This document shows positions 1-64,000 of a stretch of 64,000 bases of DNA, in pieces. Source of the stretch: Alopecurus myosuroides (taxonomy: Eukaryota; Streptophyta; Magnoliopsida; Poales; Poaceae); the NCBI GenBank assembly GCA_028641055.1, contig CM054060.1, positions 312,528,949 through 312,592,948 of the forward strand, in the 5' to 3' direction. The first letter of the stretch is position 1, and every line of letters starts with the position of its first letter. The notes below the pieces were generated by a model. It was not told the origin of the DNA. It saw only the letters and a list, made by a program, of their open reading frames with translations, and searched no databases. A program made the translations under genes and the position numbers.

Positions 1-834
1 ATTATTTCTAATAAAGTTTAGATCAGCATTCTCTTCTTGAGCAACCAAAGAGGCTAAAGGAACATTATTTGGATCAACTTGAGCTTTACCATTAACAAGC
101 ATAGACATAGTAGCATCAAGCCTTTCACTCAAAGAGGAGGTTTCCTCAACATAATTTACCTTCTTACCTTGTGGAGCTCTCTCAGTGTGCCACTCTGAAT
201 AATTTATCATCGTATCATCAAGAAGCTTTGTTTCATTGCCCAAATTGATGGACATAAAGGTACCTCTAGAAGCTGAATCCAATAGGTTCCTTGAGGAGAA
301 ATTCAGTCCCGCATAAAAAGTTTGTATAATCATCCAAGTAGTCAGTCCATGAGTGGGACAATTCTTCACCATAGTTTTCATTCTTTCCCAAGCTTTAGCA
401 ACATGTTCATTATCAAATTGTTTAAAATTCATTATGTCACTTTTCAGGGATATAATCATAGCAGGAGGATAATATTTTCCAATGAAAGCATCTTTACACT
501 TAGTCCATGAATCAATACTGTTTCTAGGCAAAGTTAGAAACCATTCTTTAGCTCTTCCTCTCAAAGAGAAAGGAAATAATTTCAGTTTAATAATATCTCC
601 ATCCACATCTTTATATTCTTGCATCTCACATAGTTCAACAAAATTATTAAGGTGGGCAGCAGCATCATCAGTACGAATACCAGAAAATTGCTCTTTCATA
701 ACAAGATTTAATAAAACAGGTTTAATCTCATAGAAAGCAATAGTAGGAGCAGGTGGAGCAACAGGTGTGCAAATAAAATTTTGGTTGTTTGTGCTAGTGA
801 AGTCACACAACTTACTATTCTCAGAGGAACTCAT
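1..834 (-). CDS. Ty3/gypsy gag, partial at window edge
   Basis: This is the N-terminal part of a retrotransposon capsid protein (Retrotrans_gag type) on the minus strand. The ATG is at 834-832 and I read the frame as open for all 278 codons to the window edge, so it is 3'-incomplete. The pattern, with a conserved Trp after a basic patch and a later stretch rich in Asn and Gln, is that of gag from grass gypsy elements of the Athila-like group. It is clearly homologous to the gag at 51.0-52.3 kb but much less decayed. A primer binding site and an LTR follow at higher coordinates, as expected for the 5' end of a minus-strand element. Gag would assemble the cytoplasmic virus-like particle. The family name cannot be settled by eye. 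Confidence 0.8.
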   Translation of the reverse strand, partial: MSSSENSKLCDFTSTNNQNFICTPVAPPAPTIAFYEIKPVLLNLVMKEQFSGIRTDDAAAHLNNFVELCEMQEYKDVDGDIIKLKLFPFSLRGRAKEWFLTLPRNSIDSWTKCKDAFIGKYYPPAMIISLKSDIMNFKQFDNEHVAKAWERMKTMVKNCPTHGLTTWMIIQTFYAGLNFSSRNLLDSASRGTFMSINLGNETKLLDDTMINYSEWHTERAPQGKKVNYVEETSSLSERLDATMSMLVNGKAQVDPNNVPLASLVAQEENADLNFIRNN

Positions 835-997
835 TTTAGCAAAATAATAGCAAGCAAATAAATAACAATTATAAAGTAAACTAATTTTTTTTGTGTTTTT
901 AATATAGAGAAGTAAAACAAGACAAAAAAAACAAGACAATAAACAAAATAAAGAGGTTGAGAGTGAGAGACTCCCCTTGCAAGAAGACTTCTTCCTC

Positions 998-1013
998 CCC
1001 GGCAACGGCGCTA
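998..1013 (-). other. Primer binding site of gypsy element A
   Basis: On the minus strand this reads TAGCGCCGTTGCCGGG. It differs by one base from the TGGCGCCGTTGCCGGG primer binding site common in grass gypsy elements and present at 52430-52447. It lies about 10 bp inside the LTR, between LTR and gag, which fixes the element's orientation. Confidence 0.75.
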
Positions 1014-1023
1014 GAAAAATCCT

Positions 1024-3286
1024 TGATGCTTGCGTTGGGAACCCCAAGAGGAGGGTGTGATGAGCATAGCGGTAGGAGTTTTCCCCTTAGTTAAGAATCA
1101 GGGTTATCAATCCACTAGGAGAAAGAGGACCTTCGGAAGGTTGGTGCCACTGACGGTGGTGCTGGCGCTTCACCGGTGTTAGCAAAAACGTGGAACCTGC
1201 ACACAACACAACCAACATACTTTGCCCCAACGATATAGTGAGCTTGTCAATCTCACCGATCTTGCTGAAAACAAAGACTAAACATATAGTGTGGAAAACT
1301 GTGTATGCTTGAAGTAAGTAAAGAGAGCAGGAAATTGTGGTGGTTTGTTTAACAGTGTGGAAAAATGGACCGGGGTTCATAGGTTCACTAGTGGTGTCTC
1401 TCCATAAAAATAACATGTTGGGTGAACAAATTACAGCTGGGCAATTGACAAATAGAGGTTGCACCCTAGTGCACAATATAACATGATGACTACTATGATA
1501 TTTAGTGCGGGCATTACAACAAAATACATAGACCGAAATCCATCTGCATCTATGACTAATAATCCACCCTTAAGTTATCATCCGAACCCCCTTAGCTAAG
1601 AATTAAGTTGAAAACAACAGATAACTACATTAAACAATATGTGTAATATAAGCAATGATTGTACATGCGGGCACTCTCACCGCTGTTTTCACCCTAGTGG
1701 CAACATCACATCCTCCCCCGTCACGTTTCTGTCACTCGAGCACAGGCGAAAAGGAGGCATGAACCCACTATCTAGCATAAATACTCCCTCTTGGATTCAC
1801 TAGCAATGCCAGAGCAACCAGTAGAAACGGAAAGCATGCTAGATCACAAATAACAGATGCAGTAAACACTATGATCAACTTGGCATAAGGTCAATATTCA
1901 TCAGATCACAGCAAACACAGCATACAGAATTACATAAGATCAATCTCGATCATGATAGGGAGCTCACGAGATCTAAACATGGATGCATATGAGGAGGAGA
2001 CAACCATCTAGCTACTGCTATGGACCCGTAGTCCAGGGATGAACTACTCACGCATCACTACGGATACAGGCATGGTGATGTAGAAGCCTCCGGTGATGAT
2101 TTCCTCTCCGGCAGGGTGCCGGGAGATAGCTCTAGAACCCCCTTGATCTAGGGTTGACGACGACAACGGCTGCAGAACTTTTCGGGGATTTTTTTATCAG
2201 GTGCTTATGTTTTTCCATCCAGGGGGAATAAATAGGCGAAAGGGCAGAGGCGGTGGAGGCCAGGGGGCCCACACCCATAGCTGGCGCGGCCAGGGGGAGG
2301 CCGCGCCACCCTATGGTGTGGTTCCCCTGATGCCCGTCTTCGATTCCTCTTCGGTGTTCTGGATGCTTCCAGGGAAAATAGGCACTTCGGGCTTTGTGGG
2401 GTCCAATTCCGAGAATTTTTCCAGAATAACTTTTGTGAAACCAAAAACAGCAGAAAACAGGGAACTCGCACTTGGCATCTTGTTAATAGGTTAGTCCTGG
2501 AAAACTTATAAAAATGCTATAAATAAGGGAGAACACATGTAGCAATTGGCATAATATGATCATGGAGCATCAGAAATTATAGATACTTTGGAGACGTATC
2601 AACGACAACGGCGGTTGCGGAACTTTTAGGCGATTTTTGGTTAGGTGTTTAGGGTTTTCTGAAACATGGAGGCATATGAGGAGGAGACATCCATCTAGCT
2701 ACTGCTATGGACCCATAGTCCAGGGATGAACTACTCACGCATCACTCCGGAGGCAGGCATGGTGATGTAGAACCTCCGGTGATGATTTCCTCTCCGGCAG
2801 GGTGCCGTGAGACAGCTCCAGAACCCCTCTGATCTAGGGTTGACGATGATGGCAGTTGCGGAACTTTTTGGGGATTCTTTATCGGGTGCTTAGGGTTTTC
2901 CATCCGAGGGAAATAAATAGGCGAAAGGGCAGAGGCGGTGGAGGCCAGGGGGCCCACACCCATAGCTGGCGCGGCCAAGGGGAGGCCGCGCCACCCTATG
3001 GTGTGGCCCCCCTGATGCCCGTCTTCGACTCCTCTTCGGTGTTCTAGATGCTTCCGGGGAAAATAGGCACTTCGGGCTTTGTGGGGTCCAATTCCGAGAA
3101 TGTTTCCAGAACAATGTTTCTGAAACCAAAAACAGCAGAAAACAGGGAACTGGCACTTGGCATCTTGTTAATAGGTTAGTCCCGGAAAACGTATAAAAAT
3201 GCTATAAATAAGGGAGAAAATATATAGCAATTGGCATAATATGATCATGGAGCATCAGAAATTATAGATACGTTGGAGACATATCA
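1024..3286 (-). mobile_element. 5' LTR of gypsy element A, with internal partial duplication
   Basis: The LTR starts TGATGC at 1024 on the plus strand and has a canonical end (gacgtatca) at 2601. It then continues with a further 685 bp ending in a second similar terminus (gacatatca) at 3286. Bases 1976-2601 match 2663-3286, with a 61-bp link (2602-2662) resembling about 2155-2215. On the minus strand the terminus is TGATACGTCTCC, typical of pooid gypsy LTRs. The other LTR lies outside the window, so no target duplication can be checked. Short GC-rich ORFs here (2201-2494, 2856-3156) are LTR sequence, not genes. Confidence 0.75.
2663..3286. repeat. Second copy of the LTR 3'-side segment (repeat of 1976-2601)
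   Basis: This is a direct duplicate of 1976-2601 at an offset of about 686 bp, with scattered substitutions. It contains the same GC-rich block and ends in the same terminus, so the element either carries an extended LTR or suffered an unequal exchange. Confidence 0.8.
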
Positions 3287-5017
3287 GTAATCAGCATGCA
3301 AATCAGGCAGTCATCACTGCTGCAAAGATGAGATGGTTGATCAACGCTAACCAAAAGAATGGTTTCTCTCCTGAAACATGTTTGTTTTTTGTTCCTTCTG
3401 GCGATGACAATAATAAGATACGTTGGAGGCTGGGCTATGTTCCCATTTCGAAAAAAAGTACAGAAACAAGAAATGCACGGCTGTAACTCCAACAGAAAAC
3501 TGGGGTCTTTTTATAACAGCAATTTGGTCTATATCCTTCTCTAGTACACATATAATATAATATGAGTCATTGCGGAGGCAAGAAAACGTTGGTGCTCTGT
3601 ATTTAAGTGAGCCTTTATATGGCACAGCACCTGTGCAGCTTGGCTCAGAAGCTGGCTCGAGAGGCATGCTAGTGGCAGCCCAACACAGTCTGTATGAGTA
3701 CAATATGGTGGCTTAATTCGCTGGATTTGATTATCCCGTGGTTTTGTAGGTTGCAGGTTGCTCTCTTGATTGAGTATTCGATTTCCTGAAATTCCAACGA
3801 GTATTCATTTGAAAATTGTATCCGTAACGGAAGTTCAGTTCGGGACACAATGCAGAAGGTCCTTACATGAGTATCGTATTGTATTGGGTTCCCCCAAGAG
3901 TGATCTATGTGTTATTATTGTCCTGTAAATCTGTTACTTGGATCTGATACCCAAATTGCAATCAAATATTTAGTGTGACAGTGAAACGGACGCCCCAAAT
4001 CCTCATGAAAAAGTCATCCAATAGTAGTTTAATTAAATAAATATTGATTGGTCTATTTTTACATTCTTATTCGCTCAATAAGCTAGCAACAGACAATAGC
4101 ATCGTGTTCTAAAATAACATGTGGTAACCACTCATAGTGTCTAAATCGCAAGTAGGCTGAAAAGAATTTGGCGGAGCTGTCAACCAATGTTGAAATTTTC
4201 TAGGTATTTGCATTCATTGAAAATTAAGATGAATTCACCTTATGAAATATTGCAATAGAACAGAGAAGACTGAATACTCACAATGAAGTAAAAGATGACA
4301 AAGTAGTGAACCAAGATGGAGCATCAGATGAATTGGATCTGTTTGATCGTGTCCCTGTGATAGGTTTGCAAACAATTAAGAAACTGAAATATAATTCTAT
4401 CACAAACCTAGTCATAACTGAAGATGAAAGCATCACTTACACAAAGCTAGGAGCGGGGATTAAACCTTTGCAGATCGGCCTTTGCATAGCCCTCATGGTA
4501 AGCATGGATGATATCCTTCCAATGCAAAACATGCCAAATGCAGCATCCTAATAAACCCGGCATTGAGAAGGTTCTCCATGTTGGCCCGGTCAAGCACGGC
4601 AAAAAGTTCCACGAGGTTGAAATATAGAGCAGACAGCGGGACCACGAGAACCCACAAGAAACTCACTCCCTAGTCAGGTTTTTAGGAGCCAACATCGCAA
4701 AAAGTTGTCTCTCATCTTCTCTTCATACGTCCGTCTCGCTAGAACATCACAAGGTTACATCAGAAAGTTAGATCATATCACAATAGCGAATAAAACATTT
4801 GAAAAAAAGGAACCTCACATAATTTAGAAGCTGAACCTCATGTATTTTAACCAACAAAAAAGCACAAGATTGATAAGGAAACACAAAAGAAGGACTACTT
4901 ATCAGTCTTTGAAAAAACAATATGCAAAGGTTTGTAATAAGGACATGTCCATTACCTGCTTGATGACCAACAACCACACAGACACTCTGTCGAACACCGT
5001 GTGTGCATAGTTCACGA
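3287..5017. other. No recognised gene
   Basis: I see no recognisable protein domain, LTR or complete MITE. ORFs of 61-118 codons on both strands (for example 4306-4551) lack family resemblance, neighbouring exons or a shared coding frame, and are treated as chance. Confidence 0.5.
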
Positions 5018-5425
5018 GGGCATCTCATCCTAAGCGGAATCGCACTCCCGCGAGGCCACGAGCCTGGAGCCGTTGGCGCTTGTGGATGGTGGACAGGTGG
5101 TGGTACTAGCGATGCGGAGGAGGAGGCGCAGGGTCAAGAGCGGGAGAGGCGGCTTCTCCTCCTCCTCGCCTCTAGGCATGGCCACTCCTCCTCTTCCCCT
5201 CCTTAGCCGCCACGCCACCATGAGAGAGCCACCACGAGGTGGCGACTTGCAGGCACGAATGCTCCTCCTCCTGCAACGTCGGGTACGACAGAGCTGCGGG
5301 ATAGGCAATAGGAGGAGGGCTACCGGAATGTCACTGCCTTCACGCTTGGCACCGCCACGTCCTCCCCCACCTTCCTCCGCAGGGCCATGGCGAGCGGCGG
5401 CCACGGGGTGAGAGGAACCCTAGCT
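5018..5425. other. GC-rich island, unknown
   Basis: About 400 bp of strongly GC-rich sequence stands out from AT-rich flanks and is open on both strands (5030-5404 minus, 5073-5411 plus). This resembles the 5' exon or promoter of a grass gene, or a captured gene fragment. No domain is visible and the two strands cannot be separated by coding evidence. Confidence 0.35.
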
Positions 5426-5617
5426 TGGCCATGAGAGGCATGCGTGGACGGGATAGCTTGCTTTTGGAAAATTAATCGAAAGTTATTTTTCCTCGCCCAC
5501 CTAACGAGCCTAAAGAAACAAATCGGCAACCTAAACAAGAAAAAAATTCGCCCAACGCGAGCACGCTAGGTGTGCAACGTGGATAGCTCGCTAGTACCTC
5601 GCGATTACTTATCTTAG

Positions 5618-6140
5618 ATAACCTTTTCTCTCGGCCTTACTACCGGAGATATGTATCTCCCATCTGATTTTTATCAGAGGAGCGCCCACTGATAGACATG
5701 TGAGATTACCTTGGACTAAAAGATACAATGTTCAACTAGACTTTAAATGATTATCTGATATACCCACCAACCTCCCACCTATAAGCATACCCACACTTAC
5801 AAAAGACACGGTAGAAATGTAAGTTTCCACACCGACCTAGCTCATACCTTTCTTAGCTAGTTCTCCTTATAAACCTAGACCCTCGTAGAAACACAACCGG
5901 TCTCGAGACATGGGAGGAGGGTTGGGAGATGACAATCACACAAACTACTACTACGATGGAAATGTGAGGCATTTGGAAATATATCTCTCCAGTAGAGCGT
6001 CTCTATAACTATGTGTTGCAAAGGAGCCGTTGCTTGCTGAATCCTGCATGTGGCCACCATACGCAGAAGACATACGAGATGGCAAAACAATTGAAGGGTT
6101 CCAAGGGGGCACGTAATATCTTGAGCAGCTAGAGGATATA
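5618..6140 (+). repeat. Duplicated block, copy 1
   Basis: This matches 12150-12700 (copy 2) closely and 61675-62115 (copy 3) more distantly, all in the same orientation. Shared landmarks are a ttttctctcggcctta start, a tatgtatctcccatctg stretch, 'ccctcgtagaaacac', and an ATG context around 5910 followed by a segment readable as GNVRHLEI in copy 2. Copy 1 lacks a roughly 30-bp piece present in copy 2 after 'tacgatg', so the frame differs. It may be a duplicated gene 5' region, but no domain is recognised. Confidence 0.6.
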
Positions 6141-7165
6141 GTATTGGGCCAGTTCCTACAGGCCGTCAGGGAGCTACACCTTGTGCGTTGCCGCGCATCA
6201 CACGTCGTCCCAGCCAGGTCCCCATATGCGCTCACAGTGTACGCGCTGCATTTCTTTGTCCTTCAGCCTCGAGTGATGTCCATTGTTTTTACTGGACATC
6301 ACTATCCCGGCGAGCCCAATAAGCCGTATCAATCTCATAGCCGGCTGTGATGCGCCTTTGACATTCACCGAGAACGAGGGGGCAAACAGAGGTAGTAATA
6401 CGGTTGCTCTGTTACCGCGTAGTTATCACAGCGATGAGCAGCGGTGCGTTGGGTTAGCAGCAACATCCTGGACGTGGTGGTGGGGTTGACCCGGCGCAAT
6501 AAGAACGGGGTGACAGACACACTATACCACGATAGCTAATCTACCGTAACTATTGTCGAGGCATTTTTGTATATCACCTCAAAATGTTTTTTCAGGAGGT
6601 AGTTTTATGGTTAGTGCCTAAAAATATTTCTTGGTCGACGACATTTTTCAGAACTTCATTGTAAAGAACGGCATCTTTCTAAAGAATTATGTAGAATATC
6701 AAAATAGAGCCAAACCATGCTCAAAATTTTATATATGGTGTATTTCTGATTTTTTTTCCTCATTAAATAGGGTGAATAGGTGTAACAAATGCACAACTGT
6801 GGTGTAGATAGTGGAATTCCTCTTTATAAAGTGAATATAATTTATACTGGATTTTTTTATCATAATCCAATATATTTGTTTCAAGTTGCACCAAATTAAT
6901 GATGGCAATTTAGAATCCAGAAATAGTATTCATAGTCAGCCGTTATTGTGATATATGTAAGTCCAATTTTAAAACTATGGCTTCCATTTTTTTTTACTCT
7001 TTGTGTTTTTTTTATGAAAACTATATGATGCCACTGTATAGTCAAGATCCAAATGCATATGGCTTAAGGACTTGCGCGCATCAATTGTAATGGTAAATAG
7101 TCGTCGGTTACCTTATAAGAATTATTTGGATTCAAACCAAACTATTCTGGTTCTTAGATTTAAAC
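6141..7165. other. No recognised gene; target of the copia insertion
   Basis: 6141-6540 is of moderate GC content with short unsupported ORFs. 6541-7165 is AT-rich. The last part, about 7020-7165, is paralogous to about 61200-61350 and continues at 11857 on the other side of the copia insertion. Confidence 0.5.
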
Positions 7166-7170
7166 CTTAT
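7166..7170. other. Target site duplication of the copia element, left copy
   Basis: CTTAT directly abuts the TGTTAG terminus and is repeated at 11857-11861 beyond the right terminus. The paralogous sequence at 61351-61355 has a single CTTAT and no insertion. Confidence 0.9.
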
Positions 7171-7331
7171 TGTTAGAATATATAACCATATTGTATTTGT
7201 ATAGATATATGGTTGTATATGTGTAGTCTGTGTATAACTGTCCGTGTATTGTACGGTACGGACTCTAGCCTTGTACTCCTATATAATGAGCAATACAAGG
7301 CACCACAATGTGTGGTTTCCCTAATCTTACA
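7171..7331 (+). mobile_element. 5' LTR of copia element B
   Basis: This short LTR of 161 bp begins TGTTAGAATA and ends CTTACA, directly followed by a methionine-tRNA-type primer binding site. A TATA-like tatataatga lies at 7280-7289, so bases up to about 7289 are essentially U3 and the rest is R/U5. No direct 3' LTR copy exists. Instead, bases 7171-7289 recur in inverted orientation at 11738-11856. Confidence 0.9.
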
Positions 7332-7343
7332 TGGTATCAGACG
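7332..7343 (+). other. Primer binding site of copia element B
   Basis: TGGTATCAGACG immediately follows the LTR. It matches the initiator-methionine-tRNA primer binding site usual for plant copia elements for its first ten or so bases. Confidence 0.85.
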
Positions 7344-7468
7344 CAAAACCCTAAACCCTAGGCCTGCGCCGCCCCCACCTTCCGCCGCCGCCAGGAGACC
7401 ACCGCCTCCGCGCGCCGTCGCCGCCCGCGTCTCCGCACGCCCGCGCCGCCCGCCGCACCTCCTCTCTG

Positions 7469-10400
7469 ATGTCTCTCTCCGATGACGATGAAGCCGCCAA
7501 GGCCCTCGCAGCAGCCAAGGAGCTCCAGGACGCCACCGACAAGGCCAAGGCCGAGGCCGCGGCCGCCTCCAAGCAGGTCGTCCTGCCCTCCCATGGCGCC
7601 GCCGCCTCCGGGTCGGGCTCGCAGCCCGGATCTTTCTCTCTGACCGCGCTGCATGCCCAGGCCGTCGGCCTCTCCTCCATCAAGGGGCACGTCCCCGTCG
7701 AGCTCGCGCTTGACACCGGCGTTCATCGCCGGTGGCGCACCTTCTTCCGCGCCGCCTGCCGCAAGTACGCCCTCCTGGATCACATCGACGCCGACGCCCC
7801 TGCTGCGCCGACCCCCGAGTGGTCCCTCCTCGACGCCACCGTCGTCTCATGGCTCTATGGGTCCGTCTCGCTCGGTATCCTCGACGCCGTCATGACGCCC
7901 GGTGACGATCCTCTCGCCGTCGCACTCTGGAACAACATCAATGGCCTCTTCAACGACCACAAGATCAACCGTCAGCTCCACCTCACGGCCGAGCTCGGCG
8001 ACGTCAAGATGGGCGAGATGACCATGACCGACTATCTTCAGAAGGTCAAGTCGATCTCCGATGGGCTTGCTGATCTTGGCTCTCCCGTTGATGATGCGGA
8101 GATGGTGATCCATTGCCTCAACGGTCTCCCCGAGCAGTATGAGTCTGCAGCCGATCTCATCTCCCTTATGCCTGGGATCAGCTTCGAAAAGTGCCGCTCG
8201 CTCCTCTCGCTTCAGGATATGAAGCGGAAGAATCGCCGTGCTCGTAACACTGACACGGCGTTCGTCGCCAACACTGGTGCTCCTGCCAAGGGCAAGGGGA
8301 AGAACAAGAAGAAGGGACCTGCTAAAGACGCCGCCAAGGACGCCGCGCCCGCCACGGCGCCACCCGCGCCCTCCGCTGCGCCAACCGCCGCCACCCCTCC
8401 TTCCTGGCCGTCCCCGCAGTACCCCTGGAACGGCGCCATCCAGATGTGGCCCTACGGGGGCCAGGGCGGCATGCTCGGCCGCCACCAGCCCGCCTACGCC
8501 GCGCCTCCCAGCTACGCGCCGCGCCACGCGCCGTCGCCCCAGGCGTTCTACGCCCAGAACCCGTACGGCATCGCCCCGGCTCCTTACGCCTACGGGTACG
8601 CACCCGCTTATGGACACGGTGCCCCAGCATCTCCAGCACCCTCCTCGGCCTCGTGGGATCAGGCTGCGCTGATGAACCAGTTCCAGACTATGGGACTGCA
8701 AGCACCCACCAGGGAGTGGGTGATGGACACCGGCGCCTCCTCGCACTTCGCCTCGGATCCCGGTATGCTCAACTCCGTGTCTCCTCCTTCTCTCTCTCGA
8801 CGTGCTGTCGTTGTCGGTAACGGTTCCACCCTTCCGATCACCGGTACCGGACATGCGCGTTTTCCTATTTCCACTTCTTCTCGTCCTTTGTACCTTCGTA
8901 ATGTCTTAGTTGTTCCTGACATTGTCAAAAATCTCTTGTCTGTTCGTCAGTTCACTGTTGATAATCGTGTTTCCGTCGAATTTGACCCTCTTGGTTTTTC
9001 TGTGAAGGACCTGCAAACCAGGACCGAGATTCTTCGATGCAATAGCTTCGGAGCCCTCTACTCCATCCGCCCTTCATCCACCAGCCGGCCACACGCCCTC
9101 CTCGTTGTTGATTCTGCACTCTGGCATCGTCGGCTTGGGCACCCGGGGCGGCCTGTCATGGAGTCCTTAGCTCGTTCTTCCATTATTCCTAGGGAAAAGA
9201 ATAAAAGTAGCTTGTGTCAGGCTTGTCAATTAGGTCGTCATGTTCGTCTTCCGTTTTCTTCTACCCACCGTGTTACCACTACTCCGTTTCAAATAATTCA
9301 TTGTGATTTGTGGACATCTCCTGTTGAGAGTATTTCTGGCTTTAAATATTATCTCGTGTGTCTCGATGATTTCACTCAGTATGCATGGGTTTATCCTCTG
9401 CGGGCTAAGTCAGAAGTTTTCTCACATCTGTCATCCCTTCACGCACTGGCACTCACCCAGTTTCGTGCGCGCTTACAGGCTATTCAGTGTGACAACGGTC
9501 GTGAGTTCGATAATTCCCTCCTCCATTCTTTTGCCCAAACCCATGGAATTGCACTCCGCTTTTCATGTCCATATACTTCGCAACAGAATGGTAAAGCTGA
9601 ACGCATTATTCGCACTCTTAACGACATTACTCGCACGCTCCTTGTTCAGGCTAGCATGCCGCCTCGCTTCTGGGTTGAGGCACTTCACACAGCCGTTTTG
9701 TTGCATAATCGGCTGCCTTCTAAGGCAATCTCGGATCGTGTTCCCTTCCGTGCTTTACTTGGCGTGGATCCTGCATATGCTGGTCTTCGGGTTTTTGGAT
9801 GTCTTTGCTACCCTAACACCACTGCCGTTGCGTCGCACAAGCTTGCGCCTCGCTCCGTCCCGTGTGTGTTCCTTGGGTATCCATCCCAGCATCATGGCTA
9901 TCGATGCCTTGATCGCTCTACCCAAAAGATTATCATCTCCCGCCATGTCGTGTTCGATGAGTCCACCTTCCCCTTCGCCTCCACTCCATCCTCGTCATCT
10001 ACTACTCCTACTCTGCATACCTATGATTTTTTGCAGGATACTGAGCAGCCGATGCCGTCGATGCCGTTCACCGTGCCCAGCACGGCACCACCCGCAGCGG
10101 ACTCCACTGCAGCACCGCCGACCCCGCCACGGTCACCGTCTCCACGGTCGCCGTCGCCAGCGACCTCGCCACGGCACTCTGCCGCGGCTACGCCGCGCGT
10201 CGACACCCCTGCAGCGGCAGCCTGCCGCTCCCCAGCCACGGCAGCGCCGGCAACGGCCGCGCCAGTGGCTGCACCTTCTGCCGCTGCAGGCGTCCGCGCC
10301 TCCGCTGCGACCCCGCCACCCGCCGCGGCTCCGGCGCCCGTCGCTCCTGGTGCTGCGCCCGCGGCTGCACCACCGCCGCCTCGACGTGTGCGGGACCCGC

Positions 10401-11854
10401 CGCCACCGCCATCTCACACCATGCTCACTCGTGCCAAACGAGGAATTGTGCAGCCCAAGACGATTCTTGATCTTCATGTTGAGGGATTATCTCCAATACC
10501 GAAGACCTATCGTGGTGCTCTCAAGGACCCGAACTGGCACTCAGCCATGGTTGAGGAGTACGGTGCTCTCCTCTCCAACAACACTTGGGACCTCGTTGAT
10601 CCGCCTCGCAATGCTAACATCGTTACTGGCAAGTGGATCTATCGTCACAAGTTGAAGTCTGATGGTTCTTTGGAACGATACAAAGCTCGTTGGGTGCTCC
10701 GTGGATTTACTCAACGCGAAGGTATTGATTTTGATGAAACCTTCAGCCCTGTCGTCAAGCCAGCCACTATTCGCACGGTGCTCTCTCTTGCGTTATCTAG
10801 TGACTGGCCTATTCATCAGCTTGACGTCAAGAATGCGTTCCTCAATGGCACTCTCACTGAGACCGTGTACGCTCGCCAGCCTTCTGGGTTTACTGATCCC
10901 AAGTTCCCTGATAAGGTCTGTCGCCTCAACAAATCTCTCTATGGTTTAAAGCAGGCGCCTCGGGCATGGTTTCAACGGTTTGCCTCGTTCCTTGCATCAG
11001 TTGGGTTTATTGGCTCCAAGTCCGACAGCTCCTTGTTTGTCTATCGGCGCGGCGCTGACATGGCCTATCTTCTGCTCTATGTGGATGACATCATCCTGAC
11101 TGCGTCCTCCTCAGCATTGTTGCACAGTTTGATTGCCTCTCTCCGTACTGAGTTCAGTATGACGGACATGGGCGATCTCCATTATTTTCTGGGCATCTCT
11201 GTGACACGCAGCAAGGACAGTCTGTTCCTCTCGCAGGAGAAGTATGCATTGGACCTTCTTGACAGAGCTGGCATGTTACAGTGCAAATCCATCTCTACTC
11301 CAGTTGATACTGCTTCCAAACTTTCAGCCAAGTCCAGTGATCCTGTTGCAGACCCAACCGAGTATCGCAGCATTGCAGGCGGTCTTCAGTACCTCACGTT
11401 TACTCGGCCAGACATCTCTTATGCCGTGCAGCAGATTTGTCTCCATATGCATGATCCTCGGGCTAATCATTTGCTTCTTGTCAAGCGTGTTCTTCGCTAC
11501 ATCCGCGGCACCACAGACTATGGTCTCACCTTGTTCCGACGCAGCTCACACAAGTTGACGGCCTATTCTGACGCTGATTGGGCTGGTTGCCCAGACACAC
11601 GACGGTCTACCTCAGGCTACTGTGTCTATCTCGGCGCTAATCTGGTGTCATGGTCTGCTAAGCGGCAGCACACGGTCTCTCGGTCCAGCGCCGAGGCTGA
11701 GTACAGGGCGGTTGCAAATGTGGTGGCTGAAACTTGTTCATTATATAGGAGTACAAGGCTAGAGTCCGTACCGTACAATACACGGACAGTTATACACAGA
11801 CTACACATATACAACCATATATCTATACAAATACAATATGGTTATATATTCTAA
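7469..11854 (+). CDS. Copia gag-pol polyprotein, RNase H truncated
   Basis: This 1461-residue frame encodes the polyprotein of a Ty1/copia element. In order it has a UBN2-type gag (about residues 60-260), a Lys-rich then Ala/Pro-rich linker, an aspartic protease with MDTGASSHFAS near residue 418, and a gag_pre-integrase zinc-binding segment near 550-590. Then come an integrase core with acidic residues in IHCDLW (about 612), QCDNGREF (about 675) and GKAERI (about 710), a long Pro/Ala linker, reverse transcriptase with DVKNAFLNG (about 1120) and YVDDI (about 1205), and the start of RNase H with SDADWAG (about 1368) and SAEAEYRA. I see no CCHC zinc knuckle in gag. The last roughly 40 residues are translated inverted LTR, so RNase H lacks its later catalytic Asp region. 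This copy therefore cannot be fully autonomous. Confidence 0.93.
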   Translation: MSLSDDDEAAKALAAAKELQDATDKAKAEAAAASKQVVLPSHGAAASGSGSQPGSFSLTALHAQAVGLSSIKGHVPVELALDTGVHRRWRTFFRAACRKYALLDHIDADAPAAPTPEWSLLDATVVSWLYGSVSLGILDAVMTPGDDPLAVALWNNINGLFNDHKINRQLHLTAELGDVKMGEMTMTDYLQKVKSISDGLADLGSPVDDAEMVIHCLNGLPEQYESAADLISLMPGISFEKCRSLLSLQDMKRKNRRARNTDTAFVANTGAPAKGKGKNKKKGPAKDAAKDAAPATAPPAPSAAPTAATPPSWPSPQYPWNGAIQMWPYGGQGGMLGRHQPAYAAPPSYAPRHAPSPQAFYAQNPYGIAPAPYAYGYAPAYGHGAPASPAPSSASWDQAALMNQFQTMGLQAPTREWVMDTGASSHFASDPGMLNSVSPPSLSRRAVVVGNGSTLPITGTGHARFPISTSSRPLYLRNVLVVPDIVKNLLSVRQFTVDNRVSVEFDPLGFSVKDLQTRTEILRCNSFGALYSIRPSSTSRPHALLVVDSALWHRRLGHPGRPVMESLARSSIIPREKNKSSLCQACQLGRHVRLPFSSTHRVTTTPFQIIHCDLWTSPVESISGFKYYLVCLDDFTQYAWVYPLRAKSEVFSHLSSLHALALTQFRARLQAIQCDNGREFDNSLLHSFAQTHGIALRFSCPYTSQQNGKAERIIRTLNDITRTLLVQASMPPRFWVEALHTAVLLHNRLPSKAISDRVPFRALLGVDPAYAGLRVFGCLCYPNTTAVASHKLAPRSVPCVFLGYPSQHHGYRCLDRSTQKIIISRHVVFDESTFPFASTPSSSSTTPTLHTYDFLQDTEQPMPSMPFTVPSTAPPAADSTAAPPTPPRSPSPRSPSPATSPRHSAAATPRVDTPAAAACRSPATAAPATAAPVAAPSAAAGVRASAATPPPAAAPAPVAPGAAPAAAPPPPRRVRDPPPPPSHTMLTRAKRGIVQPKTILDLHVEGLSPIPKTYRGALKDPNWHSAMVEEYGALLSNNTWDLVDPPRNANIVTGKWIYRHKLKSDGSLERYKARWVLRGFTQREGIDFDETFSPVVKPATIRTVLSLALSSDWPIHQLDVKNAFLNGTLTETVYARQPSGFTDPKFPDKVCRLNKSLYGLKQAPRAWFQRFASFLASVGFIGSKSDSSLFVYRRGADMAYLLLYVDDIILTASSSALLHSLIASLRTEFSMTDMGDLHYFLGISVTRSKDSLFLSQEKYALDLLDRAGMLQCKSISTPVDTASKLSAKSSDPVADPTEYRSIAGGLQYLTFTRPDISYAVQQICLHMHDPRANHLLLVKRVLRYIRGTTDYGLTLFRRSSHKLTAYSDADWAGCPDTRRSTSGYCVYLGANLVSWSAKRQHTVSRSSAEAEYRAVANVVAETCSLYRSTRLESVPYNTRTVIHRLHIYNHISIQIQYGYIF

Positions 11855-11856
11855 CA
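11738..11856 (-). repeat. Inverted copy of the first 119 bp of the copia LTR
   Basis: These 119 bases are the perfect reverse complement of 7171-7289 by eye. They join the RNase H coding sequence at about 11737, stop at the TATA-like element on the inner side, and end flush with the U3 terminus and target duplication on the outer side. Confidence 0.95.
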
Positions 11857-12149
11857 CTTATCATAATTCTAAATGGGGTAAGGTGCATTTTCTTACCAAA
11901 AACCTATTTCTCAGTCCTCGATCCAGCCTAGCCACGCTTTTAATCGCGAATTCTAAGTGCAGCTTGCGATGTGTACCTATGGAATACTCCTTAACTTGGA
12001 GTGCGGTCGTGTGAAACCATATTAAGCTCTAGGGGGGGGGGGGGGGGGGGGGTCACTACAGAGTGTATAATTTATGACTTACTGTAGTTTCTTTTGAGAT
12101 ATCTCCCTGCTGGCACACGTTCTAAAGTACATATTGTATCTTCCAGACG
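11857..12149. other. Right target duplication and flank, with G homopolymer
   Basis: CTTAT at 11857-11861 is the right target duplication. The following sequence continues the pre-insertion locus and resembles 61356-61670. A run of about 22 G at 12031-12052 is a likely length-error site. No gene is seen. Confidence 0.6.
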
Positions 12150-12740
12150 AACACAACCTTTTCTCTCGGCCTTACCCTATCATTCCGGAGATATGTATCT
12201 CCCATCTAGTTTTTATCAGAGGAGCGCCCACTGATAGACATGTGAGATTACTTTGTACTAAAAGATACACTGTTCCACTAGACTTTAAATGATTATCTGA
12301 TGTACCCACCAACCTTCCACCTCTAAGCATACCCACACTTATAAAAGACACGGTGTAAAAGAAAGTTTCCACGCCGGCCTAGCTCAGACCTTTCTTAGCT
12401 AGTTCTCCTTATAAACCTAGACCCTCGTAGAAACACGACCGGTCTCGAGACATGGGGGGAGGGGTGGGAGATGACAACCACACAAACTGTTACTATGATT
12501 TAGACATGCGCTTGCAGAAGGTTGGAAATGTGAGGCATCTGGAAATACATCCCTCCACTACATCGTCTCTATCACTATGTGTTAGAAAGGAGGCGTTGCT
12601 TTCTGCCTTTGGCCGCCATATGCATAAGACATACAAGATGGCAAATCAAGTGAAGCGTTCCAAGGGAAAAAGTAATATCTTGAAAAGCAAGAGGATCCGG
12701 TGTCTTTCCGCAGACGGCTTTGAGGTTCCCAGCAACGAAA
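12150..12740 (+). repeat. Duplicated block, copy 2, with a possible coding segment
   Basis: This is homologous to 5618-6140 and 61675-62115. It holds a 138-codon ORF from ATG 12452 to 12868. Its middle (GNVRHLEIHPS, then a basic stretch) has counterparts in the other copies, including GNVGHLEVYPS in copy 3, which hints at an ancestral coding exon. The end of the ORF runs into unrelated AT-rich sequence. I do not recognise the family, and copies 1 and 3 do not keep the whole frame, so this is at best a gene remnant. Confidence 0.45.
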
Positions 12741-13440
12741 AGCTATTTTGGCTAAGTCTTGGTCTTACATATAAAGGCTCACGTCAGGGACTCACCATTG
12801 TTTTGAGTCTGAAGTGTCGGTTGATTTTTTTACTAACTCCTGAACTGTTCAACCTACGCGCTATGTAAATGCTTTGGATTTGCACCCCAAAAAAATTCTC
12901 ACTATTATCTCGATAAATTCTTTGTTGCCCAAAATTAACACAAATTAAAATTCTCTTGACAAACAATGCTATCACGTAAAAAATGACTTAAGCTATAGTG
13001 ACTAAAGTTGACTTACCCACCAAGTTTACTCATCAAGTTGTCGGTATAGTACAAGGCACACAGTTCACGTCACACATGTACCAAGCTCTCGTTTTCAAAT
13101 TCTTCTCGTAATTTTTTCATATATGCAAAACATTGTGGCATTGTTCCTCAATCAAATTTTAAAAACATCAAATTAGCGGGCAGGTTCAAAAAAAGCAATG
13201 AGAAAACAATCATGTGTAACAAATAATCCAAGATAGAACTGGTTTCATGTTTTAGAAAAGCTGACATGCAAGACCCACTGGTTAGACCATAACACGGCTG
13301 CATTGCACAACCTTAAAGCAGCGGGACCAAGAAAAAAAGTCAGCTAGAAGCGATAGCAAGTATCAAATAATCCTTCGCAGACACTGACAACTTGGACCCA
13401 CATGTTTTGAATGGCCTAGGGTTGTGTCGACTAGAGTCAA
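12741..13440. other. No recognised feature
   Basis: AT-rich non-coding sequence; nothing identifiable on either strand. Confidence 0.5.
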
Positions 13441-16400
13441 AATCGTATGTGCAATCAAAAATACGAGTTAACTTCTACCACAAATTACTTCTCTAAAACG
13501 GGTTGTAATCGTGGTTGGTGGCACCAGCCTTCGCCCACTCGATATGGACCACGCATTGTGCAGCACATAGACAATGTCTTGCGACAATTCGTTGTAGATT
13601 CTTGGGCCACCAAGACCATCGCCCCTTATTACCATGAAGCCAATTTTTTTGAAAAAAATGATAAATGGTGTCCATCCATCTACAACGGACGTCAGGCCAG
13701 GAATGGGAAAAGCCAAATTTTCTTCTATTGTTCCATGAGAAACCCTAGTAGTAGTCTTGAACATAGAGAGACCATCAAAGGTGATATTGTCGAGGAAGGA
13801 CGGGGTAGTCTTGAACCCTAGTAGTAGTCTTGAACATAGAGAGACCATCAAAGGTGTTATTGTCGAGGAAGGACGGGGTATTCAAAAATCCATCGGTATC
13901 TTGAGACGGGTCGCACTAATACCACGTCTTGCAAGAGGCTGGCTTGTCCCCCATAAATTTGTTCATGAGGAAGAGGCAAGTTTTTTCGCACGAGAGACTT
14001 CATTCCAATGCCACCTTCTAACATTTCATGACACAACTTATCCCAAGAAATTATACACTTGGAGCCATTGCAACATGATCTGAACCTATCTAGAAATATG
14101 CACATCACCTTTTGTCGATTTCCTCAACAATTACAATTGGTAGAGGAAGAGAGCACATATAGTAGGTTCGAAGAGCATTTAGGAGAGCATTAGATAGTAC
14201 AAGTCAAACCCGGAAAACATAGAAGGAGAGCTTTCCAACTAGAGAGGTAGCGGTCAACCTTGACGACGAGGAGTGGGAAGGCCAATAGGGGAAGTTTTGT
14301 GTGTGGGGGGGGGGGGCGGTGAGCCCTACATATGTTTCTGTGAACGAAGAAACATAGCAACCAAGAGTGGATGAAACGGCAGAAGATTGTAAGCTGACAG
14401 ATGCATGTGAAATAACGCCAACTTCAAGAAATTATCGCCAAATACCTATAGCTTCGTGAAAATAATCAAGAAGAGATTCCCGATCAATGACAACATTTTT
14501 AGAGTAATGAAACACTATCAAATTATCTCAGCATATTAGAGCACATGGCAGGGGGAGCCGTTGGCAATGGGGCGACAAACTAAACCATCATTAAAGGCTT
14601 GCCCTAAAAAAAACCATATCAAATCATCCCATTATTGCATTTGATCCAATCCCCCCCATGATCCCATTAAGTAGAACGGAAGCATAGTTAGTGTCAAGGA
14701 TAGAGAGAATACAAGGGCACCAGCTGGAATCAAACCCGTGGGCAGAGAGGACATGAATCAAACTATCCCACTTTATGAAGTAAAACACTTTACAAAATTC
14801 TAGTAAGGGGAAAATAGTCGAAATTTTTCAAAGATGACAACAACGAAAAAGATCAGATACGCATACTATGTTTTCAGAGATACAATATCTAGCTAGGAAT
14901 CGATCAAATTCGACTAGAATGTGAATCACATGCTAGATCCGGGTCATGATAACTGATGCAATTTTGTCGAGAAATTGGATGGCAATTACCCGGAGTGCAG
15001 GCATCCTCCATCTTGGGGAGGAAGAAGAGGAAAACTCTGTTAATTCTAGCCCAGTCAATGGATTTGGAGAATAAATTGCCGAGAAATTCTAATGCTTTAG
15101 TGGAATGAGGTCCCAAGAACCGATAGAAGTTTGGGCCGAAAACATCAGGCCTAGCTCCAGATAGAGGGTTCAAATGAAAAAGGCCTTTTTAATTTTTCGA
15201 TTGAGAAGGGGTAAGATAGATAGGCAGAAAGAAGTGAGCGATCAGGGTAGAGGGAAGGAGGAGGAGGAGCCAAGAAGATCTCCAGATAAGGCTCGCATGA
15301 TGGTAGCTTTATGGGGATGAAGAAAAGCGGCAGGGGCACCGTACTCCAAGAGAGGGGTAGATTTTTTCCTCCCTCGCACCGAAACAAAGGAGCGTATAAG
15401 GCGCAAATTTTCATTTCCCTCAAGCGTATACCAAAAGTTAGCCCTGAAGTACAGATGGACACTAATTGCTTGCTTGAGGGCGAAGTACTCAATGACAGTT
15501 TTGAAGTCTGACTCGTTTGTAGCGGGTCTGACGAGGATACAATGCCATTAATTAGAGCGGGCATGAAAGCGCCGTAAACGTCCACGAAGCAAGAAATATG
15601 ACCCACTCTTTAAACGGTAGCCCACGCAGAGGAAATGGCCTTCCAGTAGGACATATGATGGCACCCGCTTGCTTCGAACTAGAACATGGGAGATTTTGTA
15701 ATGCATGTTGCTACATTGAAAATAAGAGGAACACGGTTAGAGGAGAATCTGGTGAGAGAAGATATCTTAATGTCGTGTTAACAGAAACCTGTCGAGCCGA
15801 ACAAGGGTGGGATCATCACACTGATTTGACCAGGTGAAGGCCATGTCGGACAAGGGAAAATTGATGATGAAGATTAAGAAGAAGCAAAATTATCATTTCT
15901 ACGATATGAGGGGCCTTGCCTTAAATTAAACTCACCTAAGAGGCGCCACTGGGATACCAACTCTTGCGTGATGATTTCCTCGAGGAAATCATCCATTTCA
16001 GTGTGGTAAGCCACTGGTATATTTTTTTTTTTTTGATCCGAAGTAGGATCCAACCAAAGAGACAACATGATGGGAGGAAATATTGTGAGCAAAAGATAAA
16101 GAACCACGGAAAGAGAAAGAACCTCACCAAGAAGAGAGAATGCTGCTAGCCGAACAACCATCGTCAAATCGGGCATGGTTACCATAGAGGGAAGCAAACT
16201 TGATTTTGAAGAAACTGGAATGGTTCAATTTAGTTTCTTGTAGCGCCACGAAGGGACGGTTAACTAAAGTAATTTAGTAATGGACTTATCATACTTATCC
16301 ACGCACCAATGCCACACACACATTCCACGAGCACATGATGAATATAAGCTTGTCCGATCATAAGTTCCCGTCCTCTAGACGAAAGTAAGTTATCGGGAAG

Positions 16401-16460
16401 CCTGAAATTTTCGGGAGTGCTCCAGGACAGCTAATCCCGCTACTTGGATCTTCAAGGCGT
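13441..16460 (-). pseudogene. Decayed LINE (L1-type) ORF2, copy B
   Basis: Minus-strand translation in several broken frames follows the order of a plant L1-type LINE ORF2. The endonuclease N-terminal motif QETKL is encoded at 16226-16240. LLGEFNL and the NDNFASS segment are at about 15880-15950, and an endonuclease C-terminal PTLVRLDR is at about 15790. The reverse transcriptase fingers (VFGPNFYRFLGP, then WARINRVFLFFLPK and PISRQNC) are at 14904-15173. Later remnants include SLPLPIVIVEEIDK at about 14120-14160 and an ISWDKLC..GGIGM segment at about 13990-14060. Frameshifts and stops are numerous, so it is inactive. The sequence between the endonuclease and RT parts (15180-15600) is poorly recognisable. 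Confidence 0.75.
13741..13880. repeat. 73-bp tandem duplication inside the LINE remnant
   Basis: The 73-bp segment starting aaccctagtagtagtc at 13741 is repeated from 13814, with one difference (gatattgt versus gttattgt). It lies in the LINE RT C-terminal region, and a replication-slippage or repair event is the simplest origin. Confidence 0.9.
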
Positions 16461-16639
16461 TGTGTGCAGCTTCTTAGCCGCTGAGAGGGAATGAGATTCA
16501 TGGTCCACATCTAGCTGCAGAATCACCTCCAATGACATGATGACTTGAAACTTCTAGTGGAGAACAAACCGTTTCTCTAGATACGTAGCTTTTTCATGAT
16601 GGACTTAAGCTTCTAGTTGAGAATATGAACTAGCTTTGT

Positions 16640-17480
16640 GTGTGGATGGTTCTAACCAGGCAGATTGTACTATCTATGAAAAACTCGACATTTTCGTACA
16701 TAAATTTTCAAACCGGCAAGACGCAGGCCTGCGAGGCCACATTGGTTCGAGAACAGAAGTGGGCAATGATTCGACGGGGAAGATGATAAGAATGCATGGC
16801 GTGATGGTCGGAGGCAAGGTATTAGCTTGCATTGAAAAAAACACCATCGAGCTGGTCTAAAGGTTGGGTCATCCTCCGCGTTGCTCCACATATAGTTCAT
16901 CTTAAGAAATTTGATCTCCCAAAGCTAGCAAGTGTTTAAGGCACAATGAAATTTCCCCATGAGGCAGAGATTGAGGTTGCCATCATTCTTGTTGACGGTT
17001 CGGTAGATGAGATTGAAATCTTTTAGGATGAGCCATTTGGAATCATCTCCATTGGAGTTGCGCCAGTGGCTTCATCTAGGAAACACTTATTTTCAAGGTG
17101 AGTGCCTAGCGAGTAAAGAATTGTGATCTTGAAAGAAGCGTTGCAAATTCTTATGACGATACCACCGAAATAAGATGAGTGCCAATAGGAATGCTGACGA
17201 TATCGACGTGATCATTGTCCCATAATCAGATGTACCACCCATGGTGCGTGGGCCAGAGAGAAGCTGAAATCCAACAATATAACCAACAATATGATGATCG
17301 ATAAAGTCAAGCTTAGTTTCCTAAAAGAACCCATGTGACAGGTGGTTTGGACGATCGTCACATTATTTGTATATTTTTTTAGCTCGTCCATTAAGACCTC
17401 TCACGTTCTAGCACAAGATACCGTGGATCAGACCTAACATAAAAACTTGGAAGCGGCCAACAAAACATAGAATAAGCAAT
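16640..17480 (-). pseudogene. LINE endonuclease remnant, copy A
   Basis: This is a second, separate LINE endonuclease fragment on the minus strand. It encodes an ETKLDFIDHH segment at about 17295-17325, a WLILKDFNLIYR segment at about 17010-17045, and MNYMWSN followed by a Phe-rich piece at 16670-16900. Because it has its own copies of motifs also found at 16.2 and 15.9 kb, it is not part of copy B. The segment from 17148 upward is the left end of the 1.3-kb tandem unit, so its N-terminal part recurs at 18453 and 19759. Confidence 0.7.
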
Positions 17481-17540
17481 GCTGACAGCGACAATGGAAT
17501 GATCGCAGACATAAGCTTGAAGGGGGCACCTTACCATATA

Positions 17541-17648
17541 CTTTCTCCGTCTCATATTAACATAAAAACTCTTAATAACAGATGTATCTAACATTAAATA
17601 CATCCATATACATTCGCTTTTATGACGGTTAATATAAGATGGAGGGAG
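17541..17648. mobile_element. Stowaway-like MITE (type 1, copy 1)
   Basis: TA-flanked 108-bp element with terminal inverted repeats based on CTTTCTCCGTCTCATATTAA and its counterpart ending agatggagggag. Non-coding; presumably mobilised by a Tc1/mariner transposase. Confidence 0.8.
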
Positions 17649-17807
17649 TACTATTTCTTGAGGATTTCCTGTCAGTAGTTAAATCATACTTTGATCGGAT
17701 ACTCAATGGCAATAGCACATTAGATCCTAAGTTATTTAACTTCTGGTATTGTTCAAGGACTCGGTAAAATGGGAAATAAGTTAAATTTGTTGGGATACTA
17801 AATCATA

Positions 17808-17928
17808 CTCCCTCCATTCCAAAATACATGACTTCCATTTATCCAAATATGGATGAATGTAGATATGTTTTAGTGTATAACATGTATATTTGGACAAACG
17901 GAAGTCGTGTATTTTGGAACGGAGCGAG
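17808..17928. mobile_element. Stowaway-like MITE (type 2, copy 1)
   Basis: TA-flanked 121-bp element starting CTCCCTCCATTCCAAAATA, with an almost fully palindromic body ending ggaacggagcgag. Confidence 0.85.
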
Positions 17929-18096
17929 TACATCAAAGCGTATATGATCCCTCTTAAAAGAGCAGCAAAGTACGGAGTTAAATACATCAACGGTGCGTGT
18001 ACTTGTCGTCTTAGCCCGCCTTGATCACCGTACTTAGAAATACGTTGTTTGCGGTCACTATATACAGATCAGAAGCCCAGCAACGATCACTGGCAC

Positions 18097-18402
18097 GAGT
18101 ATAGCGTCGTATTGTTCAATGTGGCGAAATTGCGTAACATGGCTTGTTTTGAAGGAAAACTTATAACATCTCATGTTGAGATGGTTTTATATATGTGTCT
18201 TTCTTCGTTGTTTGGCAGGGCTGCAGTCGGAGACTGATAAGAAGATGATAGTTGAAGTGGCAGACAAGATCCAGAACCTGGCGATCTGTGCGTACGAGGC
18301 CACGTCTTCTAGGGCGTCAACCAGATCACATCCAGCTCGGGATGACGATGAAGACGAAGTGATCTCCCGTTTCATGCTTTTGGATTTTGAAGTTAAGTCT
18401 TT
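18097..18402 (+). pseudogene. Exon-like segment of unknown gene, tandem copy 1
   Basis: A segment with ATG 18139 is followed by a pyrimidine-rich tract and an acceptor-like tttggcag ending at 18218. An open stretch then encodes a charged peptide containing DKKMIVEVADKIQ and an acidic DDDEDE cluster, running to about 18400. The same segment in copies 2 and 3 keeps most residues, which argues that it was once coding. I do not recognise the family. A partner 5' exon and a 3' end are not visible, so it is probably a gene fragment. Confidence 0.4.
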
Positions 18403-18442
18403 TTTGGGGTGTGATCCACCCCCTCCCCCCCCCCCCTCAGCT

Positions 18443-18468
18443 ATCATCATAAGAATTCTTATGACGAT
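18443..18468. repeat. Near-perfect palindrome at unit 1/2 junction
   Basis: A 26-bp inverted repeat centred on GAATTC spans the junction between tandem copies 1 and 2, with one mismatched pair. It follows a C-rich tract (18420-18436). Confidence 0.85.
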
Positions 18469-18848
18469 ACCACCGAAATAAGATGAGTGCCAATATGAAT
18501 GTTGGCGATATCGACGTGATCATTGTCCCATAATCAGAGGATACCACCCCTGGTGCGTGGGCCAGAGAGAAGCTGAAATCCAACAATATAACAACAATGT
18601 GATGATCGATAAAGTGAAGCTTAGTTTCCTAAAAACAACCCATGTGACAGGTGGTTTGGACGATCGTCACATGATTTGTATATTTTTTAGCTCGTCCATT
18701 AAGACCTCGCATGTTCTAGCACAAGATACCGTGGATCATACCTAACATAAAAACTTGGAAGCGGCCAACAAAACATAGAATGAGCAATGATGACAGCGAC
18801 ACTGGAATGAGCGTAGACATAAGCTTGAAGGGGGCACCTTACCATATA

Positions 18849-18960
18849 CTTTCTCCGTCCCATATTAACTTCCATAAAAACTCTTAATAACAGATGTATC
18901 TAACATTAGATACATCCATATACATTCGCTTTTATGACGGTTAATATGAGATGGAGGGAG
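18849..18960. mobile_element. Stowaway-like MITE (type 1, copy 2)
   Basis: TA-flanked counterpart of 17541-17648, carried along in the tandem unit. Confidence 0.8.
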
Positions 18961-19118
18961 TACTATTTCTTGAGGATTTCCTGTCAGTAGTTAATCATAC
19001 TTTGATCTGATACTCAATGGTAATATCACATTAGATCCTAAGTTATTTAACTTCTGGTATTGTTCAAGGACTCGGTAAAATGGGAAATAAGTTAAATTTG
19101 TTGGGATACTAAATCATA

Positions 19119-19239
19119 CTCTCTCCATTTCAAAATACATGACTTCCATTTATCCGAATATGGATGAATGTAGATATGTTTTAGTGTATAATATGTATAT
19201 ATAGACAAACGGAAGTCATGTGTTTTGGAACAGAGCGAG
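19119..19239. mobile_element. Stowaway-like MITE (type 2, copy 2)
   Basis: TA-flanked counterpart of 17808-17928. Confidence 0.8.
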
Positions 19240-19419
19240 TACAACAAAGCGCATATGATCCCTCATAAAAGAGCATCAAAGTACGGAGTTAAATACATCA
19301 ACGGTGCATGTACTTGTTGTCTTAGCCCGCCTTGATCACCGTACTTAGAAATACGTTGTTCGCGGTCACTATATACAGATCAGAGGCCCAGCGACGATCA
19401 CTGGCACGAGTATAGCATC

Positions 19420-19647
19420 GTATTTGTCAATGTGGCAAAATTGCGTAACATGGCTTGTTTTGAAGGCAAACTTATAACATCTCATGTTGAGATGGTTTGT
19501 TATATGTGTGTCTTTCTTCGTTATTTGGCAGGATTGCAGTCGGAGGCTGATAAAAAGATGATAGTTGAAGGGGCAGACAAGATCCAGAACGTGGCGATCT
19601 GTGCGTATGAAGCCACGTCTTCTAGGGCGTCAACAGATCACATCTAG
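19420..19647 (+). pseudogene. Exon-like segment of unknown gene, tandem copy 2
   Basis: Counterpart of 18097-18402, with an acceptor-like ttatttggcag ending at 19531 and the ADKKMIVEGADKIQ segment. The frame is cut at 19647 by a single-base deletion. Confidence 0.4.
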
Positions 19648-19746
19648 CTTGGGATGACGATGAAGACGAAGTGATCTCCCGTTTCATGCTTTTGGATTTT
19701 GAAGTTAAGTCTTTTTTGGGTGTGATCCCCCCCCCCCCCCTCAGCT

Positions 19747-19772
19747 ATCATCATAAGAATTCTTATGATGAT
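19747..19772. repeat. Perfect 26-bp palindrome at unit 2/3 junction
   Basis: A perfect 26-bp inverted repeat centred on GAATTC sits exactly where tandem copy 2 joins copy 3 and immediately follows the poly-C tract. It combines the end of one unit with the start of the next. Confidence 0.95.
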
Positions 19773-20154
19773 TCCACCGAAATAAGATGAGTGCCAATAC
19801 GAATGTTGGTGATATCGACGTGATCATTGTCCCATAACCAGAGGATACCACCCCATGTGTGTGGGCCAAAGAGAGAAGCCGAAAGCCAACAATATAACCA
19901 ACAATATGATGATCGATAAAGTCGAGCTTAGTTTCCTGAAAACAACCCATGTGACAAGTGGTATGGACGATCATCACATGATTTGTATACTTTTAGCTCG
20001 TCCATTAAGACCTCTCACGTTCTAGCACAAGATACAGAGGATCAGACCTAACATAAAAACTTGGAAGCGGCCAACAAAACATAGAATAGGAATTGATGAC
20101 AGCGACAGTGGAATAAGCGTAGACATAAGCTTGAAGGGGGCACCATACCGTATA

Positions 20155-20266
20155 CTTTCTCCGTCTCATATTAACTTTCATAAAAACTCTTAATAACAGA
20201 TGTATCTAATATTAAATACATCCAGATACATTCGCTTTTATGACGGTTAATATGAGATGGAGGGAG
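20155..20266. mobile_element. Stowaway-like MITE (type 1, copy 3)
   Basis: TA-flanked counterpart of 17541-17648. Confidence 0.8.
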
Positions 20267-20422
20267 TACTATTTCTTGAGGATTTCCTGTCATTAGTTAA
20301 TCATACTTTGATCTGATACTCAATGGCAATAGCACATTAGATCCTAAGTTATTTAACTTCTGGTATTGTTCAAGGACTCGGTAAAATGGGAAATAAGTTA
20401 AATTTGTTGGGACTAAATCATA

Positions 20423-20543
20423 CTCTCTCCATTTCAAAATACATGACTTCCATTTATCCGAATATGGATGAATGTAGATATGTTTTAGTGTATAATATGT
20501 ATATTTAGACAAACTTAAGTCATGTGTTTTGGAACAGAGAGAG
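20423..20543. mobile_element. Stowaway-like MITE (type 2, copy 3)
   Basis: TA-flanked counterpart of 17808-17928. Confidence 0.8.
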
Positions 20544-20664
20544 TACATCAAAGCGCACCTGATCCCTCATAAAAGAGCAGCAAAGTACGAAGTTAAATAC
20601 ATCAACGGTCCATGTACTTGTCGTCTTAGCCCGCCTTGATCAACGTACTTAGAAACACGTTGTT

Positions 20665-23600
20665 CGTCGCACCCGGACTTCTAGGGGATACTCACAGTCC
20701 GTTAAACAGTAGATAAATGGTTTACGGGGCATACCGGCACCCGCATCTCAATATGAGCAGGCCAACACGTAAACGTGTGACAACCATTCTCTTACTATTC
20801 ATCGTCTGCGCAAACCATCCCATAGAAATCCAGATACTTCCATTGACGTACTTCAAAACATACACACATGGTACGTCAACGGCATTGGAACAAGTGATAT
20901 CACAACAGATCTCTACGACACAAAAGATGGAAATAAGTTGCAAATGGCTCTCACTAGAGCAGAGATAGCAAATACAATCATCCAGAGGACACATGTCCCA
21001 ACAATTCATCATTACATCACAGCGGAAGCATCCAAAGTGTCTGAGTACAGACAAGATCCAAATAGGCCTAAGAGGCCGGAAACGAAAAAACGGAGCCCAT
21101 CCACGAAGTCTCGGATCCTGCCCGGGTCCGCTATCTACTCGTCAGCAGCCTCGTCATACTCCACGTAGTAGCCACCATGGGGATCCTCGGAAACGTAGCC
21201 TGCGGAAACCACAGCCCCAAATGGGTCAGTACATAAACGTACTGGCAAGCAAGACTCACAGTTCACCAAAGTGTACCCGTCAACACCAAGCACAGATGCT
21301 TTGGGTTCAACGGAAGAAAAGGGGTGATACAAAAGATGCGGCAGCTGGCTGCACTAACCAACTACAGAACATGCTACAACTTCCGGATAACAGAAAGGAG
21401 ATAAGATAGCGTATCGTAACCAACTACAACTAACCACCAAACAAACCCACCCTGGATCTCGCCCCTTATCCAAAGAAGCAATCCGAGGATAACTCACACA
21501 GTTGGATTAATGATGGTTCAAGTTATTGTGTCGATAAAACTATTACTAATCAAGTTATCATTAGTTAGGTGTAGGTTGTTCTGAGTACTTGTTAGCCAGT
21601 ACTTTCACCAAGTCATCCATAACCGCGGAAAACACGGCTTCTCGAGAAGATTTAACCCTGCAGGGGTGCACCAATTTGGCCGTACACGTAAGAATAACCC
21701 GCCAGATGGAATGGCCTTTCCACCAAGCGGGGCACTCAACACAACTCAACTCTTCTTCGCATCAAGCCCAAAGAACCCCGTGCAATTGAGCGCACGGCTA
21801 ATCAAGCCCCACGAAGAAAAGGGGACCCTCATAGCACTCTAAGAACGTGTCTCCCTAAATGCCGACTACAAAAGTTCCACCCTGGCCTGGGTTCGCAAGA
21901 CCATGCATGCGGCAAATGGAAAACCCGAACTAAATGAGGCGATTTGGACGAGATGCGAATCGAGTCAAATTGAGGGGGGCGCCCATACACGCTTCCCACA
22001 TGCGGTTAGTGCGCTCATCATGGATCAGTAGACAAGACCCTTTTCCTAATTAGGGTCGACACTAGCAGGCCTCAAAACCACGCTGGGCCTCCTGCCGGTG
22101 CCTTATCATCAAATTATTATTAACCACAACATTAACAGGTTGATTGTTTAAACATCGAGCCCCGGAACATAATAAAATAGTAACAGAAAGAAACGGACAA
22201 CAGGCTCGAGCAAAACAACCCTAAGCATGCTAGTAAGACACGAGCAACAAGCAATGGGGTTATAGGTGTGGAGGTGAGGCTATATCAGGGTTAAAGGATA
22301 ACATGTGATAGGATCGAACAGAAGCAACTATTCGTAGGGCTAGCAGAATAGACAACGGAAAGTATCGGTATCCAATGTTGAAAGGAACACAATGGTTCAT
22401 GTGAGTGAATACTTTCCTGCAAGCTCAGCAGCCTGGTACTGAGCTAACTCCTCAGTAGGGGTATCGTAAGTATCGTCCGTCTCAACGTCGTCGTTTATCC
22501 GAGAAGAAGCAAACAAACAACGTAGAGAGACAAACAATCAATAACATGGCATAGTGCACAAACATGGGATGATGCATGACCATTTAATTGATGCATCAAA
22601 AATAAGATAATTGACATGGTAACATAACAGGATTAAATGGACCCACATGCAATTTGGATTGCATATGGAAAGCCCAGGAATTATGGTTGAATTAAATGAT
22701 CTACAACTAAACAACATGTGTAAGTGAATTAGCATGATGCATGGATGAGGAAAACAGAAAGAAAACAACCTTAAGTGCAATTTGAAATAAGGTTTACCCA
22801 GTTTGGAATTTTAGTTATTAAGTTATGAAATTTTGGTTTCTTAAAGATATTACTCAAGCATTTGTTGTTTTTACCAATTTTAATTGTTCAAAATAAATAA
22901 CAAAGTTCACCTTTGAAAAGAGCACAAAGTTTTAGGTGGAATACATGTTTCAATTATTGAAAAAGGAATTAAGATGAATTAATTAGGAATTAAACAAGTT
23001 TAAACAAGATTTAATTGAATTTAATTCAAGTTTGAATTTAATTGAATTTTTATTTGTGCAAAACATTAAGTGAGATTCATATTTGAAAACTTTATACTTT
23101 TATGGTTTGAAAACATATTTTATAGTTTAAAAAATAATTTAATTTGAGCAAGTTATGAATTTAGCAATGTTAAATGATTTAAACAAGGTTTAAATCATTT
23201 AACCAATTTTAATTATTCAAAACATGAAACAAAGTTTATATTTGAAAAGGTGGTTCAATTTAGCATGAAAAACATATTTTATTTGTTGAAAATGGATTTA
23301 AAATGAGCAAGTTATTAATTTGACAATTTTAAATGCATTAATCAAGAAACAGTTGTTTTCAGCAATTTAAATTATTCAAAACAGCAAACAAAATTGATAT
23401 TTGCAAAGTACATGAAAAATGGGATGGAAAACATATTTTATTTTTTGAATTTGGAATTTTTATGCCCAAGTTATGAATTTTGCAAAATTAAGTGAATTAA
23501 ACAAGTTTTCAAATATTTCACCAGTTTAAATTATTCAAAACAGTAAACAAAATTTATATTTAGGTAGAGCATTTAAAATGGAGTGGTTTACATGTTTAAA

Positions 23601-25542
23601 GTTTTGCAATTTGAGTTTCCAAACAAAAGTTATTAAATTACCAAGTTTAAGCATTTTTATGGTTTATAGAAATAATTATGGACCTAGAAAAACTATAGGG
23701 ACTTGGAAAGAAAATAACAGGGACCTAGATAAATGCTAGGAGGGACCTAGAAAGAACTAGCAAGGACTGATCTGTGATTAGGTAATTGTTCTGGCTGTGA
23801 AAAATAAAATGGAAAAGGTTGGTTAAACCGCGGGGGGGGGGGGGGGATTCGGACCCACGATCTCTGCTTGCGCGCAGTGGACAGCAACCACTGCGGTGGT
23901 GTTCTTTTTGGTGACAGAAAGGGGCATCGGGGGGGTTAAGGTTCAGGTACGGGAGTTAACTGAACTGAACGAAAGTTCAGTTAGCGCACGCGACAGAGAA
24001 AAAGGGGCAGCGATCCACGGCGGCGACCTGCGCTGCTGCTGCGTGGTGGCTGCTCGTGGCGATGCGTGCGGGTGTGCCCGTGACGGTGCGGATGATGCTA
24101 GGAGACATACAGAAGAGAGGGAGGAAGGGCGAGGGGGATGCTCACCTCTCAGACGAAAAACACCAGGCGCTCGGAGCAGGGGTGGTCGCCGGCGAACCCT
24201 GGACGGCGGCGGCGACTCGGTCCTTCCCCGTCCGCGCCGAGGGGTGGAGGATGACGAGGGAGGCGAGGGGAACCCATTCCCGTACTCGCCCTGGCCGGTG
24301 GGTGGCCCAAACGGCGGCGATCGCCGGGGTGAAAGGTGGTGGGGCTCGGGTGTTGTTGGGGTTCAGTTACAGAGACAGAGAGGAGGTGGCGCTCGGGGAG
24401 AGAAAGAAGGAGAGCTTGGCGGCAGCAGGCGAGGGAGAGAGGAGGGAGAGGGGTAGAGGGGAGCCTAGGGCTAGGGTTCGAGCTATAAGGGGGAGGTGAG
24501 CGAGCTGCAGCCGTTGCTGCTCCTTCTCTGTCAACGTGGACAGGTTGGATGGCAGCCGTACGAGGAAGAAGAAAGGTAAGGGGGTATGGGCCTGGGGAGA
24601 GGTGGTGGGCTGGGCCTGCTAGCCTGCCCCTCTCTCCCTTTGGTTTGCTTTTATTTTTTTCTTTTTTTTCTTTTTTTTTTGCAGATTTGAATAGGGAAGA
24701 AAAGGTTAGTTGTTTAGGTTAGAAAATTTTAGAAAAAATTTGTCATAGGTTATTTAGGGTAACATCAACAATTGCCAACTTTTGTTTTACAAAATATTTC
24801 AAATTATTTGCTGATTTGAAAAAGGGAAGAAAAACTAGTTCTTTAGGGTTAGAAATTTTAGGGATAATTTTTGTATAGTTTAATTTTGGTAACAGCAACA
24901 TTGTGTAACTTTTATTTTCAAGAAAAAATTGAATTATGGTGTTGTTTGTAAATTTAATTGAATTTAAATAATTTTGTTATTAGATGAATAAGGGTGACAT
25001 TAAGCAATTTAAAAGCTTTTGAATTCAAGTTTAGTTGAAACAAAGGATTGAGTTGTTTTATAATTTTCATAAGTTTCAACATGGTTGCTGTTTGAAAAAT
25101 GTAATTGAATTTTGAATGAAATTTGAGTTAAGTGAGTTATTGAAAGCCATAATTTTAAATAGTTTGAACCTCATGGTTTAATGGAAACAAATGATGGAAG
25201 TGTTTTGTCATTTTCATAATTTTCAAAAGGGTTGTTGTTTTGGAAATTAATTGAATTTGAAAATGGTTTGGTATTAGATGAAATATTGATTAGAAACAAA
25301 TCAATAGTTTTGAAATTACAACTTTAATGGAAACAAATAATTGTTTTGATTTGAATATTCCTTTTGAAAATTGTAACATCACAAGTATGAAACAAAAGGT
25401 TTGAAATTTGGTTTGAAATTCAAATAGAAAACAAAGGAAAACAAAGCAAAACAAATGCAATGAACATGATGTCATGATGCAAAACATAAAATAACAAAGA
25501 GCAAACATTCTAATGGCTATTTTTCATACTTGGGATGTTACA
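20665..25542 (-). mobile_element. 3' LTR of element C
   Basis: This copy is 4,878 bp. On the plus strand it runs from CGTCGCACCC (the first T of the expected TGTCGCACCC changed to C) to GGGATGTTACA. It contains an AT-rich middle (22.8-23.7 kb), a G homopolymer at 23833-23846, a GC-rich block (24.0-24.5 kb) and a second AT-rich part. ORFs inside it, such as 20993-21409 and 24056-24499, are duplicated in the other LTR and show no known domain. Confidence 0.92.
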
Positions 25543-26371
25543 AAACGCCCCCCCTTGAAGGAATCGCGCCCCGAGATTCCTACTGATAAAATAAAAGGTC
25601 CGGATACTTCTTGCGAAGATCCTCTTGAGCTGTGACACGTGAAACACATCGTGCACCTCGCATAGTTTTTCTGGAAGTTCAAGACGATAGGCATTCCTGG
25701 CACTCTTCTGGAAAGACGTCAGGGAATTCGCAAACCACCGGAACATTTTCAAGTAAAGGGAGAGGTTTTGTATTGAGGGTGTATAGCTGGATAGAACTTG
25801 ATTCATTTGGAGAATAGACTATCTGGCCAGAAGGGTGGAACAGAGTTATTGATTAGACGCCGGTAGAAGAACTGAATTGGAAAGCAACAACAAGGTTTCA
25901 ATGGACGAAAATGATGTTGAGAAGAACAGGATATCGAAGCAACATCGGGAAAACACGAGACCAAAACACTCCTGAGGTACTACGGAAAAACCCATCCGGG
26001 CTTCTAAAGGATCAATATCTACTGCTTAAGGAATAGAGGATCTGCTTCCGGGGCTTACACGCCTCCGTTCTCAATCGTGAGTAGGCAACATGATAAATCA
26101 TGTCACAACCACCTCCAATCCTATGGTCTAGTAGATATAACCATCCTAGAGAAACCAGGATACGTGAAATCCTAACTTGAAAGTTTAGGTGAGAAAAGAA
26201 AACAACGTTGCACTTCCTTACCAAAAAAGGGAGGGTGGGTGGGGAAAGAAATAAAAGGGCAGAATTCCTACTCTCACGTTTCATTTTTCCTATATAGCTA
26301 CAAAATAGTTTCTAGACTCAACTGCGACCAGTAAAAAGGGATCCTACAGGAAGACAGGCTCTGATACCATT
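25543..26371 (-). other. Internal region of element C: PPT, integrase tail remnant, PBS
   Basis: From right to left on the minus strand there is a primer binding site TGGTATCAGAGCC (26357-26369), then a 90-codon ORF without recognised domain (26012-26284). Next comes a fragment at 25510-25806 with AYRLELPEKLCEVHDVFHVS, a hallmark of the gypsy integrase C-terminus ahead of the chromodomain-like end. A polypurine tract (caaggggggggcg, 25546-25558) abuts the 3' LTR. Everything between gag and integrase has been lost. Confidence 0.85.
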
Positions 26372-29300
26372 TGTCGCACCCGGACTTCTAGGGGATACTC
26401 ACAGTCCGTTAAACAGTAGATAAATGGCTTACGGGGCATACCGGCACCCGCATCTCAATATGAGCAGGCCAACACGTAAACGTGTGACAACCATTCTCTT
26501 ACTATTCATCGTCTGCGCAAACCATCCCATAGAAATCCAGATACTTCCATTGACGTACTTCAAAACATACACACATGGTACGTCAACGGCATTGGAACAA
26601 GTGATATCACAACAGATCTCTACGACACAAAAGATGGAAATAAGTTGCAAATGGCTCTCACTAGAGCAGAGATAGCAAATACAATCATCCAGAGGACACA
26701 TGTCCCAACAATTCATCATTACATCACGGCGGAAGCATCCAAAGTGTCTGAGTACAGCCAAGATCCAAATAGGCCTAAGAGGCCGGAAACGAAAAAACGG
26801 AGCCCATCCACGAAGTCTCGGATCCTGCCCGGGTCCGCTATCTACTCGTCAGCAGCCTCATCATACTCCACGTAGTAGCCACCATGGGGATCCTCGGAAA
26901 CGTAGTCTGCGGAAACCACAGCCCCAAAGGGGTCAGTACATAAACGTACTGGCAAGCAAGACTCACAGTTCACCAAAGTGTACCCGTCAACACCAAGCAC
27001 AGATGCTTTGGGTTCAACGGAAGAAAAGGGGTGATACAAAAGATGCGGCAGCTGGCTGCACTAACCAACTACAGAACATGCTACAACTTCCGGATAACAG
27101 AAAGGAGATAAGATAGCGTATCGTAACCAACTACAACTAACCACCAAACAAACCCACCCTGGATCTCGCCCCTTATCCAAAGAAGCAATCCGAGGATAAC
27201 TCACACAGTTGGATTAATGATGGTTCAAGTTATTGTGTCGATAAAACTATTACTAATCAAGTTATCATTAGTTAGGTGTAAGTTGTTCTGAGTACTTGTT
27301 AGCCAGTACTTTCACCAAGTCATCCATAACCGCGGAAAACACGGCTTCTCGAGAAGATTTAACCCTGCAGGGGTGCACCAATTTGGCCGTACACGTAAGA
27401 ATAGCCCGCCAGATGGAATGGCCTTTCCACCAAGCGGGGCACTCAACACAACTCAACTCTTCTTCGCATCAAGCCCAAAGAACCCCATGCAATTGAGCGC
27501 ACGGCCAATCAAGCCCCACGAAGAAAAGGGGACCCTCATAGCACTCTAAGAACGTGTCTCCCTAAATGCCGACTACAAAAGTTCCACCCTGACCTGGGTT
27601 CGCAAGATCATGCATGCGGCAAATGGAAAACCCGAACTAAATGAGGCGATTTGGACGAGATGCGAATCGAGTCAAATTGAGGGGGGCGCCCATACACGCT
27701 TCCCACAAGCGGTTAGTGCGCTCATCATGGATCAGTAGACAAGACCCTTTTCCTAATTAGGGTCGACACTAGCAGGCCTCAAAACCACGCTGGGCCTCCT
27801 GCCGGTGCCTTATCATCAAATTATTATTAACCACAACATTAACAGGTTGATTGTTTAAACATCGAGCCCCGGAACATAATAAAATAGTAACAGAAAGTAA
27901 TGGACAACAGACTCGAGCAAAACAACCCTAAGCATGCTAGTAAGACACGAGCAACAAGCAATGGGGTTATAGGTGTGGAGGTGAGGCTATATCAGGGTTA
28001 AAGGATAACATGTGATAGGATCGAACAGAAGCAACTATTCGTAGGGCTAGCAGAATAGACAACGGAAAGTATCGGTATCCAATGTTGAAAGGAACACAAT
28101 GGTTCATGTGAGTGAATACTTGCCTGCAAGCTCAGCAGCCTGGTACTGAGCTAAGTCCTCAGTAGGGGTATCGTAAGTATCGTCTGTCTCAACGTCGTCG
28201 TTTATCCGAGAAGAAGCAAACAAACAGCGCAGAGAGACAAACAATCAATAACATGGCATAGTGCACAAACATGGGATGATGCATGACCATTTAATTGATG
28301 CATCAAAAATAAGATAATTGACATGGTAACATAACAGGATTAAATGGACCCACATGCAATTTGGATTGCATATGGAAAGCCCATGAATTATGGTTGAATT
28401 AAATGATCTACAACTAAACAACATGTGTAAGTGAATTAGCATGATGCATGGATGAGGAAAACAGAAAGAAAACAATCTTAAGTGCAATTTGAAATAAGGT
28501 TTACCCAGTTTGGAATTTTATTTATTAAGTTATGAAATTTTGGTTTCTTAAAGATATTACTCAAGCATTTGTTGTTTTTACCAATTTTATTTGTTCAAAA
28601 TAAATAACAAAGTTCACCTTTGAAAAGAGCACAAAGTTTTAGGTGGAATACATGTTTCAATTATTGAAAAAGGAATTAAGATGAATTAATTAGGAATTAA
28701 ACAAGTTTAAACAAGATTTAATTGAATTTAATTCAAGTTTGAATTTAATTGAATTTTTATTTGTGCAAAACATTAAGTGAGATTCATATTTGAAAAGTTT
28801 ATATTTTTATGGTTTGAAAACATATTTTATAGTTTAAAAAATAATTTAATTTGAGCAAGTTATGAATTTAGCAATGTTAAATGATTTAAACAAGGTTTAA
28901 ATCATTTAACCAATTTTAATTATTCAAAACATGAAACAAAGTTTATATTTGAAAAGGTGGTTCAATTTAGCATGGAAAACATATTTTATTTGTTGAAAAT
29001 GGATTTAAAATGAGCAAGTTATTAATTTGACAATTTTAAATGCATTAATCAAGAAACAGTTGTTTTCAGCAATTTAAATTATTCAAAACAGCAAACAAAA
29101 TTGATATTTGCAAAGTGCATGAAAAATGGGATGAAAAACATATTTTATTTGTTGAATTTGGAATTTTTATGCCCAAGTTATGAATTTTGCAAAATTAAGT
29201 GAATTAAACAAGTTTTCAAATATTTCACCAGTTTAAATTATTCAAAACAGTAAAAAAAAATTATATTTAGGTAGAGCATTTAAAATGGAGTGGTTTACAT

Positions 29301-31239
29301 GTTTAAAGTTTTGCAATTTGAGTTTCCAAACAAAAGTTATTAAATTACCAAGTTTAAGCATTTTTATGGTTTATAGAAATAACTGTGGACCTAGAAAAAC
29401 TACAGGGACTTGGAAAGAAAATAACAGGGACCTAGATAAATGCTAGCAGGGACCTAGAAAGAACTAGCAAGGACTGATCTGTGATTAGGTAATTGTTCTG
29501 GTTGTGAAAAATAAAATGGAAAAGGCTGGTTAAACCGGGGGGGGGATTCGAACCCACGATCTCTGCTTGCGCGCAGTGGACAGCAACCACTGCGGTGGTG
29601 TTCTGTTTGGTGACAGAAAGGGGCATCGGGGGGGTTAAGGTTCAGGTACGGGAGTTAACTGAACTGAACGAAAGTTCAGTTAGCGCACGCGACAGAGAAA
29701 AAGGGGCAGCGATCCACGGCGGCGACCTGCGCTGCTGCTGCGTGGTGGCTGCTCGTGGCGATGCATGCGGGTGTGCCCGTGACGGTGCGGATGATGCTAG
29801 GGGACATACAGAAGAGAGGGAGGAAGGGCGAGGGGGATGCTCACCTCTCTGACGAAAAACACCAGGCGCTCGGAGCAGGGGTGGTCGCCGGCGAACACTG
29901 GACGGCGGCGGCGACTCGGTCCTTCCCCGTCCGCGCCGAGGGGTGGAGGATGACGAGGGAGGCGAGGGGAACCCATTCCCGTACTAGCCCTGGCCGGTGG
30001 GTGGCCCAAACGGCGGCGATCGCCGGGGTGAAAGGTGGTGGGGCTCGGGTGTTGCTTGGGTTCAGTTACAGAGACAGAGAGGAGGTGGCGCTCGGGGAGA
30101 GAAAGAAGGAGAGCTTGGCGGCGGCAGGCGAGGGAGAGAGGAGGGAGAGGGGTAGAGGGGAGCCTAGGGCTAGGGTTCGAGCTATAAGGGGGAGGTGAGC
30201 GAGCTGCAGCCGTTGCTGCTCCTTCTCTGTCAACGTGGACAGGTTGGATGGCAGCTGTACGAGGAAGAAGAAAGGTAAGGGGGTATGGGCCTGGGGAGAG
30301 GTGGTGGGCTGGGCCTGCTGGCCTGCCCCTCTCTCCCTTTGGTTTGCTTTTATTTTTTTATTTTTTTTCTTTTTTTTTGCAGATTTGAATAGGGAAGAAA
30401 AGGTTAGTTGTTTAGGTTAGAAAATTTTAGAAAAAATTTGTTATAGGTTATTTAGGGTAACATCAACAATTGCCAACTTTTGTTTTACAAAATATTTCAA
30501 ATTATTTGCTGATTTGAAAAAGGGAAGAAAAACTAGTTCTTTAGGGTTAGAAATTTTAGGGATAATTTTTGTATAGTTTAATTTTGGTAACAGCAACATT
30601 GTGTAACTTTTATTTTCAAGAAAAATTGAATTATGGTGCTGTTTGTAAATTTAATTGAATTTAAATAATTTTGATATTAGATGAATAAGGGTGACATTAA
30701 GCAATTTAAAAGCTTTTGAATTCAAGTTTAGTTGAAACAAAGGATTGAGTTGTTTTATAATTTTCATAAGTTTCAACATGGTTGCTGTTTGAAAAATGTA
30801 ATTGAATTTTGAATGAAATTTGAGTTAAGTGAGTTATTGAAAGCCATAATTTTAAATAGTTTGAACCTCATGGTTTAATGGAAACAAATGATGGAAGTGT
30901 TTTGTCATTTTCATAATTTTCAAAAGGGTTGCTGTTTTGGAAATTAATTGAATTTGAAAATGGTTTGGTATTAGATGAAATATTGATTAGAAACAAATCA
31001 ATAGTTTTGAAATTACAACTTTAATGGAAACAAATAATTGTTTTGATTTGAATATTCCTTTTGAAAATTGTAACATCACAAGTATGAAACAAAAGGTTTG
31101 AAATTTGGTTTGAAATTCAAATAGAAAACAAAGCAAAACAAAGCAAAACAAATGCAATGAACATGATGTCATGATGCAAAACATAAAATAACAAAGAGCA
31201 AACATTCTAATGGCTATTTTTCATACTTGGGATGTTACA
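26372..31239 (-). mobile_element. 5' LTR of element C
   Basis: This copy is 4,868 bp, from TGTCGCACCC to GGGATGTTACA on the plus strand (TGTAACATCCC...GGGTGCGACA on the minus strand), and is nearly identical to 20665-25542. It is followed directly by the TTGTT target duplication and the rest of tandem unit 3. Confidence 0.93.
29536..29600 (-). other. tRNA-like patch in the LTR
   Basis: On the minus strand a TGC/GCA stem with a short loop is followed by GGGTTCGAATCCCC (about 29542-29556), which fits the T-arm and B box of a tRNA. The counterpart in the other LTR (about 23843-23905) has a mutated B box. No complete acceptor stem or D arm is visible, so it is not called as a tRNA gene. Confidence 0.35.
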
Positions 31240-31244
31240 TTGTT

Positions 31245-32040
31245 CGCGGTCACTATATACAGATCAGAGGCCCAATGACAGTCTCTGGCAAGAGTATAGC
31301 GTTGTATTTGTCAATGTGGGGAAACCGCGTAACAGGGCTTGTTTGAAGATAAACTTATATCATCTCCTGTTGAAATGGGTTTTTTTTATGAAGGGAATAT
31401 ATTAATATCGAAGACACCAATTACACCGGCCTCTGCTATACCAAGTTGCAGAAAGACAACCCGGATGCACACAGCCAAGAAAAAAATATTAAAAAAAAAC
31501 TCGTCGAAGTGATGAAAACAGACAACAACAACACTCTAACCACCACCGAAGACAAGACCCAGACCACATATGAGATTTTTCAAAGACGACGCCTCCAAGA
31601 AGGAAACAAAACACGACAAGCGTTGTCGTCGTCTGATCAAAGACATTGAGTTTTCACCCTGAAGAAAATTCGAGTTCACAAAACAATGTCTTCAATAAGA
31701 CCATTGTCAGGCACAACCAATTAAGCCCAGACCTTGGACTTTCACCCTTGAACCCGTGACTCGGTACTCGATGAGCATCATCCCAAAAGCAGTCCACCTG
31801 TGTCGCTCCATCTTGTCAAGGTCGCTGCAAGTGACCAACGCTTGAAATGGTTTGTTATACGTGTGTATTTCTTCGCTATTGGGTAGGGGTTGATAAGAAG
31901 ATGATAGGTGAAGGGACATACCATATCCAGAACATGGTGATCCGTGCCTACGGGGCCACGTCTTCTAGGGAGTCAAGCAGATCACAGCCAGTTCAGGATG
32001 ACTATGAAGACGAAACGATTTCTCGTGTGATGCTTTGATT
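31245..32040 (+). repeat. 1.3-kb tandem unit, copy 3, right part, with exon-like segment
   Basis: The sequence resumes with cgcggtcactatatacagatcag as in copies 1 and 2. After a second interruption (31379-31841) it continues with the exon-like segment (31885-32038), where DKKMIGEG and YEDE-type residues remain. It is more diverged than copies 1 and 2 and its end differs from theirs, lacking the C-rich tract. Confidence 0.8.
31379..31841 (-). mobile_element. 5'-truncated LINE 3' end (463 bp)
   Basis: The insertion is flanked by 9-bp TTGAAATGG duplications at 31370-31378 and 31842-31850. Its left end is T-rich (31380-31387), that is poly(A) on the minus strand. Next to it lies ggaatatattaatatcgaag, the reverse of the ttcgatattaatatattcc tail common at 3' ends of grass LINEs. 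Poly(A) plus a 9-bp duplication is the signature of target-primed reverse transcription. No intact ORF. Confidence 0.8.
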
Positions 32041-32940
32041 TGTTTCGAATCTTTCGATCCTCAATCACCGGATTTTGAAGTTCATCTGAAAGTGGGAAAC
32101 TTTCTTTAAATCAGTCTGTGGTGGAGTCGCATTGGCGGCGGTCGTGCAAGCGCGGCGACGGCCTCCAGGACCGTGGCACGGCGGCGTGCCCACGCGCGGC
32201 GAGGACGGAGCACCCGAGCTTGGCGAGCCCGCTCGTCCCGCGCCGCATCGACGGCGAGCTCTCGGACTCCTCGCATCTGTCAGTCCGGCCACATGGCGTT
32301 CTCGTCGGTGACGCAACATCAAGGACACCGCCGCGGCGCGCGCAAGGCCGCCAGCTGGCCACCGAGGCCTGGCCGTCGAGCTCGCGCGCGCCGGCTCCAG
32401 CAGCTCCGGCCACCGCCCGCGCGTGCCCCGTCGAGCCGGACTACCGGCAGGCGCCGCCTTGTTCGTGCGTGCGCGCTGAAGCTTATGTTGAGGACCTCCA
32501 CCAATCCCAGCCCTGCCATTCTGTGTGGGCGAGCACAGCGCAACGCCGCTGCACCTGCCGTAGTGTGTCCACCTCCTGTTCGACGAGCAACTCATGAGCG
32601 TTAGCAGCTGGTGCGGGGAGAAACGATGGCGGCGTGTAGACTACGGAAAGGTGAGACCGGGGATGGTGGGCGTGTCGGCAGCCGGAGGATGGAGCTCAGA
32701 TAGGCCTCAGGATGAAAGTGGCTGCGGCGCCCAACAAAAAGTCGTGTATATGGATTAAGTGGACAGCCACAAAAATTAAATGGCATACGTGGACTAGTCC
32801 ACCGAGCCCACCGAAGCTGCCTCACTCCTCTTCTTCTTCCTGATTCCTGAGGATCGCGCGCCCCGGCCGTCCTCCTCTCCCTTCCGTCCCCCACCCTCCT
32901 CCCGAGCTCCTCTTCTTCTTCCTGAGGCTCGCGCGCCCCG
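32041..32940. other. GC-rich region, unknown
   Basis: 32100-32640 is strongly GC-rich and open in several frames on both strands (143-176 codons), so no frame can be preferred. 32800-32940 contains two similar stretches (cctgaggatcgcgcgccccgg and cctgaggctcgcgcgccccgg) about 95 bp apart. It could be a captured or decayed gene 5' end. No domain recognised. Confidence 0.35.
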
Positions 32941-32943
32941 GCC

Positions 32944-33078
32944 TGTAAAAGTGGACAAACTTAGACCACTTATTCCACTTAATTATAGATACGGAGTAGT
33001 TTAATTTTTGGCATCAATTCATCCAAACTTAAACTACACTTAAGTGGACATAAGTGGTCTTGACCACTTACACCCCTA
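32944..33078. mobile_element. Possible MITE with imperfect terminal repeats
   Basis: A terminal gtaaaagtggacaaacttag...ccacttaa faces an inverted ttaagtgg...gaccacttacaccc. The target duplication is not clear, so the class is left open. Confidence 0.45.
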
Positions 33079-33229
33079 AGCTCATACAGAGGCAAAGGGG
33101 ATATTTTCGGCGTGGGGAATCGAGGAGGGGCTTCATTTTTTAGAGAAAACGAAATTTTGCAAGACTAAACACATCTGGGACCTGACAGAACGGTTTACAC
33201 TCGCCACGTCATCGAATACAACGTCGTAC

Positions 33230-33365
33230 CGTGAGGAGTGACCGTGGTTTGGCCTCTGATCCGTGTATAGTGACCGCGAACAGGGTATTTCTAAATATGG
33301 TGATCAAGACGGGCTAAGACGACAAGTAAAAGGATCGTTGATGCATTTAACTCCAAAGTGCGAGT
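33230..33365 (-). repeat. Inverted fragment of the 1.3-kb tandem unit
   Basis: Read on the minus strand this matches the promoter-like part of the unit (compare 17950-18095): the gagttaaat...catcaacg stretch, acttgtcgtcttagcccg, ttgatcacc, then cgcggtcactatacacggatcagaggcc. It lies opposite in orientation to tandem copy 3, which resumes at 31245. Confidence 0.85.
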
Positions 33366-33631
33366 GCCTCGCGATTCTCTTAACTACCAGCATGAAAATG
33401 CTAGACTTATAGAACTGACTATTTTGGATAACACTCAAAATCTTTACGGTCCTCCCTTCTTGACAAAGGATAAACAATAGTACTTCTACTAAACTACTAA
33501 ACTTACATGCATTTCACACTTCTCATTTCATTTTTTTTAATTCCAAAGGCGCAAATCTAATAAGTGAACATAAAATCCTTCGCCTAATCACGCACCACCT
33601 TACTGTCTATGCAAAAAATGCAAGATCCTAC
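33366..33631. other. 3' flank of the host gene
   Basis: AT-rich sequence downstream of the minus-strand gene; its 3' UTR should lie here but no decisive polyadenylation signal was identified. Confidence 0.4.
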
Positions 33632-36600
33632 CTAGAATTTGTGGTCCCCAAACCATTTATTGTTTCCATCACGGTTGTTTCGGAAATTTGGATATTGCTG
33701 ATTTCTGAAACTTGATTCGTTTCCGAGATTCGAATCGTGCTGATTTCTGGAACTTGGGTCACGTCGGAAGCTCTGGGCAGTTTGATTCCCAAAATCTCGA
33801 CCATGCGGAGAAGAGTTGTGATCTATGTTTGTAGAGGCAAAACTTGAATCATTCTGGTTTCTGACTCTCGAATTATTTTGCCCAAAATTGTTCTCCATGT
33901 TCATAGGAGCAAACGCTGCATCACAGGAGAAAGCAGATGAGCGAGGTGAATAAACCAAATAATCCAGCATTGAGACATGATATTTACCTCGTTCTCTCAT
34001 TCTCCTTTCTCTGTCATACTCAAACTTGTCACGTATTTGAGTAACCCTTTCCCAAGTCTCACCCTGTCTGCTTTCGGCAGAAGAAAAGTCCTGCAGTACA
34101 AACTTGTTACTGACAACACCTGCGATAGATGCATGCCTCGGACTAACTAGCTAGTTTAGCGTTATTGACAAGCGTGCCTAATGATGTGACACTAGATACA
34201 CTCTTAGAAAACTGAGGATAAACGGAAGATCCGGATCAGGAAGGACACAAATTTGACAAGATATACAGTGAGCAGAGCCAATCTTTACCCACTATTCCAT
34301 AAAAACAACATCATACATCCACAACCTTTTAGAAGTTCAAAATACCTTGTTTCCAAAATTAACAAGGTAATTGTCCTTGTAGGTGCAACAATGTACTAAC
34401 GGTTGTTCCAGTGTTCAAAGAGCCTACTAATTCAGCTTCAATTTGCCCAGTAACTCTCATCACATTCACGAAGTTGTGTGCCTAAATACCAGTCGTATGT
34501 TCCAACTGATGCACCCACACCAGCTGGACATAGCCAAACATAAACGTCAGCAATGCACGGTGAAAATTAAGCTTATTAATTTGTCTTTAAACACTTGAAC
34601 AAAGGTGCTGCTCAATCTTTTTGTGATTGTAGGTGGTCACATACACTCAGGTTAGAGAAGGAGGCCAAACCAAAGAGGACTACACGAGTAGCAGTGTTTA
34701 AAGAAGGAACAGCACACTATGCCCAGCTGGATGACAAGATAACTCATCAACTAAGCCTATTAATTCTGTCATACATTCTATGTGGGGAGTTTGGTGGGTC
34801 CTAAGAGCCGCGGTTATCTTCAGAACTCCGGTTAGGGAATTTGCTACGTGATCATTCATCATTTACATTTCTAGGACAGCTACCTCATCACACTGGAGAG
34901 TTCTAAAGTTCATTGAGGTAAGACACCCCTATGCCTCAAATTACCCGAGCTGGAGAATATCACAATAAGGGCTCCTTTGGATCACAGGTTTTTCATAGGA
35001 TTTTCACAGGAATTCATTCCTCAGGATCGTTTCCTATGGAATGCGTTTGGTTCACAGGATCGAGTTGTTGAAATTCCTGAGGATTGGGTTCCCACAGTAG
35101 CAATTCCAGAGGATTTGTAACAATAGGTCCAGCCTCTAGGAAAATTTCCTGGTGCGAAAAGAGGACGCTCGCGCGGTGGGCTCGCACCAAGATAATGACG
35201 CTGGTTCGTGTCTTTGGCGAAAAAAACACCACGCGTCACTTCGCGAGGGGAACGGTGAAATAAATCCTGCGTACGCCAGGAGCAGCATCAAAGCAGCGAC
35301 AAGGTCTGCAGACCCCAAATTAAAAAATAATATTCTTTTAATATATGGAGTTCCTGTACGTTTCCTGTGGTGCAGCCAAAGGCCATTAGTTTTCAATTCC
35401 TCTGGTTTTGCATTCCGTGGGATTGGAGATGGCATGTAACCGAATCCTACACTTTTTTGTTCCTCTGTTTTTAAAATCCTTTGATCCAAAGAGGGCCTAA
35501 AGTTAGGAAAGGGTGTAAAAAGGTATACTGCAGGTTTCTGCTTTCTTCAATGGTTCATGCTAGATTTGGTTCAATTGTGATAAGATCCAGGTAGCAAGTG
35601 GTTATATGACACATTCAGGAAGCATTTCAAGTATATAGCACAAGCTCAAGACTCGCCACAAAGCACTTGTACTGTTCCCACATCAGTACCTGCTGTTCAC
35701 TACCAAATTAAGGGTGACTTCTTTTAAGTTTCTGCTTATACGGAAGCAAGTTTCTGGGTTTTGGTGGGGAGAAACTGGTGTGGGGGGAACTCTCGAAACT
35801 CCCCGGGAGACTTCTTTTTGGCTTCTACTGTTTTTGCTTATTTGGTAGGATGAGTTGTGACATGTCCATTATACCCCCCGAATGTTATATGTGCACTTAA
35901 TAAACTGATAATAAAATAAAATACAAATATTATGAGAAGGTAAATGATAATAAAAAAATGTTTTGTACTGTAAATCAATACATGTCAAAATAATACAAAT
36001 ATCATAATCATTACGAAATAAAAACAAAAATAATAGCTCAAGCTACTGTTGTGAGCGATGCTATCTCGTACTGGGCGCGTGGACGAGCGGGACTGGCCTT
36101 CGTGGGGGCTGGTCGTCGTCGGAACAGGGCCGGGCGGCACTCTGGTGGATTTGGGTGTTGCAGGGCTCGGTGCGGCAGGGGAACGCGGGATCCGGCGGGG
36201 TAGGTTGCGGATCCGGCGGTGGCGGGCCGGGCGTGGGCCAGCGACCGGCGGCCAGCTGGGATGAGCAGGCACGGAACTACCCCTGGCTGGGTCGGGGTCG
36301 AGACAGAGGAGGGAGATGGGTTGTGTTTTTTTTCCTCCCGGTTGACTTGATTCGGAAGGGGTGGGACTGTGCAGTGGCAATTGCCCGTATTTGTCACAGT
36401 GACATGTCTAATTACAAATACCCATTCGGGGACTAACTCAGAAACTCGGGAATCTGCTCCAGAGCAGTTTCTGCTCCTAGGCACAAAACCAGTTTCTCGG
36501 TGGCTAGAGTCTGAGTAGAATATGGACACTTCTTTTCAGATTTTTCTTATTTGGACCTAGAAGCAACCAGAAACTGCAAAAGAAGTGTCCCTAAGATGCC

Positions 36601-39087
36601 CAAACAAAAGCACAAAATTAAGTTGCCTTTGCCAAACATTCCCAACAAAAAGAGGCGCCTTTCCCTCTGACAGCTTAAATAATTTCTGTTGTAAGACAAA
36701 ATAATTCACTGAAATGGTTTACTCAGTTTTCTCCAGTAGTTCTGTCAGGTGTCATCTTATATACTTTTCCCACTGCCAGCTTAAAGAGCTTTGGCTATAA
36801 GGCCTAAATAATAAGCTGAAACAGTCTACTCAGCTTTTTCTAACAGTTCTGTCTGTCAGCTTGTCAGCTTGAGTATTAGCAGAGTGCAATTTGTGAAGAA
36901 TATAAGAAAAGCCCACAATATTAGCATCTAAACAATTCGTGAAGACTATAACATTCAAGTTGTGCATAACGAAATGACATGTAAACATGTATCAACAGTG
37001 CAAAGAGCAGATAAAATACCTTATTTGTCTCTATGCTGGAGCTCCTTCTCCTGCTGCAATAAAATAATATACATATGAGACCACTCAAATCAAGATTTAT
37101 TCGCGCCAGTAACCTAATAATCTACCATGACTGTGACTAGTTAACAAGATTGCTGAACATATAAAAGCTGTAATAAACAAACAATGAGAGGACAGGACAA
37201 AGTTTGTAGGTCTACCAGATATTTATCAAAAGATAACATTCAAGATAAACTTGGATTTATGTTCTGAGGAAAAAGAACAATCAAAATATATAGTAGATAT
37301 GGAAATCAAAGATTTATGGCCAAGTTTATCTTCAAGTTTAGCTAAAAGGAAAATTTTGTTACCGTGCAAACAGCATGTGCACATTTTTCATTACTCAGAG
37401 ACACAAACATTCAAGAAGTTCAAACGAAGGCTAATTAAATCCAAGATACTTGTGTTTTGGCTAAACACATCCCTGAGATGCCATGCACTCCAACTCCAAC
37501 TCAGCACCCTTTTTTTCTAGCTCTCTATAAGGCCAGGCATCCATGATGATCAGCACATAAATGAAACATGGGAAGTGATATTTGAATTTTTCGAAGTTCC
37601 TTCTTCCTGGCAATGTAAGCATATTCCAAAACTTGGAGCCAAGATCAATTACAGATAGAATGATTTCAACCTAGGCTCCCTGGACAGTTGAGCAGATAAA
37701 TTAGCTGACATGGACTTAGGTACTACTCCCTCCGTTCCATATTAGATGACTTCCATTTGTCTAACTATAAATGTATCTAGACATGTTTTAGTCTATAGAT
37801 ACATCCATATTTGGACAAATGGAAGTCAACTATTTTGGAACGGAGGGAGTAGGAGATAACAGTTGCTGTTGTGGCATGACCACCACCACTTTATCTCATG
37901 GGACTGTGATTGGCACAAACTGGAAACATCAGGGGGAAGAATGGCCTATTATCCAAAATTGAGGGACCAATTTGTTCATCAGTGCGAAAATAATTATTAT
38001 AGAACTATTCAGGATCTGCTACCTGTATGGTGAAAAGTCTAGATCATCTTCTTCAGCGGAATCATAATTAGCGCGGTCTTCAGCAATCTTTTTCGAATAA
38101 CCTTCATCCCAGTACAATCGTTCCCAGTTCTCTCTTAGTTCTTGGTACAGTTCCATATATTGTTTGCACCAAGTTTCATGTTCCTGAAAAAATTGTGATA
38201 GTTAAGTCTCCAATGATGGAAGTCAATGGTGATATCTAAAATCAGTTAATGGCATCGAACTTTTGCATAGCGTAGTTATTTACCTATAGAAAATCAACAA
38301 CTCCTACTTGTACATGGAGGAAAGAATTCCCCTTTTTTATCAAATGTTTACATCAGCCCAATTACTGTAAATTTTAACTAAGCACCTGATTCCTGACTAC
38401 AGTTACCCATTACATGGGCTAGCCAAAGTAGCATATCAAATGGATTTCGCTGTACTAAAATCAGCAGAAATCATTTGCATCCGAGCTCAACAAAGTATTT
38501 ACAAAAGTCAGTAAATTACACTCAACTTCACCCCAAATCCTGATGCAAAAGGCTGTATTTAGCCCACTGTCAAACCTGAACAATATTTCCAAGGACAAAT
38601 GTGGACTCCCAAATCCAAATGGAATCCTTTTCAGTTGGATGGATACCCGACTAACGATTCATCGAATTTGGTTTCACTCCCATTTCGACCAACTAAAAAG
38701 AAACACCTAACGGCAGTAAAAAAATAATCTAGGGTTGACGAAAAGGTACCACAAGCTAAGAGATGGGAAGTGGGGAGGCGGCGGGAGAATACTAGGTGCG
38801 GTCGTGATTACCGAGTCCTTGAGGACGAGGCGCGTGCGGCGCATGAACTGCTCGCGCATCTGCTTGCGGCGGCGGTTCGGGAGGTTGTCGCGTGGGATGG
38901 CGAAGCGCTCGCGATGCGGTACGCCCTCCCCGATCTCGTGTAACTCGCCGTCCACCGCCCACCACTCTGACTTCTTCCCGCCCATCAGCGCAGCGGGGCC
39001 GGCTTTCTGCGACCATCCGGTGCCGCCGGTGACGAAGCCGCCCCGGCGGTGCGCCCACCGGCGCTGTGTGTAAACACACCGCAGCAT
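33632..39087 (-). CDS. Five-exon gene for a 284-residue protein of unknown function
   Basis: Minus-strand exons are 39087-38812, 38183-38023, 37050-37020, 34090-33988 and 33915-33632. All introns are GT-AG and all phases agree, giving 855 bp of CDS. The Arg-rich start (MLRCVYTQRRWAHRR) could be an organelle targeting signal. Next is a basic region with ERFAIPRDNLPNRRRKQ, then a charged, probably helical segment with ENWERLYWDEGY and an acidic SAEEDDLDF. A second charged segment has ERVTQIRDKFEYDRERR, and the Asn/Arg/Ser-rich tail repeats FRNQ-like pieces. I do not recognise the family. It is the best host-gene candidate: GC-rich first exon, no internal stops and transposon-bearing introns. 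Intron 2 holds a Stowaway and intron 3 two Tourist-like elements. A tandem acceptor precedes exon 3. The shortest exon and the start codon are the least certain parts. Confidence 0.82.
34969..35497. mobile_element. Tourist/Harbinger-like MITE in intron 3
   Basis: A 529-bp element with terminal repeats GGGCTCCTTTGGATCA and TGATCCAAAGAGGGCC, flanked by TAA target duplications (34966-34968, 35498-35500). The ORFs inside are non-coding by this reading. Confidence 0.9.
35712..36591. mobile_element. Larger Tourist/Harbinger-like element in intron 3
   Basis: An 880-bp element with terminal repeats GGGTGACTTCTTTT and AAAAGAAGTGTCCC, flanked by TAA (35709-35711, 36592-36594). The terminal repeats extend imperfectly into a ttctg-rich stretch. 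It carries a GC-rich core (36050-36330) unlike its AT-rich ends, possibly captured sequence. No transposase. Confidence 0.75.
36660..36875. repeat. Diverged tandem repeat in intron 3
   Basis: Two related segments of about 107 bp share the order cagcttaaa, ataa, ctgaaa, tactcag, ttctgtc. They are old and imperfect. Confidence 0.55.
37726..37849. mobile_element. Stowaway MITE in intron 2
   Basis: A 124-bp TA-flanked element beginning CTCCCTCCGTTCCATATTAG and ending aactattttggaacggagggag, with a palindromic body (gacttccatttg / caaatggaagtc). Confidence 0.92.
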
Positions 39088-39354
39088 CCTTCTATTCTCA
39101 CTCGGTCCCTTCCCGTACCATACCAGGTAGGAGTAGGAAAACGAAATTTTTATTCGGCGGTACTATACATGAAACCTGATATTTTGAAATAAACAAAAAT
39201 GATTTAAACGTTTCAAAAAAGATGGTTTTGGGTACATGGATGCGCATTCATAGCATTACAGTAGGAGTAGTATACAATTTCATTGGAATTTTTTGTTTTA
39301 CGCAAAAAAAAAAATTGTGGCTCTAAAGAGGAAAAAATTGACCACATAATTGTA
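39088..39354 (-). promoter_or_regulatory. Probable promoter region of the five-exon gene
   Basis: This lies upstream of the minus-strand start codon, between the gene and a Stowaway MITE. It is AT-rich, but no convincing TATA box or other element could be fixed by eye, so it is called by position only. Confidence 0.3.
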
Positions 39355-39476
39355 CTCCCTCCATCTCAGATTATTTGTCTCAATTTTTTACAAAATAGAT
39401 GTATCTAGACATAATTTAGTGTTAGATATATCCAGCTTTGTCAAATTTTGAGACACTTAATTTGAGACGGAGGGAG
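39355..39476. mobile_element. Stowaway MITE
   Basis: A 122-bp TA-flanked element starting CTCCCTCCATCTCAGATTAT and ending cttaatttgagacggagggag. It lies about 270 bp upstream of the five-exon gene's ATG. Confidence 0.92.
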
Positions 39477-40072
39477 TATTTTTATGTAAATCATGGGTAA
39501 TGATATAGTTTGACAAACTTCGGTCGTAAGGATCAGATATTTGTACTATCAACTAGTAAGAATTTTTTGAGATTTAAACTTTTGGTTGACGAAATTTTTA
39601 AATAAGGGGTTCTAGTGAGCTGGGAGTAAATTGGTCTTTTCGGGCACTATTTGTCTATTGCAATCTCTCTGTCAGAGTTTCGAGTCAAGAATCTTGGTTG
39701 ACTTGAATACTGTTTTTTGCCATGAAGTTGGTTACAATCCGGCATGCTATTATCTCAGCGCAAGTATGCTCTTTGTTTACTTCATTGGAACACATGGAAA
39801 ATTACAAGGTATTTCTTTTGTGGAGCACAGTACACACACATACGCTCACATATATACGTACATACATTCACCACTATGAACGTCTTATAGGCACATCCTA
39901 CATATGAACACCTCTGAAAGATTGAGCCGACGGGTCAAGTTATAAGATCGACGAAGTCATCATGGACACCTCGCTATTAACAGGGATGTCGCCTCTCGCC
40001 GGAATAATACTCTGTCTTTATGAGACAAACATGTGCCAAATGTGAGGTTTGAACTATCATAGCTAGAATATA
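39477..40072. other. No recognised feature
   Basis: Intergenic, AT-rich, with a short cacaca/tatata-like stretch at about 39830-39870. Nothing else identifiable. Confidence 0.5.
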
Positions 40073-40487
40073 AGAGCATCTCCACCCCCCCACCCCGCCC
40101 CTCAAAGCCCGCCCCTGCCACGCTACCACTTTTTTGCGCCGGCGAAGCCGAATTTCGCCCGACCGCACCCCTAGCGCCCCCACCCCCCCCGGACCACTTT
40201 TTGCGCCAGCGACCCCAAACCAAACCCAGGGCGTCGGGGGATCTTGGGAGGGGGTCGGGGGCTGGCGGAAGAAACACCCAATCATGTCCCGCCACGTGCC
40301 TTTTTTTCCTGACACACGCCAAACGTCAAATGTTTGTGAGATAGTTTTTTGTCTGGGGTGGGTAACGACTCGGGAGGAGTCCTCCCCAAACACCAAATAG
40401 CGTCGACGGATGCGTTTTGCACCCCCAGGACACCACCCTTTTGCCAAGTTTTTGTTCCTGGGGTTTTTCAAGGGCTGGAGATGCTCT
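40073..40487. mobile_element. MITE with AGAGCATCTCCA termini
   Basis: A 415-bp element with terminal AGAGCATCTCCA and its inverse TGGAGATGCTCT, a common terminus of small non-autonomous elements in grasses. The interior is C/G-rich and the target duplication is not clear. Confidence 0.7.
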
Positions 40488-40519
40488 AGCCATCCATCTA
40501 ATCATAGGTTTGTTCCATT

Positions 40520-40685
40520 CAGGGGCGGCGCTAGGTGTATTCCTGGGTATTCACATGAATACCCATGATTTATACACAATAGTGTTGATTTTGACAAAAC
40601 ATTGATAATTTTCGAAAAAGAGCTACGATTTTGACAAAATGAATACACATGAATACCCGATTGAAAATTCCTGGAGCCTCCACTG
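40520..40685. mobile_element. hAT-type MITE
   Basis: A 166-bp element with ends CAGGGGCGGCGCTAGG and CCTGGAGCCTCCACTG, flanked by perfect 8-bp GTTCCATT duplications (40512-40519, 40686-40693), as expected of hAT elements. Confidence 0.92.
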
Positions 40686-40693
40686 GTTCCATT

Positions 40694-41925
40694 GCAAGGT
40701 TATTTCAACGCATATGCGTGCATGGGACACGTTTAAATACCTAGCATGGTAGGTGGGCTCCGATATCTCATAGTGACACAACCCAGTCTCTCCTTTGTAG
40801 TTAATAAGATGTGTCAATATTTGGCTCACCCCACAAATTAATATTCATTGAGAGGTTGTCAAGTCTATCTTATATATAAGGCAACTATGTCTACGGGGCT
40901 AAGTATGAAGCATTCATCATCAACATTTCTTAGTGCTTTTACTAATACCGATGAGGCTTGATGTTATGATGGTAGAATATTATAATAGAAGGATTTCCAG
41001 TGTTCTTTGGCCCGAATTTGATCTCTTGAAACCTTCGGAAGCAACCAAACAATTGACGGTCGGTGGCGAAGTGTGAGAGACATTGAAGGAGGGGGCGGTT
41101 GGACTAGACTAGGACAATTTAAGCTTCTGGGTCTGGGTCAGCTATTGCTACGAATTGAAGGCATAAATCAATCTAAGGCATGTGCCAATGCACCGTTTCT
41201 TATCACGTTATCATAGGAGTATGAAAATCTAAAAGACTACTAGTGCAATTCATTGTTTCTTAGGGGCTAAACTGGTGTCTAAGAAGTTTAGTCCTAGGAC
41301 TAAACATTGGAGCATGAAGAAAAAGTGATGTCTAAGAAAAAGATTCCTAGACATGGGACTAGTGTAAGTCACAGGTGTCTAGTGATTAAAAAATTCAGCC
41401 ATTCCAACTATTGGTGGAGGAGGAGCTGTTTGGTGGGGAAAATGGGCAATGTGGGTCCTACTAGGTGTGTCTAAACGGTGGAGTGGAATCAGTTTCTTAG
41501 ACCCAGGTTTACTTTTTCTTCTAGACACAGCTCAACGATGTACACGCTCTTAGAGATTTATCTAAATTAATGTTTTGGTACTTATGCAAAGATGTGATTG
41601 GTCTATTAACTCTTTTTACCTATGGGGACGTGTAAAGGTTATATCTTAGCTAAAATACAGCTTCATTCTCTCTCATCATTAACTAATGTGCAAAATCACC
41701 AAAACGGCTATGAAATCGTGTTAAGAAAACTCAATTGGCATATGCCTAATGAGCCAAATATGTAACTTATTTATTTATTTTATTTTTGGAAGACTGAACA
41801 TGGCTCTGTTTGTCCCCAAGAGGATTCGTCGGTCCCACACATTATCGGTTGAGTATAGAGGCGTAATACAAGGCTCTAGAAAATGATAGAGCTCAGACAT
41901 TTTGGTCGCAATCGTTGCTTAGGAA
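40694..41925. other. No recognised gene
   Basis: Mostly AT-rich intergenic sequence. 41220-41530 contains repeated and inverted 'tctaagaa' and 'cctagga' motifs that could form a weak hairpin, possibly a decayed MITE. No coding signal. Confidence 0.45.
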
Positions 41926-41929
41926 TTGG

Positions 41930-42190
41930 TAGCTCAAATCAAGACCATCGGTCATATGATGCGACAACCCCGGTATCACATACATGACAACAAACCCAGT
42001 GTTCCACGAACAGAATATACGGAAGTTGTTTTCCATTTTTTTTGGGGAGAAGCTCCTCTTAAGTGCACTAGATGTTCAAATTGTATCTTGCAAAGACCAG
42101 GTGGCAGACACACTCACCAAACTAACTACACGACTCATACTATATCGCCTACTACGCAATCTGAACCTAATAGCTTGTAGTTCAGATTGA
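41930..42190 (+). pseudogene. Copia RNase H 3' remnant (element D)
   Basis: This is the plus-strand C-terminal end of a copia polyprotein in shifting frames. It has a TTNPVFHEQNI-like piece (the conserved NPVFHERTK segment), then EKLLLSALDVQIVSCKDQVA and DTLTK. It ends with a stop just before a polypurine tract TTGAGGGGGC (42186-42195). It is frameshifted and 5'-truncated. Confidence 0.8.
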
Positions 42191-42197
42191 GGGGGCA

Positions 42198-42495
42198 TGT
42201 TAAATGATAGGAAATCATGTAAAGTCGGTTTGAGTTATTGTTGTAATGTAGGGAAGATCAAACGCAAGCATAAGCACATAGGAGAGGAAGTGTCCAGTTT
42301 GGAAATCACATAAGCTTTTGTGATTGAGCTTCTATCGATTAATATTTAACTAGATCAGGCACTAATCAATTCACGCACTCATTCTTATCATTCAAGATAT
42401 ATGGTTTATGTGCTTTCACTGGATATGGACATACTTGAATGTTGAGAGTACTTGGTTTGTCTTTATAAATAGAAACTAGCGTGGTGAATGGATAT
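42198..42495 (+). mobile_element. LTR remnant of copia element D
   Basis: Sequence starting TGTTAAATGATAGG right after the polypurine tract is the expected 3' LTR. About 42370-42495 resembles 59265-59400, including agatatatggtt, ttcac-ggatat and gaaac-gtgg-ga-tggata. It is truncated by the next element. Confidence 0.65.
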
Positions 42496-45400
42496 CTAAA
42501 GCTCAAACTTAGTAACAGGAACTGGCTTTGTCATCATATCAGCAAGATTATCATGAGTGCTGATCTTGCATACCTTCAGTTTATCTTGTGCAATAACATG
42601 ACGCACATAATGGTACTTGACATCAATGTGCTTTGTTCTCTCATGGAACATCTGATCCTTAGTAAGATAAATAGCACTTTGACTTTCACAAAACAGGTTA
42701 ATGCAAGTATCATCTCCATAAAGCTCAGCAAACAAACATTTCAACCAAACCAATTCCTTGCATGATTTTGCAATAGCCATGTATTCTGCTTCAGTGGTAG
42801 ACTGGGCAACAATTGACTGTAACGTTGTCCTCCAACTCATGGCACAACCACCTAGCGTAAACACATACCCTATGAGGGATCTCCTCTTATCCAAATCGGT
42901 AGCAAAATCTGAATCCATATAGCCTTTGAGTCCCACACAAGCTTGCCAAACTTCAAGCAAGCATCCGATGTGCCACGAAGGTAGCTAAAAATCCACGGAA
43001 CAGCCTTACAATGTTCTTTGCCAGTGTTAGACATATATCTACTCACCAAACTCATATCATATGATGAATCAGGGCGAGAACAAACCATGGCATACATCAA
43101 AGAACCGACAACACTTGAATATGGAACTCTAGACATGTACTCATAATCCTCATCATTGTTAGGACATTGTAATGTTATAATTTAAAATGAGGAGCAATGG
43201 GAGTACTAACAGACTTTGCATCATGCATATTAAAACGATGAAGAACTTTGTCTATTTAACTCTGCTGACTAAGAAATCATAAACTAGAATTTCTGTCTCT
43301 AGTAATTTCCATACCGAGTATTTTCCTAGCAGCACCAAGTTCCTTCATATCAAACTCACTACTCAATTGTTTCTTCAACGTAGTGATTTGTTTCTTTCTC
43401 TTGGAAGAAATCAACATATCATCAACATATAGAAGCAAGTATATAGGTGATTCATCAACAAACTTGATGTACACACAACTATCAAATTCAGACCTCTTAA
43501 AGCCATGTGACAACATAAACGAATCAAACCTTTTATACCATTGACGAGAAGATTTTTTCAAGCCATATAAGGACCTTTTCAACTTACACACATGATCCTC
43601 CTTCCCAGGTACTATGAACCCTTCTAGTTGGTCCATGTATATCTCCTCCTCCAACTCTCCATGCAAAAACGCAGTCTTCACATCTAACTACTCAAACTCA
43701 ACATCATGCATATCAACAATACCAAAGAATGTACGATAGAACTATGCTTGAAAACCGGAGAGAAAAAATCATTGTAATCAACACTTGGGATTTGACTGAG
43801 ACATTTTGCAATTAACCTTGCCTTAAACCTTGGAGGCTTACTAAGAGATAAACCCTCCTTTCTCTTGAAGATCCACTTACATCGAACGAACTTCTTTGGT
43901 TTAGGAAAGCGAACAACATCCCACGTACCATTCTTCTCAAGTGATTTCATCTCCTCTTGCATAGAGGAGACCCACTTCTCGCGATCACCTGAACTAATGG
44001 CTTTAGTGTACGTGGATGAATCATGATTGTTCTCCACCTGTTCAGCACAATTAAAAGCATAATGAACAATATCATACTCCTCAATTAAACATGTAGGAGG
44101 ATGTGTATTCCTCTTTGGACGACCAGCAACAGGAGACTGAGTTTCTTGCTGCAAAACAAGAGGTGATTGATGAACAGTATCATGAACGTCATCATCGGTT
44201 TAATTTTCTACTTCATTCGTGTGCTCCACTTGCACGCTAACTTCCTGCTCATCATCAGAAATAACACGGGAAACATATATGGGTAAACTGTTAGTGAACA
44301 TAACAGACTCACTGAACACAACGCTTCTGCTCATGAAAAACTTCTTAGTCACAGGATTCCACAACTTATATACTTTTACGCCTATCCATATCCAATAAAC
44401 ATGCACTTAATATCTCTAGGTTCTAGTTTTCCATTATCGACAAGAGCATAAGCGGTGCAACCAAAATGTGAGTTTTCTTATCAAGCGGTATAGAAGGCAA
44501 CATGTTTATCAAGTAGCACACGGTGGAGGCTGCTTCAGCCCAAAAACACTTACTCACACGAGCGTTGGATATCATGCAACATGCTCTGGAGATGATGGTT
44601 CTGTTCATGCGTTCAGCCACACCATTCTGCTGAGGTGTGTATGGGATGGTGTGGTGCCTCTCGATTCCTTCTTCCCTGTATAAATCATCAAAAGCATCCG
44701 AACAGAACTCTCCACCATTGTCAGTATGAATATTTTTCAGAAAATAAGGGACACTTTTTTAGAGTAATCATCAATAATGGTAAGCGTGTAACGAGAACCA
44801 CCACGAGAGGACTTACGAGATGGCCCCATAAATCAGCATGCACATAATCAAGTATACCTTTGGTGGTATGAACGGAAGCATTAAACTTTACTCTCTTGTG
44901 CTTACCAAACACGCAATGCTCATCGAACGGTGTCTTATTCATTGTGGAGCCCTTCAACGGGCTTCTCTTCATCAATTCTGCCATACCAAGTTCACTCATA
45001 TGTCCAAGACGCATATGCCATAGGTTAGTATTACTTGGTTCATCATTAGAGACAGTAGCAGAAGCAACCGAACTAGGTAAATTACTACCTCTAAGAACAT
45101 ATAACTTAGCAGAATTCATGTCACAAATCATATGAATAAGAGAACCTTTTGATACCTTCAGCACACGATGCGAACCGCTGTGCTTATACCCCTCAACATC
45201 AAGATTTCTAAGGGAGATCGGATTTCTGGTCATGGTCGGTATGTGTCTCACATCCGTACGGATCATACCATCGTGCATCCTGATCTGAACGGAGCCTCTG
45301 CCCACAATGTCACGTGGGTTATCATATCCCATACGCACGACATCTCCACTCTGCATAGACTCATAAGAACTGAACCAATCTCGGTTAATGCAAATACGAA

Positions 45401-45876
45401 AGGAGCATGCAGAATCAAGAATCCACTCATCATGTCCAACAACACCACCAGCAAACACAACAAGATCATCACCGGAATCAGAATCAGCACCGGCTGCAAC
45501 AGAGGCCTTACCATCACCATCGAAGTTGTTTTCGGTTTGTACGTACCAGCAATTTTCTCCTTATTCCGCAGCTTCCAACAGTCATCAATGACATGATTGT
45601 TTTTCTTACAATACCTGCAGAATTTATCCTTGCCCCTAGAATTCGAACGGCCTCGACCGTTCTGGCTCTTGTCACGGTTGTTGTTGTTGTAGGCTTTCTG
45701 CTCGGGCCTGCCACGAACCTGCAAAGCTTCGCCCCCTGGAGGACGATGCATTAGACTGAAACATACCTTTCATCTTCTCTCTCATTTGGAGAGCCTCATA
45801 TACTTCCGAAAATGTTAGTTCATCACGTGCCAATAACAAAATATCACATAGATTCGTAAAAGAATTTGGCAGCGAG
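42496..45876 (-). pseudogene. Copia element E pol and gag C-terminal part, decayed
   Basis: On the minus strand, from right to left, there is the gag C-terminus ending in a zinc knuckle of the form CRYCKKNNHVIDDC at about 45570-45610. Then come protease and gag_pre-integrase (44721-45458: WILDSACSF, where the usual Asp-Ser-Gly/Thr-Gly-type site is altered, and LWHMRLGHMSE) and a broken integrase (44423-44620, MAERMNRTI). RT follows with CKWIFKRKEG (about 43870), KTAFLHGELEEEIYM (43640-43680) and LLLYVDDMLIS (about 43420). RNase H has YMDSDFATDLDKRRS, TTEAEYMA and CESQSAIYL (42496-42960). Breaks lie around 43137-43276, 43681, 44155-44199 and 44621-44720. Confidence 0.88.
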
Positions 45877-45881
45877 CATAA
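45877..45881. other. Target duplication of gypsy element F, left
   Basis: CATAA abuts the TGATGG terminus and is repeated at 57926-57930 after the other terminus. Removing the insertion and one copy restores the copia gag reading frame. Confidence 0.92.
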
Positions 45882-47468
45882 TGATGGAGTGTGGACACAC
45901 GCTCGTTGGGAGACCCCAAGCGCAAGGTGTGAAGAGTGCAGCAGCAAGTTTTCCCTCAGAAAAGAAACCAAAGTTGAATCGACCAGTAGGAGGACAAGCA
46001 ATCTGTGAAGGTTGATGCAGCTGAGGTGGCAAGGTGCACTACCGGTTCAGCAGCAACGTGGAACCTACACAACACAATCAAATCATTTCCCCCCAACAAA
46101 GCAGTGAGGTTGTCAATCTCACCGGTTTTGCTGAACACAAAGCAGTTAAACGTATGGTGTGGAAAACAGTAGGAACAGTATGAAACCAGTAGGTGCTTTA
46201 TCAGTATGAGGAAAATGGACCGGGGTCCACATTTCACTAGTGGTGTCTCTCCGTGAAAGATAAATAACATGTGTGGTGAACAAATTACAGCTGGGCAATT
46301 GACAGAAATAAAGGCTGCACCGTAGTGCATATGCAAGGCATAAAGATTACTATGTGATTCATGCGGGCATTACAACAAGATACATAGACCGTCATCCAAC
46401 TGCATCTATGACTAAAATTCCACCCTCTGAATATCATCCAAACAAACGTTGGGTATTAAGTTGCAAGCAACAGATAATTGCATTAAGCAAAGTGTGTAAT
46501 GTAAACAATAAAATCATCCTTAGACAAAGCATTGTTCTTTTCTCCCTAATGGCAATAGCATATCCTCCATCCGTCACGTTTTTGTCAGTCGAGCACAGAT
46601 GCAAAGGAGGCATGAACCCACTATCGAGCATAAATATCCCCTCTAGGAGTTACTAGCGTCTACTTGGCAAGAGAATCTACTAATAACGGAGAGCATGCAA
46701 GATCATAAATAACGTATGCATGAAGATAACATGATAGATTGATAATCAAAAGACATAGCATTACTCATTCATCGGATCCCAGCAAACACAACATGTACCA
46801 TTACATAAAGATGATCTCGATCATGTGAGGCAGCTCACGAGATCTAAACATGAGGTACAAAGTGGAGAGAACAACCATCTAGCTACTGCTATGGACCTGT
46901 AGTCCAGGGATGAACTACTCACGCATCACTTCGGAGGAGGGCATGGTGGTGTAAACCCCTCCGGTGATGAATTCCCCTCCCGGCAGGGTGCCGGGGAGAG
47001 CTCCAGAACCCTCCCGATCTCGGGATGATGATGACAACGGCCTCAGGTGTTTCTCGAGAAAAAGTTGTATCTCTTTAGGTTTTACGTCTCGGGGGGAATA
47101 AATAGGCGAACGGGTAAAGGCGGTGGAGGCATGGGGGCCCCACACCACCCCATGGTGCGGCCAAGGGGCGCGCCGCCCTATGGTGTGGGCCCCCTGTGGC
47201 CGCTCTCCGGGTCTCTTTGGGACTCCGTGGAACCTTCGGGAATTCTAAGACTTTCGGGCTTCAAATTTTCCAATTCCGAGAATATTTCCAGAACAACGTT
47301 TCTGAAACTAAAAACGGCAGAAAATACGGAACTCGCTCTGTGGAATCGTGTCAATAGGTTAGTCCGTAAAATCGATAAAAATGACATAAAGTGTATAGCA
47401 TACATGTGGGAAACAATAAGAAAACAACATGGAACATCAGAAATTAAGGATACGTTTATGACGTATAA
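45882..47468 (-). mobile_element. 3' LTR of gypsy element F
   Basis: A 1,587-bp LTR from TGATGGAGTGTGG to gacgtataa, where the expected ...gtatca end is mutated. A polypurine-type aagctcggggatgt on the minus strand abuts it at 47469. Its uninterrupted sequence shows what the other LTR looked like before the CACTA insertion (…ataacgtatgcatgaag at about 46710). Confidence 0.9.
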
Positions 47469-50189
47469 CATCCCCGAGCTTAGTTTCTTCTCGTCCTCGA
47501 GTAGGTAAATGATAAAAACACATAATTTCTTAGGTGACATGCTATCAACATAAACTTGATCGTCAAAAATGTAAAAGCATATGTAAGCTGAGATCATAGA
47601 ACTTTAACACAAGTATGATAAATAAAACTTTAATAGTATAGCATAAAAATCATCTTGCATCATGAGAAGTAACACAAATAAAAGATCATGAATAACAATG
47701 CATCGAAAGTTATACGTTTGTTTCAAGTATAGAGAAAGCATGGCAAAGTGATATTTCGCTAGTCCTTAAGAGTAGGAAAAAACATAAATGCCAGGACACC
47801 TTCAAAGTTCATGAGGAAGACTAGAACAAATAATTAGAGAATAAGCAATAGCACATCATGAATCAATTAATAATGGTTTTGGGACAAATGCACATAAAAC
47901 TCAGAATGGCAACTATGCTCTCTCAACCGTGCATAAAGTTAGAAGATCAAGACTGAACATAAAAGTAAAAGAAAGGCCCTTCGTAGAGGGAAGCATGGAT
48001 CACTCACGTGCTAGAGCTTTTATTTTATTAAACAGAGGTATAAAATGTTTGAAACTCCTCCCATCCATCTTACACAAACCATGGCTAATCGAATCCTAGG
48101 GTGCCTGCAAACAATCACATAGCATGGAGGAGTGTCTATATTTAGGGAGGTGTATGCTAATGTCAACGAATGGTAATCAGACAATACAATACGTCACAAG
48201 CCAACTAGACTTCACAAGAGCGGCTCCCATATGAAGGACGCAACTGGTGTAGAAGGTCATCCCTGTTTCTCTTTTGTTTACACAATTATGCTTTGATTAA
48301 TAAATCAGGGGAATAATAGTGAAGATAATTTGTGTTATTAATTTGGGGCTGGGCACCCCGCTGCCAGCTCTTCTATCAATTGGATAAGCGGATGAAGCCA
48401 CTAGTCGAAGATGTGAAATCCAATCAACAAGTGAGATAAAGATTCACTATTTACATCCTCATGAGCAAAACCAGGAACACAAAGTAGGAGTAATTTTGAA
48501 GGTTTTAAAGGTAACACATGAGCAATTTACTTGGAGTGGCAGTTAAATACCACATGTAGGTAGGTATGGTGGACACAATGGGAAAACTTTGGTTTTGGGG
48601 AGTTGGATTGCACGAGTAGAGCTCATACTCAGTACAAGTGGAGGCTAGCAAAAGACTGGGAGCGACAAATCAAGAGAGCATAAGAGCCATAATCATGCAT
48701 AGAGAAATAAACATCATTAATCAAAGCATAAGTGATACCACAAGTTCAAAAACTAAATGATCATGAAGGCTATTAGTGACTGGTTCGTATTCATAAACAT
48801 GGTGTGAGCGCCAAGTCAACCAAATAAAACATTCCAAGGAGAATACCACAAATTTATGCTTCAATATGACAAGAACAACTCATGATTCTTTCAATGGCAC
48901 ATTAAACACTCTCAGGTATTTTGAGGCTAATCATGCTACTCAATAACCACAAGGATTTAGAACTAAAATAACATCTAGCATGATATGAAAAAGTCTAGTC
49001 ATAGTCTATACAAGCTTCTTCTTGCATCATTAAAAATTCTACTTCAAGCAGTAGTTTCTTTCCCAACAAGCACCATACAGGACATGCTTTAACAAAAAAT
49101 CTCTACATGCTACAGCCAGAAAACATGAGAGAACTCCTACAACACTACTAAAACTAACAGATATGAACAAGAGATGTAATTAAAACAAGAGCTAAACAAG
49201 AATTCTGTGGTAACTAGAAGAAAAACTAAGAATACTAGCATGGCAGGTATTCAACCGAAAAAGAGGAGCGTGTCTCTCTCCCAAACAAGGATGCTAGGTT
49301 CCAATGATATTATTTCAGAAAGGAAAACAAAATAAAACAAAGGAAAACAAAATAAAAACAAACATACGCTCCAAGTAAACTTCATATGATGTGACCGAAT
49401 AAAAATATAGTTTTACTAGAAGTGACCTGATAGATGGTTTATGAAGAAGGGGATGCCTTGGGAATCCCCAAGCTTAGATTCTTGAGTCTTCTAAATATAT
49501 TCTTGGATGAATCACGGGGACATCCCCAAGATTTGACCTTGCACTCTTCTTGATCACATATATTACCCTCTTCTCTTGACCCTTGAAAACTTCCTTCACA
49601 CCACTCAAAGAATAATTCGCATTAGAGGGTTAGTGCAACAATCAAAAATCCATTGGTTCTGTATGGAACAAGTTCTACTGATATTTTTAAACATTAGCTA
49701 CAGCCACTGATGTTTCGTGAAGCAAAGAAATCCACTTGACATCGTAAAAGAGCAAATGCAGAAAAAATGGCAGAATATGTCAAAACCAGAACAGTCTGTA
49801 AATACGAATTTTTTCGAGCCACTTAAGATGCTTGGATAAAAAAAACTTAAAGAACTAAAAAGTTGCCGAATTAGACGAGGAATAAGCACCAGAAAGTTCA
49901 GGTCATTTCGATTTTTCTGTGAATTATACGATTTTTTACGGTGGACAACAGAAAATTGTTTCCTGCACAGAAATCCGAAAACCAACTCCAACTATCGCTA
50001 GAAACTTTACTTGGCACTACTAAAACACGAAAAGAAAGGTACAAAGGAGTTTTAACACAAGTATAAAACCCACCGACTCAAAGAAAACAGATAAAATAAA
50101 GTAAAAAATAAAACCATGGGTTATCTCCCAAGAAGTGCTTTTCTTTAACGCATTTTAGCTAGGCTCGGAAAAGTGGATTCAAGTATTTT
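47469..50189 (-). other. Non-coding internal region of element F
   Basis: AT-rich sequence between protease and polypurine tract, where an autonomous element would have RT, RNase H and integrase. None of these is recognisable. ORFs such as 49698-49991 are unsupported. Confidence 0.65.
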
Positions 50190-50257
50190 TCAAGTGAAGA
50201 AGCATCCAAATTGTAACTTGTTTCGAATAATGGAATCAAAAGGAAACTTCATTATGT

Positions 50258-50635
50258 TTATAGGAAAGTGTTCCATACCTTTCTTGAGGGGGAACTGAAA
50301 TTTAATATTCCCCTCTTCCATATCAATAATAGCACCAACAGTTCTAGAAAAGGTCTTCCCAAAACAATTGGACAAGAAGCATTGAATTCAATATTCAAGA
50401 CAACAAAATCAACGGGGACAAGATTATTATTAACCATGATAAGAACATCATCAACTCTACCCAAAGGTTTGTTTCTAACATTATCAATAAGACAGATATC
50501 CAAATAACAAGGTTCCAATGGTGGTAAATCAAGAATATCATAGAGTTTCTTGGGCATAACAGAGATACTAGCACCAAGATCACATAGAGAATTGCAATCA
50601 AAATCATTCACTTTCATTTTAATAATGGTTCCCAA
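50258..50635 (-). pseudogene. Retropepsin-like protease of element F
   Basis: A 125-codon minus-strand ORF resembles the aspartic protease of Athila-like gypsy elements: CDLGASISVMPKKLYDIL carries the active-site region (Asp-Leu-Gly where Asp-Ser/Thr-Gly would be usual), followed by LGRVDDVLI and the flap/C-terminal VLGRPFLE. It would cleave the gag polyprotein. The upstream join to gag is broken and no polymerase follows. Confidence 0.8.
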
Positions 50636-50899
50636 CCATCATCTAGCTTCCTAGGGATAGAGGCTTCACAGCTTAATTCATCCTCTCTTATTTGCATGAG
50701 ATCATTTGTAATATGTTTTGTGAAAGCCATATTCATAGCACGCATTAGGACAACTAGAAAGATTTTGAAAGAACTTAATAACTTCAGTTATGTTGCAATC
50801 ATCAAAGTCAAGATCATTTTTATCAAAGATAATGGGACCATTATCTCCCATGTTTCAAAAAATTTCAGCACTATTATTAGGAGCATTTTTAGCAATTTC

Positions 50900-52262
50900 A
50901 GTCAATTTTGCATTTTTCTTATAGCAGAAGTGGGAGTGTTTCCAACACCAATTACTTTAGCATTATTATTAGAAGATTTTCTAGCATGAGAGGCTTCAAT
51001 TTTACCAGTGGTGGTAATGGTGCAAACATTAGCTATATTATTGTTTCTAGCTATTTCATCTTCTTTTTTCCACCTAGCATGCAATTCAGTTAACATCCTA
51101 ACATTATCATCAATTCGAATTTGGATAGCATTTAAAGTTTTACTTTATTTAACATCATGAGGCATAACCTTTAGTTTCTGAAAATCAACATCAAGAGCAA
51201 GGCTATCAACTTTGGAAGCAAGAACATCAATTTTGCCAAAAAAAATCCTCAACAGATTTATTAAAAGCAGTTTGTGTACTAATAAAAATTAAGCATGTTC
51301 TCAAGATCAGAGGGTACACTTTTGTTGTTGTTGTAGGAATTACCATAAGAATTACCATAAGCATTTCTATTATTGGGAGGATATGGCCTATAATTATTGC
51401 TACCAAAATTATTCCTATAAGCATTGTTGTTGAAATTATTATTTTTAATGAAATTCACATCAACATGCTCTTCTTGAGCAACCAAAGAGGCTAAAGGAAC
51501 ATTATTTGGATAAATAGGAGCATGGCCATTCACAAGCATAGACATAATAGCATCAAGTTTATCACTCAAATAGGAGGTTTCTTCAACATAATTTACCTTC
51601 TTACCAGTTGTAGCTCTCTTAGTATGCCATTCAGATTAATTTACCATCATATTACCAAGAAGTTTTGTTTCTGCCCCCAAGGTCATGGACAAAAAGGTTC
51701 CTCCAGAAGCTGAATCCAGAAGGTTTCTTGAAGAAAAATTCAATCCTGCATAAAAGGTTTGGATAATCATCCAAGTAGTCAGTCCATGAGTGGGACAATT
51801 CTTTACTAGAGATTTCATTCTTTGCCAAGCTTTAGCAAGATGCTCATTATCAAGTTGCTTGAAATTCATAATGCTACTTCTTAAAGATATAATCTTAGCA
51901 GGAGGATAATATTTTCCAATAAAATCATCTTTACACTTAGTCCAAGAATGAATACTATTTATAGGCAAAGATAGCAACCATTCTTAAGCTCTTCTTCTCA
52001 AAGAGAAAGGAATTAATTTCAGTTTAATAATATCTCCATCTACATCTTTATATTTTTGCATCTCACATAGTTCAACAAAATTATGAAAATGGGCAGCAGC
52101 CTCATCAATACTAACACCAGAAAATTGCTCTCTCATAACAAGATTTAATAGTGCAAGCTTAATGTCATAAAAATCAGCAGTAGGAGCAATAGGTGTGCAA
52201 ATGAAATTATTTTTGTTGGTGCTAGTAAAGTCACACAACTTAGTGTTCTCATGAGTAGTCAT
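50900..52262 (-). pseudogene. Decayed gag of element F
   Basis: The gag start is ATG 52262 on the minus strand. The first 90 or so residues (SIDEAAAHFHNFVELCEMQK) and the later part (WTKCKDDFIGKYYPPAKI and the NPTHGLTTW-like segment, 51636-51977) match the intact gag at 1-834. A frame break lies near 51980 and another near 51640. The Asn-rich C-terminus (NNNFNNNAYRNNFGSNN) is at 51279-51569. Confidence 0.85.
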
Positions 52263-52429
52263 TTTAACAAGGCTAAAAACAGGAATAAAACTACAACTAG
52301 AATTAGAACTATTTTTTTTGTGTTTTTGATAAAGAGAAGCAAACAAGAAAAAATAAAATAAACTAAGCAAAACTGAAACAAAGTAAAGAGATTGGAAGTG
52401 AGAGACTCCCCTTGCAGAAATTCTCTTCC

Positions 52430-52447
52430 TTCCCGGCAACGGCGCCA
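52430..52447 (-). other. Primer binding site of element F
   Basis: TGGCGCCGTTGCCGGGAA on the minus strand, about 8 bp inside the LTR end at 52456; the common grass gypsy primer site. Confidence 0.85.
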
Positions 52448-53777
52448 GAAAAGCTTGATGGAGTGTGGACACACGCTCGTTGGGAGACCCCAAGCGCAAG
52501 GTGTAAAGAGTGCAGCAGCAAGTTTTCCCTCATAAAATAAACCAATGTTGAATCGACCAGTAGGAGGACAAGCAATCTCTGAAGGTTGATGCAACTGAGG
52601 TGGCAGAATGCACTACCGGTTTAGCAGCAATGTGGAACCTACACAACACAATCAAATCACTTTGCCCCAACGAAGCAGTGAGGTTGTCAATCTCACCGGT
52701 TTTGCTGAACACAAAGAGGTTAAACGTGTGGTGTGCAAAACAGTAGGAACAGTATGAAAGCAGTATGAAAGAAATATTAGGAAAATGGACCGGGGTCCAC
52801 AGTTTGCTAGTGGTGTCTCTCCGTGAAATATAAATAACATGTGTGGTGAACAAATTATAGCTAGGCAATTGACATAAATGAAGAATGCACCATAGTGCAT
52901 ATGCAAGACATAAAGATTAATATGTGATTCATGCGGGCATTACAACAAGATACATATACCATCATCCAACTGCATCTATGACTAAAAATCCACCCTCCGA
53001 ATACCATCCGAACAAACGTTGGGTATTAAGTTGCAAGCAACAGATAATTGCATTAAGCAAAGTGTGTAATGTAAACAATAAAATCATCCTTAGACAAAGT
53101 ATTGTTCTTTTTTCCCTAATGGCAATAGCACATCCTCCATCCGTCACGTTTTTGTCACTCAAGCACAGATGCAAAGGAGGCATGAACCCACTATCGAGCA
53201 TAAATACCCCCTCCTGGAGTTACTAGCATCTACTTGGCAAGAGAATCTACTAATAACAGAGAGCATGCAAGATCATAAATAACGTATCACTACTAGGGAA
53301 AAGCTTACCCGTGACGCACCATTTTTCTTATCCGTGACGCACCAGGGCTCGTCACGGCTATCACGCCGCGCCTATGGGTTTAGCCGTGACGCACCTAGCA
53401 GGTGCGCCGCGCCTATTGATACCCGTGACGCACGGGCACGGTGCGCCGCGGCTATTGCGTGGCGCGTCACGCCTAACTCCGAAGGTGCGCCACGGCTAGT
53501 AATTTAGGTGCGTCATGGCTATTCTATGCTGTATTTTTTAAAAAAGGCAGTACCGTATTTATACAGGTATATACAGCTCAAATACAGAAGAATGTCAGTA
53601 CACAAAATACAGAAGAATATCAATAGCTCAAACACAGGTATGCAATTGATAGAATAAATTTTCATAGCAGAAATATTACATAGTCTAGAAAACAAACATA
53701 TATACTACTAATAAATCCAGGAGTTAGTCTCGAAAACAACCATATTACATATTTTCGATCATCACCACATAATCTAT

Positions 53778-54823
53778 CTAGCGGGCGCGGATGTAGTCGA
53801 TGACCATCATCATGTCCAAGTTGGCGATGTCACTATCCCTCATGGTGATCAGAATAGCTCGGCCAACCTCCATACCACCTCTTGCGGAATGGAACTGCCT
53901 CCATGCTTGAGAGTTGAGGATGACCCGACCATCAGCGTAATCCCTGGTGATCGGAACTACTGTGACAGGTCCTGATTCTCCACGGCGTACTCCAATGGTA
54001 CCCATATGCTCCATGCCAGCACTGTCCGCTACCGCCAAAGGTATTTTCTACAACACACAATTCCAAGAAAGAATAAAAGCACAATGTCAAATACCGGATA
54101 AGAAAGTGTTAAGAACATAAGCAACTATACGAATAAGAAAGTGTTAAGAAACATACCATGACATGTCCATTGGAGATGTTAGTGTTGGTGATGCGATGCA
54201 CGAAAGGGGACCCGATGTAGCTATCTATCTGGGCAATTTTCTGAAGGACACGGTCCTTCTCAAACTCGCTAAGATTCGCTCTTTGAGCAACCACCACATG
54301 TTTCCATGGGTCCTCCTCGTCCATATCATCCTCAGTGTCCATATCCTCGGTGTTCTCAGTTTCCTCCTCACTCCCGCCATCCTCGCTCGCAATCCCGCCC
54401 ATATACACAATTTTGATGCGAGGTTGCGGTCCTTCCATAGAGAAGTGAATGTAATCACCTCCGCTTAAATTGTACGTGGCGATGATAGCCTGCAATTGTG
54501 GCCCGCAGAAGTAGGTCTTTGTTCTTTCTTTTTTCACTCGAAGAATGTAGGTGGTCCCGTGAACATTGAAATCCACGTTACTGCCAACTAACTCGTTGAA
54601 TTCTTCGCGAATATTGCATGGTAGAATCTAAAAAAGAAATATAAAGAATATTTTGTTAATAAACACAAGTCTCAAGCTAGATAGTAAAACGAAAGAACAA
54701 GTTAACATAAAAAGAATTGTTAATTACCAACGAATCAACGTCACCATCGTGGAGTTGAAGCATAAAAGAAGCCCCAGTGAATCGTCCTTCGGCACATCGG
54801 GACCGACATACTTCGCAAGCCAT
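53778..54823 (-). CDS. Three-exon gene for a 278-residue B3-like protein inside the CACTA element
   Basis: Minus-strand exons are 54823-54728, 54627-54157 and 54047-53778. Both introns are GT-AG and phase 0, giving 837 bp of CDS without internal stops. After a Cys-containing start (MACEVCRSRCAEG) there is a segment with the layout of a B3 DNA-binding domain: FMLQLHDGD, then LILPCNIREEF, a strand with YILRVKK, and YNLSGGDYIHFSM (about residues 20-105). An acidic linker rich in Glu and Asp follows. A C-terminal region (VPITRDYADGRVILN, AWRQFHSARGG, GRAILITM) resembles a second, weaker B3-like fold. B3 proteins bind DNA in the nucleus; this one may be captured from the host or belong to the transposon. 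Intactness suggests recent capture or selection. The B3 assignment is from pattern only. Confidence 0.72.
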
Positions 54824-54839
54824 GTTCTATTAAATTAAG

Positions 54840-56990
54840 AAATGACACATAGAGGTTAGAGGAGCATAGCTATCACAAAACAAAGACAAATGGCAGAACC
54901 TACCTATCACAAAACAAATGCAGAAAGGCTATTAATGAAATGGTTAAACTAGGATCCAGATTCCCTCTTTGTTTGCTAGATAATTTCGTAGCTTCTGCTT
55001 TGTTTCTGATCTGAATGAATGTGGAAGAGGTCCCTGCTTTGTTTCTGATCTGAATGAATGAATGACCACATCCGAGTGTAAATGTTTCAGATGCAAAAAC
55101 AAGGCAAACTGATGTTATATTTTGCTACATATTAGATGTTACTATGCAAAGATGACATGTTTAAGATGCCAGATGTTATTTTCCAGTACATTTGGTACTT
55201 GGGCATGTTTAAGATGTTCCAGAAATAGCTCCATATGGCATATTTCGCTCACATTCCAGCACATAATTTGTCCTGAAAGCACTGACATAAAATGCACCAG
55301 ACAAGTACTTGGGAATATTTTGCTGAAGTCACTGACACAAATGTGTACACATATATTGAACATTATTCATATCCCCAGTGGACACAATTGCTCAAATATT
55401 ACATTACTCAAGTTCACACAAACCCTCTAATCAGCAAGGCTAAAAAAGCATACAACATTACGAGAGAAATGAATACTATCACTGGCCATGTGCTCTACAA
55501 CTTCAGTTCTTGGCAATTTGCCACCCATATCTACTATTCCCACATGAGCACACAATGCTTGCCACTTGTGCTGTTATACATTGCATCAACAGAAAACTTG
55601 CATCAGTCAAAAATTGATTCATTCTTGACGATTTCCTATTGGACGCAAACTTGCATCAGTCAACTTTAAAACTAAATCAGTAGCAGTACAACATGACTAT
55701 AATAATATCAGTATCAGTAGCAGCCCTATGATCTTTATGTTACTTAGGCCACTTTCTGATGATGGCCCAAAATGTTGCACTCAATTCCTCATTTTACAGG
55801 TAGAACAAGAGAAACGAAAAAGCCCCAGATGATCGAGTGCCGTACATGGATGAGCTTGATAGGCTGGTGATACACCATCAGGGGATCAGGTTGAAGAGTA
55901 ATTTGCAGCGATGATAACACCTTCGTTGTTTTTTCTTGCCTGAGGCAATGCAACCAAATAACAAGGTCTGCCCATGTCAGCTATCAGGTATGGCCCAAAC
56001 GAGGTACCTGAACCTAGCCTTGCTACTTGCTAGGAAAGGAAAGGATCAAGGCACAAGATCGGGAAGGAACAAGGATATTGTATAGCATCAGTTGTACTGC
56101 AATGAAACTGGTCCTGCAAAGCAGTGCTTTCTGCATTATTTTTGCAAGGAGGCGAAATGACTATGCAGTTGCAACAGGAAGACCGAGGAACAGAGATCTG
56201 CTACTTGTTGTTCCGGGGGGGTGGGGGGCAGAATTTTCATATCTAAATGCACTTTTTAAATTTCCGAAATACAGTAGCTGTCGAGCTCGAGCTCCAAATA
56301 GCCACACTCAAAGATGGCAGCCAAATACACCAGAATGAGCATGAAATTGTACAAAAGCCCAAGACAGCCTCTGCATGAGCTATTCTTGTTACCTGGAAAG
56401 CACCAACATAATTTGGTCCAAGACAGATCACAGGAACAAACCAAAACTGAATAGGAATTCAACCAGACAGAAAATGACTCATTCAGTGGCATATCATTTC
56501 CAGGTTACAGTCCAAGCGACGGTGCATCATCTAGTAGCAGGCACCACAGAACCAGGAGGGAGGCAGGAGGAAGGGGAGGAGGAGGTCGGCCCCGTAGGTA
56601 CGTACCTTGCGGTCGCGATGACAGAGGTGGGCAAGGCGATGCTGACGGTCGATCCGGCCGCTCCCTCCTTGCTGGCCCGGTCCGGCTCCCTCCTCGCTGG
56701 CTCCTAGTCCTGCTCCGGGTCGTGCTCCTCCTCGAGCAGCAGCGGCGCGGTGGTTCAGATCGAGATGGCGGTGGGCGGCTAGGGGAACGGTACGACGACG
56801 AGATGTGGAAGACGACGAGAAGAAGAGGGGAACGGTCCCGCGCGCGTGGCCCTATAGCAGAGGATAGCCGTGACGCACTGCAGCGAGATGCGCCGCGCAT
56901 AGGTTACCCGTGATGAACCACCGTAAGGTGCGCCGCGGGAACCCAACATATCCGTGACGCACCACTGGCAGGGTGCGTCGCGGGTATGCC
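54840..56990 (-). other. CACTA interior upstream of the B3-like gene
   Basis: AT-rich sequence (54840-56480) and a GC-rich block (56510-56870) resemble the promoter and 5' leader of the carried gene. ORFs in the GC-rich block (56505-56900) have no domain and are not called. A G run lies at 56215-56226. Confidence 0.45.
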
Positions 56991-57925
56991 TCGGAGGCTC
57001 GCCTCCCCGGCCCCACACATACGCGCGACGGGCCTTTTATTTGGTGCGCCGCGGCTATGCATTTAGGCGCGACGCGCAGAATCGTGGTGCGCCGCGGGTA
57101 ATAGGCGTGACGCGCCAAATGTGATGTGCGTCACGGGTATCATCACTCCTATAGCCATTTTCCTAGTAGTGTATGCATGAAGATAACATGATAGATTGAT
57201 AATCAAAAGACATAGCATTCTTCATTCATCGGATCCCAGCAAACACAACATGTACCATTACATATAGATTATCTTGATCATGTGAGGCATCTTACGAGAT
57301 CTAAACATGAGGTACAAAGTGGAGAGAACAACCATCTAGCTACTGTTATGGACCCGTAGTCCAGGGATGAACTACTCACACATCACTTCGGAGGAGGGCA
57401 TGGTGGTGTAGGCCCCTCCGGTGATGAATTCCCCTCCCAGCAGGGTGCCCGGGGAGAGCTCCAGAACCCTCCCGATCTCGGGATGACGATGACGGCGGCC
57501 TCGGGTGCTTCTCGGGAAAAGTGGTATCTCTTTATGTTTTACGTCTCGGGGGGAATAAATAGGCAAAATGGCAAAGGCGGTGGAGGCTTGGGGCCCCACA
57601 CCACCCCATGGCACGGCTAGGGGTGCGCGCCGCCCTATAGTGTGGGCCCCCTGTGGCCCCTCTCCGGGTCTCTTCGGGACTCCGTGGAACCTTCGAGAAT
57701 TCTAAGACTTCCGGGCTTCGAATTTTCCAATTCCGAGAATATTTCCAGAACAACTTTTCTAGAACTAAAAACATCAGAAAACAAGGAACTGGCTCTGTGG
57801 CATCTTGTCAATAAGTTAGTCCGGAAAATCGATAAAAATGACATAAAGTGTATAGGAAATATGAGGGAAACAATAAGAAAAAAACATGGAACATCAAAAA
57901 TTAAGGATAGGTTTATGACGTATCA

Positions 57926-58375
57926 CATAACAGCAGAAGAGCTAGATCCTTATCGTCATATTTTACCTCCGCCGACACTAGGTCTGCAACAATCTCCTTA
58001 AAGATCGATGTGGTTCATTACCGAACCACCCTCCTGCAGCTTATGTGTGAAGAGCTTCATCTTCACGTGTATCTTGCTGGTTAGATTCTTAGACATGCAG
58101 ATCTCTTCTAACTTCTTCCAAAGTCCTTTCACGGAATCCTCCTTCAACACCTCTTGCAATTTTTCATTAGATAGATGGAGTTGAAGCATAGACAAAGCCT
58201 TACGGTCTTTATGCTTGTCAGCGTCTGTCCACTTCTTTAGATCCGCTTTCTTGAATCCATGCAGCGCATCATCAAGATCTCAAGAATTGGAGAGAATCAC
58301 CCTCATCTTGACTTTCCACAACGAGAACCTCGTCTTGTAGTCCAGCAACAGTAGATCAAACTTCAACGCAGTCAT
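57926..58375 (-). pseudogene. Copia element E gag, N-terminal part
   Basis: A UBN2-type gag start on the minus strand (ATG at about 58375) has a KFDLLLLDYKTRFSLWKVKM segment, then WTDADKHKDRKALSM and LQEVLKEDSVKGLWKKLEE. It ends at the CATAA target duplication of gypsy element F. An in-frame stop near 58280 and a frame change near 58010 show decay. Confidence 0.85.
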
Positions 58376-58400
58376 CGCAAAACCCTAATCTGCAAACCAG

Positions 58401-58413
58401 GGCTCTGATACCA
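58401..58413 (-). other. Primer binding site of copia element E
   Basis: TGGTATCAGAGCC on the minus strand, 2 bp from the LTR end; methionine-tRNA type. Confidence 0.9.
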
Positions 58414-58415
58414 CT

Positions 58416-58718
58416 TGTTATAAACGATAGCACAAATAAGCGAGGAAACAAAGAGATCGACACACGAGGACACGAGATTTTTAACGTGGAAAATCCTTCC
58501 AATGAGGAAGAGAAAAAACCACATGCGCCTATTTTCGGTGTCATACAAACTCTATGGATTTACAATTTGCGATTTATCCCAACCGGTGGCTTACATGAGG
58601 TATATAAAGGGGCAAACCCTAAACAAGGTAGAATTCGGATCCAACTCGTACCGCCTCGCTCTGTTCCGTCCGAACTTTTCTTTGTCTTTATATAAATTTG
58701 GATCACCATAAAATAACA
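58416..58718 (-). mobile_element. 5' LTR of copia element E
   Basis: A 303-bp LTR, TGTTATTTTATGG...GTTTATAACA on the minus strand, containing a TATATA stretch at about 58600. The outer boundary at 58718 is inferred from the TG/CA rule, since the opposite LTR is missing. Confidence 0.7.
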
Positions 58719-60055
58719 CCTAGTCTAGTGTCCATTTGCGAGGCATGTGTGGTTTTTGTGCTTTAGTGACCTGCAGATACATGCCAACATATCGGAGCAG
58801 GACAACACAATTTAGAACATGCAGATAAAGCTAAGTTACACATTCGCGTACTCATTTTTTTATATGTTGAACTTGCACGACCATACCCAACCTAGAAAGC
58901 CCTTGTGGTGTTGGCTTCTATAGGTAGTAGAGGAGCTCTCTCACACCACATCTAGCCGAACAAGACATAATTGGGGTGGTATCAACCAGTGGCATGCAAC
59001 AGCTAGTGGAGATGATCGAGTGTGGCACGACATGCCTCACATGCAAGGACAATTACAACGTGATTTTGATGTACCTCCTGGTTCACCCGTTAACCCAATG
59101 TAGACTTTGATAAACTGTTCTAGATTGATGGGTTGAGGGTAATCAATTGTCTTGAAGTTTATAGGTTTGTACATTTTTGGTGGGGTGTCATTGTTTGTTT
59201 ATGGTCTATAGATGGGTACATTATTGTTGTTCTTTTGCTTTCAGTATATCAGTTACTAAGCATTCATTCACTCTTCTTTATCATAAAAGATATATGGTTT
59301 CTATGTTTTCACCGGATATAGACACCATTGCAGCACGTAAATGTTGAGAGGAGCTAGTTTTATTTTTAAAACTAGAAACATGTGTGGTGGATGGATAGCA
59401 TCACCCAGCACCCCCATTGTCAAACAATAACGACCATCCTAGAGGAAAATGCCCCTCTTCCTAGCTCAACATATATTAGTTCCAATGGCTACACTTTATT
59501 AAGACCACTTACTTTCCATAGCTCCCATCATAATAGTTGTGTATGAAGAGTTCAACGTGTATAACACTACGTAGTTGGAAAGAAAGGTGCTCTTAAAAAT
59601 AAATTTGGGATGGGAGGTTCCAGGAAACACACCAACTTATGGTACGGTACGGTTCAGTTTGCAGTTCAAAACGAATATTCAGCTCATGTACAGAGTTGTT
59701 GTTGATTCTGCGATAGATTATCATGAATAGTCATTTGGTGCAATCCGAAAGAAGGTTGAGAATAAGTCTTGATGTGCCATTACCTCCTGCACGAAGGACC
59801 TGACTACAGAGCTGGGTCCTTTAGATTATCAAATTATGTCACAACCTCCTTCTCCGAATTTCTCCGTGCAGGGAGAGTAACTGCTCAACCATATCAGGGA
59901 GCATGTAGGTTGTATGCATGTATGATGTCGTATATCTATTTTCTTAGATAAGTACATCTATAAATAACCATATTCAGGCTCCTTGCAAAGAGGCTGCTAT
60001 ACAAGGCATGTGTTGCATCATTTTAGTTATATATGATTTCGTTTGTATCACAGCT
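58719..60055. other. No recognised gene; fragment shared with the LTR remnant at 42.4 kb
   Basis: 59265-59400 resembles 42370-42495. 59640-59960 is a less AT-rich stretch without a recognised domain. The remainder is AT-rich and non-coding as far as can be seen. Confidence 0.45.
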
Positions 60056-60690
60056 CGGTGATGTTTGGGTTAAATTTCCGTCTTAATCTTTAAACTCAGT
60101 GTTTCCTATGTGCTTGTAACGAGTATCCAAGAACGCCCATACACGATAATCCTTTGTTATGCACCATGATATTATACTTCCACGGACATAGAATAGACAT
60201 ACACGTGAACAACATTAATTGATAAAGGGGGCATATAGAATGCATTAGACACTTTAGATCCATTTTCAACCTCTTGTTTATATTCAATCATTTAGTCATT
60301 TTTGCACGTATAACTCTAGTATTTATTAGTATCAAACGTACAATCAAAACCTATTAAAAGAGCACATCCAAGATCAATTTCCTCCATATATTTTGGAACA
60401 AATTCTATGATATCTTGTCCAGATAGACCTCATATTTAGTTTTTCTATAATTATTTCCCCTCTTCAAAGAGCATATCCAAGGATTTTGGCACATGAGAGT
60501 AAAAAGTAGCCTCATTTACAATATACTGGGACCTTTCGCTACTGATCAACGTGAATAATAAAATATGACCTTCTAAGCATGCAAAATCTAGATATTACAA
60601 ACAACACCACACGATTGTTTGTTCGCTTGGTAGGAATTCCATCCATAATATGAGATCATTGTTTTGATTAATCAAAATCGAGGCATTCTA
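60056..60690 (+). repeat. Diverged tandem duplication, copy 1
   Basis: Matches 62590-63910 in the same order: gataatcct, gatattatactt, tagacacttta, catttagtcattttt, cacatccaag, ttgtttgttcgctt and gagatcattg-type landmarks. Copy 2 carries roughly 750 bp of extra sequence. No coding frame is shared. Confidence 0.65.
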
Positions 60691-61674
60691 ACTGAGTAAG
60701 CTTAAGCTTCAAAATCTCAATTCCTTGATCCGGGCGATCTATCCTCCTTTTGTCGGAGTTCATTAAAGCTAAAAGAAAGTATATATCCTGACGCAAATTT
60801 AAAATTTTGATCCTACATAGACTATGAAAATACAAAAATTCCTATATGAGCCCGGATACACATGCTAACATGTACAAATAGGCAACTGAATTCTAAGTTT
60901 CTTAAGCAGAATGGAGTTGGAAACTCATCCACATGTGCCCATAGAAAAAACCATCCCCCATGACTTACCCGACAAAAAAAATTTGGCATCATTATATCCT
61001 GGACTTGTTTTTCTAGATTACATCTACATTGTGAAATACCATATTATGGTAATGAAAAAAATTACTTTTCAAAAGAACATAAATGGAGAAATCCTCGTGC
61101 TGGATCAAAATGGTTTGAAAGCATGAAAAAATAGAATGTGGATCCATGCAACTTCACTTTATTTTGAAAATTTAGAGGAAATTTAGTTTAACACGGGACT
61201 ATGTGATGTCATTGCGAAGATCCAAGTGCACATGGCTGAAGGATTTGTGTGCATTCAATGTGTTATCAGTTAGCTGTTGATTACCTTATTGGCATTATTT
61301 CAATCGAGAGCAACAAGTAACATTTGTTAATAAACAACTCAAATTTAAGCCTTATATAACTCTAAAGGGTAGGTGGTGCATCTTACAAAAGCTCCTCTCT
61401 AAAACCCACTATTTCTAGTCCGGGATCTATCCTAGCTATGCTTTCCATCGCAAACTGTAGCAATGTCGTTTGATGTGCACTTTCGAGTACTTCAACTTGG
61501 AATGGCGGAAATTAAGTTCTATAGGTGTCACTATTATTGAAGAAAACATTCAGGAGCACATTTCCTTCTGCGGAGTTAATAATTTATGCCTCATTTTAGC
61601 TCCTTATGTGATCTCTATCATGCTACATTCTAAAGTACATAGCATATGCTTTAGTTTAGCACAAGTTTGTTTCT
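60691..61674. other. Paralogous flank with the copia empty site
   Basis: About 61200-61670 is paralogous to 7020-7165 plus 11857-12149. The single CTTAT at 61351-61355, within aatttaagccttatataac, marks the position of the copia insertion in the other copy. ORFs such as 60911-61126 are not supported by a domain. Confidence 0.6.
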
Positions 61675-62115
61675 CAGCCTTATCCTTATCCTTTAGGAGA
61701 TATTTATCTATCCCCCTTTTTTTTAATCAGAGGAGCCAACAATGATGAGTTGTAACAAATAATATGATATTATTTTGTACATGAAGATATGATTATCAAC
61801 TCGGATTGGCTAATTTACCCACCAACTTCGTGTCCCTTAGCATACCCACATTTATAAAATTCATGGTACAAATACATGTTTTGCGTGATGGCTTAGCTCA
61901 ATATATACCATGTGTTTTGCAATCTTCCTCCTATAGCTAGTGGCGTATCTATATTAGCTAGCTCTCCTTACAAATCAAGAAGCCTACAAAGAAAGATGAA
62001 CACAGTCGAGACCTGGGAAGAAGAGAGAAATAACAATGACATAAACTACTATGGTCCATACACATTCTTGCATAATATTGGAAATGTGGGACATCTGGAA
62101 GTATATCCCTCCTTT
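61675..62115 (+). repeat. Duplicated block, copy 3
   Basis: Distant homologue of 5618-6140 and 12150-12740. A 71-codon ORF (61912-62127) includes GNVGHLEVYPS, matching GNVRHLEIHPS of copy 2. The possible start in copy 3 is ATG 61996, in a gagacctggg context matching gagacatggg in copies 1 and 2. No full gene is seen. Confidence 0.5.
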
Positions 62116-62589
62116 CGTTGCGCATGAGTCCCCGCTAGCGGCCTTTTCCCACCATTATAAGTAGACACATGATACAATGAAGCGAAAAAAGAGTAGGAAT
62201 GAAATGAGTCACGATTATGGTAGTGAGAGTTCCATGGTGTTCTAGTGCGGCAGCTTTATCATGGGAATGTGGGTGATATGGAATCATTCTTCCATGTAGT
62301 CGGCGACATCGGTAAGCTAGAACTGTATTACGGGCTATCCTATGTACCATCTTCCGTCTTTGAACAAGTCCCTGGATGCTCTTAGGCGCACTTCCTATGT
62401 TCTTGTGAAGATCCTTTCGAACCTCGTGTGCAAATATATCTCTTCGTATACTCTACATATCTGTTTTTTTGGTTAACTAAGGACTTAAGCGTTAAGATCG
62501 TGACTACAATATTGGTTTTAATTTGTTTCCCTTTGCATCAGGCAAATAGATGCTTGTTCCATGCCACGAAATTAAGGAAGAAACAAGAA
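62116..62589. other. No recognised feature
   Basis: Nothing identifiable; short unsupported ORFs. Confidence 0.45.
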
Positions 62590-63910
62590 TGACCATAGAA
62601 GATAATCCTCCGTAGTAAACATAACTTATGCATTATGATATTATACTTAACCCATACATAGTGGTGTGTCTATCATGCACACGCACAAACCTTAATTAAT
62701 GACTCGTACATATAGAGTGGACTAGACACTTTAGGTATTTGAAAGGAAGATACCCAAAGGGCATCTTAGATTGATAATTATCCATGAAAACAATGGCCAA
62801 CACAATGGAAAAAATAACTAGATGCAAAATGACTAGTAAATATAAAGTTGCATTAAACATCATATTAGCCTTCTTCTTCCTCTGATTGTACATCATCCGT
62901 CGGAGACTGAAAACCGCACTAAACTAACAATAAATGGAAATGGTACCACGCTTTAAAGACAACAATGATCGCACGCCGCTTGTGAATAGATCTAGAAATA
63001 GTTGAAGAAACATCGGTTGGAGCATCACCTAATGCATACATACTTTCTACTCATCACCACGGGTTCAGAGAGTTGAGAAAACCGTACATGCCATGGAACA
63101 AACAAAAGAAGGCATTGAAGTCGTCGCACTAATAGCCAAACTATTGCTCTCCTTGATAGCCATGCCAACTGCCAAGATCTAAAGAGAATCAACACATCTA
63201 GAGACACACACACTCATAGAGGACCTTCGTCGACATTCAATTATACGTTGTCGTGGCAGGAAGAGGCCGTCTCCACATGCCATCGCAGCCACAACCTCGT
63301 CGGTAACGCTAGAAAAACAAAAGCTAAGAAAAATAAAACAAAACACACACATCCTGACTTCTCTTACCTCTGACGAGGCCGCTATACAGGGGAGATCATG
63401 GAGGTACCGAGGCGGCTGGTGGAGGCGATCTTTGGTGACACTAGGTAGGGTTGGTAAGTTATAATGAGTCCACGAACTAATCCATTCTCAAACTCTAGTC
63501 TAGATTCAGTCATTTAGTCATTTTTTTACTTACAACCCTGCTACTTATTAATGTCAAACAAGCAGTACAAATCCTATTCAAATAGTACATTCAAGATCAA
63601 CTAACTCTATATATTTTGAATCAAGTGTCTAATATGTTGTCTAGATAGCTAGAATATTTAGTTTTCTAATACCTAAATCCTTTCCCCGATTCAAAAAGCA
63701 CATCCAAGGCTTTCAACACTCGAGTATAGAGTAACCTCACATACAACACCTTGCCTACATGGGCTCTTTTGCATATTGATAAGCAGGGATAAAACAAACT
63801 ATTCTAAGAACACACATATGGATATTAGGAACAACATCGAACAATTTTCTATTCGCTTTGTTCGGGATCTGAGTGTAAGTTTAGATCAGCATGGTCTCAG
63901 TTAATCAATT
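62590..63910 (+). repeat. Diverged tandem duplication, copy 2
   Basis: Counterpart of 60056-60690. The shared order breaks at about 62735 and resumes at about 63495, so about 760 bp (62735-63495) is either an insertion here or a deletion in copy 1. The extra segment shows no transposon ends that I can recognise. Confidence 0.6.
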
Positions 63911-64000
63911 GTTCATGATGCCTTATTTTAGATTGCCGTACTGCACTCCTAGAAAGAACTATGGAGAGAGGCCCTGCTAGTTGGCAAGGCGTTCCAAACG

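Follow-up and report, generated by a model that had tools for sequence, protein, structure and literature searches.

Inverted terminal copies in defective retroviral DNA were reportedly explained by Olsen and Swanstrom in 1985 as the outcome of switching on strong-stop or displaced DNA. That material is said to have been cloned unintegrated viral DNA, unlike the integrated copy with a target duplication that is described here. In grass LTR retrotransposons, an abnormal structure enclosed by a single 5-bp duplication has led to the inference of aberrant template switching for complex insertions of the elements Angela, Squiq and Opie; in the passages available, the product is a dimer in direct orientation that contains three LTRs (Sabot and Schulman, 2007, PMC1950507). 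Misalignment and template switching have also been invoked for HIV-1 proviruses whose LTRs are asymmetric and whose ends are therefore unequal; the available passages of that work mention a few proviruses with genomic inversions, describe a model in which one LTR has a deletion, in direct orientation, and do not mention an inverted U3 end (PMC9278108). Inverted terminal repeats are a feature of DIRS-1, which the passages available describe as a tyrosine recombinase element (PMC5633606).

In this study, a single copia element with an abnormal right end was analyzed at positions 7171-11856 of a 64,000-nt stretch of DNA (the window), together with its family in the source genome. The element resembles the insertions of Sabot and Schulman in that it is a grass LTR retrotransposon with one duplication around an abnormal structure. 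However, it does not have three direct LTRs and two internal regions; it has one LTR and one inverted U3, so that its right end is of opposite polarity and the element terminates in U3 on either side. The inverted orientation of U3 likewise separates it from the HIV-1 model. Inverted terminal repeats are shared with DIRS-1, whereas the family of the window element has an integrase of the copia type, a 5-bp duplication and, at 16 of its 19 young loci, direct LTRs. Among the listed titles and abstract openings of the open-licence literature, none concerned an LTR retrotransposon that combines an inverted U3 end with a target duplication. We regard the window element as a variant of the known template-switch insertions, of which the inverted two-U3 form is new.

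Structure of the element and its junction

The reading frame of the element is uninterrupted from 7469 to 11854 and crosses the junction into the inverted U3 (Table 1). Pfam profiles, scanned over three pieces, follow in the order PF14223; PF22936, PF13976, PF00665 and PF25597; and PF07727, and these matches represent copia gag, gag-pre-integrase, integrase core and RVT_2. Copia gag and integrase lie upstream of the RVT_2 reverse transcriptase, which is the Ty1/copia order; RNase H was placed via the relative P0001 and not via Pfam. No recombinase family is among the Pfam matches of the frame, and the rve integrase core is present. A protein search gave two close relatives, on ena and jgi contigs (95% and 93%), both of which have the RNase H tail; no DNA homologues of the family were found in viral_contigs or genome_contigs. 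The primer-binding site at 7332 is present, and we take it to be of the initiator-Met tRNA type, while the polypurine tract (PPT) has been lost. The 5-bp target duplication of Ty1/copia elements is found (CTTAT); their two direct LTRs are not, the right end being an inverted U3.

Table 1. Positions of the parts of the element in the window.
Feature	Position	Strand	Remark
Left target-site duplication, CTTAT	7166..7170	.	
Left LTR, 161 nt, TGTTAG...CTTACA	7171..7331	+	
U3 part, LTR 1-119, inverted duplicate at right end	7171..7289	+	119/119 nt
LTR 119-142, putative acceptor site	7289..7312	+	LTR 128-137 in predicted duplex with 11719-11728; -12.9 kcal/mol
Primer-binding site, TGGTATCAGA	7332..7341	+	
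Open gag-pol frame, copia gag to first part of RNase H	7469..11737	+	101 3' codons missing
Putative donor end, TGTGGTG (11719-11725) and terminal TTGTT	11719..11738	+	Similar to reverse complement of LTR 119-137
Inverted U3, LTR 119 to 1, right terminus	11738..11856	-	
Right target-site duplication, CTTAT	11857..11861	.	

The sequence-only reading that preceded this analysis had described the right terminus as the perfect reverse complement of LTR bases 1-119, joined directly to RNase H coding sequence, and the match of 11738-11856 to 7171-7289 is indeed exact at all 119 nucleotides. A repeat finder returned the same inverted pair as 123 nt at 99%; the window has six inverted pairs of 60 nt or more, and none of the other five is as long or as exact. 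The pol frame is cut inside RNase H at the join with the inverted U3, where there is no filler; T11738 is common to both sides, so that the inverted arm is 118 or 119 nt long. Relative to an intact family copy, exactly 303 nt are missing from the junction to the start of the 3' U3, corresponding to 101 RNase H codons, and the right arm contains neither R nor U5. The exact 24-base junction has a single match in the genome, and the window contains no N bases. The two further statements of that reading, that both termini carry the same TGTTAG end and that CTTAT duplications enclose the whole structure, agree with the exact U3 ends and with the duplicates immediately outside them. By arithmetic, a 5-bp duplication would arise by chance alone in 1 of 1,024 cases, and the exact 119-nt inverted end is not a product of chance.

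A TATA-like motif is located at LTR 110-117, with its mirror at 11740. A start site is expected approximately 25-30 nt past such a motif. Since the right arm ends at LTR 119, just past the motif, it is probably not the whole U3.

The family in the source genome

The genome (3.57 Gb) was searched with the first 42 U3 bases, allowing up to three mismatches, a pattern that family copies lacking these bases escape. U3 starts were found at 41 places, against none in a reversed control; by position and orientation, 39 of these places belong to 19 young loci and the other two are older relatives, at C3:219.77 and C5:348.72 Mb. Ordinary copies with direct LTRs make up 16 of the young loci. In all 16 the PPT GAGGGAGGG precedes the 3' LTR and the 5-bp duplications on the two sides match; the LTRs of one, C3:204, are 18.3 kb apart, presumably owing to a nested insertion. 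The other three young loci are the window element, C1:466.4 Mb and C1:704.8 Mb.

Among the 32 LTRs of the ordinary loci, 24 match the window LTR at all 161 positions and the remaining eight differ from it by one or two bases. Over a slice of approximately 1.35 kb, which was compared with 15 other loci (14 ordinary loci and C1:466, with C3:204 and C1:605 left out), the window element shows no substitutions against C1:38 and C4:219 and two to seven against the other 12 ordinary copies compared. We conclude that the window insertion is a very recent one of a Ty1/copia element of approximately 5 kb. Its left flank is single-copy in the genome, and no empty site was found in the genome search, which covered this flank. 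A repeat occurs on either side of the element (5620-6137 and 12155-12696, 84% over 549 aligned columns), with weaker relatives at 61573-62112. It was considered as an empty paralogous site and rejected, as the insertion point is not covered by the alignment.

Two further young copies are odd. At C1:466.4 Mb (C1:466395562-466400577), ACTAT stands before the 5' LTR and again directly after approximately base 134 of the 3' LTR, and this copy seems to have integrated with its last ~25 nt missing. C1:704.8 Mb (C1:704826890-704836697) is an inverted dimer whose outer ends are both U3. It consists of a left LTR followed by sequence up to RNase H, 85 nt of filler, an inverted LTR from base 143, an inverted PPT and an inverted copy that runs to its LTR. 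The outer flanks of the dimer (TAATT and CACAC) show no target duplication, so that it is not a clean second case. All but 6 nt of the filler are exact pieces of the element, namely 22 nt of minus polarity followed by 11, 9, 12, 17 and 14 nt of plus polarity. BLAST gave E values of 4e-8 for the 22-nt, 4e-5 for the 17-nt and 0.002 for the 14-nt piece, and the shorter ones could be due to chance.

Both halves of the dimer have the same 12-nt insertion class and nine substitutions relative to the window, and one substitution common to them (10076) is absent from the other 16 copies compared, the window included. The halves differ in 41 indel columns present in one half only and in ten aligned substitutions, seven of which are beside gaps; BLAST mismatches between them number four. 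The raw slice distance between them is 15, and the distance of each half to C1:466 is smaller (12 and 5), a non-pairing that we ascribe to shifted columns near indels. The locus may represent a dimer that arose in reverse transcription and was inserted in an abnormal way; alternatively, a deletion may have joined two insertions. The odd breaks of the three copies, at LTR 119, ~134 and 143, are too few to define a hotspot.

Homology at the join

At the join, the family sequence reads ...GAAACTTGT before and TGGTTACGG after the breakpoint, and the LTR complement reads ...TATTGC and TCATTATA. Immediately upstream, TTGT(T) stands against TTGC(T), with one G-T wobble, and further back TGTGGTG matches with a shift of 1 nt; directly at the join, 1 nt overlaps exactly, or 5 nt if one G-T wobble is admitted. 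An alignment of the RNase H plus strand onto the LTR, anchored at the join, has a score of 7. This score is reached by four of 2,100 other nascent positions and, among 131 LTR positions, only by the real one. Random pairs attain it in 9 of 12,000 cases, and pairs constrained to an equal last base and an unequal next base in 7 of 8,000.

The duplex between the last 24 nt and LTR 119-142 was calculated as -12.9 kcal/mol with DNA parameters, which marks the best site in the whole LTR, and none of the 4,175 other 24-mers of the element reaches this value. The predicted pairs lie 10-20 nt before the join (11719-11728 with LTR 128-137) and exclude the terminal bases. Thirteen of 137 LTR windows reach -12.9 kcal/mol, and the five among those listed start at offsets 114 to 123, around the real site. 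In the mirror direction, in which U3 DNA would prime on RNase H sequence, the real family DNA gave a score of 2, which 1,448 of 10,000 random pairs reach, and a duplex of -4.6, which 738 of 1,506 random cases equal or better; when degenerate codons were used to set an upper bound, the score was 6 and the mean 5.7. The homology is one-sided and the mirror direction is at background, and therefore the RNase H plus strand most likely acted as primer on the plus-strand LTR. These tests, which were picked after the junction had been seen and concern one junction and hence one event, are support and not proof.

Origin of the two-U3 form

The element's structure and duplication, the make-up of its family and the side on which the homology lies are observed; from them we infer a switch of the growing plus strand to plus-strand U3 DNA, followed by insertion of the resulting two-U3 cDNA by integrase. 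This account, in which reverse transcription went wrong, is reasonably probable. The growing plus strand would have reached RNase H and left its minus-strand template, and its last ~20 bases would have annealed to plus-strand LTR DNA (LTR 119-138). It would then have been extended leftward through U3 until it ran off at the 5' end of the template, U3 base 1; plus-strand strong-stop DNA, which starts at this base, would be the simplest template. Completion of the second strand would yield a linear cDNA terminated by U3 on both sides, and the joining of both U3 ends to the target by integrase would produce the usual 5-bp duplication. Candidate acceptors are strong-stop DNA, a folded-back part of the same strand and a sister LTR, which are indistinguishable because their U3 sequences are identical, and the extension may have been carried out by reverse transcriptase or, alternatively, by a host polymerase.

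That integrase inserted a cDNA with two U3 ends, as the sequence-only reading had proposed, is supported by the U3 base 1 at both ends, by a duplication like that of all 16 ordinary copies and by the unique, filler-free junction. The direction of the route suggested there is favoured over the mirror direction (score 7 versus 2); strong-stop DNA is a candidate template and reverse transcriptase a candidate enzyme. The outermost U3 end (TGTTAGAATA) agrees with the U5 end (TGTAAGATTA) at eight of ten positions. Retroviral att sites are described, in the passages available, as imperfect inverted repeats that are necessary and sufficient for integration (PMC12789967). Since the U3 and U5 ends are near-identical inverted repeats, integration through two U3 ends is biochemically unsurprising; as a natural product it is unusual, and the presence of the exact form in one of 19 young loci counts against the switch of the plus strand. 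The 1-nt exact overlap at the join, the missing target duplication of C1:704.8 Mb and the fact that no empty site was found around the single-copy left flank also speak against it, and the location of the predicted duplex upstream of the terminal bases lowers its probability slightly.

A truncated cDNA and a U3 piece might instead have been joined by host end joining, of the NHEJ or polymerase-theta type, before integrase acted. A broken cDNA would suffice for this, the duplication and the two U3 ends would be accounted for equally well, and microhomology-mediated joining could use the same pairing that is observed at the junction. However, homology upstream of the join is not expected from plain NHEJ. 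Had the longest microhomology (TGTGGTG) been used, the junction should lie at that point and not ~13 nt further, and an intact outermost U3 end would need luck, so that we consider end joining unlikely. The priming may also be reversed: plus-strand U3 DNA ending at base 119 would have initiated minus-strand synthesis on RNA at RNase H, with the same product, but with the score and duplex at background described above this route is very improbable. Autointegration was rejected by reasoning, as it would give circles or inversions with U5 and the right arm has neither R nor U5. The copying of an already inverted source was also rejected; the join is unique in the genome, and such a copy would be without 3' R and PPT.

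Later rearrangement offers other routes to the same ends. If a two-U3 inverted dimer had been integrated, a later deletion could have removed the centre of the palindrome and all but 119 bp of its right arm. Large palindromes are unstable, a dimer of this kind is known in the family (C1:704.8 Mb), and the same ends and duplication would be expected; yet two steps are needed although there are no substitutions in the 119-nt arms or in the slice against two sister copies, and the sole dimer seen has no target duplication, which makes this history quite improbable. Two neighbouring insertions of opposite orientation, followed by a deletion between them, would resemble C1:704.8 Mb, with its opposite copies, filler and unmatched flanks. 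In the window, however, matching flanks would then be a coincidence (1 in 1,024), neighbours are unlikely with 19 young loci per 3.57 Gb, and the join has homology and no filler, and we give this scenario very little weight. Young identical copies invite misassembly, and the many single-base indels in the C1:704.8 region resemble uncorrected read errors; but an assembly or read chimera would not be expected to have CTTAT on both sides and an end at U3 base 1, the window is without N, and both the left flank and the junction are unique. A chimera is accordingly most unlikely.

Consequences

Without 3' R and PPT, the window copy should be a dead end. A possible consequence of the inverted U3, on the evidence of its motifs, is a second, inward-facing promoter. 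In a broader and more tentative reading, which we consider doubtful, plus-strand synthesis in this family would repeatedly flip onto plus-sense templates: DNA starting at U3 base 1 would lead to a compact two-U3 cDNA, as in the window, and DNA continuing past the PPT to an inverted dimer, as at C1:704.8 Mb. The integrase of this recently active copia family would accept U3-U3 molecules in vivo, and the compact product, with an inward TATA-like motif in the U3 at each end, could give sense and antisense RNA and be a natural trigger of silencing for its own family. Repeated flipping is made less likely by the raw slice distances, which fail to pair the halves of C1:704.8 Mb.

If the switch of the plus strand is correct, the window element would document, as a natural case, the joining of two U3 ends by integrase in a single event in vivo. 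It would also record a plus-to-plus strand switch, the direction of which is apparent from the homology at its junction. Genome sequence could then be used to test the order of events in plus-strand synthesis of plant copia elements. Copies of this kind would escape LTR finders that look for two direct LTRs and, if both inward U3 promoters work, one such copy could silence the family.

The window contains further repeats. A direct duplication of ~4.9 kb (20663-25542 and 26370-31239) is 98.6% identical and holds 159-bp tandem units, and 17117-20596 consists of three tandem units of ~1.3 kb that are 64-95% alike in the parts listed. In the right flank of the element, 12032-12052 is a run of 21 G.
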